A stretch of 53,182 nt of DNA from Xanthobacter agilis (GTDB taxonomy: Bacteria; Pseudomonadota; Alphaproteobacteria; Rhizobiales; Xanthobacteraceae), in NCBI RefSeq assembly GCF_021730435.1, contig NZ_JABWGX010000032.1:1-53182 (forward strand), read 5' to 3'. Of this stretch, positions 1 to 53,182 are shown piece by piece. The notes under the pieces were generated by a model. That model was not told the origin of the DNA and searched no databases. It worked only from the letters and a program-made list of their open reading frames with translations. How positions within the stretch are numbered: position 1 is the stretch's first letter; each line of letters starts with the position of its first letter. A program made the position numbers and the translations under genes.

Positions 1-44
1 TGCGGACAGGCCCCCTTCTGCATGAAACCCAAAAGCCCAAGAAC

Positions 45-81
45 CCAAGAGCCCGCGCGCTCAGGCGCACCCGGCTCTTGG
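45..81 (-). terminator. Terminator-like hairpin after typA
   Basis: A 9-bp perfect inverted repeat (arms 45-53 and 73-81) lies about 30 nt past the typA stop. Read on the minus strand it is followed by a T-rich tract with three TTGGG/TTTGGG-like steps. This fits an intrinsic terminator with an interrupted T-run. Folding was not computed. Confidence 0.6.
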
Positions 82-109
82 AGGCTCGGCAAACAGCGGG
101 CGGCGGCCC

Positions 110-1939
<1,830 letters not shown>

Positions 1940-1997
1940 GAGCTTCCAGCACCAAAACGCGGGTCCGAGATCCTCGGGCCCGCCGGAGAAGAGGGAG

Positions 1998-2012
1998 TTT
2001 TGCGGCGCAAAA
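1998..2012. promoter_or_regulatory. Short inverted repeat between divergent typA and channel gene
   Basis: TTTTGC-N3-GCAAAA is a perfect 6-bp inverted repeat in the 166-bp divergent intergenic region. It could be a regulator site or part of the promoters. No regulator is known; reported as a visible palindrome only. Confidence 0.3.
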
Positions 2013-2105
2013 TACACACAAAGGGCCGAAGATCAATGCACCGCTGGCATTCATTGCCGCGGAATGGCATCTGGACGGGGTCCGCGGAGCGGTCTGGGAG
2101 GGTTC

Positions 2106-2534
2106 ATGCAGCTTGGCGAAATCGTCTTCGGCCTCTTGGTCAGCGCCATCACCATCGCCATGCAGGCGGTGCTCACGTTGGCCCTGGTCCGCGCCCTGCA
2201 GCGTCGCGCCCTCCACCGCGTGAAGGAACATTCGCTGCCGACCCTGCTCGCCGTCATGTGCGGGGCCGGGGCGGCGCTCACTCTCGGCCATTTCCTTCAG
2301 GCCATGGTGTGGGCCGTGCTTTACATCATGGTGGGGGCGGCCCCGGCCCACAATGCCTTCTATCTCGCCCTCCAGAACTTCACGACCCTGGGCTATGGCG
2401 ACATGGTCCCCTCGCCCGAATGGCGGCTGCTCGGCCCCATCACCGCCGCCAACGGCGTGCTGATGTTCGGATGGTCCACGGCGCTGCTGTACGCGGTCCT
2501 GAACCGCGCCGTGCAGGCGCTGCGCCTGTTCTGA
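2106..2534 (+). CDS. Small potassium-channel-like protein (Ion_trans_2 fold)
   Basis: A 142-residue integral membrane protein carrying the K+ selectivity signature TTLGYGD at residues 93-99. The filter is preceded by a pore-helix-like stretch and followed by a last hydrophobic helix (about 108-132). Two hydrophobic segments (about 4-28 and 45-78) come before the filter. The layout fits a minimal ion channel (PF07885 type) with no cytosolic RCK/TrkA-N or cyclic-nucleotide domain, so gating is unknown. The ATG at 2106 is the first start giving a sensible membrane N-terminus; the frame is open upstream of it. It runs convergent with the peroxidase homologue, only 20 bp away. Confidence 0.8.
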   Translation: MQLGEIVFGLLVSAITIAMQAVLTLALVRALQRRALHRVKEHSLPTLLAVMCGAGAALTLGHFLQAMVWAVLYIMVGAAPAHNAFYLALQNFTTLGYGDMVPSPEWRLLGPITAANGVLMFGWSTALLYAVLNRAVQALRLF

Positions 2535-2554
2535 CCCAACGCCGGAAGCCGCGC

Positions 2555-4030
2555 TCAGTCGGTGAAAAGGTCCTGCTCGCCCGCCAGCAACACCAGGTCG
2601 CTCAAGGTGAAGCGCTCGAAATCCAGGTCGGCGTCGGGGGCCAGGATGGAGCTGTCCGAGGCGCCCACCAGCCGCCACAGGGTTTCCGCCACGATGCGGC
2701 TGCCCACCACACCCAGGTGCCGCCCGGCGGGACCGTCCGGCGCACCCGCCTCCGCGAGCAGGTAGAACCAAAGGGGCGTCGCCGCGGAAAACGGCCGGAC
2801 CGCCGCCCGCTGGCGCTCCGGCAGGCCCGCCAGAAGCGCATCGCCAGCAAGCGGGGCGATTCCCAAGGTCCGCGCCACCGCCTGCCCGGTGGGCAGGCCC
2901 AGCCGGTAGCCGTCGAGCAGATGATAGGTGGCGATGGCCGCGGCGGTGCGCGGCGCGCCCGCCAGCTCCGTGTTGAAGGCCCGCGCCCGCTGCGGCGCCC
3001 GCCCTTCCAGGGGCAGGAAGCCCTCCCAGCCGATGATCCACTGTTCCGGCAGGCTATCCGGCCCCCGCCCCGCCGTGCCCAGCGCGAACCGCGTGACCAG
3101 GGCCCCGCGCGCGATCTGGCGGAAGCTCGGATTGTAGTCGTAGCTGGCCCGCATCATGGTCGGCGCCAGGGCGAAGGCCGCCGCGCAGAACTCCACCGGC
3201 ATGGCGCGCCCGCTTTCCCCCGCCCCGGTGAAAACGCGCGGCCCCCGCGCGGCGACATCGTCGAGCACGACCGGATCGCAAAGCTGCGCCAGAAGGTCGA
3301 ACAGCACCATCCATTGGTAGCGTTGCCGCAGGGCGCGCCGCGCCCCCTCGAAGCTGCGCCCGGCCCCCACCAGCGCATTGTGCGCCTTCAGAAAGGCCAC
3401 ATGGAGCTGCGAGAGGATGAGCAGGTCGTCATTGCGCGGATCGCCGCAGCGGGCGACGCGGTCACGCCCGGCATCCAGGCTGCGGGAGAGACGCGGCAGG
3501 TCGTTGCGATCGGCCTTGCGCGGCGGCCGTGGCAAGCCGCCGCCGCTGGACGCGACCGGGCCGACCAGCAGACGGGCGAGGTCCGCCGGATCCCGTGGCG
3601 CGTCATAAAGACTGTCCAGCTCCAGCCGGCCGGTCCGACGGTTGAACAGGCCCGACACATCGTCGCGCGGCACGAAATCGGCAGCGCGACCGTCGAGCAC
3701 GCCCATGCGTTCCATCACCAGATCATTGAGAACAAAGGCCAGCAGATAGGTGTAGCCCGCCGGCACACAGCCGTCGCCAGCCGAGCGCACCCGCGGTTCC
3801 GGCAGCGCCGCCGCAGGCTCGGCCATGGCCGAGCCGAGCCCAAGCAGCTCGACGATGGTGCGCCCGCCCTCCGGCAGCCGGTGCTCCGCCGCCGCCAGCT
3901 CGGGAAACATGCGACAGAAGCCCGCCGCGCTGGGACGCGCACCCGCCTTCAGGGCCATGGCCCGCACGCGCGCGCCGATGGCGTCGCGCTCGGCGGTCCG
4001 GAACGGGTCACGCCCGCGGCCCATGTCCAT
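2555..4030 (-). CDS. Animal-type heme peroxidase homologue with altered heme-pocket residues
   Basis: A 491-residue protein of the bacterial branch of the animal heme peroxidase family (PF03098). Family landmarks visible are RTGRLELDSLY (about 131-141), GDPRNDDLLILSQLH at about 196-210 with its catalytic-type Arg199, and KAHNAL. In relatives the distal histidine sits in a GQFxDHD-like segment. Here the matching stretch reads LLAFVLNDL, with Asn102 where His is expected. In relatives the proximal histidine sits in YRFGHSM; here it reads FALAPTMM, with Pro290. By this by-eye alignment both heme histidines are lost, so it may be non-catalytic or bind heme differently. No signal peptide is seen. 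Start at 4030: GGAGG (4037-4041) lies 6 nt upstream. Divergent from the LuxR-type gene at 4308. Confidence 0.82.
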   Translation of the reverse strand: MDMGRGRDPFRTAERDAIGARVRAMALKAGARPSAAGFCRMFPELAAAEHRLPEGGRTIVELLGLGSAMAEPAAALPEPRVRSAGDGCVPAGYTYLLAFVLNDLVMERMGVLDGRAADFVPRDDVSGLFNRRTGRLELDSLYDAPRDPADLARLLVGPVASSGGGLPRPPRKADRNDLPRLSRSLDAGRDRVARCGDPRNDDLLILSQLHVAFLKAHNALVGAGRSFEGARRALRQRYQWMVLFDLLAQLCDPVVLDDVAARGPRVFTGAGESGRAMPVEFCAAAFALAPTMMRASYDYNPSFRQIARGALVTRFALGTAGRGPDSLPEQWIIGWEGFLPLEGRAPQRARAFNTELAGAPRTAAAIATYHLLDGYRLGLPTGQAVARTLGIAPLAGDALLAGLPERQRAAVRPFSAATPLWFYLLAEAGAPDGPAGRHLGVVGSRIVAETLWRLVGASDSSILAPDADLDFERFTLSDLVLLAGEQDLFTD

Positions 4031-4113
4031 CCCCGTCCTCCACCCACCCGGTCCCGATGTCGTCCGCCCCGGTTGTTCCGGCGTCGATGAAGGCACCACG
4101 TCGCATCGCGCCG

Positions 4114-4137
4114 TTCATCCTCAATATGGGGGATGAA
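4114..4137. promoter_or_regulatory. 24-bp palindrome between divergent peroxidase homologue and LuxR-type gene
   Basis: TTCATCC (4114-4120) and GGATGAA (4131-4137) form a perfect 7-bp inverted repeat around a partly symmetric 10-nt core. It lies 84 bp upstream of the peroxidase start and 170 bp upstream of the regulator start. It is a good candidate operator for the adjacent HTH regulator, by position and symmetry only. Confidence 0.45.
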
Positions 4138-4307
4138 TCCGGCGTCCCGATTTTGCAGGTTGGACCCAGTGTGCGATGCTCGGTCAACGCGAGTGACGGC
4201 GCGCCGGCGTCGGGCCGGCGCACCGTGGCGCCGCCGTCCGCTCCGGCTGATCCCCCGCCGGCCCGGCCGCCGCGCCACCCGCACGAACCGGCAGGATTGG
4301 GGCAGGC

Positions 4308-5444
4308 ATGGACGATCTGGAGCGATATTCGCGGCTCATTCAGAACGTGTACGAGCTCTCGGGCGACCCGGACCAGTGGGCTCTGCTGCTGGCGGACATC
4401 ACCGACTTCCTCGACGGCCGCGTGACCCAGCTCGCGGTCTACAGCCTGAAGCCGGACCGGCGCCCCACCTGGCGCGTGTTCGGCCACGACCACCAGGACT
4501 ACCGCACCTTCATCGCCCGCCACGCGACCGAGGATCCCCGCCTGTCCTACATCCTCTCCAACCCCGGCCGCGTCATCTGCGCCGAGGACGGGGTGGACAC
4601 CGAGCAGTTCCGCGCCACCCCCTGGTTCCGCGAGGTGGTGGAGCCCATGGACCTCGAGCATTCGCTCGTGTCCTATTTCGCCCAGGAAGCGGACGTGATG
4701 GCCACCATCGCCTCCATGCGCGGACGCGAGATCGGCCCCTTCGGCGCGCGGGAGAAGCAACGCCTCGGCCTGGTGGTGCCCCACCTGCGCCGCGCGTTCG
4801 AATATTACGCTCTGCTCGATGAGGCGAAGGCCAAGGTGGCCGACATCGGCGCCGCCCTCGACATTGTCGACGCCGGCATTTTCCTCACCGACGGCGACCT
4901 CAACGTGGCCCATGTGAACCGCGCCGGCGAGACCCTCCTGAAGGGCGGGGACATCGCCGTGCGCGGCGGCCGGCTCGCCTTCAAGGATGCCCGCGCCGGC
5001 CGGCAGATGACCTCGGCCGTGACGCAGGCCCTGTCGGCCGCGCGGGGCGAGACCCCCCTGCCCCACGCCGACCACATCGAACTGCCCCGCCACGACGGCG
5101 ACGCGACGCCCTATCGGGTCTCGCTCCATCCGCTGCCGGCGGGCGAGGGCGCGGCCCGGCTGACGCAACGCTCACAGATCGCGGTGGTGGTGCGCGCACC
5201 CCGCCGTAGCGGCGCCGACGTGGCCCGGCGGTTGCAAACCAGCTTTCACCTGACCCCCGCCGAATCGGCGCTGGCGGCGGCGCTGGCGGCGGGCGCCTCG
5301 CTCGCCGACTATGCCCAGCAGCGCAACGTCGCCCTCTCCACCGTGCGCAGCCAGCTCAAGGCCCTGTACGAGAAGACCGACACCCGGCGCCAGGGCGAGC
5401 TTGTTGCCCACCTGCGCGGCAGCCTCGACCTCACCCTCGCCTGA
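4308..5444 (+). CDS. LuxR-family HTH transcriptional regulator
   Basis: A 378-residue predicted DNA-binding regulator. The C-terminal 64 residues form a LuxR/FixJ-type helix-turn-helix: LTPAESALAAALAAG (about 315-329), then a recognition region with STVRSQLKALYEKTDTRRQ. The N-terminal 300 residues contain no receiver domain phosphorylation site and no recognisable autoinducer domain. They include a PAS-like segment (about 175-260, 'DIVDAGIFLTDGDLNVAHVN'). This architecture is common among stand-alone LuxR regulators next to oxidative catabolic genes. It is divergent from the peroxidase homologue and 230 bp upstream of the RoxA-like gene, so it probably controls one or both. The inducer is unknown. 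Confidence 0.85.
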   Translation: MDDLERYSRLIQNVYELSGDPDQWALLLADITDFLDGRVTQLAVYSLKPDRRPTWRVFGHDHQDYRTFIARHATEDPRLSYILSNPGRVICAEDGVDTEQFRATPWFREVVEPMDLEHSLVSYFAQEADVMATIASMRGREIGPFGAREKQRLGLVVPHLRRAFEYYALLDEAKAKVADIGAALDIVDAGIFLTDGDLNVAHVNRAGETLLKGGDIAVRGGRLAFKDARAGRQMTSAVTQALSAARGETPLPHADHIELPRHDGDATPYRVSLHPLPAGEGAARLTQRSQIAVVVRAPRRSGADVARRLQTSFHLTPAESALAAALAAGASLADYAQQRNVALSTVRSQLKALYEKTDTRRQGELVAHLRGSLDLTLA

Positions 5445-5674
5445 CCGACATCGCCCGTCCCCGCGCGCTGCCCTCCCGAACGTCGCCGCCGGCCGCGCGC
5501 CGGAGACCAATGGACGCGGCCGGCGCGATACAACCTGGAACCCTTCTGGATTAGGCTGCGACCCGATCACACGCGAATCTCCATTCACGCGGCCGAGGAC
5601 GCGGCCTGCCCGCGGTCCATCCAGCCACGGCGCCCGCGGGGCGCAACAGCAAGAGCGACAGCAAAGGGGGCGAT

Positions 5675-7399
5675 ATGGTGGGGCGGACAACGTGGATCGC
5701 GCTCGGCGGTTTCACCGCGGTGGTGGCCTTGGCGGCGCTGACCGGGGCGGTGGTGCGCAAGGAGCCGGACGGCGCCGGCAAGCACACGGAAAGGGTCGTG
5801 CATCTCGACCAAGGCTGGTCGCAGACCCGGCGCGAGGAGTTCTATTACACGCCGCAGGGCAGCCAGCTCCTCCCCTATGCCTTCCTGAAGGCCCTGGAAC
5901 AGCCCGCCGGCACCGGACTGTTCCTCGACCCCGCTTATGTCGCCGAGACCGGCTACCTGCCGTCCGAAGGCCCCTCGGAACTCAACCCGGACGGCCTGCC
6001 CATCGGCTTCGCCAGGGACCCGCATCCCGGCGGCGCGTTCGGCCCGGCGGTGGGGCTCACCTGCGCCGCCTGCCACACCAATGACATCCGGGCGGGCGCC
6101 ACCCGCATCCGCATCGACGGCGGCGCCTCCCTCGGCGACTTCCAAATGCTCATGGCGCGGCTGTCCCAGGCGCTTGATGCGACGCTTGCCAACCCGGCCA
6201 AGTTCCAGCGCTTCGCCGCGCGGCTGAAGGCCGACCCCAAGGCGGTGCGCCCGGCGCTGGAGGCCACCGCCACCGAGCTCCGCCGGGTCAATGCCGCCGG
6301 CTGGACCCCCACCGCCTACGGTCGGGGCCGGATCGACGCCTTCGGCCACATCCTGAACGCGGTGGCGGCCGAAGCCCTGGGCCAGCCCGCCAACTTCCGG
6401 GTGCCCGACGCGCCGGTGAGCTATCCCTTCCTGTGGACCACGCCCGACCAGCGCTATGCCCAGTGGAACGGGGTGGCCGGCAACCCGATCGGCCGCAATC
6501 TCGGGGAAGTGCTGGGGGTGTTCGGGCACCCGTCCATCGGCAATGGCACGCCCGCCAGTTTCACATCGAGCGCCCTCGTCGAAAGCCTGAAGGCCCTGGA
6601 GGACTGGGCCGGCGCGCTGAAGCCGCCGCCGTGGCCGCGCGAGCTCGGCCGCGTGAGCCCCTCCCGCGCCAAGCGCGGCGCCAAGCTCTACGCGCAATAT
6701 TGCGCAGGCTGCCACGGCGGGCCGGACTACCCCCTCACCCCCGCCGCCGACACCATCGGTGGGCGGCAGTGGCTGGCGGTGGAGATGGTGGACCTCGCCA
6801 CCGTGAAGACCGACCCCAAGATGCTGCAAAACTTCGCCACCCGCACCGCGCAGACCGGCGTCCTCGCGCCCGTGTTCGGCGGCGCCACGGTGGTGCCGGC
6901 GGGCAGCGTGCTGCTGGCGGTGGTGGGCAACATCGTCGAGAACGATTTGCGCAATCTCGCCATCTCGGGGGATGCGCGGCTCGCCTATTACGGCTGGCGC
7001 TTCGCCCCCGGCAGCGCCAAGCCGCAGTCGGGCTGGACCACGTCGCTCGCCTACAAGGCCGGGCCGCTGGCCGGCGTGTGGGCCACCGGCCCGTTCCTGC
7101 ACAATGGCTCGGTGCCCACGGTCTACGACCTGCTGTCCCCGCCCCAGGAGCGCCCGCGGCGCTTCTATGTGGGCGACGAGCGCTACGACGCAAAAAAGCT
7201 CGGCTATGTCTCGGACGTGGACAAGGTGCCCGAGAAGGACCGCGCCGGACTGTTCCTGTTCGACACCACCCTGCCCGGCAATTCCAACTCCGGTCACGCT
7301 TTCCCGGACCCGTCGGTGGCGCAGCTCTCGCCCTCCGACCGCTACGCCATCATCGAATACCTGAAGGTGCTGGAGGGTCCCCATGCCGACGGCAAATAA
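5675..7399 (+). CDS. RoxA-like di-heme cytochrome c (peroxidase/oxygenase family)
   Basis: A 574-residue exported or membrane-anchored protein with one N-terminal hydrophobic segment (about 7-26) and two c-type heme motifs, CAACH at 130-134 and CAGCH at 343-347. The C-terminal half has motifs I associate with the RoxA/RoxB rubber oxygenase group of MauG/CcpA-related di-heme proteins: FLHNGSVPTVYDLL (about 474-487) and GNSNSGH (535-541). RoxA cleaves polyisoprene with O2, but many relatives have no known substrate, so periplasmic oxygenase or peroxidase activity is inferred. Length is somewhat shorter than RoxA. The start has a purine-rich AAAGGGGG upstream. The last 17 bp overlap the P450 start, implying translational coupling. 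Confidence 0.83.
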   Translation: MVGRTTWIALGGFTAVVALAALTGAVVRKEPDGAGKHTERVVHLDQGWSQTRREEFYYTPQGSQLLPYAFLKALEQPAGTGLFLDPAYVAETGYLPSEGPSELNPDGLPIGFARDPHPGGAFGPAVGLTCAACHTNDIRAGATRIRIDGGASLGDFQMLMARLSQALDATLANPAKFQRFAARLKADPKAVRPALEATATELRRVNAAGWTPTAYGRGRIDAFGHILNAVAAEALGQPANFRVPDAPVSYPFLWTTPDQRYAQWNGVAGNPIGRNLGEVLGVFGHPSIGNGTPASFTSSALVESLKALEDWAGALKPPPWPRELGRVSPSRAKRGAKLYAQYCAGCHGGPDYPLTPAADTIGGRQWLAVEMVDLATVKTDPKMLQNFATRTAQTGVLAPVFGGATVVPAGSVLLAVVGNIVENDLRNLAISGDARLAYYGWRFAPGSAKPQSGWTTSLAYKAGPLAGVWATGPFLHNGSVPTVYDLLSPPQERPRRFYVGDERYDAKKLGYVSDVDKVPEKDRAGLFLFDTTLPGNSNSGHAFPDPSVAQLSPSDRYAIIEYLKVLEGPHADGK

Positions 7400-8645
7400 G
7401 ACGCCCCGTCCCGCGACGCCCTATCTCGACCGTCTGGCGGCACTGGCGCCGAAGGAGCGCTGGCCGTTCGCCCGCGACCTCGTCACCCGCGACCCGCGCG
7501 GCTTCTTCGCCGAGTTGCGCGCCCACGCGCCCATCTTCGAGACGCCCGACGTGACTCTGCTCGCCAAGCGGGCCGACGTGATCGAGGCGCTGTCGGTGCC
7601 CAAGGTGTTCACGGTGGACCTCTACCGGCCCAAGATGGGCGACTTCATGCTGGCCCAGGATGAGACGGTGGTGAACTATCGTGACAAGTCCGTCATGCGC
7701 GCCATCCTGACCTGGGACGACCTGCCCAAGGTGCGGGCCCTGGTGGGCGAGGTGGCGGACGCCATCCTCGCCGGCGCGCCGGACGGGCGCATCGAGCTGG
7801 TGTCGCAATTTGCCCGGATCGTGCCGCTGCGCCTGGTGCAGCGCTATTTCGGCATCGAGGGGCCGGACGCGGACCTGCTGGACTGGTCCTATGCCAACCA
7901 GATGGACCAGTTCAACAACCTGCCCTATGACGGCCGCCCCGATGCCGAGGCGATCCACGCAGCCGCGGAAGAATCGCGGGTGAAGCTGCGGGCGCTGTTC
8001 GCCACGCTCATTCCGGCGCGGATCGCCGCCATCAAGGCCGGCACCGCGCCCGACGACAGCCTGACCCGCATCCTGAAGCTCAACCTGCCGGAGAGCGCCC
8101 ATTTCGGCATGGACCGGGTGGTCATCAATGTGGGCGGCCTACTCATCGGCGCCATCGAAACCACGGCGGAAGCGGTGGTGAACGCCCTGGCCGAGCTGTT
8201 CGCCCGGCCCGAGGTGCTGGCGGGCGCCCGCGCCGCCGCTGCGCGGGACGACGACAGCCTCGACGGCTATGTGTGGGAAGCGCTGCGCTTTTCCCCCATT
8301 GTCGCCTTCATGTTCCGCGAAGCGGCCAGCACCTACACCCTCGCCAAGGGCACCGCCCGCGAAAAGGTGATCGGCAAGGGCACCGTGGTGCTGCCGCTCA
8401 GCCTCTCCGCCATGTTCGATCCCGATTTCGTGGAGGCGCCGGAGGCGTTCCGCCCCGACCGGCCGTTCCACACCTATTTGCACTTCGGCTACGGGCACCA
8501 CGAGTGCCTCGGCCGCTATGTGGGCGCGGTGATGATCCCGGAAATGGTGCGGCGCGTGCTGAAGCGCCCGGCGGCGCGCCCGCTCGGCCCGGTGGACATG
8601 GCGGGCACGCCCTTTCCCCAGAGCTGGCCGCTCGCCCTGTCCTGA
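7383..8645 (+). CDS. Cytochrome P450
   Basis: A 420-residue soluble bacterial P450. The I-helix motif GAIETT (256-261) keeps the acid-alcohol pair Glu259-Thr260. The ExxR motif is E299-A-L-R302, a PERF-like FRPDR sits at 356-360, and the heme loop HFGYGHHECLG supplies Cys375 as thiolate ligand. All hallmark residues are therefore present and a monooxygenase-competent fold is expected; the substrate cannot be read from sequence. No ferredoxin or ferredoxin reductase gene is adjacent, so electrons must come from elsewhere or the enzyme may use peroxide. The ATG lies inside the end of the RoxA-like gene (17-bp overlap), which makes co-expression very likely. Convergent with the lectin gene. Confidence 0.94.
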   Translation: MPTANKTPRPATPYLDRLAALAPKERWPFARDLVTRDPRGFFAELRAHAPIFETPDVTLLAKRADVIEALSVPKVFTVDLYRPKMGDFMLAQDETVVNYRDKSVMRAILTWDDLPKVRALVGEVADAILAGAPDGRIELVSQFARIVPLRLVQRYFGIEGPDADLLDWSYANQMDQFNNLPYDGRPDAEAIHAAAEESRVKLRALFATLIPARIAAIKAGTAPDDSLTRILKLNLPESAHFGMDRVVINVGGLLIGAIETTAEAVVNALAELFARPEVLAGARAAAARDDDSLDGYVWEALRFSPIVAFMFREAASTYTLAKGTAREKVIGKGTVVLPLSLSAMFDPDFVEAPEAFRPDRPFHTYLHFGYGHHECLGRYVGAVMIPEMVRRVLKRPAARPLGPVDMAGTPFPQSWPLALS

Positions 8646-8655
8646 CCGGCCGACG

Positions 8656-8681
8656 CGACACCGGCTCCGGCCGGCGTCGCG
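8656..8681. terminator. Hairpin between convergent P450 and lectin genes
   Basis: GCGAC/GTCGC arms (8656-8660, 8677-8681) extend inward through a further 5-bp G/C stem with one mismatch. It occupies the 45-bp convergent gap and could terminate both genes. There is no T-run. Confidence 0.45.
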
Positions 8682-8690
8682 GGAGGCGGG

Positions 8691-9407
8691 TCAGAACCGC
8701 CAGCGCTGGTCGGTGATGCTGCCGTTGGGATTGCGGCCGGAGGCCTCGCAGGTCCACAGCAGCAGCTTGGAGCCATCGGCGACACCCGGCGCGCCGGACA
8801 CGTCGATGCATTTGTTCGACAACTGGTTGACGATGAAGCCGTTGCGCAACACCCAGCGCTGATCCGTATTGGCGCTGGTTTCGCAATCCCACACCTGGAT
8901 CGCGCTGCCATCCGCCGTGCCCGGAGCGCCGGACACATCGACGCATTTGCCGGTGGCGACACTGCGGATCAGCCCGCTCTTGGTCAGCTCCCAGCGGTTT
9001 GCCCCGTTCATCTTGTCGTTGGCGCAATCCCAAAGGACAAGGTCGGTGCCGTTCGCGGCGCCGGGGCCGCCCGCCGTGACCACGCACTTGCCGGACAGCT
9101 CGTTGACGATCGGCTTGCCGCGCGGCGCCGGCGCCTGGGCCGAGATGAGGCAACCGTCGAGCTTGGCCGACCAGGTTTCCTCCGCGTCCTTCACCTTCGC
9201 CCGATCCTGCCCCGTGCACCAGTTGAAGTGCCCCTCCCAATTGAGGCCGGCGGGCGTGAACATGCTGCATTTGGCCTTCTGGCCGCGCACGGTCATGGCG
9301 ACCATGGCATTGGCATAAGGCTCGCAGACGCCCGGCTCGGCCGCCTGCGCGACCTCGAACGCGGGCAGCAGCAGCGCCGCCCCGGCAATGGCAATTGTCC
9401 TGAACAT
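8691..9407 (-). CDS. Secreted ricin-B-type beta-trefoil lectin protein
   Basis: A 238-residue exported protein with a clear signal peptide (about residues 1-22, ending AQA). After a roughly 75-residue cysteine-containing domain comes a ricin B-like trefoil (about 98-238). It has repeated units of the type GKCVDVSGAPG...DGS..QVWDC and QxW-like signatures NRW, QRW and QRW near 137, 183 and 235. Such domains bind galactose-type or other glycans. No catalytic domain is recognised in the N-terminal part. The frame is open upstream, but the ATG at 9407 is the one that gives the signal peptide. It faces the P450 gene tail to tail and the TetR gene head to head. Confidence 0.82.
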   Translation of the reverse strand: MFRTIAIAGAALLLPAFEVAQAAEPGVCEPYANAMVAMTVRGQKAKCSMFTPAGLNWEGHFNWCTGQDRAKVKDAEETWSAKLDGCLISAQAPAPRGKPIVNELSGKCVVTAGGPGAANGTDLVLWDCANDKMNGANRWELTKSGLIRSVATGKCVDVSGAPGTADGSAIQVWDCETSANTDQRWVLRNGFIVNQLSNKCIDVSGAPGVADGSKLLLWTCEASGRNPNGSITDQRWRF

Positions 9408-9749
9408 GGAGACCGCCCGTTCCCCGGTGGGAATATAAGCGCGGATCCGGCTGCGCGCGGCCATCGCGCCTCGCGGATGCGCCGGCACCTTCGCACCGGC
9501 GGCGCCGTCCGCGTGTCATCACCGCCGTCCAAGCTATAGCTTGTCTTGACGGTCCGGCACAGGGACCCGCGCCCGATCCCGCTCAGGACCCGAAACCACG
9601 GCCCAGTTCCACCGTCGGCGCCGATCCTCCGAACGCCGCGCCGGAGCGCACTGGCCGCAGCATCGAACGAACGCTCGCTTGACTTTTGGGCGGCCTCGCC
9701 TGTCATACATGACGGTTGCGTGGATCGAAGCCGCCGGGGAGACATCACG
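9408..9749. other. Divergent intergenic region, lectin/TetR (342 bp)
   Basis: No convincing gene is seen. It must carry the promoters of the lectin gene and the TetR-type regulator, and it contains the candidate TetR site at 9666-9679. No clear -35/-10 pair was identified. Confidence 0.5.
9666..9679. promoter_or_regulatory. Candidate TetR-family operator upstream of the regulator
   Basis: The near-palindrome CGAACGCTCG (9668-9677) lies 73 bp upstream of the regulator start. It shares A-N-CGARCGCTCG-N-T with a second copy at 15546-15559 ahead of the acyl-CoA dehydrogenase gene. Symmetry and recurrence suggest one regulator, probably the adjacent TetR protein, binds both. Confidence 0.4.
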
Positions 9750-10538
9750 TTGAGCGAACAGCGGCAGCCCGCCGCAGGCGCGGATTATGCGCTGGAGGCC
9801 CTCTGCGGACGCATCTACGAGCGGCACCGCGACACCATCAAGGTACAGAAGCCCCATGTGGCGGTGGCCAACCTCGTCCGCATCGTCGAGGCGGTGCTCA
9901 CCCTGTCCAACCGGCACGGCTTTCACGCCACCACCCTGCGCGACCTCTCGCGCGCGGCCGGCATCAGCATGGGCGGCCTGTATTCCTACTTCGACGGCAA
10001 GGACACGCTGCTGCTGATGATCCTGGAGCAGGTGGCCGACGCGGTCATCGAGGCGCTGGAGGCCGTGCCGGAGCCGGTGCGCGCCGATCCCGCCGAGCAT
10101 CTGGCCTGGCTCATCGCCACCCATGTGGCGCTCTCGGAGACCATGCAGCCCTGGTTCGTGTTCGCCTACATGGAGGCGAAGGCGTTTCCGCCGCCGGCCC
10201 GCAAGGCGGCGGTCGCCAGCGAACTTGCCACCGAGCGCATGTTCGCCCAGGTGCTGGAGGCGGGCGTGCGCGCCGGCTGCTTCAGCGTGGCCGACGTGGA
10301 CTTCACCGCCACCCTCATCAAGCCGCTGCTGCAAGACTGGTATGTGAAGCGCGGCAAATACCGAAAGCGCGGCGTGAACGCCGCCACCTATGCCGCCCGC
10401 GTGAGCGACTTCGTGCTCGCCGCGCTGACGCCGCGTCCGGCGGCAGAGTCGGAAACGCCGCTTCCGCCCAAGGCGTCCTTGCCCGTGGGCAAGGCATCCA
10501 CCCCCCGAAATCCGACCCGCAAGCGCAAGGTGGACTGA
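9750..10538 (+). CDS. TetR/AcrR-family transcriptional regulator
   Basis: A 262-residue repressor-type protein. The TetR N-terminal HTH is clear: HATTLRDLSRAAGISMGGLYSYFDGKDTLLLMI, shown here in parts, near residues 57-89. The C-terminal half is a helical ligand domain, and the protein ends in a Lys/Arg-rich tail (PTRKRKVD). No ATG fits, so a TTG start at 9750 is proposed. It sits 7 nt after GGGGAG and removes a 68-codon upstream extension of low-quality coding sequence. It is convergent with the thiolase gene of the acyl-CoA block, and its putative operator recurs upstream of the acyl-CoA dehydrogenase. A role as acyl-CoA-responsive repressor is inferred. Confidence 0.85.
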   Translation: MSEQRQPAAGADYALEALCGRIYERHRDTIKVQKPHVAVANLVRIVEAVLTLSNRHGFHATTLRDLSRAAGISMGGLYSYFDGKDTLLLMILEQVADAVIEALEAVPEPVRADPAEHLAWLIATHVALSETMQPWFVFAYMEAKAFPPPARKAAVASELATERMFAQVLEAGVRAGCFSVADVDFTATLIKPLLQDWYVKRGKYRKRGVNAATYAARVSDFVLAALTPRPAAESETPLPPKASLPVGKASTPRNPTRKRKVD

Positions 10539-10643
10539 GGCCGCCGCCCCTTCGGCCGGCGCCGAACCGATCACGCCGCGCCGACGTGGCCGCAAGCTCC
10601 CGCCGCGGCATGATCCGCGCCTTGGCGCGCCCGCCCCGAGGAC

Positions 10644-10674
10644 CGGGAAGGCCCGACCACACCGGACCTTCCCG
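10644..10674. terminator. Hairpin between convergent TetR and thiolase genes
   Basis: CGGGAAGG (10644-10651) and CCTTCCCG (10667-10674) are perfect 8-bp arms with a 15-nt loop, placed 10 nt past the thiolase stop. A bidirectional terminator is plausible; no T-run follows. Confidence 0.5.
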
Positions 10675-10683
10675 CGAAGGGTC

Positions 10684-11868
10684 TCAGACCCGCTCGACAA
10701 TGGCGGCGATACCCTGGCCGCCGCCGATGCACATTGTGATGAGGCCATAGCGCTGGCCGGTGCGCTGCAACTCATAGATCGCCTTGATGGCGAGGATGGC
10801 ACCGGAAGCGCCCACCGGATGGCCGAGCGCGATGGCGCCGCCATTGGGGTTCACCTTGGCCGGATCGAAGCCGAGCGCGCGGCTCACCGCGCACGACTGG
10901 GCCGCGAACGCCTCGTTCGATTCGATGAGGTCGATGGCGTCGAGCGGCAGACCCGCCTTGGCGAGGGCGATCTTCACCGCCGGCACCGGACCCATGCCCA
11001 TCTCGGAGGGATCGACCCCTGCGAGCCCGTAGGAGACGAGCCGCGCCATGGGCTTCAGGCCCTTGGCCTTGACCGTCTCGCCGGTGGCGAGGATCACCAT
11101 GCCGGCGCCGTCATTGATGCCGGAGGCGTTGCCCGCCGTGACCGTGCCATCCTTCTTGAACACCGGGCGCAGCTTGGTCATGTCGGCCACGCTCACCTCG
11201 GCGCGCACATGCTCGTCGGTGTCGAACACCACGGTGCCCTTGCGGGTGGTGATCTCCACCGGGGCGATCTGGTCCTTGAAATGGCCGGCGGCGATGGCGG
11301 CGGCGGCCCGGCGATGGCTCTCCACCGCGGCCGCGTCCTGGTCCTCGCGGGAGATGGCATAGCGCGCGGACACGTTCTCGGCGGTGACACCCATGTGGCC
11401 ATGGCCGAACGGATCGGTGAGCACGCCCACCATCATGTCCACCGCCGTGGTCGCGCCCATGCGCTGGCCCCAGCGGGCGGCGGGCATCAGGTAGCCGCCG
11501 CGGCTCATGCTCTCGGCGCCGCCGGCGAGGGCGATATCGGCATCGCCCAGCTTCAGGAGCTGGGTGGCGTTGACGATGGCCTGGAGCCCCGAGCCGCACA
11601 GGCGGTTCACGGTGAGGGCCGGCGTCTCCTGGGGCACGCCCGCGTCCATGGCCACGACGCGCGAGACGTACATGTCGCGTGCTTCGGTGTGGATCACGTT
11701 GCCCACCACCGCGTGGCCGACATCGGCCGCCTCGATGCCGGCGCGGGCGATGGCCGCCTTGGCGGCATGGGCGCCGAGGGCGGTGGGCGGGATATCCTTC
11801 AGCGCACCGCCGAAGTCGCCGATGGGCGTGCGGGCGCCGGAAACGATGAAGACCTCGGTCGTGCTCAT
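10684..11868 (-). CDS. Acetyl-CoA acyltransferase / beta-ketothiolase
   Basis: A 394-residue thiolase of the biodegradative/biosynthetic type. It cleaves 3-ketoacyl-CoA with CoA or condenses two acyl-CoAs. The nucleophile Cys91 lies in NRLCGSG, His350 in GHPVGASG and the acid/base Cys380 in CIGGGQG, so the catalytic triad is complete. Sequence character is closer to BktB/PhaA-type thiolases than to FadA. It follows the 3-hydroxyacyl-CoA dehydrogenase gene by 78 bp on the same strand and probably completes the same beta-oxidation sequence. It could also feed polyhydroxyalkanoate synthesis, but no phaB or phaC is nearby. Confidence 0.92.
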   Translation of the reverse strand: MSTTEVFIVSGARTPIGDFGGALKDIPPTALGAHAAKAAIARAGIEAADVGHAVVGNVIHTEARDMYVSRVVAMDAGVPQETPALTVNRLCGSGLQAIVNATQLLKLGDADIALAGGAESMSRGGYLMPAARWGQRMGATTAVDMMVGVLTDPFGHGHMGVTAENVSARYAISREDQDAAAVESHRRAAAAIAAGHFKDQIAPVEITTRKGTVVFDTDEHVRAEVSVADMTKLRPVFKKDGTVTAGNASGINDGAGMVILATGETVKAKGLKPMARLVSYGLAGVDPSEMGMGPVPAVKIALAKAGLPLDAIDLIESNEAFAAQSCAVSRALGFDPAKVNPNGGAIALGHPVGASGAILAIKAIYELQRTGQRYGLITMCIGGGQGIAAIVERV

Positions 11869-11946
11869 TGGGGGCTCCTCCGGGAACCTGTGGGCGAAGG
11901 CGTCGCCGCCCCGCGTCGGGAGAATGAAGCGCTTATGGAACCGATC

Positions 11947-13023
11947 TCAGGCCGCCGCCACCGGCGCGAACGCCGGCACCGGATGATGATCGCGGGCGCA
12001 CAGGGCCCCCACCGCCGCCTCGACGGCCACGGCACCGTAACGGTGCATGAGGGCGAACGGCCCCTCCTTGAACTTCAACGCCAGCACCGCGCCCTGATCC
12101 ACGGCCGCGGGCGCCGCCACCTGCTCGGCCGCGAGTTCCAGCGCCGGCAGCGCCAGCGCGCCCAGCAGGCGCCGCTCCACGAGATCGAGATCGGCGCCGG
12201 CCACGCGATCCTCCAGCGGCCAGTCGGCGCCGGTCTTGGCCTGGGCGTCGAGAAGCCGGCTCGTGGTGTAGAACGGCCCCAGCGACGCCAGATTGGTCAT
12301 GGCATGGGCCGAGACGGCCGGGCGGATCAGGTTCATCACCGTGAACGGCCCAGCCGCGGCGCCGAGGCGCTCCTGCGCCACCTGGTCCACATCCGCTGGG
12401 CCGGCGATGCCGTCCTCCACGATCCGGGTGGCCTCGTTGTAATAGGGGCAGAAGAAGCGGTTGATGGCAAAGCCCGGCCGGTCCTTGCACGGCAGCGGCG
12501 TGCGGCGGGTCGCTTCAAGGAAGGCCAGCGCCTGTTCCACCGTGGCGTCGGCGGTCGCCGCAGAGCGCACCACCTCCACCAGGGGCGAGACTTCCGCCGG
12601 GCTGAAATAGTGCAGCCCCAGGACCCGCGGCGCGAAGGAAAAGCCCTGCGCGAGATCACCCACCTTCAAGGCGCTGGTGTTGGTGGCGAGGATGGCGGAC
12701 GGGGCCAGATGGGCCTCCAGTTCCGTGAACAGCGCGCGCTTCACCGCAAGATCCTCGAACACCGCCTCGATCACCACGTCGGCGGCACGAATGGCGGAGA
12801 GCGTGGCCGCCGGTGCGAGACGGGCCAGGGCGGCGTCCGCATCGGCCTGCGACAGGCGGCCATTCTTCACCCAGCGCCCATAGACATGGGCCGCGCGCGC
12901 CTTCAGTTTGTCCACGCCGTCGGGCCTCTGGTCGAACACCAGCACGTCGAGCCCATGGCGCGCCGCGTCGAGGGCGATACCGCCGCCCATGAGGCCGGCG
13001 CCGATGACAGCCAAACGCTTCAT
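11947..13023 (-). CDS. 3-hydroxyacyl-CoA dehydrogenase, NAD-binding
   Basis: A 358-residue stand-alone dehydrogenase that oxidises 3-hydroxyacyl-CoA to 3-ketoacyl-CoA with NAD+. The Rossmann motif GAGLMGGG is at residues 8-15. ATNTSAL and LHYFSPAEVSPLVEVV carry the family's catalytic histidine, and the substrate domain contains KDRPGFAINRFF. Length exceeds the usual 280-290 residues through an extended C-terminal helical region, as in many alphaproteobacterial members. The ATG at 13023 gives [10 protein letters not shown]; an upstream extension of 17 codons is not family-like. A PsrA-like box lies 87 bp upstream. It probably forms an operon with the downstream thiolase. Confidence 0.92.
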   Translation of the reverse strand: MKRLAVIGAGLMGGGIALDAARHGLDVLVFDQRPDGVDKLKARAAHVYGRWVKNGRLSQADADAALARLAPAATLSAIRAADVVIEAVFEDLAVKRALFTELEAHLAPSAILATNTSALKVGDLAQGFSFAPRVLGLHYFSPAEVSPLVEVVRSAATADATVEQALAFLEATRRTPLPCKDRPGFAINRFFCPYYNEATRIVEDGIAGPADVDQVAQERLGAAAGPFTVMNLIRPAVSAHAMTNLASLGPFYTTSRLLDAQAKTGADWPLEDRVAGADLDLVERRLLGALALPALELAAEQVAAPAAVDQGAVLALKFKEGPFALMHRYGAVAVEAAVGALCARDHHPVPAFAPVAAA

Positions 13024-13109
13024 TCCCGTTCCTCCCCGCCGGCCCGGACGCCACCGGGCTCCGCCGCTTCGCACGCGGCCGGTCGCCGGCCACCGCCCCT
13101 AAATTGTAT

Positions 13110-13123
13110 CAAACGATTGTTTG
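13110..13123. promoter_or_regulatory. PsrA-like TetR-family operator candidate
   Basis: CAAAC-GATT-GTTTG fits the known PsrA consensus (G/C)AAAC-N2-4-GTTT(G/C). PsrA is a TetR-family, fatty-acid-responsive regulator of beta-oxidation genes. The site lies 87 bp upstream of the 3-hydroxyacyl-CoA dehydrogenase start in the 174-bp gap after the kinase gene. Which regulator binds here is unknown. Confidence 0.55.
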
Positions 13124-13197
13124 GTTCGCACCCCATACCCCTCCCCGCCGAGGCGCGCAATGGTTTGGGAGCGCCCGCAGGTCGCGAACCGCGCCGC

Positions 13198-14220
13198 TCA
13201 GCCCTCGGTCAGCGCCGCGGCGCGCGCCGCGAAGGCGGCGGCGAGGCGGCCGGTGTCCCCGGCATTGGCGGAATTGGCGTTGCCGGCCTTGGCGCGGGCG
13301 GCGATGCCCTCGAAGATCACCGCCCAGCGGAACAGGGCAAAGGCCATGTGGAAATCGGTGAGCGCCTGCCCATGGCGCGCCACGGCATCATATTGCGCCA
13401 CCACATCCCGCAGCTCCGGGATGCCGAGGTCTTCGAGATCCAATCCCGCGATGCCGCCATATTCGTCCGGTCGCGACACCCAGGCCATAGCGCAATGGGC
13501 GAGGTCCGCCAGCGGATGGCCAAGGGTGGACAATTCCCAGTCCAGCACCGCCACCACCTCGGGCTTCGTGGGATGGAACATGAGATTGCCGATGCGATAA
13601 TCGCCATGCACGAGGCTGGTGGTGTCGTCCGTGGGCAGGTGCGCCGGCAGCCACGCCACAAGGTGGTCGATATGGGCATCCTCACGGGTCTTGGAGAGCG
13701 CCCACTGCCGCGTCCAGCGCCCGATCTGGCGGGCGAAGTAATTGCCCGGCTTTCCGAAATCGGAAAGGCCCACCGCCGCGACATCCACATTGTGGAACGC
13801 GGCAAGGGTCCGCGCCATGGCGCCATACATGGCCCGCCGCTCCCCCGGCGCGACGCCCGGCAGGGTGCAGTCGTGGAACACCCGCCCTTCCACTTTTTCC
13901 ATGACGTAGAACGGCGTACCGATGATGTCCCGATCGGCGCAAGAGGCGAGCGCCGGCGGCACCGGTACGTCGGTCTGCGCCAGCGCGCGGATGATGCGGT
14001 ATTCGCGATCGACCGCATGGGCGGACGGCAGCAGATTGCCCGCCGGCTGCTTGCGCAGCACCAGGGCGCGGTCGTCGTAATCCACGAAATAGGTGGGGTT
14101 GGACTGTCCCCCGGCGATGGGGGTGAGGCGCGGCGCGCCGACAAGGCCCCCCACCTGCGCCTTCAGATAGGCATCGAGGGCGGCGGGATCGAAACCCAAA
14201 CGATCGCGCTCCAGGCTCAT
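13198..14220 (-). CDS. APH-family kinase (LvaA/ACAD11-kinase-like)
   Basis: A 340-residue aminoglycoside-phosphotransferase-fold protein (PF01636), almost certainly not an antibiotic enzyme. The catalytic loop HGDYRIGN and the DWE metal-binding motif in VVAVLDWELSTLGHP are intact, as is an N-terminal LRKQPAG segment with the likely ATP-binding Lys. Its ATG overlaps the acyl-CoA dehydrogenase stop by 4 bp (ATGA). In human ACAD10/11 such kinase and dehydrogenase domains are fused, and in Pseudomonas LvaA/LvaC they phosphorylate and rearrange 4-hydroxyacyl-CoA. This pairing suggests the same chemistry here. The small LvaB partner is not seen nearby. Confidence 0.86.
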   Translation of the reverse strand: MSLERDRLGFDPAALDAYLKAQVGGLVGAPRLTPIAGGQSNPTYFVDYDDRALVLRKQPAGNLLPSAHAVDREYRIIRALAQTDVPVPPALASCADRDIIGTPFYVMEKVEGRVFHDCTLPGVAPGERRAMYGAMARTLAAFHNVDVAAVGLSDFGKPGNYFARQIGRWTRQWALSKTREDAHIDHLVAWLPAHLPTDDTTSLVHGDYRIGNLMFHPTKPEVVAVLDWELSTLGHPLADLAHCAMAWVSRPDEYGGIAGLDLEDLGIPELRDVVAQYDAVARHGQALTDFHMAFALFRWAVIFEGIAARAKAGNANSANAGDTGRLAAAFAARAAALTEG

Positions 14221-15434
14221 GCCACGCCCCCCGCCACCGGCCAGCGCCAGAAATCGCCCTGTTCCTTGTCCAGGAAGCGGTTCAGCACCATCTGGTGGAC
14301 CTCGTCGGCGCCGTCCACCAGCCGCGCCTGACGGGCGTAGCGATAGACCCACTCCAGGACCGTGTCCTTGGAATAGCCGCGCGCGCCGTTGATCTGGATG
14401 GCGGTATCGGCCGCCTTGTGCAGCGTGTTGGCGGCCTGGATCTTGGCCATGGACACCTCCTTGCGGGCGAGGCCGCCGCGATCCAGCTCCCACGCCGCCT
14501 TCATCACCAGAAGGTGGCCGATCTCGATCTCCATGGCGAGCCGGCCCAGCATGAGCTGCACGCTTTCCCGGTCGGCCAGCCGCACACCGAAGCCGTGGCG
14601 CTCGGCGGCATAGTCGCGGGCGATCTCCACGCAGCGGGCGGCGAGGCCCAGCCAGCGCATGCAATGGGTGAGGCGCGCCGGCCCCAGGCGGATCTGCGTC
14701 ACCTTCAGGCCCCTGCCGACGCCCAGCAGAATGTCTTGCGGCGGAATTTCCAGCCCGTCGAACTCCAGCTCGCAATGACCGCCGTGCTCCTCCGGCCCCA
14801 TGATGGGAATGCGCCGCAGGATGCGCCAGCCCGGCGCGTCGCGATGGAAGGCGAAGGCGGTGAGGCCGGTGCGCGGATCATCGGACATGCGGGCGATGAC
14901 GGTGAAGTGGGCCGCCTCCTCCGCCCCGGTGATGAACCATTTGCGGCCATACAGGCGATAGGCGCCGTTGGGCTGGGCCTCGGCCCGGGTCAGCATCATG
15001 CCGGGGTCGGAACCGCCGCCGGGATGGGGCTCGGTCATGGCGAAGGCGGAACGCACCCGGCCTGCCACGATGGGGGCGAGCCAGCGCGCCTTCTGGTCGG
15101 GCGTGCCCACCGCCTCGAACATCATCATGTTGCCGTCGTCGGGGGCGGCCGAATTGAACACCACGGGGCCGAAAATGGAGCGGTTCATCTGCGGGTAGCA
15201 CACCGCCATGCCCACCCGGCCCACGCCCAGCCCGCCGCTCTCCCGCTTGAGCTGGAGGCACCACAGGCCGGCGGCCCGCGCCTTCGCGCGCAGCGCGGCC
15301 AGCAGGTCGGCGCGGATGTTTTCGTGCGCGTCGTAGGCCTGCGGATCGCCCTCGTGGGGCAGGATTTCCGCGGCCACGAAATCGGCGATGCGGGCGCGCA
15401 GCGCCTCAAGCTCGGGGGAGATGGCGAAATCCAT
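14217..15434 (-). CDS. Acyl-CoA dehydrogenase, ACAD10/11-LvaC-like
   Basis: A 405-residue flavoprotein of the acyl-CoA dehydrogenase superfamily. The N-terminal helical domain starts MDFAISPELEALRAR. The beta domain includes FAMTEPHPGGGSDP and KWFITGAE. The C-terminal helical domain contains the Arg/Gly-rich flavin-contact region ending in QINGARGYSKDTVLEWVYR. Related family members either desaturate acyl-CoAs or, in the LvaC/ACAD11 branch, convert 4-phosphoacyl-CoA to 3-hydroxyacyl-CoA. Coupling by ATGA overlap to the APH-type kinase favours the second role; that is inference. The start at 15434 fits the family N-terminus. A palindromic TetR-type site lies about 115 bp upstream. Confidence 0.88.
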   Translation of the reverse strand: MDFAISPELEALRARIADFVAAEILPHEGDPQAYDAHENIRADLLAALRAKARAAGLWCLQLKRESGGLGVGRVGMAVCYPQMNRSIFGPVVFNSAAPDDGNMMMFEAVGTPDQKARWLAPIVAGRVRSAFAMTEPHPGGGSDPGMMLTRAEAQPNGAYRLYGRKWFITGAEEAAHFTVIARMSDDPRTGLTAFAFHRDAPGWRILRRIPIMGPEEHGGHCELEFDGLEIPPQDILLGVGRGLKVTQIRLGPARLTHCMRWLGLAARCVEIARDYAAERHGFGVRLADRESVQLMLGRLAMEIEIGHLLVMKAAWELDRGGLARKEVSMAKIQAANTLHKAADTAIQINGARGYSKDTVLEWVYRYARQARLVDGADEVHQMVLNRFLDKEQGDFWRWPVAGGVA

Positions 15435-15545
15435 GGCGTCTCTCCGCTTTCGCCGGGGCGTTGCCTCGCCCCCGGCCGGCACCGGGAGGGCGCCCCGAGA
15501 CCTTCGGAACATCCCGCGGCGCAAAAGGCTCGCCCGTAAATTTCG

Positions 15546-15559
15546 AGCGAGCGCTCGTT
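15546..15559. promoter_or_regulatory. Candidate TetR-family operator upstream of acyl-CoA dehydrogenase
   Basis: The perfect palindrome CGAGCGCTCG (15548-15557), flanked by A and T at matching distance, resembles the site at 9666-9679 ahead of the TetR gene. It is followed on the plus strand by TTTTCTATAG, the most AT-rich stretch of this gap and a likely promoter core for the minus-strand gene. Confidence 0.42.
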
Positions 15560-15683
15560 TTCTATAGGAGCAAAGAAAGGCACGCAAGAGCCCGCCCCAG
15601 CCCACTCGGGAGAAGGCGGGCGACGATGGTGGCTTGCGGCAACGGCGTCCGGCCCCGCCAGCAACACCGGTCGCAAACGCAAA

Positions 15684-15714
15684 GCGGGCGGGATGGCCGC
15701 GCCACCCCGCCCGC
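15684..15714 (-). terminator. Terminator after scoA-scoB
   Basis: Perfect 9-bp arms GCGGGCGGG (15684-15692) and CCCGCCCGC (15706-15714) are extended by inner pairs. On the minus strand the stem is followed by TTTGCGTTTGCG, much like the tail after leuA. A second perfect 9-bp hairpin with a 3-nt loop lies at 15728-15748, closer to the scoB stop. Confidence 0.65.
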
Positions 15715-15758
15715 AGATCACGCCCGGCGCGCGCCCGGCGGGCGCGCGATGCCGGTTC

Positions 15759-16400
15759 TCAGAGGCCGACCTCGAACTTGGCGGCGGTCTTGGCCTTCAC
15801 CTCGTCGAGGCTGACGCCCGGCGCCAGTTCCTTCAGCACCAGCGCGCCACCACGCTTGGTGAACTCGAACACCGCAAGGTCGGTGATGACGAAGTCGGTG
15901 ACATGGGTGCCAGTGAGCGGCAGGGTGCAGCGCTCCACCAGCTTCGGCGCGCCGGACTTCTCCACATGCTCCATGAGCACGATCACTTCCTTGGCGCCGG
16001 CCACCAAGTCCATGGCGCCGCCCATGCCCTTCACCATCTTGCCCGGCACCATCCAATTGGCGATGTCGCCGTGCTCGGACACCTGCATGGAGCCGAGGAT
16101 GGACAGGTCCATGTGGCCGCCGCGGATCATGGCGAACGAATCGGAGCTGGAGAAATAAGCGGTCTCCGGCACCTCGGTCACGGTCTGCTTGCCGGCATTG
16201 ATGAGGTCGGCGTCTTCCTCGCCCTCATAGGGGAAGGGGCCGATGCCGAGCATGCCGTTCTCGCTCTGGAACGTCACGGTCATGCCCGGGGGCAAAGCGT
16301 TGGCCACCAGGGTCGGAATGCCGATGCCGAGGTTCACATAAAAGCCGTCGCGGATCTGCTGGGCGGCGCGGGCCGCCATCTCGTCACGGGTCCAGGCCAT
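15759..16400 (-). CDS. scoB: 3-oxoacid CoA-transferase subunit B
   Basis: A 213-residue beta subunit of a family I CoA-transferase (succinyl-CoA:3-ketoacid type, also similar to PcaJ). The catalytic glutamate lies in the [10 protein letters not shown] motif (about residues 45-54), with [18 protein letters not shown] and EFTKRGG typical of the subunit. With ScoA it activates acetoacetate or another 3-oxoacid to its CoA ester using succinyl-CoA. The ATG at 16400 is used; its A is shared with the scoA stop (TGATG), so translation is coupled. A GTG one codon upstream is possible but less likely. Confidence 0.93.
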
Positions 16401-17113
16401 CACTTCACCTCTTCGCGCTTGCGGGTGGTCACCTTCTCGATCCGCTTCTCGGCGTCCTTGGAGACGATGATGCGGTCCACATAGATGCCGGGGGTGTGGA
16501 TGTGATCGCCGTCGAGTTCGCCGACCTCCACCAGTTCCTCGACTTCCGCCACCGTGATCTTGCCGGCGGTGGCCATCATCGGGTTAAAGTTGCGGGCGGT
16601 CTTGCGGTAGACGAGGTTGCCCGCCTTGTCGGCCTTCCATGCCTTGACGATAGAGAGGTCCGCATGCAGCGCGGTCTCCAGCACATACATGTGGCCGTCG
16701 AACTCGGCGGTGGGCTTGCCCTCGGCGATCACGGTGCCGTAGCCGGTCTTGGTGTAGAAGGCCGGGATGCCGGCGCCGCCGGCGCGGATGCGCTCGGCGA
16801 GCGTGCCCTGGGGGTTGAATTCCAGCTCCAGCGCGCCCTCGATGTAGAGCTTCTCGAACAGCTTGTTCTCGCCCACGTAGGACGACACCATCTTCTTGAT
16901 CTGGTCGTTGGCGAGCAGGATGCCAAGGCCGAAATCGTCAATGCCGCAATTGTTCGAGATCACGGTGAGGTGCTTGGGGCCGAGATCGCGAATGGCGGCG
17001 ATGAGGTTCTCGGGGATGCCGCAGAGCCCGAAGCCGCCGGCCATGATGGTCATGCCGTCGGCGACGATGCCGTCGAGAGCACTTTTCGCGTCAGCGAAAA
17101 CCTTGTTACGCAT
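16400..17113 (-). CDS. scoA: 3-oxoacid CoA-transferase subunit A
   Basis: A 237-residue alpha subunit of the same CoA-transferase. Diagnostic segments are the glycine-rich [16 protein letters not shown] near residues 22-37, [16 protein letters not shown], the [11 protein letters not shown] segment and the FYTKTGYGT region. GGAGGG is visible about 9 nt before the ATG at 17113. It is first in the scoA-scoB pair and lies at the head of a run of minus-strand acyl-CoA genes, which suggests a shared catabolic role. The exact 3-oxoacid substrate (acetoacetate versus 3-oxoadipate) cannot be fixed from sequence. Confidence 0.93.
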
Positions 17114-17508
17114 CGATGAAGTCCCTCCGTGGAGCCGGTTTTCCCCCGATCAGTTCGGCGGCCTCGCCGGCGAAGGCAACCGTGACCCGCTTCATCTGTC
17201 TCGCGACATGGACAGGCGCTTCCCCTGGAACCCGGAACCCCGAACACAGGGCGAGGCTCTCGACGATCACCGGGAAGGGACTTTCCGGGCCCATCGGGCA
17301 GCGCCCGCGCGCCGTGGCGAATGGCGGCGGTCGTCGTGTGTCGTAATGCGCGTCGCCGATCATGCCAAGGGGTTGAGAGAGGTCTTGACGCGGGATAGGG
17401 GAAAACACCCGACGCCGCCCAAAATGCTGCACTGCGAAGGAGTCGCCGCGCCCGCCGCTTCGGCGCCATGCCCGGACGACGCGGGCCGCGCGCGGATGGA
17501 ACACCCCT
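17114..17508. other. Intergenic region leuA terminator to scoA (about 395 bp)
   Basis: No gene supported. It should contain the scoA promoter on the minus strand. No clear operator palindrome or small ORF with a good ribosome binding site was found. Confidence 0.4.
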
Positions 17509-17539
17509 CCAAACGCAAACGCCCGGCCGAAGCCGGGCG
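17509..17539 (-). terminator. leuA intrinsic terminator with UUCG loop
   Basis: On the minus strand an 8-bp perfect G/C stem (17532-17539 and 17520-17527) closes a C(UUCG)G tetraloop and is followed by TTTGCGTTT. It lies 26 nt past the leuA stop. This is a textbook strong stem with an interrupted U-tract. Confidence 0.85.
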
Positions 17540-17565
17540 CCTGTCGCTCTCGCAATGATGCGCGA

Positions 17566-19140
17566 TCAGCCGACCGCCGTCTGCGGATTCACGCTCTGGC
17601 GCTTCATCTGCAACTTGTTGAGGGCGGTGACATAGGCGCGGGCGGAGGCCACCAGGGTGTCGGGATCGGCGGCACGGGCGGTCACCACCTTGCCATCCTC
17701 CTCCAGCCGCACCGAGACTTCGGCCTGGGCGTCGGTGCCCTCGGTTACCGCATGCACCTGGTAGAGCTCCAGCTTCGCCGTGTGGGGCACCAGGGCCTTG
17801 ATGGCGTTGAAGGTGGCGTCCACCGGGCCGTTGCCCTCGGCCTCCTCGGTCTTCACCACGCCATCCACCTCCACCTTCATGGTGGCGCGCTGTGGCCCAT
17901 GGGTGCCGGCGATGATGGACAAGGAGATGAGCTTGATACGGTCATAGGCCGCCGCGATGCCCTGGTCCACCAGCGCCTCGATATCCTCGTCATAGACCAC
18001 CTTCTTGCGGTCGGCGAGGTCCTTGAAGCGGGCGAAAGCGTCGTTCAGGGCGTTCTCGCCCAGTTCGTAGCCCATGGCCTTGAGCTTGTCGCGGAAGGCG
18101 GCGCGGCCGGAATGCTTGCCCATCACCAGCGAGGTCTTGGAAACCCCGACGCTGTCGGGGGTCATGATCTCGTAGGTCTGGGTGTGCTTGAGCATCCCGT
18201 CCTGGTGGATGCCGCTTTCATGGGCGAAGGCGTTCCGGCCGACGATCGCCTTGTTGTACTGCACCGGGAACGAGGTGACCGCCGAGACCAGCTTGGAGGC
18301 GCGGGTCAGCATGCGGGTGTTGATGCCGGTCGCGTAGGGGAAGGCGTCGGAGCGGGTGTCGATGGCCATCACCACCTCCTCCAGCGCCGCATTGCCGGCC
18401 CGTTCGCCGATGCCGTTCACCGTGCACTCGATCTGCCGCGCGCCGCCGGCGATGCCGGCCAGCGAATTGGCCACCGCCATGCCGAGATCATTGTGGCAAT
18501 GCACCGAGAACACCGCCTTGTCCGAGTTCGGCACCCGCTCGATCACGGTGCGGAACAAGGCCTGGTATTCGGCCGGCGTGGTGTAGCCCACCGTATCGGG
18601 AATATTGATGGTGGTGGCGCCGGCGTCGATGGCCGCCTCCACGCAGCGGCAGAGAAAATCCATCTCGGTGCGGGTGCCGTCCTCGGCCGACCACTCCACG
18701 TCGTCCACATGGTTGCGGGCGCGGGAGACCGAGGCCACGATCATCTCCAGGACCTGGTGCGGCTCCTTCTGGAGCTTGTACTTCATGTGCACCGGCGAGG
18801 TGGACAGGAAGGTATGGATGCGCCCGCGCGCGGCATTCTTCACTGCTTCGGCGCAGCGGTCGATGTCGTTCAGCGCCGCGCGGGAGAGGCCGCAGATGGT
18901 GGCGCGCTTGGCGCGGCGGGCAATCTCGGACACGCTCTCGAAATCGCCGATGGAGGCGATGGGGAAGCCGGCCTCGATGACATCGACGCCCATGTCGTCG
19001 AGCAGCTCGGCGACCTGGAGCTTCTCCTCGAAGGTCATGGAGGCGCCGGGGCACTGCTCGCCGTCGCGCAAGGTGGTGTCGAAGATGATGACGCGGGCCT
19101 TCTCCGAGGCGGGAGAGGAGCTGTTGGCGGTGTCGGTCAT
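17566..19140 (-). CDS. leuA: 2-isopropylmalate synthase
   Basis: First committed enzyme of leucine synthesis: acetyl-CoA plus 2-ketoisovalerate gives 2-isopropylmalate. A 524-residue protein with the HMGL-like TIM barrel signature DTTLRDGEQ (21-29) and the metal-binding [10 protein letters not shown] motif. The C-terminal LeuA regulatory domain runs from about residue 390 and normally mediates leucine feedback inhibition. The ATG at 19140 gives a short Ser/Thr-rich lead before the barrel, usual for the family. Upstream are a leucine-rich leader peptide and hairpins (see 19231-19401), so transcription is probably attenuated by charged tRNA-Leu. A UUCG-loop terminator follows. Confidence 0.96.
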
Positions 19141-19230
19141 CGGAATGGTCCTTCTCGCATTCCGGCGGGCGCCGTCTCCATCCCGGAGATCAGGGGCGCC
19201 ACAGGGGCCGGATCATAAGCCGAAACGAAC

Positions 19231-19300
19231 GCCGGTTCTTCTCCCGGCGGCGGATCAGGTCCCCTGAGCGCCCAGGCATGGCCCGGCCGGCCCTCAGGGG
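19231..19300 (-). promoter_or_regulatory. leuA attenuator hairpins
   Basis: On the leuA transcript CCCCTGAG (19300-19293), which contains the leader peptide stop codon, can pair with CTCAGGGG (19268-19261). A second stem GCCGG/CCGGC (19248-19244, 19235-19231) with an 8-nt loop is followed by GTTCGTTTC. The arrangement leader stop, stem, G/C stem plus T-rich tail matches amino-acid-operon attenuators. Alternative pairings were not calculated. Confidence 0.6.
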
Positions 19301-19401
19301 CGGCTAAGGAGAAGAAGAGCGCGCAGAATAAGAGCGTTGTTCCCCGGAACCTTGATGATTCGGGGGGCAGAGGCGGCGATCTTGGTCGTGCGGGACGACA
19401 C
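19294..19401 (-). CDS. Leucine-rich leader peptide of leuA (attenuator peptide)
   Basis: A 35-codon reading frame starting GTG at 19401 and ending TGA at 19296-19294, about 150 bp upstream of leuA on the same strand. Its C-terminal part reads NNALILRALLLLSRP: six leucines in nine codons, four of them consecutive, with Ile and Val just before. This is what a branched-chain leader peptide should look like: ribosomes stall at Leu codons when charged tRNA-Leu is scarce. A stop codon 8 codons upstream leaves GTG as the first usable start. The ribosome binding site is weak (GAGAG/GAG). The stop codon is embedded in the left arm of the downstream hairpin. Confidence 0.72.
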   Translation of the reverse strand: MSSRTTKIAASAPRIIKVPGNNALILRALLLLSRP

Positions 19402-19437
19402 GGGCTCAGCTCTCGGCGGTTGCGCTCAGGAATTGTC

Positions 19438-19466
19438 CTGATACCCGAGCCACGCGCGCAAAGCAA
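19438..19466 (-). promoter_or_regulatory. Candidate leuA promoter
   Basis: On the minus strand TTGCTT (19466-19461), a 17-bp spacer and TATCAG (19443-19438) form a sigma-70-like promoter. Transcription would start near 19431, about 30 nt before the leader peptide GTG, which is the right distance for an attenuated leader. Confidence 0.5.
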
Positions 19467-19669
19467 GGGGTTGTCATGATCAGCGGTGCCCCGCCCCGGC
19501 GCCTCAACCGATGGTCCCGATCTTGGCGCGCCCGCGCGCCGGCCGCCCCGTCCGAGTTCCAGAACCGCCGCGTCCCCGGCGCGCCGATCCGATCGGGGAA
19601 CACCGTCTCGGTCTTGAGATGTGTGGGGCGGCTCAACAGGCAGATGGCGTCGATCCGCCCGGCTCGCCC

Positions 19670-20224
19670 TCAGGCCCTCGGCTGTTCCCGCTGGAAGACG
19701 ATGAGGTCCAGCGATGGCGCTGCCGCGCGACCACCGAGCTGCGCGAGCAGGGTGTGGGCCTGCCCGCGATGATGAGTCTGGTGGTTGAACACATGGTCGA
19801 GCGCGCTGGCACAGCTTTGGCTGAACGATTGGCCGCTGCTGTTGGCATAGGTGAGCGGCGCCACCAGACGCGCGGCATCGAGCGCCGCGACGAACGCCGT
19901 CAGGCGCGCGTCTTCCGCCACCCGCAGGGGCAACAGCCGCGCAAGATCCGTCTCCAGCAGGGTGTCGAGCGGCGGCTGCGGCGCGCCCGTGGCCAGCAGC
20001 CGGGCAAGCCAGATCCGATCGGTCACCACCAGATGGTTCAAGGTGCCCAGGATCGAGCCGAAGAAGGCGCCCATGGGCTTGGCGCACGCTTCCGCGCCCA
20101 GCTCCGCCGCAGCCGCATAAAGGCGGGCGTTGGCCCAGGCATTGTAGGCGGCAAGCTGGCGATAGCTGCGGACCGCGTGCGAAGGACTATCCCCCGCTGC
20201 GGTGGAAGACCACGTGTTGGTCAT
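19670..20224 (-). CDS. DinB family protein
   Basis: A 184-residue protein of the DinB/YfiT four-helix-bundle family. The signature metal-site histidines are present: NHL in ILGTLNHLVVTDRIW (about residues 60-74) and HVFNHQTHHRGQ (about 140-151), giving the usual three-histidine pattern. DinB proteins are putative metal-dependent thiol-transferases or hydrolases, and most, like this one, have no known substrate. The start at 20224 opens MTNTWSS and removes a non-family upstream extension. Neighbours give no functional hint: leuA downstream and the large exported protein upstream, both on the same strand. Confidence 0.85.
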   Translation of the reverse strand: MTNTWSSTAAGDSPSHAVRSYRQLAAYNAWANARLYAAAAELGAEACAKPMGAFFGSILGTLNHLVVTDRIWLARLLATGAPQPPLDTLLETDLARLLPLRVAEDARLTAFVAALDAARLVAPLTYANSSGQSFSQSCASALDHVFNHQTHHRGQAHTLLAQLGGRAAAPSLDLIVFQREQPRA

Positions 20225-20401
20225 GGCACGTCCTTGGGCATGGCAAGTCGTCGGGTCGATGCCGCGGGTTCGGCGCTGCGGGGGATCCCGACCGCCGAAC
20301 CGGGCCGCGTTCGCGCCTCGTCGAGGCGGTGGGCTCGGGCCCGAAACCGGGAGGCGATGTTCGGAAAGACAGGCGGCCATGTTCGCCCGCCCGTCGAAAC
20401 G

Positions 20402-20436
20402 GACCTTCACCGGACGCGGTGCGCCCGGTGAAGGTC
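20402..20436 (-). terminator. Terminator-like hairpin after the 854-aa exported protein
   Basis: A perfect 12-bp inverted repeat, GACCTTCACCGG (20402-20413) and CCGGTGAAGGTC (20425-20436), with an 11-nt loop lies 20 nt beyond the stop. A short CGTTTCG follows on the minus strand. It is probably the terminator of the large gene. Confidence 0.6.
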
Positions 20437-20455
20437 GCCAGGATGGCGCGTGACG

Positions 20456-23020
20456 TTAGCGACGGAACCCGCCACCGCCATGGAACCCACCACCGCCGAA
20501 ACCGCCGAAGCCACGGTCGAAACCGCCGCTGCCGAAGCGATCACCGCCGCCGAAGTCGTCGCCGCCAAAGCGATTGCCGCCGCCGAAATTGTCCACGCGT
20601 TGCTGACCCCAGGAGCGGGCCTGCGCCTCGTTGTCCAGGTTCCGCGTGTTGTAATTGTTGTCCACGTCGTGCCAGCCGGTCCCGGTGTTGCGGTTCCAGC
20701 CGGTATCCGAGTGGCGATAGACGTTGCCGTCGTGGTCCACCATCACGTTGCCGTTGTTCCAGGCGGCGGCGGTGTTGGTGTGGGTATCCACGGCGGCGCC
20801 GCGGCTGTCCACGTTCACATTGCCATGGTTGTCCGTCACCGCGGTCTGCGACGCGTGCGCGGTCCCCGTCGCCGGGTTGTAGCCCGCCGATTCGCGACCC
20901 GCCGCGGCGTTGCCGGTATAGGCATTGCCCACGGCGCCGGCGCGCGAGGCACCCTCGGCACCGGTGTAGGGGTTGGCGTGCGCCCCTTCGTGGCCCGCGG
21001 CCCAATTGCCCGAATAGGGATTGAACGCCGCCGCGCCGCGCCCGGTGAAGGCGGTGCCATTGGCGGTGGTGCCGCGATAATCACGCCCGGCCCACTCGGT
21101 ACCGTTCCAGGTGGTGCCCCAGGCGTGGTTGACCGTGGCGGCGCCGCCCCAGCGGCCATAAATGTTGGTCTGGTTCACGTTGGTGTAGCCCCAGTGGCCG
21201 CCCCACGGACCCGGACCCCAAGGACCAGGCCCCCACGGATGCGGTCCCCACGGGCCGGGACCCCACGGACCCGGACCCCAGGGATGCCAGTACGGTCCCC
21301 AATAGGGGCCCACCGCCACGCTCCACGGCCAGCCGGCGGCAAAGCCGAAGGCGAAGCCCTCCGCCGCGCCGAGGGCGAAGCCGGCGCCGAGGCCGTAGGT
21401 GACCGGGCAGGACACCCAATAGGTGCCCACATAGCCCGGGCAGGAATAGCCGGTGCCGTAGACGACCGTGCCGCCGGGCGCCAGCACCACGCCCATGTAG
21501 CCGGGCGTGTAGCCGACCACCACCGTGTCCGGCGTGTTGCCGTAGATGCGCACATAGGTCACGTAATGGACCGGGGAGGAAACCGGGATCGTATAGATGG
21601 TGTCCGGCACCACATCGGCGACGCGCCACGGTCCCATGGGCGAGGCGGCCACGAACCAGATGCCGTTGGCGACCGCGTAATAGCGCTCCGCATTGAAGCG
21701 GATCACCGGAACCGGTGTGTTCAGGGCGTAGGATAGCGCGGTGCCGGAAATGGTCTCGAACCGCGGCGTGCCGTCATAGACCACGTTCAGCGGCACGTCG
21801 CGCTTCACGGTGGCGGTCTGCGGAATGGTGGCGGCGATGGCCGCTTCCTTGGCCTGCGGCGTGCCCGCCACCGAGACCAGCACGTTCGCCTTGGGATCGT
21901 TGGGGTTGATCTTGGCGAAGTCCTTCGGCAGCGCGTTCGACGCCACGAAGCTCCACGGTCCCTTCAGGTCGCCGGCGGTGAACCAGCGGCCGGCGATGAG
22001 GACGTAATAGCTGTTGCTGGTGGTCTCCAGGAACACGGCGTGGTCGGCGTTGTTCATGGTGAGCAGGTTAGTGCCCACCACCGGCAGCATCTGCGGCTGG
22101 CCCTCGGTCTGGATCAGCTCGGAAGGCTGGGTGGTGACCAGGATCGCCGGCGGCGGGGTGATGGCCTTGCCGTCTTTCCCCAGCAGCGGATCGGCCGCCA
22201 ATTCGTCGGTCGCCGTCTTGGCGGCGGCGGTGAGCGCGTCGGACACCTTGGGCGTGATCACCCAATTGCCCGCAAGCGCGGTGGACTCATACCAGGTTCC
22301 GGCGGCCTGGAGGTGATAGCCCCCGGCGTCGTCCACCAGCAGCAGCGGGCGGGTATTGATGACCCGCTGGAAGCCGGTGACCCCGGTGATGGGCTTCAGC
22401 ACCGGCTGGCCGGCTATGGGCACCTGCACCGTGGCGGTGGTGGTGAACAGGATCTGCGGCGGGGTGTTGTCCACCGGCTGGGTCTTCAGCTCCGCCAGCT
22501 CCTTGTTCACGGCGTAGCTCGCCTGAAGCTGGTCGAGGGGAATGGTCATGCCCTCGGACGGCAGATGGGCCTGGAGGGTGCTGCGGATGAGGCTCGCCTT
22601 GCCCGGCTCGGTGGGCACCTCGACGCCGGTGATGGCGAAGCTGGCGAGATGGACGAGACCGGCCGGCTTGTCCACCGCGACCCGGCTCGTGAAGCGCACC
22701 ATGCCATAGGTCGGCGCGCCCGACTTCGGACCGAGGGCAACCGCCGCGCGGCCGCTCATCACATCCCCATCCCAAGCGTCGATCTGGGGCTGATAGAGCT
22801 GAAGCTGGCTGTCATCGGGCAGCGGATAGGTGCGCGGCCACGATGGCGGCTGTGCAACGGCGGTGCCCTGGCCGGCGCTCTGGGGCGCCGCCGCCGGCTG
22901 CGCCGGCGCCGGCGTGGCGCCGAGAAGCGCAATCAGCGCTGCCGCCGCCATCGCCGGCCACGCCGGGCGACGGTCTCTGGCGCGCGCAACACAGGTGCCG
23001 CTGGGTGGTGACCACATCAT
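20456..23020 (-). CDS. Large exported protein, carbohydrate-binding family V/XII-like (paralogue 1)
   Basis: An 854-residue secreted or surface protein with an N-terminal Ala-rich signal segment (about 20-41, ending APAQ). The middle contains three modules of the form G-x-W-(F/Y)...G-(P/N)-W with a following Val/Pro strand: AGTWYESTALAGNW, AGRWFTAGDLKGPW and NGIWFVAASPMGPW. These recall CBM5/12-type aromatic binding modules, and such proteins are often labelled carbohydrate-binding family V/XII; the function is unproven. Next comes a GYTPGYMGVVLAPGGTVVYGTGY block, a GPWGPGPWGP repeat, then Asn/Gly-rich and Gly-rich tails. GAGGA precedes the start at 23020. It is a paralogue of the gene at 24290. 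Confidence 0.75.
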   Translation of the reverse strand: MMWSPPSGTCVARARDRRPAWPAMAAAALIALLGATPAPAQPAAAPQSAGQGTAVAQPPSWPRTYPLPDDSQLQLYQPQIDAWDGDVMSGRAAVALGPKSGAPTYGMVRFTSRVAVDKPAGLVHLASFAITGVEVPTEPGKASLIRSTLQAHLPSEGMTIPLDQLQASYAVNKELAELKTQPVDNTPPQILFTTTATVQVPIAGQPVLKPITGVTGFQRVINTRPLLLVDDAGGYHLQAAGTWYESTALAGNWVITPKVSDALTAAAKTATDELAADPLLGKDGKAITPPPAILVTTQPSELIQTEGQPQMLPVVGTNLLTMNNADHAVFLETTSNSYYVLIAGRWFTAGDLKGPWSFVASNALPKDFAKINPNDPKANVLVSVAGTPQAKEAAIAATIPQTATVKRDVPLNVVYDGTPRFETISGTALSYALNTPVPVIRFNAERYYAVANGIWFVAASPMGPWRVADVVPDTIYTIPVSSPVHYVTYVRIYGNTPDTVVVGYTPGYMGVVLAPGGTVVYGTGYSCPGYVGTYWVSCPVTYGLGAGFALGAAEGFAFGFAAGWPWSVAVGPYWGPYWHPWGPGPWGPGPWGPHPWGPGPWGPGPWGGHWGYTNVNQTNIYGRWGGAATVNHAWGTTWNGTEWAGRDYRGTTANGTAFTGRGAAAFNPYSGNWAAGHEGAHANPYTGAEGASRAGAVGNAYTGNAAAGRESAGYNPATGTAHASQTAVTDNHGNVNVDSRGAAVDTHTNTAAAWNNGNVMVDHDGNVYRHSDTGWNRNTGTGWHDVDNNYNTRNLDNEAQARSWGQQRVDNFGGGNRFGGDDFGGGDRFGSGGFDRGFGGFGGGGFHGGGGFRR
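21190..21310. repeat. GPWGPGPWGP-coding short repeats
   Basis: Inside the 854-aa gene, tandem degenerate 9-15-bp units of the type GGACCCCACGG encode a Trp/Pro/Gly repeat (WGPGPWGPGPWGPHPWGP). It is likely a slippage-prone, surface-exposed aromatic stretch. Confidence 0.7.
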
Positions 23021-23258
23021 GGATCTTTCCTCTTCGCCTCGGCAACAAAAGGGGCGCCCAGACCTACCATGTTCTTATCTGGGCGTCTGCCCACAGCCGG
23101 CGGGCAAAGCTGGCGGAATCCGGCCGGAAGGCCCCCCGTTCGCATCGCGCCGCAGCACCGGAAAGCGGCGCATTTTTCTTGAGCGCAACCGCGACTTGAG
23201 CTTACCTCGAACGGCTCCGATCCACTCTCATGCGAGCGCGCGCTGACAAGGAGATGAC

Positions 23259-23948
23259 ATGAACAAATATGTCGCCGAATTCATCGGCACGGCGGTCCTG
23301 GTCTTGTTCGGATGCGGATCCGCTGTACTCACGGGCTATGGCGCCGCGCCCATCGGCATGCTCGCCATCGCGTTCGCCTTCGGCCTCGCGGTCACCTCCA
23401 TGGCCTATGGCATCGGCCATATCTCCGGTTGCCACATCAATCCGGCCGTCACCATCGGCGTGTGGGCGGCGGGGCGCATCCCGGCTTCGGAAGTGCCGCT
23501 CTACTGGATCGCCCAGGTGCTCGGCGGCATCGCCGGCGCGGGCATTCTCTACATCATCGCCTCAGGCAAGCTCGCCGGGTTCGATGTCTCCACTGCCGGC
23601 CTTGGCCAGAACGGGTGGGGCGAGGGTTATCTCGGCGGCTATGGGCCGGGGGCCGCCATCGTGGCGGAGCTGGTGGGCACGTTCGTGTTCCTGGTGGTGA
23701 TTCTCGGCTCCACCTCCAAGGCCGGCATCACCCAGGCGGCGGGCCTCGCCATCGGCCTGTCGCTGGTGATGATCCATATCGTCTTCATTCCCGTCACCGG
23801 CGTGTCGGTGAACCCCGCCCGCTCCATCGGCCCGGCGCTGTTCGCCGGGGGCAAGGCCATCAGCCAGCTCTGGCTGTTCATCGTGGTACCGCTGGTGGGG
23901 GCCTATCTCGCGGGCCTTCTGTTCAAGCTGAAGGTGCTGGAGGACTGA
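23259..23948 (+). CDS. aqpZ: Aquaporin Z
   Basis: A 229-residue six-helix water channel of the MIP family in the inner membrane. Both NPA half-helices are present: INPAV (NPA 61-63) and VNPAR near residue 186. The selectivity-filter His is in MIHIVFIP and the Arg in NPAR. At the position where I place the E. coli AqpZ filter Thr183 this protein has Val (VTGVSVNPAR), a small change whose effect on conductance is untested. AAGGAG lies about 7 nt before the ATG. It sits on the plus strand between two paralogous large exported genes on the minus strand, which may link it to envelope or osmotic functions. Confidence 0.95.
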   Translation: MNKYVAEFIGTAVLVLFGCGSAVLTGYGAAPIGMLAIAFAFGLAVTSMAYGIGHISGCHINPAVTIGVWAAGRIPASEVPLYWIAQVLGGIAGAGILYIIASGKLAGFDVSTAGLGQNGWGEGYLGGYGPGAAIVAELVGTFVFLVVILGSTSKAGITQAAGLAIGLSLVMIHIVFIPVTGVSVNPARSIGPALFAGGKAISQLWLFIVVPLVGAYLAGLLFKLKVLED

Positions 23949-24178
23949 CGTTTCCCCGGCATGGGGCATTCGGCCAGCGCCACCACGCGCCGGTCATCTC
24001 TCGGCCCCTTGGCCTCCGGGTGCGCCTGCGGGCCGGCAGCCGACAATGAGACATCACCACCGATGCCTTCGGCGGCAGCGAAGCCATGCGCACGCGTCCG
24101 TCGCGCGCCAAGCGACGGCCTTGAACGGACACGGGCGAAGAACGCCTCATCTCATGCCCCACATCGACCGGCATCCGT
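23949..24178. other. Intergenic region between aqpZ and paralogue 2
   Basis: No gene or clear site seen in this part; the minus-strand terminator of the 954-aa gene follows at 24179-24208. An aqpZ terminator was not identified. Confidence 0.4.
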
Positions 24179-24208
24179 AAAAAAAACCGGGCGCAAGGAT
24201 GCCCCCGG
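24179..24208 (-). terminator. Rho-independent terminator of paralogue 2
   Basis: On the minus strand CCGGG (24208-24204), a 12-nt loop and CCCGG (24191-24187) are followed directly by eight T residues (24186-24179). It is the clearest intrinsic terminator in the window, about 80 nt past the 954-aa gene. Confidence 0.85.
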
Positions 24209-24289
24209 GGTCGTCTTTCATAAGCCCCCTCGCGAGGCGCGGAATGCGGCGGGCGGCTCCAGCCCGAGCTGAAGCAGCCCCCTACCCTG

Positions 24290-27154
24290 TCACCGGCGAC
24301 CGCGATCCTCCTCGCCGCGACGGCGCTCTCGCTCCTCTTGACGTTGGCGCTCCTCCTGGCGTTCGCGGTTCTCCTGGCGTTCGCGGTTCTCGCGGAGGCT
24401 CCGCTCGCCGCCCTCCCGCCGCTCGCGTTCGGCGCGTTCGCGTTCCTCCTGTCCTTCGCGATCCTCACGAAGGCGCTGTTCGTCGCCACCACCACGGCGC
24501 TCACGATCCTCAAGCGCCCGGCGCTGCTCCTCCGCGGCGGCGTCCGGCCTGGCCGCCCCGCTGAAGGTCCGGTCCAGGTTCTGCGGATCTCGCGCCGCCG
24601 CGCTGTCGCTCGGCCCGCCCGTGGTCGTTGAACCGCCACCGCTGCCTTCGCTCGACCCCGGACTACTCGTGGTCGAGCCACCACTGGGCTTGTCGCTTGG
24701 GCCAGGGCCGCTCGGGATCGGACCGCTCCCCTGATTGGGAGCATGGTCCGTCAACGGGCCACCGCCGGGCGCACCACTCGGGCCAGGAGCGCTCGTGGTC
24801 GGGCTGCCGCCCGGATTGGGGCCGTGGTCCGTCAGTGGGCCGCCGTTGTTGCTCGGACCATGGTCCGTCAACGGGCCGCCGCCGGGCGCACCACTCGGGC
24901 CAGGAGCGCTCGTGGTCGGGCTGCCGCCCGGATTGGGGCCGTGGTCCGTCAGTGGGCCGCCGTTGTTGCTCGGACCATGGTCCGTCAACGGGCCGCCGCC
25001 GGGCGCGCCGCTCGGACTGGGATGATTCGGATTCGGACCACCGCCCGGCGCGCCATCCGGACCGGGATGGCCCTGGTTCGGGCCAGCGCCCGGGTTGGGG
25101 CCGTGATTCACGTTGGGAGCGGGCGGCCTGTTATTGCCAATATTGGCATTATGCCCATTATCGGAATTGTTGTTTATATTATCATTATTGACATTTATAT
25201 TGTTATTATTGATAATCGTGTTTCCGACATGGACATTGGCGGCGCCGTTCATGTAATTGCCGCCATAGGCGCTGAAGCCGCCGAAGGACCCGGCAAAGCC
25301 ACCGCCGAAACCGCCGAAGCTCACCCCCACGCCGCCCCACGCACCGTAGGACCAGGCGGAGACGCCGACCCCGACGCCGCCCCAGCCCGCGCCCAGTGAC
25401 ACGCCCGGCCCCCAGGCGCCGTAGATGTTGGCGACGCCCACATTCGCAAAGCCCCAGCCGAGGCCAAAGGGCGTGGATCCCGCATAGGGCCCCCAATAGG
25501 GCGCGATGCCTGCCCCCCACGACCAGCCCGGCGCGAACCCGAAACCAAACCCCGTGGCGCCGATGGTGAAGCCGGCGCCATAGCCGAAGGTGCCCGGCGC
25601 GGGAACCCACTGGGTCCCCACATAATCGGCGTAGCTATATCCGGTGCCGTAGACAACAGTATTGGACGGGCCAACAAGAACGCCCATGTAAAGGGGCGTG
25701 TAGCCCGCGGTCACCGCATCGGCGGTCACGTCATAGATGCGGGCGCCGGTGACATAATAGACCGGAGAGGTGGCCGGAATGGCATAGATCTCTTCCGGCA
25801 CCTCCACCGCCAGAACCCAGGGTCCGCGCGGATCGGCCGCCCTGAACCAGACCCCCTTCGAGACCAGATAGTACCGGTGCTCGGCCACCCGGATCACCGG
25901 TTCGGTGCTGTTCACCGCGTATTTCAGGCGGGTGCCGGGGATGGGCGAAAAGCGCGGCTTGCCGTCATAAACCGCCTTGGCGGTGGTGGAACGCGGAACC
26001 ACCGCGGTCTTCGGGATGGTCGCGGCAATCGCCGCCTCCTTCGCCTGCGGCGTGCCGGAGACGGAGATCAGGGACTGCGCCTTGGGATCCTGCGTCGAGA
26101 TGTTGACGAAGTCGGCCGGCAGGGCATGATTGGCCACCAGGGTCCAGGGACCCGTCGTCGCCGGCCCAGTGAACCAGCGACCGGAAATCAGGACATAAAA
26201 TGCGCCATTCGACGGATCGATGAAGACCGCATGGTCCGCGTTGGACATGCTCATGAGCCCGGTGCCGATGACGGGCGAGAGCTGCACCGGACCATCGGTC
26301 TGCACCACCTCGGTCGGTTCGGTGGAGACGGTGACGGCGGGCGGCGGCGAGATCGGCTTGCCGTTCTGCGGCAGGAGCGGATTGGCCTGCCGCACCCCAT
26401 TGGCGGCCTTGGCCGCGGCGGTCACCGTGTCGGGGACGTTGGCGACGACGGCCCACGGCCCCTTCACCGCCGCCGACTGAAACCAGGAACCGCCCGCTTG
26501 AAGGAAATAGGTGCCGCTCGGGTCCTTCAGCAGCATCGCCTGCGTGTTGAGCACACGCGCGAAGCCCGGGGCGCCGGAAACCGGGCGCAAGACCGGATCG
26601 CCCGAAATGGGCACATGAACCGTGAGCTTGTCCGTAAAGGCAATCTGCGGCGGCTTGGGATTGGGCGCGACCGCCGCCGGTGGCGCTCCGGCGGTCGCGC
26701 GCACCAGCGAGAGCGGCAGGGAGAGCGGCTGCTTGGTGAAATCCGCTTGCAGCGCCGCGTTCACCGCGGTGGCCTGGTCCGGAGCCGCCGGCAGATCCAC
26801 ACTCTGGACCCTCACGTCGGTCAGGACCACGATGCCCTTCTTCTTATCCACATGGGCACGGGCGGAGATCTCCGCGAAGCCGTAATGGGGCACGGCGCCC
26901 GCAGGTCCCACCGCCAGCGCGGCACGGCCCGCGATTCTGCCGCCCTGCCACGCGCGGGCCTCGGGCTGGTAGAGCTGAAGCTGTGCGCTGCCCACCGCAT
27001 AGGTGCGTGGCCACGCGGGCTGGACCGCTTGCGGCGCCGCGCTGCCGGCGGGCGGAGCGGGGGTCTGTGCCGCGGCCCCGCCGATGACGAGCGGACCAAC
27101 AGCCAACGCGGCTACAAGGACGGTCGAAGAAACCAGAAGTTGTCGCGTCTTCAT
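24290..27154 (-). CDS. Large exported protein, carbohydrate-binding family V/XII-like (paralogue 2)
   Basis: A 954-residue exported protein, clearly homologous to the 854-aa protein at 20456. It has a signal peptide (about 1-29, ending GAAAQ), a shared opening (QPAWPRTY...QLQLYQPE) and three W...GPW modules (GGSWFQSAAVKGPW, SGRWFTGPATTGPW, KGVWFRAADPRGPW). It also shares the GYTPLYMGVLVGPSNTVVYGTGYS block and a Gly/Trp-rich segment. It then diverges: an Asn-rich stretch encoded by AT-rich DNA, a 39-residue Gly/Pro repeat encoded by a 117-bp tandem repeat, and an Arg/Glu-rich tail of about 70 residues with repeated ENRERQE-type units. GAGGG lies 6 nt before the start. It probably acts at the cell surface; the ligand is unknown. 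Confidence 0.75.
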   Translation of the reverse strand: MKTRQLLVSSTVLVAALAVGPLVIGGAAAQTPAPPAGSAAPQAVQPAWPRTYAVGSAQLQLYQPEARAWQGGRIAGRAALAVGPAGAVPHYGFAEISARAHVDKKKGIVVLTDVRVQSVDLPAAPDQATAVNAALQADFTKQPLSLPLSLVRATAGAPPAAVAPNPKPPQIAFTDKLTVHVPISGDPVLRPVSGAPGFARVLNTQAMLLKDPSGTYFLQAGGSWFQSAAVKGPWAVVANVPDTVTAAAKAANGVRQANPLLPQNGKPISPPPAVTVSTEPTEVVQTDGPVQLSPVIGTGLMSMSNADHAVFIDPSNGAFYVLISGRWFTGPATTGPWTLVANHALPADFVNISTQDPKAQSLISVSGTPQAKEAAIAATIPKTAVVPRSTTAKAVYDGKPRFSPIPGTRLKYAVNSTEPVIRVAEHRYYLVSKGVWFRAADPRGPWVLAVEVPEEIYAIPATSPVYYVTGARIYDVTADAVTAGYTPLYMGVLVGPSNTVVYGTGYSYADYVGTQWVPAPGTFGYGAGFTIGATGFGFGFAPGWSWGAGIAPYWGPYAGSTPFGLGWGFANVGVANIYGAWGPGVSLGAGWGGVGVGVSAWSYGAWGGVGVSFGGFGGGFAGSFGGFSAYGGNYMNGAANVHVGNTIINNNNINVNNDNINNNSDNGHNANIGNNRPPAPNVNHGPNPGAGPNQGHPGPDGAPGGGPNPNHPSPSGAPGGGPLTDHGPSNNGGPLTDHGPNPGGSPTTSAPGPSGAPGGGPLTDHGPSNNGGPLTDHGPNPGGSPTTSAPGPSGAPGGGPLTDHAPNQGSGPIPSGPGPSDKPSGGSTTSSPGSSEGSGGGSTTTGGPSDSAAARDPQNLDRTFSGAARPDAAAEEQRRALEDRERRGGGDEQRLREDREGQEERERAERERREGGERSLRENRERQENRERQEERQRQEERERRRGEEDRGRR
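24742..25019. repeat. 117-bp tandem repeat, about 2.4 copies
   Basis: Copies start at 24742, 24859 and 24976 (partial), exactly 117 bp apart and nearly identical. Each encodes 39 residues on the minus strand (GAPGGGPLTDHGPSNNGG, then PLTDHGPNPGGSPTTSAPG). The period is in frame, so copy-number change would lengthen or shorten the protein without breaking it. Confidence 0.9.
25130..25222. repeat. AT-rich Asn-codon island
   Basis: About 90 bp strongly AT-rich within an otherwise G/C-rich gene. On the minus strand it encodes NTIINNNNINVNNDNINNN and further Asn, mostly with AAT codons plus two ATA Ile codons, which are scarce elsewhere in the window. It is a low-complexity expansion or imported segment. 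Confidence 0.8.
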
Positions 27155-27669
27155 GAGGCACCCTCAAGGGAGAGGGTAAATACTACCTCCGTCGTATAGA
27201 CCTACAAGGGCTCCTGAGGTCACGGAGGCGCATGGAGAGTGATGCGCACGCGCCCCTTGACCGAGAGGCGCCAAGGCTTTGCCGCCACCACCACCGCCAT
27301 GCGTCATTACGCCACACAGCATGTCCCGAAATCCGGTTGCGACCTCTCCCGCTTTCCCACCGCTAGACGCGGCCTCCAGATCGCCGGCGCATGGTTGACG
27401 GCGCGGGCGGCAGCCGGCGCCGTCCTCGTCCGTCGGCCACCCCGGGGCGGCGGGCGTGTTCACCCCTCCTTCTGCTTTGGCTGAAACCCCTCGCCGCGAA
27501 ACCGGTGGCGGCCAACCCGCCCCATGCGGGCCGCAGCCCTGCCCCGCCTTGCCTTGCCGGCCGTTCGCGGCTAAGCCGCGAGGGCGGGCGACCTAGCGCC
27601 TGCCGCCCAAACCAGGTCAGGGCTCGGCCAGCGTCAGGCCACGACGCGCCGCCCTGCCGCGAGGACCCG
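27155..27669. other. Divergent intergenic region before purM (515 bp)
   Basis: No supported gene. It carries the promoters of the 954-aa gene (a weak TTGTAG-N16-TAGTAT pair can be read on the minus strand near 27187-27214) and of purM. A perfect 17-bp palindrome lies at 27565-27581. The remainder shows nothing I can name. Confidence 0.4.
27565..27581. promoter_or_regulatory. Perfect 8+1+8 palindrome upstream of purM
   Basis: TCGCGGCT-A-AGCCGCGA lies about 90 bp upstream of the purM start. It could be an operator or a leader-RNA hairpin. It does not match the PurR consensus of enterobacteria. Confidence 0.35.
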
Positions 27670-28752
27670 ATGGCTCAGGACGGACTTTCCTATCGCGACG
27701 CGGGGGTCGATATCGACGCCGGCAATCGCCTCGTCGATCTCATCAAGCCCCTGGTGAAGGCCACCGCCCGCCCCGGCGCCGATGCCGACATCGGCGGGTT
27801 CGGTGGCGTGTTCGACCTGAAGGCCGCCGGCTACACCGACCCGCTGCTGGTGGCCGCCACCGACGGCGTCGGCACCAAGCTGAAGATCGCCATCGAAACC
27901 GGCGTGCACGACACCATCGGCATCGACCTCGTCGCCATGTGTGTGAACGACCTCGTGGTGCAGGGCGCCGAGCCGCTCTTCTTCCTGGACTATTTCGCCA
28001 CCGGCCGGCTCGCGCCGGAGGTGGGCGCGCACATCGTCGCCGGCGTCGCGCGCGGCTGCAAGGAGTCGGGCTGCGCGCTGATCGGCGGCGAAACCGCCGA
28101 GATGCCCGGCATGTATGCGGACGGCGACTATGATCTCGCCGGCTTCGCCGTGGGCGCCGTGGAGCGCCACGGCCTGCTGCCCCGCCCGGACGTCGCGCCC
28201 GGTGACGTCATCCTCGGCCTCGCCTCGGCGGGCGTGCATTCCAACGGCTATTCCCTGGTGCGCCGCATCGTCGAGCGCTCCGGCCTCGCCTGGGACGCGC
28301 CGGCGCCGTTCGCACCACAGACGAGCCTGGGCAAGGCCCTGCTCACGCCCACCCGGCTCTATGTGAAGAGCACGCTCGCAGTCATCCGCGAGACGGGCGC
28401 GGTGAAGGCCCTCGCCCACATCACCGGCGGCGGCATTACCGAGAACCTGCCGCGGGTGCTGCCGAAGGGCACCGTCGCCCGCATTGACCTTTCCACCCTC
28501 GAGGTGCCGCCGGTCTTCCGCTGGCTCGCCGCCACCGGCGCCGTCGCCCCCGAGGAGATGCTGCGCGCCTTCAACTGCGGCATCGGCATGGCGGTGGTGG
28601 TGCCGGCAGACCGGGAAGCGGCTGTCGCCGCCGCCTTCGCCGATGCGGGGGACAGCGTCGTGCGTCTGGGCGTCATCGCGCCGGGCGCGGACGGAGCCCA
28701 AGCGCCGCACGTGGTCTATGAAGGGGTTGCCAACTTCGGGTTTGCGGCATGA
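27670..28752 (+). CDS. purM: Phosphoribosylformylglycinamidine cyclo-ligase
   Basis: Purine synthesis step 5: ATP-dependent closure of FGAM to aminoimidazole ribonucleotide. A 360-residue AIR synthetase with the family signatures GGFGGVFDL (about 41-49), [11 protein letters not shown] (about 62-72), [19 protein letters not shown] and [11 protein letters not shown]. The ATG at 27670 ([15 protein letters not shown]) fits the normal N-terminus; the frame is open upstream but non-coding in character. The stop overlaps the purN start by 4 bp (ATGA), the usual purM-purN operon. Confidence 0.97.
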
Positions 28753-29402
28753 GCGGCCGCAAGCGCGCCGCCGTCCTCATTTCCGGCCGGGGCTCCAACA
28801 TGGCGGCGCTGGTGCAGGCGGCCGCCGGGCCGGATTTTCCCGCCGAGATCGCGCTGGTGCTGTCCAACCGTGCCGATGCGGCCGGGCTCGACTTCGCCGC
28901 CGCCCACGGCATCCCCACCCGCGTGCTCAGCCACAAGGGCTTTGCCGACCGGCTCGCCTTCGACGCCGCCCTTGACGGCGTGCTGCGGGAAGCGGGCATC
29001 GAGATCGTGTGCCTCGCCGGCTTCATGCGCCTGCTCACCCCCTGGCTGGTGGAGCGCTGGCGCGACCGCATGATCAATGTGCACCCGTCCTTGCTGCCCA
29101 GCTTCAAGGGCCTCAACACCCACGAGCGCGCGCTCGAAGCAGGGGTGCGGGTGCATGGCTGCACGGTGCATTTCGTGCGCGCCGAGATGGACGAAGGCCC
29201 GATCATCCTCCAGGCCGTGGTGCCCATCGAGCCCGGCGACACGCCGGATCGGCTCGCCCACCGGGTGCTGACCCAGGAGCATGTGATCTACCCCAAGGGC
29301 CTGGAGCTGCTGGCCGCGGGCCGGCTCACGGTGGCGCAGGAGCGGGTCGAGATCGCCGGGGTCGAAGGCGGCCTTGCGCCCCTGATCGCGCCGAAGGTGT
29401 GA
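28749..29402 (+). CDS. purN: Phosphoribosylglycinamide formyltransferase
   Basis: Transfers a formyl group from 10-formyl-THF to GAR in purine synthesis. 217 residues with the start ISGRGSNM, the catalytic region [13 protein letters not shown] (Asn and His) and the following GCTVHFV...MDEGPII with the catalytic Asp. Length is normal. It overlaps purM by ATGA and ends 21 bp from the convergent molybdoenzyme gene, with a G/C hairpin between them. Confidence 0.97.
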
Positions 29403-29406
29403 GACG

Positions 29407-29424
29407 GCGGGCGCTGGCGCCCGC
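29407..29424. terminator. Hairpin between convergent purN and molybdoenzyme genes
   Basis: GCGGGCGC (29407-29414) and GCGCCCGC (29417-29424) form a perfect 8-bp inverted repeat that fills the short convergent gap. It is a possible bidirectional terminator without a T-run. Confidence 0.45.
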
Positions 29425-31547
29425 TATTCCACCGCCACCTTAGCGAGGCGCACCCGGTTGTCGTGGAACGCGGCGCCGCCCGCCGGGGCGACCGGATCGG
29501 CGCCGGTCAGGGTATTGATGCCCCGCCCCTCCCGGTGCGCCCGGTTGGGCTGGATCTGCTCCGACACCACCACCCCGCGCCGGAGCCCCTCGAACAGGCG
29601 GGCCTTCAGCAGCACCCGGCCCCGGACGCTCTCCACCACCACCATGTCCCCCTCCACGAGCCCCTGCGCGGCCGCATCCTCCGGATGGATGAGCAGGGAG
29701 GGCGTCCCCTCCCGCCCCGCCGAGGTTCCGGTCTCGGTGAAGGTGGAATTCAGGAAGTTGCGGGCCGGTGCCGTCACCAGGCGGAACGGATAATCGGCTG
29801 TCGCCTCCTCGATCACCGCCCAATGGTCCGGCAGGGTGGGCATCTCGGCCACCGGCCCGAACGTGCGGGGCGCGGAGAACTTCAGCGCCCCCCAATCGAC
29901 GGCGAAGTGGAAGCGCAGGTCCGCATGGCCGAAGCCATCGAGGAAATGGGCCGTGGCGAATGGCGGCGTCACGTCGAGAAAGCGTGCGGCCTCCAGCTCC
30001 GCGAGCGTGCCGCGGCCTGAGGCCTGCAAGGTCCAGTCGATCAAGCCGCGCGGGCTCATGCCGAACCCTGGATGGGACGCCCCGAGCCGCGCCGCCAACG
30101 CGCACACCACCTCATGGTTGGAGCGGCACGCCCCCGGCGGCTCCACCAGCTTCGGGCCGAACAGGATGTGGGGATGGCCGGCGGCTTGGTAGAGGTCGTC
30201 ATGCTCGGTGAACATGGTGGCCGGCAGCACGATATCCGCCATGCGCGCGGTATCGGTGAGAAAATGCTCGTGCACCACGGTGAACAGGTCGTCGCGGGCA
30301 AAGCCGGCGCGCACCTTCTCCTGTTCAGGCGCCACCGCCATCGGATTGGTGTTCTGGATGAACAGCGCCGCCACCGGCGGACCGCCCGCGAGCGCGTCCA
30401 CCTCGCCCATGAGGATCGGCCCGATGCGCGACTGGTCGAGCGCCCGCACCGCCGGATCGCGCAGGTCGAGCCCCTCGATCATGCTCTTGTTCCAGCCGTA
30501 GATGCCGGACATGGAATGCACCGCCCCGCCGCCCTCGTGCTGCCAGGCGCCCGCCACCACCGGGATCGAGGCGACCGCATGCATGTTCACCGCGCCGTTG
30601 CGGGAGCGGGAGAAGCCGTAGCCGATGCGGAAGAAGGCCCGTGGCGTCGCGCCCACGAGCCGGGCATAGGCCTCGATCTCCGCTTCCGGCAGGCCGGTGA
30701 TGGCCGCGGCCCAGGCCGGGCCGCGCGTTTCAAGATGCGCCTCCAGGGCGGCGGTGTCGCGGGCATAGCGGTCGAGATAGGCGCGATCGGCCAAACCGTC
30801 GCGGAACAGCACATGCATGACGGCGCAGGCGAGCGCCCCGTCGGTGCCCGGGCGGATGAGCAGGGCCACGTCCGCCTGCTCCATGGTGGGGGTGCGATAG
30901 ACGTCCACCACCGCGATCTTCGCCCCGCGCTCCTTGCGGGCGCGCACGGCGTGGGTCATCACATTCACCTGGGTTGCGACCGCATTGGTGCCCCACAAGG
31001 TGATGAGGTCCGACACCCCCATCTCACGCGCGTCGGCTCCCGCGATGCGCCCGGCGCCGGCGAGGTAGCCGCTCCAGGCCGGGTTGACGCAGATGGTGGA
31101 GAAGAAGCGCGAATAGCCCTTAGCATGGGTCAGGCGGGTGAGGCCGTCCCGCATTACGAGCCCCATGGTGCCGGCGTAATGATAGGGCCACACGGACTGC
31201 GCCCCATGCGCCCGCTCGGCGGCGAGGAGCCCTTCGGCGACCCGGTCCAGAGCCTCGTCCCAGTCGATGGGCCGGAATTGGCCGGAGCCCTTCGGCCCGG
31301 TGCGCAACACAGGCGTCAGCAGCCGCTCGGGATGGTTGGCGCGCTCGGCATAACGGGCAACCTTGGCGCAGATGACGCCGGCGGTGTAGCTGTTGTCTTT
31401 CGCCCCCCGGATGCGGCCGATGCGACCCGTGGGTTCGATCTCCACCTCCAGGGCGCAGGTGGACGGGCAATCGTGGGGACAGACCGAGGCGCGCACATGC
31501 GGGCGCGCGGCGGCCGGGGCGGACGGCGGAGCGACGCGGTGGTTCAT
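29424..31547 (-). CDS. Molybdopterin-dependent oxidoreductase (DMSO reductase superfamily)
   Basis: A 707-residue molybdoenzyme large subunit. An N-terminal [4Fe-4S] motif, C23-x3-C27-x3-C31 then C60, precedes the molybdopterin domains. These include DLITLWGTNAVATQVN and VVDVYRTPTMEQADVALLIRPGTDGALA for bis-MGD binding, and the C-terminal dinucleotide-binding fold with FLNSTFTETG and HPEDAAAQGLVEGD. No Tat signal is seen, so it is probably cytoplasmic. No electron-transfer subunit is next to it, so the electron partner and the substrate are unknown. Relatives are often labelled formate dehydrogenase-like, which the sequence alone does not prove. A TerC gene lies downstream of its promoter region. 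Confidence 0.88.
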   Translation of the reverse strand: MNHRVAPPSAPAAARPHVRASVCPHDCPSTCALEVEIEPTGRIGRIRGAKDNSYTAGVICAKVARYAERANHPERLLTPVLRTGPKGSGQFRPIDWDEALDRVAEGLLAAERAHGAQSVWPYHYAGTMGLVMRDGLTRLTHAKGYSRFFSTICVNPAWSGYLAGAGRIAGADAREMGVSDLITLWGTNAVATQVNVMTHAVRARKERGAKIAVVDVYRTPTMEQADVALLIRPGTDGALACAVMHVLFRDGLADRAYLDRYARDTAALEAHLETRGPAWAAAITGLPEAEIEAYARLVGATPRAFFRIGYGFSRSRNGAVNMHAVASIPVVAGAWQHEGGGAVHSMSGIYGWNKSMIEGLDLRDPAVRALDQSRIGPILMGEVDALAGGPPVAALFIQNTNPMAVAPEQEKVRAGFARDDLFTVVHEHFLTDTARMADIVLPATMFTEHDDLYQAAGHPHILFGPKLVEPPGACRSNHEVVCALAARLGASHPGFGMSPRGLIDWTLQASGRGTLAELEAARFLDVTPPFATAHFLDGFGHADLRFHFAVDWGALKFSAPRTFGPVAEMPTLPDHWAVIEEATADYPFRLVTAPARNFLNSTFTETGTSAGREGTPSLLIHPEDAAAQGLVEGDMVVVESVRGRVLLKARLFEGLRRGVVVSEQIQPNRAHREGRGINTLTGADPVAPAGGAAFHDNRVRLAKVAVE

Positions 31548-31560
31548 GGCGCCGACCTTA

Positions 31561-31612
31561 GAGCATTTTCACGCGAAGTGGATATCGGTTTCGCCTGAAG
31601 AAAACGCGTGAA
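31561..31612. repeat. Probable dispersed intergenic repeat element
   Basis: The stretch beginning GAGCATTTTCACGCGAAGTG, with 8-bp arms TTCACGCG (31568-31575) and CGCGTGAA (31605-31612), resembles a short palindromic intergenic repeat I recall as frequent in Hyphomicrobiales genomes. It lies between the molybdoenzyme start and the terC terminator. Only one copy is in this window, so repetition is from memory. Confidence 0.45.
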
Positions 31613-31690
31613 CTCAAGTGCCTAGGACAATTTCAGCGAGAGCGGGAAGCGATCTTGCGTCCAGAATTTCGTGGAAACAAATAGTTAGAG

Positions 31691-31722
31691 CGCCTTCGGT
31701 GAACCGGGGTTCGCCGAAGGCG
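31691..31722 (-). terminator. terC-family gene terminator
   Basis: CGCCTTCGG (31691-31699) and CCGAAGGCG (31714-31722) continue inward by GAACC/GGTTC, giving a near-perfect 15-bp stem. On the minus strand CTCTAACTATTTGTTTCC follows. Strong terminator 32 nt beyond the stop. Confidence 0.75.
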
Positions 31723-31753
31723 ATCGAGACCGCGCGCCGGGCTCTCGATGGGA

Positions 31754-32482
31754 TCAGGTCGCGCCTTCCGAGGACGCACGGCGGCGCAGCACCAGCCCCG
31801 ACACCACCACCAACAGGGCACCGAACCCGCTCGCCGCATAATGGGGCAGCGCCGCCGGGTTGAGGCCGTGCTCATTCTCCACCACCAGCGCCGGATCGAT
31901 GTGGGCAAGGAGATCGAGCGCGAGGGTATCGCGCAGGAGCATGTCACCGGCGATCCAGCCCAGCAGCGCGGCGCCGGCCCAGATGAGCAGCGGGAAGCGC
32001 TGCAGCAGATTGAGCAGGATCTGCGCGCCGAACACGATCAGCGGAATGGTCAGCACCAGCCCGAACACGAACAGCTCCGCATGGCCGCGCGCGGCGGCGG
32101 CCACCGCCACCACATTGTCGAGGCTCATCACCGCATCGGCGATGGCGATGGTGCGCACCGCCTTGAACAAGGTGTCGGCGGCCTTCACCTCATGGCCGTC
32201 GTCGTCCTCGCCGGTGGCGAGCTTGATGGCGATCCAGAACAGGAGCAGCGCGCCCACCACCTTCAGCAGCGGCACGCCGAGCAGCAGCGAGACGGCCAAG
32301 GCGAAGATGATGCGCAGCACCACCGCGGCGGCGGCGCCAAGTAGGATGCCCCATTTGCGCTGGGCCTTCGGCAGCGAGCGGCAGGCCAGGGCGATCACGA
32401 CCGCGTTGTCGCCCGACAGCAGCAGATCGATCCAAACGATCTGCAGCACCGAAAGCCAGAAAGTGGGGGAAGAAAAATCCAT
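31754..32482 (-). CDS. TerC/YjbE-family integral membrane protein
   Basis: A 242-residue multi-pass protein with about seven membrane helices. The TerC signature acidic motifs are LLLSGDNAVVIAL (about residues 19-31) and the mirror motif ADAVMSLDNVVAVAA (about 113-127). They lie within hydrophobic helices and suggest metal-ion transport; relatives include Mn2+ exporters. The start at 32482 (MDFSSPTFWL) is the family-like one; an upstream extension rich in Arg/Pro is rejected. I found no yybP-ykoY manganese riboswitch in the 229-bp leader. ndk lies upstream on the same strand. Confidence 0.88.
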   Translation of the reverse strand: MDFSSPTFWLSVLQIVWIDLLLSGDNAVVIALACRSLPKAQRKWGILLGAAAAVVLRIIFALAVSLLLGVPLLKVVGALLLFWIAIKLATGEDDDGHEVKAADTLFKAVRTIAIADAVMSLDNVVAVAAAARGHAELFVFGLVLTIPLIVFGAQILLNLLQRFPLLIWAGAALLGWIAGDMLLRDTLALDLLAHIDPALVVENEHGLNPAALPHYAASGFGALLVVVSGLVLRRRASSEGAT

Positions 32483-32673
32483 GGGAAGGTCCCGTCGGTT
32501 CCGCGCTGGTCCCGTCGCCCCGGATCGGGCGGTGCCGGGGCAGAGGTCGCGGGGTCCGGGCGGCGGGCGGGCATGAGCCCTCGCGGCGGCCACTGTGACG
32601 GGGTGTCTTAAGGTGAAGTTCTGTCAAAATCCAGAGCCGTTCGCCATCCGAGCGGCCGGCCACGGGGACGTGA

Positions 32674-32705
32674 AGGGAGCCCGGCCGTCCGGCGCCGTGC
32701 TCCCT
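32674..32705 (-). terminator. Terminator-like hairpin after ndk
   Basis: AGGGAGC (32674-32680) and GCTCCCT (32699-32705) enclose a further small CCGG/CCGG stem, 6 nt past the ndk stop. It separates ndk from the TerC gene; the T-run is poor. Confidence 0.5.
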
Positions 32706-32711
32706 GGGACG

Positions 32712-33134
<423 letters not shown>

Positions 33135-33263
33135 GGGGATCGTCCTGTCTTATGAGAGGGATGGGCGCGCGCGTCGGCGCGATGGCGCGGCTCTTAGCAG
33201 GGGCGCCAGCACGGGGCAAGGGAGCCGGCCGCGCTGCTCCCCTGCGCCCGGCGCGCGCCGGCG

Positions 33264-34028
33264 TCAGGGGGCGCGGCGGGCAGGCGGCGGGGTGTCGTGC
33301 AGCAAGGCGCCGATGGCGCGATCCACGGCCGCCTCGACGGAAAACGCCACGGGAACCCCGAGCACCCGCGGCCAGAACAGGGGCTCCTTGATGGCGCCGA
33401 GGAATTGCGCCGCCGCCAGTGTCGGCTCAATCCCCGGCGCGAGGCGGCCATGGGCCGCCAGGGCCGCGAAATAAGCCGAGAGCCCCTTGACCGCCGGCTC
33501 CTTTCCGGCCGCGAAATAGGCCTGCGACAATTCGGGAAAGCGCGGCGCCTCGGCGATCACCAGCCGCAGCAGGGGGATCACGTCCGGCCGATCCCAATGG
33601 GCCTGCAGGCGCTCCACATAAGCCGTCAGGACCGGCCGGGGGTCGCCCCGCGCATCGCCGGGCAGCAGGGGCGCGCGCGTCAGATGCGACCACGCCTCGT
33701 CGATGACCGCGGCGAACAGATCCGCCTTGCTGGCGAAGTGATGGTAGAGCGTGCGCTTGGACACGGGCGCCGCCGCCGCCACCGCATCCATCGACGTGCC
33801 CCCATAACCCTTGTCCAGGAACAGCCCGCGCGCCGCCTTGCGGATCCGCGCCGCCGCGCCGCGCTTGTCGGCGACGGGGCGATCGCCGTCCGGGCCGTGG
33901 GCAGGCGCTGCGGCTCCAGGCGCCGCGGCTCCAGGCGCAGTCGGCGCCTGCGAAGGGGCTTCTTCGGCTTCGGCTTCGGCCGGCTTGCCGGGCCGGTCCC
34001 TATCCGCCTGCTGGCGGGTCTTCTCCAT
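33264..34028 (-). CDS. TetR-family transcriptional regulator with long N-terminal extension
   Basis: A 254-residue regulator. The TetR HTH ([39 protein letters not shown], quoted here in pieces) lies near residues 58-97. Residues 1-55 form an unusual Ala/Pro/Glu/Asp-rich low-complexity extension. The C-terminal domain resembles the TetR_C_33/AefR-like class ([16 protein letters not shown]). It is divergent from the aldo/keto reductase gene, and a palindrome at 34085-34107 sits between them, so autoregulation plus repression of the reductase is likely. A later start that removes most of the extension is possible, but the upstream ATG is retained because the frame has good codon use. Confidence 0.87.
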
Positions 34029-34084
34029 GTGGTGTCCCCGTTGCCGCGCGCGGCTGGACGGCGCCGAGCGCCGCCCTTGACAAA

Positions 34085-34107
34085 GTAAACGGTACAGTGT
34101 AGTTTAC
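34085..34107. promoter_or_regulatory. Palindromic operator of the TetR/aldo-keto reductase pair
   Basis: GTAAAC (34085-34090) and GTTTAC (34102-34107) are perfect arms. Within an 11-1-11 dyad 8 of 11 pairs match, including an inner AC/GT. It lies 57 bp upstream of the TetR start and 58 bp upstream of the reductase start, in the most AT-rich part of the gap, as expected for a TetR site overlapping both promoters. Confidence 0.65.
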
Positions 34108-34164
34108 ATTTCGGTTCAGCGCGGTTTGCGTCGATCCCCCCTCCCCTTTTCATGAGGTCCCGTC

Positions 34165-35166
34165 ATGGGCCATCCCCTTCTCGCTCAGCGCCCGCTCGGT
34201 CGCTCCGGCATCACTGTATCCGCCCTCGGCCTCGGCTGCATGGGCATGTCCGAATTCTACGGCGCCAGTGACGAAGCGCAATCGCTTGAGACCCTCGCGG
34301 CCGCGCTCGATCTCGGCATCACCTTGCTCGACACCGCCGACATGTATGGGGTTGGGCACAACGAGCGCCTGCTCGGCCGATTCCTGAAAGGACGGCGTGA
34401 CGCGGTCGTGCTCGCCACCAAGTTCGGCAATGTGCGCGGGCCGAACGGCGAGCGCCTCGGCGTCGATGGCAGCCCCGACTATGTGCGCACCGCCTGCGAC
34501 GCCAGCCTGGACCGGCTCGGCATCGACACCATTGACCTGTATTACCAGCACCGGGTCGATCCCAAGACCCCCATCGAGGAGACGGTGGGCGCCATGAAGG
34601 GCCTGGTGGAGCGCGGCAAGGTGCGCTTTCTCGGCCTGTCCGAATGTTCGGTGGAAACCTTGCGGCGCGCCCACAAGGTGCACCCCATCACCGCCGTGCA
34701 GACGGAATATTCCCTCTGGAGCCGCGAGCCCGAGGCCGGCATGCTCGACGCCTGCCGGGAACTGGGCGTGGCCTTCGTCGCCTATTCGCCGCTCGGCCGC
34801 TCCTTCCTCACAGGCGCGGTGACCTCGCCCGACGCCTTGGCGCCGGACGACTTCCGCCGCTCCAATCCGCGCTTTTCGGGCGCCGCCTTCGCGGAGAACC
34901 GCAAGCTGGTCGAGGCGCTTGCCGCCTTCGCCGAAGGAAAGGGCGCCACCTCCGCCCAGATCGCCCTCGCCTGGATCCTCAACAAGCAGGACCATGTGAT
35001 CCCAATCCCCGGCACGCGCCGCGTCACATATCTGAAAGAGAACGTCGCAGCGGCCGCGATCCGTCTCTCGGCGCAGGAGATCGCCACCCTCGACGCCCTG
35101 TTCCCGCCCGACGCAGTGGCCGGCACGCGCTATGCCACGCCGGCCATGGCCGGGCTCGGCCTTTAG
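34165..35166 (+). CDS. Aldo/keto reductase
   Basis: A 333-residue NADPH-type oxidoreductase of the AKR superfamily (AKR11-13/YajO-like 'general stress protein 69' type). The catalytic tetrad is intact: Asp56 and Tyr61 in LLDTADMYG, Lys86 in ATKFG, His129 in YYQHRVDP. The C-terminal cofactor-binding segment [15 protein letters not shown] is present. It probably reduces or oxidises small carbonyl compounds; the substrate is unknown. It is controlled most likely by the divergent TetR gene and is followed by a strong hairpin at 35192-35233. Confidence 0.93.
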
Positions 35167-35191
35167 GCCCGCTTCAGGCGAACGCCGGAGC

Positions 35192-35233
35192 CGGCCCGGC
35201 AGAACGACCCCCCTGGGTGGTTCTGCCGGGCCG
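35192..35233 (+). terminator. Long hairpin after the aldo/keto reductase gene
   Basis: A perfect 14-bp inverted repeat, arms 35192-35205 and 35220-35233 (core GGCCCGGCAGAAC and its complement), with a 14-nt loop, starts 26 nt past the stop. There is no T-run, so it is a terminator or RNA-protecting hairpin. Confidence 0.65.
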
Positions 35234-35303
35234 CGAAGCCTCGGGCCGGATGGGCCGAGGCCGGGTCGCGGCAACCTGTCGCCCCGCGGTGGCGCGTGAT
35301 ATC

Positions 35304-35317
35304 TTGATCCAGATCAA
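35304..35317. promoter_or_regulatory. FNR/FixK-type anaerobox
   Basis: TTGATCCAGATCAA is a perfect match to the FNR/FixK consensus TTGAT-N4-ATCAA. It is centred about 73 bp upstream of the small membrane protein start. A class II activator site at -41.5 would put the transcript start near 35352. This implies induction under low oxygen. Confidence 0.8.
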
Positions 35318-35383
35318 AAACCGGACAAGGATCAGCGCCGCGCCGTCCCATCGGGATGACGTTTCAACCTCATTTCGAATGGT

Positions 35384-35671
35384 ATGGATATGCAGGCGGT
35401 CGCGCGCGCGTTCTTTCACGTTCCCGTCGTCGGTTGGCTCCTGAAGGATGCCGTCCACGGCTTGCCGGACGCGAAATATTATTTCATTTTCAATTTGTTC
35501 GTGGCCTTCGCGTGCCTTGTCTACGCGTTCGGCTACCCGTTCTTGATCGTGTCGGCCCTGACCGCCACCGCCACCATGCTGGTGTCCCTGATCATCCTCA
35601 CCGCCAGCGACATGTTCGCGCAGCTGGGCAAGCGGATCGGGGGCGGGTCGGGATCCTCCAAGGCGCACTGA
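35384..35671 (+). CDS. Small two-helix membrane protein, probably oxygen-regulated
   Basis: A 95-residue hypothetical protein. It has an amphipathic N-terminus (AVARAFFHVPVVGWLLKDAV) and two adjacent hydrophobic segments (about 32-52 and 55-76) with polar tips. The short Lys/Gly/Ser-rich tail is probably cytoplasmic. I recognise no family. Codon use is normal and the frame is compact. The perfect FNR/FixK box upstream argues that it is a real gene expressed under microaerobic or anaerobic conditions. The start could be ATG 35384 or ATG 35390; neither has a strong Shine-Dalgarno sequence. It is convergent with ftsY. Confidence 0.72.
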   Translation: MDMQAVARAFFHVPVVGWLLKDAVHGLPDAKYYFIFNLFVAFACLVYAFGYPFLIVSALTATATMLVSLIILTASDMFAQLGKRIGGGSGSSKAH

Positions 35672-35762
35672 CGTTCCACGCCCGGCCCGCGCCCAAGGCG
35701 CCGCGCCGGGTGCGGCGCTTCCGCCGCGGGGCAGCTCCGGGACCCGGGCGACATGGAACGGC

Positions 35763-37340
35763 TCACTCCAGCCCGGCGATGGCGCGAGCGAAGTCGCGGG
35801 CCGTGAAGGGCTGAAGATCGTCCGCCGCCTCGCCGACGCCGATGAGATGCACCGGCAGCCGGTGCTTGGCCGCGATCGCCACCAGGATGCCCCCGCGCGC
35901 GGTACCGTCGAGCTTCGTCATCACAAGGCCCGTCACCCCGGCGATGCGGGTGAACACTTCCACTTGCGAAAGGGCGTTCTGCCCCACGGTGGCGTCGAGC
36001 ACCAGCAGCACCGCATGGGGCGCGGAAGGTTCCAGCTTCTTCACCACCCGCACGATCTTTTCCAGCTCGGCCATCAGCTCGGTGCGATTCTGGAGCCGGC
36101 CGGCGGTGTCGATGAGGAGGATATCCGCCCCATCAGCGCGGGCCTCGGTAATGGCCTCGTGGGCGACGCCGGCGGCATCCGCGCCCGGCTCGCGGGCAAT
36201 CACCTTGGTGCCGGTGCGCTGGCCCCACACCTTGAGCTGGTCAACAGCGGCGGCGCGGAACGTGTCGCCCGCGGCCAGCACCACCTTCTTGCCCTCATGC
36301 CGCCATTGGGCGGCGAGCTTGCCGATGGTGGTGGTCTTGCCGGACCCGTTCACCCCCACCATGAGCACCACGAACGGACGGTGGAGAACATCCACCACCA
36401 GGGGCTTGGCCACCGGCTCCAGGATGCGCTCCACCTCGACCGCGATCAGGCCCTTGACCTCTTCGGGCGAAATCATCTTGTCGTGCCGGCCCTTGCCCAC
36501 GGCCTCGACGATCCGCGTCGCGGTTTCCACCCCCAAATCGGCGCGGATGAGGATGTCTTCCAAATCCTCCAGCGTCTCGGCATCCAGCTTGCGCTTGGAG
36601 ACGAGGTCGGTGATGCCCTGCCCGAGGCTCGAAGCGGTGCGGGCCAGCCCGGAGGTCAGCCGCGCCCAGAAGCTCTTCTTGGCCGCAGGCTTGGCCTCCG
36701 CCTCCCCGGCCACCGGCGCGCCATCGCTCTCGTCCTGGTGCGGCACAGCCGCCATCGGGGCAGCCGCGGGCTCGACCGGCGCCGGCACGCTCTCCGGCAT
36801 GGCGGCGGGAGCCGGATGCGCGGACACCGGCAAGGGGAACACGTCGATCGCAACCTCTGCCGGCGCGACCTTATCCGGCAATGGCGGGGCCTCGGGCGCC
36901 TGCGGCTGGCTTGAGACCATCGGCACGGGCGGTTGCGGCATGGGCGGGACTTCGGGCGCCGGCTCCGCTTCCGTCGCGACCATCTCGGCGGCGAAGGGAG
37001 CCGCCGCGGTATCGGCCTCCCCAGCCCCGTCGCCCGCGACGTCTCCTCGGTGCTGCGGCTCTGGCTCGGGCTCCACGGGCAGCGTCCCCGTATCCGCCGG
37101 GACGGCGGGCGGGGTCTCGGCGGGCCCGGCGTCTCCGGTGGCCGGCGCCGGTTCGGCTTCACGCGGCTCGCCTTCACGAGCCTCGTCTTGGGGAGATTCT
37201 GCGGCGCGGCCGGTCAGCCAGCCCCAGAAGCCGCGCTTCTTTTTCTTCGTTTCCTCAGTCACGGCGGGCGTCGGAGCGGCGCCCTCGGAGTCCGATTGGG
37301 GGTCCGATTTGGGCTCCGGTCGAAGGTCCTCTTGGCTCAT
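35763..37340 (-). CDS. ftsY: Signal recognition particle receptor FtsY
   Basis: SRP-receptor GTPase that delivers ribosome-nascent chains to the membrane translocon. 525 residues: an acidic, Pro/Ala/Glu-rich A region (about 1-220) beginning with a basic aromatic KKKKRGFWGWL patch, then an N domain with the amphipathic KKSFWARLTSGLARTASSLG membrane-targeting segment. The G domain carries GVNGSGKTTT (about 329-338), DTAGR near 411 and TKLDGTARGG. The A region is long but typical for alphaproteobacteria. It is last in a dapF-mtaB-ftsY run, 27 bp after mtaB. Confidence 0.96.
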   Translation of the reverse strand: MSQEDLRPEPKSDPQSDSEGAAPTPAVTEETKKKKRGFWGWLTGRAAESPQDEAREGEPREAEPAPATGDAGPAETPPAVPADTGTLPVEPEPEPQHRGDVAGDGAGEADTAAAPFAAEMVATEAEPAPEVPPMPQPPVPMVSSQPQAPEAPPLPDKVAPAEVAIDVFPLPVSAHPAPAAMPESVPAPVEPAAAPMAAVPHQDESDGAPVAGEAEAKPAAKKSFWARLTSGLARTASSLGQGITDLVSKRKLDAETLEDLEDILIRADLGVETATRIVEAVGKGRHDKMISPEEVKGLIAVEVERILEPVAKPLVVDVLHRPFVVLMVGVNGSGKTTTIGKLAAQWRHEGKKVVLAAGDTFRAAAVDQLKVWGQRTGTKVIAREPGADAAGVAHEAITEARADGADILLIDTAGRLQNRTELMAELEKIVRVVKKLEPSAPHAVLLVLDATVGQNALSQVEVFTRIAGVTGLVMTKLDGTARGGILVAIAAKHRLPVHLIGVGEAADDLQPFTARDFARAIAGLE

Positions 37341-37367
37341 GGCGTCGTGCCGTTCCTTGATGAGAGA

Positions 37368-38642
37368 TCAGGCCGCGATCAGGCGCGCGCCGTCGTGGCC
37401 GGCGATGCGCACATCCGCCAGCGTGCCGCGCGCGAGCGGCCGGGCGAGGCGCACCGGGGTGAAGTGTTCCGTATGCCCGCGTCCGCCCGCTTCCACCAGC
37501 ACCGCGCGGCGGCGCCCCACCTCGCCGGCGAGGTGGCGATGCAGCAGATGGGCGCCGAGCGCCCGCAGCCGCGCCGCGCGCGCGCTCACCTCGGCGGGCG
37601 CCACCTGGGGCATGCGGGCAGCCGGCGTGCCGGGACGGGTCGAGAACGGGAAGGCGTGAACGAACGCGATCCCGGCCTCCTCCAGGAACGCGAGGGTGGT
37701 GCGGAATTGTCCATCGGTCTCGGTGGGAAAGCCGGCGATGATGTCGGCGCCCAGCACCAGATCCGGCCGCAGCCGGCGCAGGGTGGCGATGAAGGCCAGG
37801 GCCTCGGCGCGGGTGTGGCGGCGCTTCATGCGCTTCAACACCAGATCATCGCCCGATTGCAGCGAGAGATGCAGATGCGGCATCAACCGCGGTTCCTCGG
37901 CGAGGGCGGCCAGAAGATCGGCATCCGCCTCCACCGCGTCGATGGAGGACAGGCGCAGCCGCTCCAGCTCCGGCACCTGCCGCAGCAGGGTCCGCACCAG
38001 CCGGCCAAGCGAGGGCGAGCCGGGCAGGCCGGCGCCGTAGGAGGTGAGGTCGACGCCGGTCAGCACCACCTCCCGGTGCCCGGCCTCCACCAGCCGGCGC
38101 ACCTGCTCCACCACCACGCCCATAGGGACAGAGCGGGACGGGCCGCGGCCGAAAGGGATGATGCAGAAGGTGCAGCGATGGTCGCAGCCGTTCTGCACCT
38201 CCACGAAGGCACGGGTGTGCCCGGCGAAGGCGGCGGCCAGATGGGGCGAGGCCTCGCGCACGGTGGCCATGTCCTGCACCCGCACCCGCGCTTCGGCGGA
38301 CAGGCCGAAGTCGAGGCTGGCGCGCACCTCGACCCAGGTGGCGGGGGCCGCCTTGGCGGCGTTGCCCAGCACCAGGTCCACCTCCGCCATGCGGGCGAAG
38401 GTCTCGGGCTCGGTCTGGGCGGCGCAGCCGGTGACCACGATGCGCAGGTCCGGATCGGCGCGGCGCGCGCGGCGGATGGCCTGACGCGCCTGCCGCACCG
38501 CCTCGCCCGTCACCGCGCAGGTGTTCACCACCAAGGTGCGCTCGACGCCGGCGGCGGCGGCGGCGCGCGCCATGCCGTCGCTTTCCAGGGCATTGAGCCG
38601 GCAACCGAAGGTTTCCACCCGCACGGCGGGGCGGTCCGCCAT
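37368..38642 (-). CDS. mtaB: tRNA t6A37 methylthiotransferase MtaB
   Basis: Radical-SAM enzyme converting t6A37 to ms2t6A37 in tRNA. 424 residues. The N-terminal UPF0004 cluster uses Cys14 (TFGCRLN), Cys42 (NTCAV) and Cys73 (TGCAAQ). The radical SAM cluster is C153-x3-C157-x2-C160 in NGCDHRCTFCIIPFGRG, and a TRAM-like C-terminal region follows. The ATG at 38642 shares its A with the dapF stop (TGATG), so translation is coupled. The short linkers and absence of extra domains favour MtaB over MiaB or RimO. Confidence 0.95.
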   Translation of the reverse strand: MADRPAVRVETFGCRLNALESDGMARAAAAAGVERTLVVNTCAVTGEAVRQARQAIRRARRADPDLRIVVTGCAAQTEPETFARMAEVDLVLGNAAKAAPATWVEVRASLDFGLSAEARVRVQDMATVREASPHLAAAFAGHTRAFVEVQNGCDHRCTFCIIPFGRGPSRSVPMGVVVEQVRRLVEAGHREVVLTGVDLTSYGAGLPGSPSLGRLVRTLLRQVPELERLRLSSIDAVEADADLLAALAEEPRLMPHLHLSLQSGDDLVLKRMKRRHTRAEALAFIATLRRLRPDLVLGADIIAGFPTETDGQFRTTLAFLEEAGIAFVHAFPFSTRPGTPAARMPQVAPAEVSARAARLRALGAHLLHRHLAGEVGRRRAVLVEAGGRGHTEHFTPVRLARPLARGTLADVRIAGHDGARLIAA

Positions 38643-39499
38643 CAGATGCTCTCCCCGATCATGGCGGGGGTGACCTTGCCGCGGAATTCGTAGGCCACCG
38701 GGCCGGTCATGAGCACATGGTCGTCGCCGGCCCGCCACTCCAGGGCGAGGTCGCCGCCGGGCAGGCGCACCCGCACCATGCGACCGGTGCGGCCGGTGCG
38801 GGCGGCGCTGACGGCGGTGGCGCAGCCGGCGGTGCCACAGGCGCGGGTGCGCCCCGCGCCACGCTCCCACACATGAAGCAGAATGTCGTCCGGCCCAGTG
38901 AGGCTGGCAAACGAGATGTTGGCCCGCTCGGGGAACAACGGATGGCGCTCCAGCGCCGCGCCCAGGCCCGCCACATCCACCTGATCGGCGTCAGGCACGA
39001 AGAACACCGCGTGGGGATTGCCCATGCTGACGAGGCTCGCCGGCCCCAGCGCCTCGAAGCCGGGCACGGTGACGGCGGCGGTGTCGCCCACCTCATGGGC
39101 GAGCGGGATGTCGCGCCAGGCGAGGCGGGGGGCGCCCATGTCCACGGTCACGGTGCCGTCGTCATGCACCCGGCAGTCGAGCAGGGTCGCCTCGCTCTCG
39201 AACCGGATGTGGCGCGCGTCGGTGCGCTCGGCCTCATAGGCGGCGATGCAGCGGGTGCCGTTGCCACAGGCCGCGGATTCCGAGCCGTCATTGTTGAGAA
39301 TGCGCACGAAGGCGGCGGTGTCCTCCCGCCGCGGCGGATAGAGCACCATGGCCTGATCGAACGGCAGCACCCCCGGCCGCGCCAGGGCGCGGGCGTCGGC
39401 GGGGGTCAGGTCCACCGGATTTTCGCGCAGATCGAGCACCAGGATCTCGTTGCCGAGACCGTTCATCTTCACGAAGGGGCTATGGGCGAGCGCGGTCAT
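38642..39499 (-). CDS. dapF: Diaminopimelate epimerase
   Basis: Interconverts LL- and meso-diaminopimelate for lysine and peptidoglycan synthesis. 285 residues with the two catalytic cysteines in SAACGNGTR and RTRACGTAGCAT, and the N-terminal FVKMNGLGNEILV signature. The start at 39499 (MTALAHSPFVKMNG) is chosen for family fit and a GGAAGGGGG purine tract upstream. It is first gene of the dapF-mtaB-ftsY unit. Confidence 0.96.
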   Translation of the reverse strand: MTALAHSPFVKMNGLGNEILVLDLRENPVDLTPADARALARPGVLPFDQAMVLYPPRREDTAAFVRILNNDGSESAACGNGTRCIAAYEAERTDARHIRFESEATLLDCRVHDDGTVTVDMGAPRLAWRDIPLAHEVGDTAAVTVPGFEALGPASLVSMGNPHAVFFVPDADQVDVAGLGAALERHPLFPERANISFASLTGPDDILLHVWERGAGRTRACGTAGCATAVSAARTGRTGRMVRVRLPGGDLALEWRAGDDHVLMTGPVAYEFRGKVTPAMIGESI

Positions 39500-39686
39500 G
39501 GGTCTTCGGCCCCCTTCCGGGAACGGGCGGGCATCAACGGATTGGTTGCGTTCTATATGGCGCCGAACGCGCCCGCGCGCCACCCCCGTGCGCCCCATCC
39601 CGGCCGCAGTGTGGCCTCCAAGATGCCGACGAACATGATAGAAACGGTGCGCTGCCGGGCACTCGGGCCGGCACGGAGGACGGACG

Positions 39687-40403
39687 ATGTCGGCTCGCGC
39701 GGCGCAGGGCACCCATGGGACTTCGATGATGTTCGACACCAAGACGATGTTGAAAGCCAGGGGCCGGCTGGCGCTGGCGCTGGCCGTATCGTCGGCTCTG
39801 GTCGCCGCCGCGCCCGCCCGCGCCGGGGAGACGGCGCCCGCCCCCGCCGCGCAGAAAGACGATGCCCTGACCCCGCCGCCGGTGGTCGATCCCAAGAGCG
39901 TGGCGACTCAGCCGGTGGCGCCCGCGCCCGCCGCGCCCTTCGCCCCCCCGGAGGAGCTGACCCTGGCGCCGGTGCCGGTGCTGACCTTGTCCGGCACCGC
40001 CACCTGGGAAGAGGCCTACGACAAGCTGGTCGATGCCATGAAGACCCTCGACAAGGAGCTGACCCGGCTGGGGCTCACCCGCGGCGGCGACGTCCTGGTG
40101 GTCTACACCTCGTCCGACGACCGGGGCTTCGAATTCGAGGCGCAACTGCCGTTTTCCGGCACCACGACCCAGAAGCCCGGCGGCGCCATGAAGCTCGGCG
40201 GCTCCTATGCGGGCAAGGTGCTGAAATTCACCCATTCCGGCTCGTTCGCCGACATGGACAACACCTATGAGCAGATCGCCAATTATCTCGACGAGAAAAA
40301 TGTGAACGCCGACGAGCTCTATGTGGAGCGCTACCGCACCGATCTCGTCACCACCGCGCCGGACGCGCTCAAGATCGACATTCTGGTGCCGGCCCCCAAA
40401 TAG
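39687..40403 (+). CDS. Exported GyrI-like small-molecule-binding domain protein
   Basis: A 238-residue protein predicted to be exported. It has a hydrophobic signal segment (about 28-45, ending ARA), a Pro/Ala-rich linker (about 46-90), then a domain of about 145 residues resembling the GyrI/AraC effector-binding (SHS2-type) fold. That domain includes GGDVLVVYTSSDDRGFEFEAQLPF, GGSYAGKVLKFTHSGSF and YVERYRTD. GGAGG lies 7 nt before the ATG at 39687; a later ATG at 39726 would give a shorter signal peptide. Periplasmic GyrI-like domains are unusual, since the fold mostly senses ligands in the cytoplasm. The ligand is unknown. Divergent from dapF. Confidence 0.7.
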   Translation: MSARAAQGTHGTSMMFDTKTMLKARGRLALALAVSSALVAAAPARAGETAPAPAAQKDDALTPPPVVDPKSVATQPVAPAPAAPFAPPEELTLAPVPVLTLSGTATWEEAYDKLVDAMKTLDKELTRLGLTRGGDVLVVYTSSDDRGFEFEAQLPFSGTTTQKPGGAMKLGGSYAGKVLKFTHSGSFADMDNTYEQIANYLDEKNVNADELYVERYRTDLVTTAPDALKIDILVPAPK

Positions 40404-40527
40404 GGCAGCGGGATGCGGGGACCGGCTCGCGCCCATCTCGTCATGTGGCGCGGGACGGCTTTCCTCGGCGGCGCGAATCTTCTTTGATGCGCGCAGGATC
40501 GGACCGGACATCACTGCGGAGGCCGCC

Positions 40528-41061
40528 ATGCCGCGCCTGTTCACCGCCATCGAGATCCCGCCGGACGTGGGCCTCGCCCTGTCTTTTCTGCGGGGCGGCC
40601 TCACCGGGGCGCGCTGGATCGATCCGGAAAACTACCATGTGACGCTGCGTTTCGTCGGCGACGTGGACGACGCCACCGGTCGCGACATCATGGACATGCT
40701 CGGAGCGGTGCGCCGTCCCGCATTCGACCTGATGTTACAGGGGCTCGACCAGTTCGGCGGGCGCAAGCCGCGCTCGGTGTTCGCGGCGGTGAAGGTCAAT
40801 GCCGCCATCATGGAGCTGCAGGCCGAGCAGGAGCGGATCATGCAGCGGCTGGGGCTCGTCGCCGAGGGTCGCAATTTCCGGCCTCATGTGACGCTAGCCC
40901 GCCTGCGCGACGCCTCCAGCCGGCAGGTGGCCGATTATCTCGCCCTGCGCGGGCCCTATCGCAGCACCGTGTTCCATGTGCCGCGCTTCGTCCTGTTCTC
41001 GTCGCGGGATTCGGTGGGCGGCGGCCCCTATCTGGTGGAGGCGGTCTATCCGTTGGGATGA
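40528..41061 (+). CDS. thpR: RNA 2',3'-cyclic phosphodiesterase
   Basis: A 177-residue 2H phosphoesterase (LigT/ThpR family) that hydrolyses 2',3'-cyclic phosphate RNA ends to 2'-phosphates and can ligate tRNA halves in vitro. The two H-x-T-L motifs are HVTL with His37 and HVTL with His120, as required. The start at 40528 (MPRLFTAIEIP) fits the family and has GGAGG 8 nt upstream; the frame is open further upstream but not family-like. Confidence 0.93.
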   Translation: MPRLFTAIEIPPDVGLALSFLRGGLTGARWIDPENYHVTLRFVGDVDDATGRDIMDMLGAVRRPAFDLMLQGLDQFGGRKPRSVFAAVKVNAAIMELQAEQERIMQRLGLVAEGRNFRPHVTLARLRDASSRQVADYLALRGPYRSTVFHVPRFVLFSSRDSVGGGPYLVEAVYPLG

Positions 41062-41168
41062 CACCCCCCACGGAAGATCGGGATGCCCTCAGTTTAGAAG
41101 CGCTATTATTTGGCGACCTTGATGCAGCTTGTTATTGCGCTGCGGCGCAGAATTCATTTTCCTGACAC

Positions 41169-41182
41169 ATGATCTGTATCAA
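41169..41182. promoter_or_regulatory. Near-consensus FNR/FixK-like box
   Basis: ATGAT-CTGT-ATCAA differs by one base from the TTGAT-N4-ATCAA consensus. It is centred about 90 bp upstream of the YkvA-family gene. It may be functional or chance; weaker than the perfect site at 35304. Confidence 0.35.
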
Positions 41183-41265
41183 ATGACCAAAGGTCGTCGG
41201 CGCGATTGAGAGCGCGGTGCCCGCGAAATCTTGTGTGTCCGATGGCCGCGACCGAGTAGTGAGCC

Positions 41266-41670
41266 ATGACGACGTCTTCCAATACCGCTTCGTTCGCCGC
41301 TTTGGAGTGGCGGGCCGGGAAGGGTTCCGATGGGGCGAGTGCGGCCAAGGACGAGGCGCGCGTTCGCACTGGATTCTGGAAGAAGCTGCGGCGACAGGCC
41401 ACCTATGTGCCCTTCGCCGAAGAGGCGACGGCGGCCTATTTCGCGGCCTTCGACCGCACCACGCCGATGAAGGTGCGGGCGACCTTGCTGGCTGCGCTCG
41501 CCTATTTCATCCTGCCGGTGGACGCAGTGCCGGACGTGTTCCCGGTGCTGGGCTTCACCGACGACGCGGCGGTGCTGATGACCGCCATGCGGCTGCTGTC
41601 GGACCACATCAAGCCGCACCATCACGACGCCGCCCGCGACGCACTCGATGACATGCGCAGCGCCCATTGA
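41266..41670 (+). CDS. YkvA family (DUF1232) protein
   Basis: A 134-residue small membrane-associated protein. The DUF1232 core is clear: MKVRATLLAALAYFILPVDAVPDVFPVLGFTDDAAVL (about residues 68-104, given here for orientation), with the typical 'P-x-D-x-x-P-D-x-x-P' pattern and a hydrophobic helix. A Lys/Arg-containing amphipathic stretch precedes it, and a His/Asp-rich short tail (HHHDAARDALDD) follows. Function of the family is unknown. It is convergent with the quinone-reductase-like gene, 17 bp apart. Confidence 0.88.
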   Translation: MTTSSNTASFAALEWRAGKGSDGASAAKDEARVRTGFWKKLRRQATYVPFAEEATAAYFAAFDRTTPMKVRATLLAALAYFILPVDAVPDVFPVLGFTDDAAVLMTAMRLLSDHIKPHHHDAARDALDDMRSAH

Positions 41671-41687
41671 GGGCGCGCGGGGCGGCC

Positions 41688-42665
41688 TCACCCGGTGGTG
41701 AGCACCACCTTGCCCTTCACGCGGCGGCCCGCGATCTCGCCAATGGCCTCCGCGCATCGGTGGAGGGGGAAGGTCTTGTCCACATGGGCCGAGATGCGGC
41801 CCTCCCGCGCATAGCCCATGAGCTCTTGGATGGTGTCCCTGAGCCAGGGGGGACTTGAATTCGCCTGCGCGCCGAAGGCGACGCCCCGCGCATCGCAATT
41901 CTTCAGCAGCAGCAGGTTGAGCGGGATCTTCGGAATGGCGCCCGCGGCAAACCCCACGACCATGAAGCGCCCCTGCCAGCCCAACGCCCGCAAGGCCGGC
42001 TCGGCGAAATCCCCACCCACCGGGTCGTAGACCATGTCGAGCCCGCGCGGGCCAGCAAACGCCTTCAATCCCGCCTTCAGGTCGCCCGCCCCATAGTCGA
42101 AGCCTTCGTCCGCTCCATGGGCGCGTGCGAAAGCCACCTTGTCCGGTGATGAGGCGCAGCCGATGATGCGCGCGCCCAGGATCTTGCCGATCTCCACCGC
42201 CGCCAGACCCACCCCGCCGGAGGCGCCGAGCACCGCCAGGGTCTCGCCGGCCTTCAATTCTCCGCGATCCTTGAGGGCATAGACCGCGGTTCCGTAGGTC
42301 ACGACGAGGCCGGCCGCCTTCACGAGGTCAAGATCGTCGGGCACACGGGCCAGGAACTCGGCCGCCACCGCCACCTTCTCGCGGGCGGCGCCGGAGGTCA
42401 TGTAGCCGCAGACGCGGTCGCCGACGGCAAGCCCGCTCACCCCCACGCCCAAGGCGGACACATGGCCCGCGAACTCGGCGCCCGGGGAGAAGGGCAGCGG
42501 CGGCTTCACCTGGTAAAGATCGCGGATGATCAGCGTGTCGAAGAAATTGAGCCCGATCGCCGCGACGTCCACCACCACCTCTCCGGGGCCGGGCACCGGA
42601 TCGGGCAGATCGACCACATCGAGGGCTTCCGGGGGCCCATGACGCACGCACAGAACCGCCTTCAT
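41688..42665 (-). CDS. Zinc-independent MDR-family NADPH:quinone oxidoreductase
   Basis: A 325-residue medium-chain dehydrogenase/reductase of the quinone oxidoreductase branch. The N-terminal GroES-like domain has PGPGEVVVDVAAIGLNFFDTLI and PFSPGAEFAGHV. The Rossmann domain has VLGASGGVGLAAVEIGKILGARIIG. The Cys ligands of the structural zinc loop found in alcohol dehydrogenases are absent. It probably reduces quinones or activated double bonds with NADPH; the substrate is not known. Divergent from ialB with a 353-bp gap. Confidence 0.9.
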   Translation of the reverse strand: MKAVLCVRHGPPEALDVVDLPDPVPGPGEVVVDVAAIGLNFFDTLIIRDLYQVKPPLPFSPGAEFAGHVSALGVGVSGLAVGDRVCGYMTSGAAREKVAVAAEFLARVPDDLDLVKAAGLVVTYGTAVYALKDRGELKAGETLAVLGASGGVGLAAVEIGKILGARIIGCASSPDKVAFARAHGADEGFDYGAGDLKAGLKAFAGPRGLDMVYDPVGGDFAEPALRALGWQGRFMVVGFAAGAIPKIPLNLLLLKNCDARGVAFGAQANSSPPWLRDTIQELMGYAREGRISAHVDKTFPLHRCAEAIGEIAGRRVKGKVVLTTG

Positions 42666-43018
42666 GGCACCAGCCTCCGGTCTCGACCGCGCCCGCTCAC
42701 CATTGGTTTACCTTTTCGCAAAGGACTGGCGGCTAGGGTGGCCCGCCAGGGCGCGAGGTCCGGCGGCGCGGAATGCGTTCCAATCCGTCGAATTGGCGCC
42801 ATGGCCGGCGGCATCGCGCAAGATCCGCGGCCGCGTTTCGATCATGGAAGTTCGAGTTTTGCACACATTGAGGTGAGCGCGGTCGCCGGTTTAAGAAAAC
42901 GCAAGGCATGTTCGTCATCCTGCCGGCACCGCCTCGATCGCTCACGCGGCACACAGGCTCACCCCTCAATTTCGCCAGCCCGCGCCGCCACCGCGGGCCG
43001 CAACGAAAAGGAGAAGCT
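42666..43018. other. Divergent intergenic region, quinone reductase/ialB (353 bp)
   Basis: It contains the promoters of both neighbours. A ten-codon ATG frame at about 42844-42876 has no ribosome binding site and is not called. AAAGGAG just before 43019 is the ialB ribosome binding site. Nothing else was recognised. Confidence 0.4.
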
Positions 43019-43564
43019 ATGGCACCCCGTCGTGTCCGTCCGACGCGCCTTTTTCCGCGCTTTTTGTCGCTCCTCGGCGTTCTCGCCGCCGCCGCCCTGG
43101 CCACGCCGGCCGCGGCGCAGGGGCAGGGGCAGTCGAAGCCGATCGCCCAGTTCGGCGACTGGAGCGTCTATGCCTCCACGTCGAGCCCGAAGGTCTGCTA
43201 CGCCATCTCCCAGCCCAAGACCCGCCTGCCGGCGGGGCTGAAGCGTGATCCGGCCTATTTCTTCGTGTCCACCCGCCCCGGCGAGAGCGTGAAGAACGAG
43301 GTCAGCATCACCGTCGGCTTCCCCATGAAGGAGGGCTCGGATGCGACCCTCACCGTGGGTTCGCTCACGCTCCAGCTCTACACCAAGGACCAGGGGGCCT
43401 GGGTGCGCAACGTGGCGGACGAGACCAAGCTCGTGGACGCCATGCGCAAGGGCCGCGACCTCACCGTCGTGAGCACCTCGGCCAAGGGCAACCCGACCAC
43501 CGACAAATATTCCCTCTCCGGCATCGGCCAGGCGCTCGATCGCGCGACGCAGGAGTGCAAGTAG
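43019..43564 (+). CDS. Invasion-associated locus B (IalB) family protein
   Basis: A 181-residue exported protein with a signal peptide (about 1-33, ending AAA before QGQ) and an IalB core. The core begins FGDWSVYAS..SPKVCYAISQPKT and includes FFVSTRPGESVKNEVSITVGFPMKEGS, VRNVADETKLVDAMRKG and a C-terminal cysteine (QECK). The two cysteines could form a disulfide. IalB was named in Bartonella for erythrocyte entry, but the family is widespread in free-living alphaproteobacteria, so a virulence role should not be assumed. AAAGGAG lies 6 nt before the ATG. A double hairpin follows the stop. Confidence 0.88.
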   Translation: MAPRRVRPTRLFPRFLSLLGVLAAAALATPAAAQGQGQSKPIAQFGDWSVYASTSSPKVCYAISQPKTRLPAGLKRDPAYFFVSTRPGESVKNEVSITVGFPMKEGSDATLTVGSLTLQLYTKDQGAWVRNVADETKLVDAMRKGRDLTVVSTSAKGNPTTDKYSLSGIGQALDRATQECK

Positions 43565-43602
43565 CCGCGCCCGCGACAGGCGTGGCCACGGCAGGAGCGA
43601 TC

Positions 43603-43629
43603 TGGGGCATCCGCCGTGGCGGCGCCCCA
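43603..43629 (+). terminator. Composite hairpin after ialB
   Basis: TGGGGC (43603-43608) pairs with GCCCCA (43624-43629), and CCGCC (43611-43615) pairs with GGCGG (43618-43622) inside it. It lies 38 nt past the ialB stop and may terminate it before rlmN. Confidence 0.55.
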
Positions 43630-43693
43630 ATATGCTGGTTGAAGGCGTCTTCCCGACCCGTCGTGCCTGTGGAAAGGTGCGGCGGGACAGCTT

Positions 43694-44965
43694 ATGTGTG
43701 ACGTCATGACCCGCGCTTTCGAACCCGACCTCGCCGACGCCGCCGTGGCGCCCCCCTGTCCCTCGCCCGAGGACGGCCTTGCCGCGCCCGCGGGCGCGCT
43801 GCCCTCCCTCATCGGCCTCGACCGGGCGAAGCTCGCCGATGCGCTGGGCGTGGCGGGGGTTGCCGAGCGCGAGCGGCGCATGCGGGTGAACCAGCTATGG
43901 CACTGGATCTATCTGCGCGGCGCCACCGAGTTCGAGGAGATGACCAACGTCTCCAAGCATCTGCGGGCGAAGCTCGCGGCGCACTTCACGCTGGCCCGCC
44001 CCGAGATCGTGATGGAGCAGGTGTCGCAGGACGGCACCCGCAAGTGGCTGCTGCGCTTTCCCGCCGACCAGCCGGGCGAGAAGCCCCACGATATCGAGAC
44101 CGTCTACATCCCCGAAAGCGACCGCGGCACCCTGTGCGTGTCGAGCCAGGTCGGATGCACCCTCAATTGCGCCTTCTGCCACACCGGCACCCAGCGCCTG
44201 GTGCGCAATCTTACCGCCGCCGAGATCGTGTCCCAGGTGATGGTCGCGCGCGACCGGCTCGGCGACTATCCCGGCCGCGCGCGGGCGGTGGGGCCGGGCC
44301 TGCCCACCGAGGGCGATCGCCTCGTTACCAACATCGTCTTCATGGGCATGGGCGAGCCGCTTTATGCCTATGACAGCGTGAAGGAGGCCATCGAGATCCT
44401 CTCCGATGGCGATGGCCTTGGCCTCGGCCGGCGGCGGATCACGGTGTCCACCTCCGGCGTGGTGCCGGAGATTGAGCGGCTCGGCGCCGAGGTAGGCCCC
44501 ATGCTCGCCATCTCGCTGCACGCGGTGCGGGACGACCTGCGCGACGTGCTGGTGCCCATCAACAAGAAGTACCCCATCAAGGAACTGATGGAGGCCTGCC
44601 GCACCTATCCCGCCGCCTCCAACGCCAAGCGCATCACCTTCGAATATGTGATGCTGAAGGGCGTCAACGATTCGCCCGCCGACGCGCGCGCCTTGGTGAA
44701 GCTACTGGAAGGGGTGCCGGCCAAGATCAACCTCATCCCCTTCAACCCCTGGCCGGGCACGCAATATGAATGCTCCGACTGGGACACCATCGAGCGCTTC
44801 TCGGACATCGTGTTCCGGGCCGGCTATGCGAGCCCGGTGCGCACCCCGCGCGGGCGCGACATCCTCGCCGCATGCGGGCAATTGAAGAGCGAGAGCGAAA
44901 AGCTCTCGGCCCGAGAGCGCCTCGCCTATCGGGCCATGGCCGCCGCGGCGGAGGCGGCGGAATAG
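43694..44965 (+). CDS. rlmN: 23S rRNA/tRNA adenine-C2 methyltransferase RlmN
   Basis: Radical-SAM enzyme methylating A2503 of 23S rRNA and A37 of some tRNAs. 423 residues. The [4Fe-4S] ligands Cys155, Cys159 and Cys162 lie in [34 protein letters not shown] and [10 protein letters not shown] are characteristic, and a Cys occurs near the C-terminus ([19 protein letters not shown]) as the methyl-carrying residue. The start is uncertain between ATG 43694 and ATG 43706; neither has a clear Shine-Dalgarno sequence. It is followed after 31 bp by a small glyoxalase-fold remnant. Confidence 0.95.
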
Positions 44966-44996
44966 GCCGGCGCGCCGCGGCCGAGGGGGCGGGCGG

Positions 44997-45191
44997 ATGC
45001 TGGACCATATGGGCCTCTCGGTGACCGATCTCGAGCGTTCGCGGGCGTTCTATCTCGCCGCCCTGGCGGCCGGCGGGCGCGACAATGGTGCGCCGGGCCT
45101 CCGGCCCCCTGACCACCCCGATTATTATGCGGCCTTCGTGCTCGACCCCGACGGCATCAATGTGGAAGTCGTCTGCCGTCGGCCGGCCTGA
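44997..45191 (+). pseudogene. Internally deleted VOC/glyoxalase-family remnant
   Basis: A 64-residue frame that looks like a vicinal-oxygen-chelate protein missing its middle. The start (MLDHMGLSVTDLERSRAFYLAALA) is the usual VOC N-terminus. The end (GGRDNGAPGLRPPDHPDYYAAFVLDPDGINVEVVC) is the usual C-terminus of the same type of 120-130 residue protein. In intact relatives an AFY-AALA-like segment occurs twice, once near the start and once before GGRDNG; here only one copy remains. About 60 residues seem to have been lost in frame between these two segments. Metal-site residues from the middle are gone, so the product is probably inactive. Reading frame and stop are intact. Confidence 0.7.
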
Positions 45192-45202
45192 GGAAACTGC
45201 CC

Positions 45203-45763
45203 GTGGATATGCTCGTCCGTCTTCTGCTGCGCCTGCTGCTGGTGCCACTCGGCTACTTCGCCGCCGTACTGGCCGGCGCGGTGGTGATCGTGGTGGGCCA
45301 ATGGCGGATCGGCACCCTGTTCGACGATCTGCCGCCCGACGACGTGGCGCTGGGCATGGTCATCGCGGTGATCTCCACCGTGACCTTCCTGATGCTGCTG
45401 TTGTCGCTGATGTGGCTGGTGGCGTCGGTGGGCATCTTGTTCTCGGAAGCGTTCGCGGTGCGCTCGTGGCTGTTTCACGCGGCCAACGGCGCGGTCTCGG
45501 CCTTCGTGGCGAACCAGCTCTTTGCCAAGGACGCCGGCGCGCTGGAGGTGGGCGACGGCTTCTATATCCTCGCCGCCGGGCTGGCGGGCGGACTTGCCTA
45601 TTGGGTGGTGGCGGGGTCCACCGCCGGCTTCTTCAAGCCGGTGCTGCTCTCACCCGCCGAGCGTGCCGCCCGCCGGCGGCGCCCGGCACCGGACATGCCG
45701 CAGCCAGACCCGCCGCAGCCAGACCCGCCGCGGCCCGACCCGCCGCCCCCGGGGGCGGCCTGA
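45203..45763 (+). CDS. Four-helix membrane protein with Pro-rich tail
   Basis: A 186-residue hypothetical membrane protein with about four hydrophobic segments (10-32, 51-78, 84-105 and 118-142). The C-terminal cytoplasmic tail (about 150-186) is Arg/Pro-rich and contains three PQPDP-type repeats encoded by a 15-bp DNA repeat. A GTG start at 45203 is preferred because GAGGAA lies 7 nt upstream; the ATG at 45209 is an alternative. No family recognised. It follows the glyoxalase remnant by 11 bp and precedes the chorismate mutase gene by 95 bp, so it may be cotranscribed with rlmN. Confidence 0.72.
   Translation: MDMLVRLLLRLLLVPLGYFAAVLAGAVVIVVGQWRIGTLFDDLPPDDVALGMVIAVISTVTFLMLLLSLMWLVASVGILFSEAFAVRSWLFHAANGAVSAFVANQLFAKDAGALEVGDGFYILAAGLAGGLAYWVVAGSTAGFFKPVLLSPAERAARRRRPAPDMPQPDPPQPDPPRPDPPPPGAA
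45701..45745 (+). repeat. 15-bp tandem repeat coding for PQPDP
   Basis: Three consecutive 15-bp units: two identical (CAGCCAGACCCGCCG at 45701 and 45716) and one diverged (45731). They encode the Pro-rich tail of the four-helix membrane protein. Confidence 0.8.
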
Positions 45764-45858
45764 TGCTTGCGGCTCCCGCGTGCGAGAGGGGCGAAGGCCA
45801 ACATTCCTTTGATTCTCGCCACCGTTCCCGCTAAGCCTCGCCACGAGCCGGCACCATC

Positions 45859-46695
45859 ATGACACACCCTTCAGCCCCCCCCTCCCTTGCCGATCTGCGC
45901 GCCGAGATCGACCGCATTGACGCGGCCATGCATCACCTCCTCATGGAGCGCAGCGCCATCATCGATCGCTTGGTGCAGGTGAAGCGGAGCCAGGGCACCG
46001 AGGGCGGTTCCGCCTTTCGCCCCGCCCGCGAGGCCGACATGATGCGTCGCCTGGTGGAGCGCCACCACGGCCTTTTGCCCCTCGACACGGTGGAAAGCAT
46101 CTGGCGGGTCATCATCGCCACCTTCACCTATGTGCAGGCCCCCTATGCCGTGCATGCCGATCTCGCCGTGGGCGAGCCGGCCATGCGCGACAGCGCGCGC
46201 TTCCATTTCGGCTTCACCGTGCCGTTCGTGCCGCACATGGGGGCGAGCGGGGTGATCGAGGCGGTGGAAGCCTCCAAGGGCGACCTCGGCCTGCTGCCGG
46301 CCACCGTCGGCACCATCCCCTGGTGGACCGCGCTGGAGCCCGAGCGCGCGCCGAAGATCATCGCCCGCCTGCCGTTCGTGGAGCGGGCGGACCACCCCGC
46401 CGCCTTGCCGGTATTCGTGGTGTCCCATCCCATTCCGGACGCGGCGGTCACCGAGGTACGGGTCTATTCGGTGCGGGTTTCGGGCTGGAGCGCCCGCGCC
46501 GGCCATGCCCTGCCGGCCTTCGCCGAGGTGCTGATCGCCCCCGATGAGGCCCTCGACGGGGCGGCCCTGCTGGTGTCGCTGCCGCCGGGCCATGATATTG
46601 GCGAAGTGCTCACCGCCCTGAAGGGCGCGGGCGCCGGCATCCGCGGCATGTGCGCCGTGGGCAGCCATGCCGCCATCCACAAGGTTCACGCGTGA
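45859..46695 (+). CDS. Chorismate mutase with C-terminal PDT-like domain
   Basis: A 278-residue protein. Residues about 8-95 form an AroQ-type chorismate mutase helix bundle (LADLRAEIDRIDAAMHHLLMERSAIIDRLVQVKR), which converts chorismate to prephenate. The remaining part looks like a degenerate prephenate dehydratase or periplasmic-binding-like domain (GVIEAVEASKGDLGLLPATVGTIPWW and after). I see no convincing PDT catalytic Thr motif, so dehydratase activity is doubtful. It lies 104 bp upstream of hisC, itself coupled to tyrA, giving the chorismate-to-tyrosine order. The homologue arrangement is common in Hyphomicrobiales. Confidence 0.88.
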   Translation: MTHPSAPPSLADLRAEIDRIDAAMHHLLMERSAIIDRLVQVKRSQGTEGGSAFRPAREADMMRRLVERHHGLLPLDTVESIWRVIIATFTYVQAPYAVHADLAVGEPAMRDSARFHFGFTVPFVPHMGASGVIEAVEASKGDLGLLPATVGTIPWWTALEPERAPKIIARLPFVERADHPAALPVFVVSHPIPDAAVTEVRVYSVRVSGWSARAGHALPAFAEVLIAPDEALDGAALLVSLPPGHDIGEVLTALKGAGAGIRGMCAVGSHAAIHKVHA

Positions 46696-46799
46696 ACGCG
46701 TAAAGCCGGTTCTCGTCCCTGCCACGGGCGCGCCGAACCGGAAGCTGGCCCTGCTGCGGCGTGCCGCCGCGGGCCGAAAGTGTCCTGGAGTTGCCTTCG

Positions 46800-47930
46800 A
46801 TGTCCGCCGTGCTGAATGACCCCGCCATCCCCTCCCGTCCGCAGCCGCGTCCGGGCGTGCTCCAGATCGAGGCTTATGTGCCGGGCAAGAGCCATGCGCC
46901 GGGGGTGGAGAAGGTGTTCAAGCTCTCCTCCAACGAGACGCCCCTCGGCCCGAGCGAGAAGGCCGTAACCGCCTTCAACGCGGCGGCGCGGACCCTCCAG
47001 GACTATCCCGACGGCGCCGCCCATGTGCTGCGCGAGGCCATCGCCCGCGCCCAGGGGCTCGATCCGGACCGCATCATCTGCGGCGCCGGCTCCGACGAGC
47101 TGCTGAACCTTGTCACCCACACCTTCGTGGGACCGGGAGACGAGGTGCTGTTCTCCGAGCATGGCTTCCTCGTGTACCGCATCGCGGCGCTTGCGGCCGG
47201 CGGCGTGCCGGTGGTGGCCAAGGAGGCCAACCTCACCACCGACGTGGATGCCCTTCTCGCCAAGGTCACCGCGCGCACCCGCGTGGTGTTCGTGGCCAAT
47301 CCCAACAACCCGACCGGTACCTACATTCCCTTCAGCGAGGTCAAGCGCCTGCACGCCGGCCTGCCGCCGAACGTGCTGCTGGTGCTCGACGCCGCTTATG
47401 CGGAATATGTGCGCCGGAACGATTACGAGACCGGGCTGGAACTCGCTTTGTCGGCCGAGAACGTGCTGATGACCCGCACCTTCTCCAAGATCCACGGCCT
47501 CGCGGCCTTGCGCATCGGCTGGGCGGTGGGACCGGCCCCCATCATCGACGCCCTGAACCGGGTGCGCGGCCCCTTCAACATGAACACCCCGGCCCTGCTC
47601 GCCGGCGCCGCCGCCATCGAGGATGTGGCCCATGTGGAAAAGGCGGTGGCCCACAATGCCGAGTGGCTGCCCTGGCTCACCACCCAGATTGGCAAGCTCG
47701 GCCTCAATGTCACGCCCTCGGTGGCCAATTTCCTGCTGATCCACTTCCCGCCGGAGAAGGGGCGCACCGCCAAGGAGGCGGATGCCTTCCTCACCCGGCG
47801 CGGGCTGATCCTGCGCTCGGTCGCGTCCTATGGCCTGCCCGACGCCCTGCGCATGACGGTGGGCAGCGCCGAAGCCAACCTCAAGGTGGTCGAGGCCCTC
47901 AAGGACTTCCTGGAAGGAAAACCGGCGTGA
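46800..47930 (+). CDS. hisC: Histidinol-phosphate / aromatic aminotransferase
   Basis: A 376-residue PLP aminotransferase of fold type I, HisC family. The Schiff-base Lys230 lies in [16 protein letters not shown], with [10 protein letters not shown] and LDAAYAEY as PLP contacts and [11 protein letters not shown] at the N-terminus. In organisms with the chorismate mutase-hisC-tyrA order this enzyme usually also transaminates prephenate or 4-hydroxyphenylpyruvate. The start at 46800 (MSAVLNDP) has GGAG upstream; the frame is open 13 codons further. The stop overlaps the tyrA GTG start by 4 bp (GTGA). Confidence 0.94.
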
Positions 47931-48868
47931 GCGTGCCGCGCGTGAAGCGCCTTGCGGTGATCGGCGCGGGGCTCATCGGGTCCTCGCTCGCCCGCGCCGT
48001 GCGCGAGAAGCACTTGGCCGAGACCCTGGTGGTGGCGGACCGCGACCCGGCCGTGCGCCGCCGGGTGATGGAGCTGGGCTTCGCCGATGAGGTTCCGGCG
48101 ACCGCGGCCGAGGCCGCGCGCGACGCGGACATGGTCATCGCCTGCGTGCCGGTGGGGGCATCCCGCGCCATCGCCGCCGAGGTAGGGCCGGAGCTGAAGC
48201 CCGGCGCCATCCTCTCCGACGTGGGCTCGGTGAAGGGCGCGGTTCTGGAGGCCATGGCGCCCCATGTGCCGGCCCATGCCCACCTAGTCCCCGCCCATCC
48301 GGTGGCGGGCACGGAATTTTCAGGCCCGGACGCGGGTTTCGCGAGCCTGTTCGAGAACCGCTGGTGCATCGTCACCCCGCCCGAGGGCGCCGACCCCGAG
48401 GCGGTGGAGAAACTCGCCACGCTCTGGCGGGGCATGGGCGCCAATGTGGAATTCATGAGCGCCCAGCACCACGACCTGGTGCTCGCCATCACCTCCCATG
48501 TGCCCCACCTCATCGCCTACAACATCGTGGGCACGGCGGCGGAGCTGGAGGAAACGCTGGCCTCCGAGGTCATCAAGTTCTCCGCCGGCGGCTTCCGCGA
48601 CTTCACGCGCATCGCCTCATCCGATCCCACCATGTGGCGCGACGTGTTCCTCTACAATCGGGACGCGGTGCTGGAGATGCTGGGCCGCTTCACCGAGGAC
48701 CTGACGGCGCTTCAGCGCGCCATCCGCTATGGCGACGGCGACACCTTGTTCGCCCATTTCACCCGCACCCGCGCCATCCGCCGCTCCATCATCGAGCAGG
48801 GTCAGGAAACCGCCGCTCCCGACTTCGGCCGCCGCGCGGCGGAAAAGCCCAAGCACGAGCAGAGCTGA
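47927..48868 (+). CDS. tyrA: Prephenate/arogenate dehydrogenase
   Basis: A 313-residue NAD(P)-dependent dehydrogenase for tyrosine synthesis (TyrA/TyrC type). The Rossmann motif [10 protein letters not shown] is at about residues 11-20. DVGSVKG and [14 protein letters not shown] carry the catalytic-region His, and a C-terminal all-helical dimer domain follows ([16 protein letters not shown]). No ACT domain is present. A GTG start at 47927 is assigned because it overlaps the hisC stop (GTGA) and gives the correct family N-terminus. It is last in the aromatic operon and convergent with the MaoC genes. Confidence 0.94.
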
Positions 48869-49008
48869 GGGCGGGCGGGGCCGATCCCGCTCTCTGGGCG
48901 GGGGACACGGGCGCTCCAGGCGCGCGCCGTGACCCGATGGGAACCCGGATCGCCCGCGCTCCACGCCTCCGGGCAAGAGCCTGCGGGCAAGAGCCCGGCG
49001 GCAGCGAA

Positions 49009-49473
49009 TCAGACGTTGCGCCGCCGCACCAGCACCGCGCCCTCGAAATCAAACACCAGATCCCCGTGCTGGTTGGTGCCGGTGTTGTGGGAGCGCACCA
49101 CGCCCCATTCCGGCTTGCTGCGGCTCGCCGTTTTCTCCGTCACCTCGGAGGTGTAGGTGATGGTGTCGCCGGCATAGACCGGCTTCAGCCAGCGCATGTT
49201 GCGGAACCCCGGAGACGCGCCGGCGGCGCGCACCGGCTTGCCCTCGGCGAGGGTGCGTGCCTGATAGTCCATCAGGCATTTCATCCAGGTGGCCGCGGTG
49301 TGCCAGCCGGAGGCGCACAGGGCGCCGAACGGCGAGCGCCTGGCCGCCTCCTCGTCCACATGGAAAGGTTGCGGATCGTAGACGCTGGCGAAGGCGATGA
49401 TCTCCTCGCGGGTGAAGGTGTGGCTGCCGAGAACGGCGGACAGGCCGATTTCCACGTCTTCGAAATAGTTCAT
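49009..49473 (-). CDS. MaoC-family hot-dog dehydratase (copy 1)
   Basis: A 154-residue single hot-dog domain with the MaoC active-site pattern FASVYDPQPFHVDEEAA (catalytic Asp and His, about residues 28-44) followed by FGALCASGWHT. R-specific enoyl-CoA hydratases have this pattern, but several MaoC-like proteins act on other thioesters, so the substrate is uncertain. The ATG at 49473 overlaps the stop of the next gene upstream by 4 bp. One of three homologous genes in tandem (49009, 49470, 50050), all on the minus strand. Confidence 0.88.
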   Translation of the reverse strand: MNYFEDVEIGLSAVLGSHTFTREEIIAFASVYDPQPFHVDEEAARRSPFGALCASGWHTAATWMKCLMDYQARTLAEGKPVRAAGASPGFRNMRWLKPVYAGDTITYTSEVTEKTASRSKPEWGVVRSHNTGTNQHGDLVFDFEGAVLVRRRNV

Positions 49474-49934
49474 GCGAGGCGCGCCCCCGGGTTGCGGCGT
49501 CCGATCATGATGACGCAGGTCTGGTCCACGACGACGGTCTTGTCCGGCTTCACCAGCTCGAAGCGGAACGTGGCGAGGCCCATTTCCGGCCGGCTCTTGG
49601 AGGTGCGCGCCTCCAGCACCGTGCGGCGCAGGGTCAGCGTGTCGCCCGGCCGCACCGGGGCAAGCCAATTGTTCTCGGTGACGCCGGGCGAGCCCATGCC
49701 CGCCGTGCGCAGCAGGAAGCCGTCGCAGATGAGGCGCATCATGATGGCGCAGGTGTGCCAGCCCGAGGCCGCGAGCCCGCCCAGGACCGATTTCGCCCCC
49801 GCCGCGGCATCGATGTGCATGGGCTGGGGGTCGAACTCCCGCGCGAAGGTGACGATTTCCTCCTCGGTCATGGTGTGAGACCCGAACGTCTTCACCTCAC
49901 CGACGATGAAGTCCTCAAAGAAGAAATCCGCCAA
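49470..49934 (-). CDS. MaoC-family hot-dog dehydratase (copy 2)
   Basis: A 154-residue paralogue of copy 1, with AREFDPQPMHIDAAAG and LGGLAASGWHT as the active-site region. A TTG start at 49934 is proposed: it is preceded by GGGGGAGG with a 6-nt spacer and gives exactly the same length as copy 1 (ADFFFEDF versus NYFEDVEI at the N-terminus). The frame stays open upstream into poor-quality sequence. The two copies could form a heteromeric hydratase, since both are translated in a coupled way (ATGA overlap). Confidence 0.87.
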   Translation of the reverse strand: MADFFFEDFIVGEVKTFGSHTMTEEEIVTFAREFDPQPMHIDAAAGAKSVLGGLAASGWHTCAIMMRLICDGFLLRTAGMGSPGVTENNWLAPVRPGDTLTLRRTVLEARTSKSRPEMGLATFRFELVKPDKTVVVDQTCVIMIGRRNPGARLA

Positions 49935-50049
49935 CGCACGCCTCCCCCTGTTCGCGCCGATCCAAGGGGAGGACGCCGCAAACGTCAAGGTGCCGTGGGG
50001 AAGAGCATGAACACCGGCCGCCGGCGCGCGCCCACGCGAAGCACGACCG

Positions 50050-50532
50050 CTACCCCCGGATCCGCGCTGCGGGCTCGCCCTCCGGCGCCAGGTGGCTGAG
50101 CTCAAACGCCATCACCTCGGCGCCGTCCTCCCGCCGCGCGCTGTTGCGGCGGCGGACGATGGTCCATCCCGGCCGGCTGCCGCTGGCGCGCGCCTCCAGG
50201 ACTTCGGTCAGGAACACGAGGCGATCACCGGCATGGACCGGTGCCGTCCATCGCAGCGCCCGCAGGCCGAAGCCGACGCCCACCGGCGAAACGATCCGCG
50301 GATGGTCAGAGGGCACCGCCGGCGCGCTGCCGCCGGTGCCCTGCGTGCGCACGAAAAAGCCCATCCACACGCACACCACATGCCAGCCGGACGCCACCAG
50401 CCCTCCGAAAGGCGCGTGCCGTGCCGCCTCCGCATCCACATGGACAGGCTGCGGATCGAAATTCAGCGCGAAGCGCGTGATCTCCGCTTCCGTAAAGGTG
50501 AAGCGGCCGATCTCCACCGGCGCGGCGTCCAT
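50050..50532 (-). CDS. MaoC-family hot-dog protein (copy 3)
   Basis: A 160-residue third paralogue with ALNFDPQPVHVDAEAA and FGGLVASGWHVV. The DPQP-x-H-x-D motif is conserved with copies 1 and 2, while the rest has diverged more, with an insertion around GVGFGLRALRW. Its start lies 15 bp from the ychF stop on the same strand, so it is probably read through from ychF, and 115 bp separate it from copy 2. The function is probably a hydratase; the substrate is unknown. Confidence 0.87.
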   Translation of the reverse strand: MDAAPVEIGRFTFTEAEITRFALNFDPQPVHVDAEAARHAPFGGLVASGWHVVCVWMGFFVRTQGTGGSAPAVPSDHPRIVSPVGVGFGLRALRWTAPVHAGDRLVFLTEVLEARASGSRPGWTIVRRRNSARREDGAEVMAFELSHLAPEGEPAARIRG

Positions 50533-50547
50533 GAGGTTTCGGCGCCT

Positions 50548-51645
50548 TCAGTTGGCGAAGCGGAAGTGCAGCACGTCGCCGTCGGCGACCACATAGTCCT
50601 TGCCTTCCAGGCGGAACCGCCCGGCCTCGCGGGCACCCGCCTCGCCCTTGAACTTCACATAGTCCTCGAACGCGACCGTCTCGGCGCGGATGAAGCCCTT
50701 CTCGAAGTCGGAATGGATCACGCCGGCCGCGGCCGGGGCCTTGGTGCCGGCGGTGATGGTCCAGGCCCGCGCCTCCTTCGGCCCCACAGTGAAATAGGTC
50801 AGGAGCTGCAGCAGGTCGTAGCCGGCGCGGATGACCCGGTTGAGGCCCGGCTCGTCAAGCTCGATGGCCTCCAGATACTCCCGCTGCTCGTCCGGCGGCA
50901 GCACCGCGATCTCGCTCTCGATCTTGGCCGAGACCACCACCGCCTTTGCCCCTTCTTCCTTGGCGCGGGCGAACACCTGCGCCGAAAGGGCATTGCCCTC
51001 CTGGGCCGATCCCTCCTCCACATTGCACACATAGAGCACCGGCTTGGCGGAGAGCAGGCCCAGCTGGTTGAACAGCTTGCGCTCCTCCGGCTTCACCTCG
51101 GCGAGACGGGCCGGCTTGCCCTCGCGCAGCAGAACCAGCGCGCGGGTGACGAGGTCCAGCGTCTCCTTGGCCTCCTTGTCGGCGCCCTTGGCCTTCTTCT
51201 CCAGCGTGGAGAAGCGCTTCTCCAGGCTGTCGAGATCGGCCAGCATCAGCTCCGTCTCGATGGTCTCGATGTCGTTGATGGGGGCAATCTTGCCCTCCAC
51301 ATGGGTCACGTCGCCATCCTCGAAGCAGCGCACCACATGGGCGATGGCGTCGCACTCGCGGATATTGGCCAGGAACTGGTTGCCGAGCCCCTCTCCCTTG
51401 GAGGCGCCGCGCACGAGGCCCGCGATATCCACGAAGGTGAGGCGGGTGGGGATGATCTGCCCCGAGCCGGCGATCTCCGCCAGGGTGTCGAGGCGCGGAT
51501 CAGGCACCGCCACGTCGCCCACATTCGGCTCGATGGTGCAGAACGGATAGTTGGCGGCCTGGGCCGCGGCGGTCTGGGTGAGGGCGTTGAAGAGAGTCGA
51601 CTTGCCCACGTTCGGCAGGCCGACGATGCCGCATTTGAAGCCCAT
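50548..51645 (-). CDS. ychF: Redox-regulated ATPase YchF (Obg family)
   Basis: A 365-residue P-loop ATPase of the Obg/OLA1 family involved in translation and stress responses. The P-loop GLPNVGKST lies at residues 8-16, with FVDIAGLVRGASKGEGLGN in switch II. The coiled-coil insert is around residues 130-180 and the C-terminal TGS domain ends DGDVLHFRFAN. The start at 51645 gives MGFKCGIVGLPN, the family N-terminus. It lies 160 bp downstream of pth. Confidence 0.96.
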   Translation of the reverse strand: MGFKCGIVGLPNVGKSTLFNALTQTAAAQAANYPFCTIEPNVGDVAVPDPRLDTLAEIAGSGQIIPTRLTFVDIAGLVRGASKGEGLGNQFLANIRECDAIAHVVRCFEDGDVTHVEGKIAPINDIETIETELMLADLDSLEKRFSTLEKKAKGADKEAKETLDLVTRALVLLREGKPARLAEVKPEERKLFNQLGLLSAKPVLYVCNVEEGSAQEGNALSAQVFARAKEEGAKAVVVSAKIESEIAVLPPDEQREYLEAIELDEPGLNRVIRAGYDLLQLLTYFTVGPKEARAWTITAGTKAPAAAGVIHSDFEKGFIRAETVAFEDYVKFKGEAGAREAGRFRLEGKDYVVADGDVLHFRFAN

Positions 51646-51805
51646 GACGATACTCAAGGTTGCCCCGCCGTTCGATCGCTCGGCGGGGTGACGGGAAGGA
51701 AAATGGCCTGCGGCCTGGGATCGCCCCTCGCATATCGTCCAAGAGGTTTGTCGCGCAACCCCGCATCCGCCGCACCGGGACACTTCCCGTCGCGAGGGCG
51801 CGCCC

Positions 51806-52414
51806 TCAGCCCTTTTCGCCCACCCGCTTCGGATCGGAAAAGCCCTGGGCCTCCATGAACAGGTGCGCGCGGTTCTGGAATTCGTCCGGGCGGCCGGTCA
51901 CCAGTTGATCGGCGAAATCGGCGCAGGCGTCGCACAGGGCATCGAGCCAGCCCTTTTCGCTCTTGGCGAAATCGCCGAGCACATAGGGCATCACCATCGC
52001 CTTGTCGCCGGGATGACCGATGCCGAGCCGCACCCGCCAATACTCGTTGCCACACTGGGCGGTGATGGAGCGCAGGCCGTTATGGCCGGCGTTGCCGCCG
52101 CCCTTCTTGATGCGCAGCCTGGCCGGGGGCAGGTCGAGCTCGTCGTGGAAGACGATGATGTGGTCGAGGGGGATCTTGTAGAAACGCATGGCCTCGCCGA
52201 CGGCGCGCCCGCTCTCGTTCATGTAGGTCTCGGGGAAAAGCGCGATCACTTTTTCCCCGGCGATCTCGCCTTCCGCCGCCATGGATTGGAAGCGCCGGCG
52301 CAGCGGGCCGAGACGGTGTCGCCGGCAAATGGCGTCAAGCGCCATGAAGCCGATGTTGTGCCGGTTGCCGGCGTATTTCGGGCCGGGATTGCCGAGCCCT
52401 GCGAACAGGAACAT
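51806..52414 (-). CDS. pth: Peptidyl-tRNA hydrolase
   Basis: Recycles peptidyl-tRNA released from stalled ribosomes. 202 residues with the bacterial Pth1 signature: GLGNPGPKYAGNRHNIGF (catalytic His19 and Asn9, numbering from this start), FHDELDLP with the catalytic Asp, and KKGGGNAGHNGLRS. The C-terminus is slightly extended. It is preceded by a long hairpin separating it from rplY; the order rplY-pth-ychF is standard in alphaproteobacteria. Confidence 0.96.
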   Translation of the reverse strand: MFLFAGLGNPGPKYAGNRHNIGFMALDAICRRHRLGPLRRRFQSMAAEGEIAGEKVIALFPETYMNESGRAVGEAMRFYKIPLDHIIVFHDELDLPPARLRIKKGGGNAGHNGLRSITAQCGNEYWRVRLGIGHPGDKAMVMPYVLGDFAKSEKGWLDALCDACADFADQLVTGRPDEFQNRAHLFMEAQGFSDPKRVGEKG

Positions 52415-52471
52415 GAGGCGCCTCCGGCCCGAAACGTGTCCGATCGACCTTTTCGTGGCCGCTGGGGATCA

Positions 52472-52504
52472 GGTGAAGATCGGCCTTAAAGGCCGGTCTT
52501 CACC
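52472..52504 (-). terminator. Near-perfect hairpin between rplY and pth
   Basis: A 16-bp inverted repeat with one T.G pair and a single central base spans 52472-52504 (arm ends GGTGAAGA and TCTTCACC). It is 16 nt past the rplY stop and 58 nt before the pth start. It has no U-tract. It may be a partial terminator or processing site that lowers pth-ychF expression relative to rplY. Confidence 0.6.
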
Positions 52505-52520
52505 CAATTCAGGGCCAGGC

Positions 52521-53132
52521 TCAGGCCTTGGTCTCTTCCGCAGCCGCAGCCACCGCGGCCTCGGGAGCCACCGTCGGCGCCATCACGGTGGCGAGGGTGT
52601 CGTCGCCATGGCCGGCCCAGGTCACGCCCGCCGGGAGCTGCACCGTGGACAGGTGGAAGATGTCGCCGAAATTGGCGCCGGTCAGGTCCACCACCACAGC
52701 CTCGGGGATCGAGTCGGCCGGGGCATCGAGCTCCACCGCGTGGGTCACCACGTTGAGGGTGCCGCCCGCCTTGAGCGCCGGGGAAGCGTCCTGGTTCACG
52801 AAATGAACCGGCACTTCCACGGTGAGGGTCGTGCCCTTGGACACCCGCAGAAAGTCCACGTGCATGGGGAAGTCCTTCACCACGTCCATCTGATAGTCGC
52901 GCGGAATGACACGGTGCTTGGCGCCGTCCACGTCGATCTCGAACAGGGTGGTGAGGAAGTGGCCCGCATAGATGGCCTTGTTGATCTCGACGAAGTTCAG
53001 CGAGATCGTCACGGGTTCCTGCTTTTCGCCGTAGATCACGGCGGGCACGCGTCCGGCGCGGCGCTCAGCACGGGCGGCCCCCTTGCCGGCCCGCGCGCGC
53101 GCCACAGCCTTCAGTTCCTTGATGGCGGTCAT
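52521..53132 (-). CDS. rplY: 50S ribosomal protein L25/general stress protein Ctc
   Basis: 5S rRNA-binding ribosomal protein, long (CTC/TL5) form of 203 residues. The N-terminal L25 domain runs to about residue 95 (AVARARAGKGAARAERRAGRVPAVIYG). The C-terminal TL5-like beta domain includes VPVHFVNQDASPALKAGGTLNVVTH, then an Ala/Glu-rich tail. The ATG at 53132 (MTAIKELKAVAR) matches the family start. Its promoter lies to the right, partly outside the window. Confidence 0.95.
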   Translation of the reverse strand: MTAIKELKAVARARAGKGAARAERRAGRVPAVIYGEKQEPVTISLNFVEINKAIYAGHFLTTLFEIDVDGAKHRVIPRDYQMDVVKDFPMHVDFLRVSKGTTLTVEVPVHFVNQDASPALKAGGTLNVVTHAVELDAPADSIPEAVVVDLTGANFGDIFHLSTVQLPAGVTWAGHGDDTLATVMAPTVAPEAAVAAAAEETKA

Positions 53133-53182
53133 GGCAAATATCCTGAAATCTTGAGGGTCCAAAACAGCCAGCGGCCGCTTGT

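Follow-up and report, generated by a model that had tools for sequence, protein, structure and literature searches.

A conserved gene pair for a RoxA-like di-heme protein and a cytochrome P450 in Xanthobacter agilis, a possible bacterial lipid-oxidation unit

RoxA oxidises rubber, and two aromatic residues, W302 and F317, lie near its first heme. Both are named in Table 1 of PMC4496055, the available part of which also describes the oleate-diol synthase pathway of Pseudomonas, in which the oleate 10S-dioxygenase PA2077 and the 7,10-diol synthase PA2078 are di-heme proteins related to RoxA. The fungal DOX-CYP enzymes (linoleate diol, epoxyalcohol and allene oxide synthases) couple a heme dioxygenase to a P450 in one protein, and in Nostoc a 10S-dioxygenase and a catalase-related hydroperoxide lyase are encoded by separate genes (available part of PMC13049297). 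No report of a pairing between a RoxA-like protein and a P450 was found in searches of open-access papers.

Such a pair is present in the window, the whole stretch of 53,182 nucleotides of Xanthobacter agilis DNA that was analysed. As with the FadCcp proteins PA2077 and PA2078, its first product appears to be a large exported RoxA-related di-heme c-type protein, with the MauG-type motif PFLHNGSVP for their PYFHNGSVP, and a dioxygenase would again stand beside a second enzyme of one pathway; that second enzyme is here a P450 and not another di-heme protein (available part of PMC4496055). The pair shares with fungal DOX-CYP the presumed coupling of a heme dioxygenase to a P450 and the HxC of the Cys loop, but differs in its separate, overlapping genes, in the di-heme c-type fold of the dioxygenase, and in an I-helix with ETT where Asn is predicted for LDS/EAS. 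With the Nostoc pair it has in common separate bacterial genes for a dioxygenase and a putative hydroperoxide-using heme protein, although in Nostoc the first enzyme is COX-like and the second catalase-related (both comparisons from the available part of PMC13049297). By analogy, the RoxA-like/P450 unit looks like a bacterial version of fungal DOX-CYP divided over two genes.

Layout of the locus and properties of its proteins

The genes and coordinates of the cluster at 2555..8645, as well as the 17-bp overlap reported in the preliminary description, agree with our recheck (Table 1), and for the pseudo-peroxidase gene a start at 4030 is likelier than one at 4099. Overlap between the RoxA-like and P450 frames also occurs in seven other loci of the genus (4-17 nt, depending on the start), and the GGAGG lies 6 nt before the P450 start; the overlapping frames suggest that the two genes are probably co-translated. 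The beta-oxidation genes at 10684-15605 were considered as members of the unit and rejected. Flanking genes of the window (typA, ion channel, lectin, TetR, thiolase and others) are absent, at E 1e-10, from the 20-kb cassette stretches of 7 other genus genomes, with the exception of typA in one stretch (L047), so that the beta-oxidation neighbours are regarded as context.

Table 1. Positions of the features of the locus in the window
Feature	Position	Strand	Evidence
Pseudo-peroxidase, homologue of the animal-peroxidase/COX superfamily without heme ligands	2555..4099	-	Foldseek, residue table, dN/dS
P313 codon, position of the proximal heme-ligand histidine	3161..3163	-	residue table
N125 codon, position of the distal heme histidine	3725..3727	-	residue table
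Inverted repeat TTCATCC-N10-GGATGAA, candidate shared operator	4114..4137		gap between pseudo-peroxidase and regulator genes
LuxR-type regulator with PAS-like domain	4308..5444	+	PAS_4 match, weak HTH match
RoxA-like di-heme c-type protein, probable lipid dioxygenase	5675..7399	+	CytoC_perox; RoxA 4b2n profile match
CAACH, first heme-c attachment motif, residues 130-134	6062..6076	+	invariant in 14/14 rows
CAGCH, second heme-c attachment motif, residues 343-347	6701..6715	+	invariant in 14/14 rows
GGAGG, likely ribosome-binding site of the P450 gene, within the end of the RoxA-like gene	7372..7376	+	sequence
Overlap of RoxA-like and P450 reading frames, 17 bp	7383..7399	+	sequence
Cytochrome P450, probably acting on the product of the RoxA-like protein	7383..8645	+	Pfam p450 57.7 bits; linkage

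The RoxA-like protein belongs to NCBIfam CytoC_perox (NF040606, labelled di-heme-cytochrome C peroxidase; 524.6 bits, cut-off 150) and possesses two CXXCH motifs, in both of which the Cys residues and the His are the invariant positions. H476 in PFLHNGSVP and H541 in GNSNSGH are likewise invariant (14/14). The marks of FadCcp (MauG-type HNGSVP, C-terminal axial His, two hemes and, as predicted, export) are all present, but these are common to RoxA and therefore do not single out FadCcp. Its profile matches RoxA 4b2n at E 4.6e-31, with W264 at W302 and L280 at F317 in an uncertain alignment. The protein is smaller than RoxA, and the RoxA, RoxB and RoxC models score only 62-66 bits on it against cut-offs of 900-1000, on which ground its identity as a rubber oxygenase was rejected. 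The AF2 model (pLDDT 72) has no PDB match at E 0.001, RoxA included.

The P450 contains FGYGHHECLG (Cys heme loop), EALR (ExxR) and ETT, and is a member of the P450 family. P450s linked to RoxA-like genes keep the E-T acid-alcohol pair typical of ordinary monooxygenases, a feature that speaks against a pure isomerase. The CYP74 clan, marked by a nine-residue heme-loop insertion and an Asn in the I-helix groove (available part of PMC8124189), was rejected on the ungapped heme loop FGxGHHECLG and the I-helix GAIETT. The cluster had been said to lack a ferredoxin gene and to encode proteins of different compartments. On the first point, none of the named ORFs of the window is a ferredoxin, and when ORFs of 60-200 codons at most 5 kb from the P450 were scanned by motif in 80 related loci, the 7 matches all proved spurious on inspection by eye. 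The second point holds: the CXXCH motifs and hydrophobic N-terminal helix of the RoxA-like protein suggest export, and no signal is seen by eye in the P450.

The preliminary description had counted three hemoproteins. The RoxA-like protein and the P450 do carry heme motifs, whereas the peroxidase homologue is without heme histidines. No significant Pfam match was obtained for it (An_peroxidase, E 0.13), but its AF2 model has the fold of the animal-type heme peroxidases, and in a Foldseek search of the PDB it matches TDX16 peroxidase (8s6c, E 8e-12), as well as myeloperoxidase, lactoperoxidase, COX-2 and alpha-DOX. A121, L124 and N125 replace the Gln, Asp and His of its relatives, and P313 occupies their proximal His position. 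In a residue table that leaves out the duplicates L109 and L128, also omitted from the peroxidase tree, and L015, whose copy keeps both histidines, the distal position is His in 20/20 non-genus homologues and Asn in 12/12 genus copies; the proximal His of 19/20 non-genus homologues is gone in 12/12 genus copies, unlike in the peroxidase-cyclooxygenase superfamily, whose fold is shared, and the Gln is lost in 11/12. Judged by these residues it is not a hemoprotein, with the predicted fold kept. The gene is under purifying selection (dN/dS 0.15-0.20 in five genus pairs), and the protein probably binds a ligand or regulates; if this reading is right, it would be a natural pseudo-enzyme of the peroxidase-cyclooxygenase family. 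In Methylobacterium crusticola the same cassette occurs, its peroxidase being intact (GQFVDHD, RFGH); the quick tree does not group this copy with those of Xanthobacter, so that it is not supported as their orthologue or as a living ancestor of the dead copy.

Conservation of the pair and exchange of its first gene

The possibility that the cluster exists in no other genome is contradicted by the genome-neighbourhood data. Peroxidase homologue, RoxA-like gene and P450 occur together in 12/14 Xanthobacter genomes; the genome nearest by synteny (G004) has the RoxA-like gene with no match to the P450 or the peroxidase homologue. In the best 80 of 99 related P450 loci of the named-genome scan, a RoxA-like gene is near 64, a proportion biased towards Rox as the scan used DNA patterns from Rox-linked P450s. 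Outside Xanthobacter it is found in 56 of the 72 P450 loci among these 80. Within the same best 80 of 99, 53 of the 64 RoxA-like genes lie upstream of the P450 on the same strand, the median gap between profile bounds is 38 nt, and 16 loci have no RoxA-like gene, 14 of them with no recognised partner. The pair ranges over Pseudomonadota, Cyanobacteriota and one Bacteroidota MAG. On this evidence from gene neighbourhoods, the mobile conserved unit is the RoxA-like gene with the P450. Other RoxA-like genes have no such P450 and neighbour, for instance, a catalase and a patatin-like phospholipase, or proteases.

Draws by class and order were free of Rox-derived DNA patterns, although all rows of query profile A6 and 9/10 rows of query profile A2 were P450s of the genus or with RoxA-like neighbours. 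By class, 7/7 other genomes with a related P450 have a RoxA-like gene (2) or a DyP gene (5) nearby; by order, 17/20 genomes have a partner (RoxA-like in 5, DyP in 12) and 3/20 have none that was recognised. Each of the 17 DyP-type neighbours is matched by NCBIfam Dyp_perox_fam (E 3e-17 or better), 6/17 above the cut-off; this is an independent check on membership, the DyP profile having been built from six loci on which it was later used. In 3 genomes of one genus, P450 and DyP share one open frame of 1410-1470 codons. A COX-like peroxidase adjoins the P450 in four loci (L197, L217, L218 and L221), with YRWH in 4/4 examined, and in L202 a lipoxygenase lies two genes downstream (partial Pfam match, 39.7 bits; no NCBIfam match). 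Some loci also contain lipid genes, namely oleate hydratase and Tle1-like, LCAT-like and patatin-like lipases. DyP peroxidases are not known as fatty-acid dioxygenases.

The likeness to fungal DOX-P450 proteins, drawn previously from the peroxidase homologue, holds for the relatives of the P450, which adjoin a COX-like enzyme with the fungal YRWH or a lipoxygenase, or share a frame with DyP; in the window the dioxygenase is most likely the RoxA-like protein and not the peroxidase homologue, because the latter has lost its heme ligands. In a quick P450 tree of 89 rows (L210 omitted, being from the same genome as L041), a supported branch separates the six DyP-linked rows from the others. The Rox label requires 12 changes on this tree, indicating that linkage to RoxA-like genes was lost or gained several times.

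Possible functions of the unit

We place at about even chances the reading of the pair as a two-gene lipid-oxidation unit, in which a RoxA-like dioxygenase feeds the P450 and the first enzyme is exchangeable. The RoxA-like protein, either held in the inner membrane or moved across it, would use O2 to turn an unsaturated lipid, with a fatty acid as the likeliest case, into a hydroperoxide, much as PA2077 reportedly does with oleate. This hydroperoxide would then serve the P450 as substrate, as oxidant or as both, in a rearrangement, cleavage or hydroxylation, which would account for the absence of neighbouring genes for a ferredoxin or reductase. Other lineages would employ a COX-like enzyme, a lipoxygenase or a DyP peroxidase for the first step, and in Xanthobacter the pseudo-peroxidase would most likely bind the lipid substrate or product and tune the system. 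Against this reading, Rox-linked P450s may be ordinary monooxygenases with a reductase encoded elsewhere, the two proteins appear to be in different compartments, the P450 lacks the CYP74 marks, and RoxA F317 faces a Leu. The lone RoxA-like gene of G004, the P450 loci with no recognised partner, the RoxA-like genes that lack such a P450, the DyP peroxidases as partners not known to oxygenate fatty acids, and the AF2 model with no PDB match weigh on the same side.

A wider proposal, which we put forward tentatively and hold to be the less probable, is a modular bacterial oxylipin system, in which one P450 family would be combined with at least four unrelated oxygenase/peroxidase folds (RoxA-like di-heme c, COX-like, lipoxygenase and DyP, of which DyP also shares an open frame with the P450), and the heme-less homologue of Xanthobacter would act as a lipid-binding regulator. 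Such lipids have a known bacterial role in Pseudomonas (available part of PMC5155153). If the reading as a two-gene unit is right, the dioxygenase-P450 logic of fungi (and, with other enzymes, of plants and animals) would extend to bacteria, where a unit whose first enzyme can be swapped would be widespread, for example in rhizobia and methylobacteria, and many proteins labelled di-heme cytochrome c peroxidase would acquire a testable function.

That label, and the DyP peroxidases among the alternative partners, would also suit detoxification of lipid peroxides, with the RoxA-like protein as a genuine di-heme reductase of hydroperoxides and the P450 as a peroxygenase that clears them; this is unlikely, since the COX-like YRWH proteins and the lipoxygenase that fill the same slot would be sources of hydroperoxides and not a means of removal. 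Somewhat more doubtful is a role in isoprenoid or terpenoid catabolism, whereby the RoxA-like protein would cleave, outside the cytosol, a polyisoprenoid whose fragments would be imported and hydroxylated by the P450 with a general ferredoxin: kinship to RoxA by sequence and the ETT of Rox-linked P450s are consistent with it, but the RoxA/B/C scores far below cut-off argue against it, as do the swapped partners and some neighbours (YRWH COX-like enzymes, lipoxygenase, oleate hydratase, lipases), which are by family fatty-acid enzymes. That the genes are linked by co-regulation alone, each serving its own pathway, fits the lone RoxA-like gene of G004 and the differing compartments, but is the least probable in view of the overlapping frames in the genus, the linkage over three phyla and the single P450-DyP frame of relatives.

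The regulator and the intergenic repeat

The presumed regulator of the cassette has a Pfam PAS_4 domain (26.7 bits) and, at its C-terminal, a weak HTH match only (NF047608, 20.9 bits, cut-off 200). It is 75-77% identical across 7 genus loci, and in Methylobacterium its gene also adjoins the P450. The regulator and pseudo-peroxidase genes are divergent, and both arms of the inverted repeat are found in the gap between them in 7/8 named Xanthobacter loci, with one arm in the eighth; neither arm was found in the gap of M. crusticola. The pattern CATCCN{6,9}GGGGGATGA has a single occurrence in its own 4.8-Mb genome (0 for the reversed control). A regulon defined by the repeat at 4114-4137 is nevertheless unsupported, since the pattern has 20 exact matches in 15 genomes, of which 5 are at the cassette and 15 elsewhere, and for one of the latter the position, close to a small cytochrome c gene, is repeated in three genomes.

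Linkage of the RoxA-like and P450 genes

A RoxA-like protein that would act as a lipid dioxygenase and a P450 that would use its product are the simplest account of three observations: the two genes are linked, the RoxA-like partner is exchanged for COX-like, lipoxygenase or DyP proteins, and no redox-partner gene is found. PA2077/PA2078, the di-heme proteins of the Pseudomonas oleate-diol synthase, are a precedent for a RoxA-like dioxygenase with a second enzyme (PMC4496055), fungal DOX-CYP as one for a dioxygenase with a P450, and a Nostoc dioxygenase with a catalase-related lyase as a further one (both PMC13049297). No published RoxA-like/P450 or DyP/P450 pairing was found in the open-access literature at title and abstract level, among the matches listed.

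Features of the cassette and of related loci
Record	Feature	Position	Strand	Remark
Window	peroxidase homologue	2555-4099	-	preferred start 4030
Window	inverted repeat TTCATCC-N10-GGATGAA	4114-4137		between divergent peroxidase-homologue and regulator genes
Window	LuxR-type regulator	4308-5444	+	
Window	RoxA-like di-heme protein	5675-7399	+	
Window	P450	7383-8645	+	
Window	ricin-type beta-trefoil lectin	8691-9488	-	83 bits
L243; L244; L245	P450-DyP single open frames	8583-12833; 5855-10084; 7816-12225		1410-1470 codons
L213 (pNGR234a)	catalase, hypothetical protein, RoxA-like di-heme protein, patatin-like phospholipase	3784-9837		
L216; L222 (Rhizobium plasmids)	regulator, RoxA-like di-heme protein, two protease genes	4671-11291; 4612-11266		consecutive genes
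L220 (Bradyrhizobium plasmid); L094 (G421)	oleate hydratase, RoxA-like/P450 pair	1-7239; 2321-11695		
L110	non-Xanthobacter peroxidase homologue	1384-3048		

The 17-bp overlap of the RoxA-like and P450 frames claimed in the preliminary description is borne out in the window, where GGAGG lies 6 nt upstream of the P450 start, and the frames overlap in seven other loci of the genus as well, the extent there being 4-17 nt according to which start is taken. The clustering of the three genes, whose conservation was to be checked, also holds: judged from coordinates, peroxidase homologue, RoxA-like and P450 genes lie together in 12 of 14 Xanthobacter genomes. The regulator was confirmed between them in 7 of those 12, and within the cassette in all eight Xanthobacter records of the named-genome scan, a set overlapping with the seven. 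Identity to the window copies, in seven genus loci, is 77-82% for the P450, 75-77% for the regulator, 66-69% for the RoxA-like protein and 56-60% for the peroxidase homologue. The exceptions are G006, whose RoxA-like proteins are distant ones only, and G004, the closest genome by synteny, which has neither P450 nor peroxidase homologue and keeps the RoxA-like gene (83%), its only remaining cassette gene, inside an inverted segment that adjoins typA (L040). The lectin gene directly 3' of the P450 gene in the window encodes a protein with a likely signal peptide, judged by eye, and a lectin gene also adjoins the RoxA-like gene in G004.

The RoxA-like protein belongs to NF040606 (524.6 bits against a cut-off of 150); membership of RoxA, RoxB or RoxC was rejected, as its scores are far below those models. 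A profile of 14 RoxA-like homologues matches RoxA (4b2n) with E 4.6e-31, and in this alignment, which is uncertain, W264 falls at W302 and L280 at F317. The AF2 model, of mediocre quality, gave no PDB match.

The named-genome scan, made with a P450 alignment, relied on DNA patterns from Rox-linked P450s and is thus biased towards them; it yielded 99 relatives, of which the best 80 were kept. A RoxA-like gene is present in 64 of these 80 P450 loci (56 of the 72 outside Xanthobacter), upstream of the P450 on the same strand in 53 of the 64, at a median of 38 nt between profile bounds and at most 100 nt in 41 of the 53. The best RoxA-like frame per locus carries two CXXCH motifs in 60/64, and a hydrophobic stretch precedes the first in 56/64. 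Rox-linked P450s occur in Pseudomonadota, Cyanobacteriota (Xenococcus, Adonisia) and one Bacteroidota MAG. The remaining 16 of the 80 loci comprise one with a COX-like peroxidase, one with a lipoxygenase and 14 without a recognised partner; three of the 14 retain a LuxR-type gene, and another record among the 14, L186, begins at the P450.

In draws made without those patterns, 8 of 385 genomes of the class were P450-positive at E 1e-60 and 21 of 397 genomes of the order at E 1e-50, with G421 counted in both. RoxA-like genes were nearby in two and DyP genes in five of the seven other positive genomes of the class draw; the 20 others of the order draw gave five with RoxA-like (G421, G633, G513, G765, G462), 12 with DyP and three with neither, one of the latter P450s sitting on a 3.5-kb contig. 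The background frequency of RoxA-like genes is 22/385 class genomes at E 1e-30. Among nine P450-bearing plasmid records, a RoxA-like gene lies near the P450 in five, by annotation and profile in H22 and H28 and by coordinates in H21, H23 and H24. Oleate hydratase lies a few kb upstream of the pair, with transposase genes nearby, in both L220 and L094, and the P450 of G421 is identical to that of two Bradyrhizobium records.

Exchanged partners and sequence marks of the P450

All 17 DyP-type neighbours of P450s match Dyp_perox_fam with E 3e-17 or better, six exceeding the cut-off; a DyP gene is present in only one of the 80 named-genome loci (best 80 of 99). In three genomes of one genus, P450 and DyP form a single open frame with no internal stop (G521, 1417 codons; G644, 1410; G680, 1470), and both p450 and Dyp_perox_C of Pfam were found in the two frames scanned whole. 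About 500 residues separate the two parts, and some of this middle region resembles, by eye, small proteins without a Pfam match that L101 and L103 encode next to DyP.

A COX-like peroxidase is directly 3' of the P450 in three of the nine plasmid records, and the one remaining record starts at the P450. YRWH, given in PMC4496055 as the place of the tyrosyl radical in fungal linoleate diol synthase, is present in all four COX-like proteins adjoining a P450 (L197, L217, L218, L221). The Nitrobacter RoxA-like/P450 pair has a divergent COX-like neighbour of 967 residues with YRLH, its N-terminus suggesting export. Genes for oleate hydratase, Tle1-like phospholipase and LCAT-like lipase recur in some loci. 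The pNGR234a row, with catalase, di-heme protein and patatin-like phospholipase and no P450, may be a further unit for lipid oxidation, its second enzyme being related to catalase. The regulators of the two Rhizobium plasmid rows are weakly related to the LuxR-type regulator of the window (39 and 30 bits).

Rox-linked P450s keep G-[A/G/S/T]-[I/V]-E-T in all rows whose I-helix aligned; COX-like-linked P450s carry ETT or ETM and the lipoxygenase-linked one EGT. The acid is lost in 16 of 17 DyP-linked P450s (e.g. GAIPT, GGPPQPP, GFVPT), with VDTT in L102. The chief argument from sequence against a pure hydroperoxide isomerase is that the acid-alcohol pair is retained. Methylobacterium nodulans has a bacterial CYP74-type enzyme. 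CYP74 assignment of the present P450 was rejected, as the nine-residue heme-loop insertion and I-helix Asn that mark CYP74 (PMC8124189) are both absent. No convincing ferredoxin gene lies within 5 kb of the P450 in the 80 loci (best 80 of 99).

Heme residues of the peroxidase homologue

The Pfam An_peroxidase match is sub-threshold (E 0.13), and a PDB sequence search with the family profile found no peroxidase. The AF2 model (pLDDT 83) resembles TDX16 peroxidase, myeloperoxidase, lactoperoxidase, COX-2 and alpha-dioxygenase in a structure search. In an alignment of 32 proteins (12 genus copies and 20 non-genus homologues), the distal His is present in 20/20 non-genus homologues and is Asn in 12/12 genus copies, while the proximal His is present in 19/20 and missing from 12/12; the distal Gln is gone from 11 of the 12, and all 32 proteins retain the RNDE-motif Arg. 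These residues argue that the heme site has been lost in Xanthobacter, and the protein, earlier taken for a hemoprotein, does not stand as one. It is nevertheless constrained, since its dN/dS (0.15-0.20, five Xanthobacter pairs) is close to the values of 0.07-0.21 spanned by the other three genes. The single non-genus exception, in L110, has lost the proximal His and kept the distal one.

Of the 72 loci from other genera (within the best 80 of 99), one gave a homologue with the same profile, at the equivalent position in Methylobacterium crusticola; this copy retains both heme histidines and is not grouped with the Xanthobacter copies in a quick tree.

The intergenic inverted repeat

TTCATCC-N10-GGATGAA is likely a shared operator, as judged from its conservation: both CATCC/GGATG arms occur in the equivalent gap of seven of eight named Xanthobacter loci, with a single arm in L139 and none in M. 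crusticola. Seven of 10 gap regions have the words GTCTTGCA and AATGCTGC after the repeat, and the window carries close variants of them. A longer repeat pattern has one match in the genome that the window comes from and none in a reversed control; across genomes it has 20 matches in 15 genomes, 15 of them away from the cassette, and a regulon governed by the repeat is hypothetical. A second copy, CATCC-N-GGGGGATGA, is kept in G002, G007 and G009; in both Xanthobacter loci inspected (L251 near 4097, L252 near 3691) it adjoins a small cytochrome c gene.
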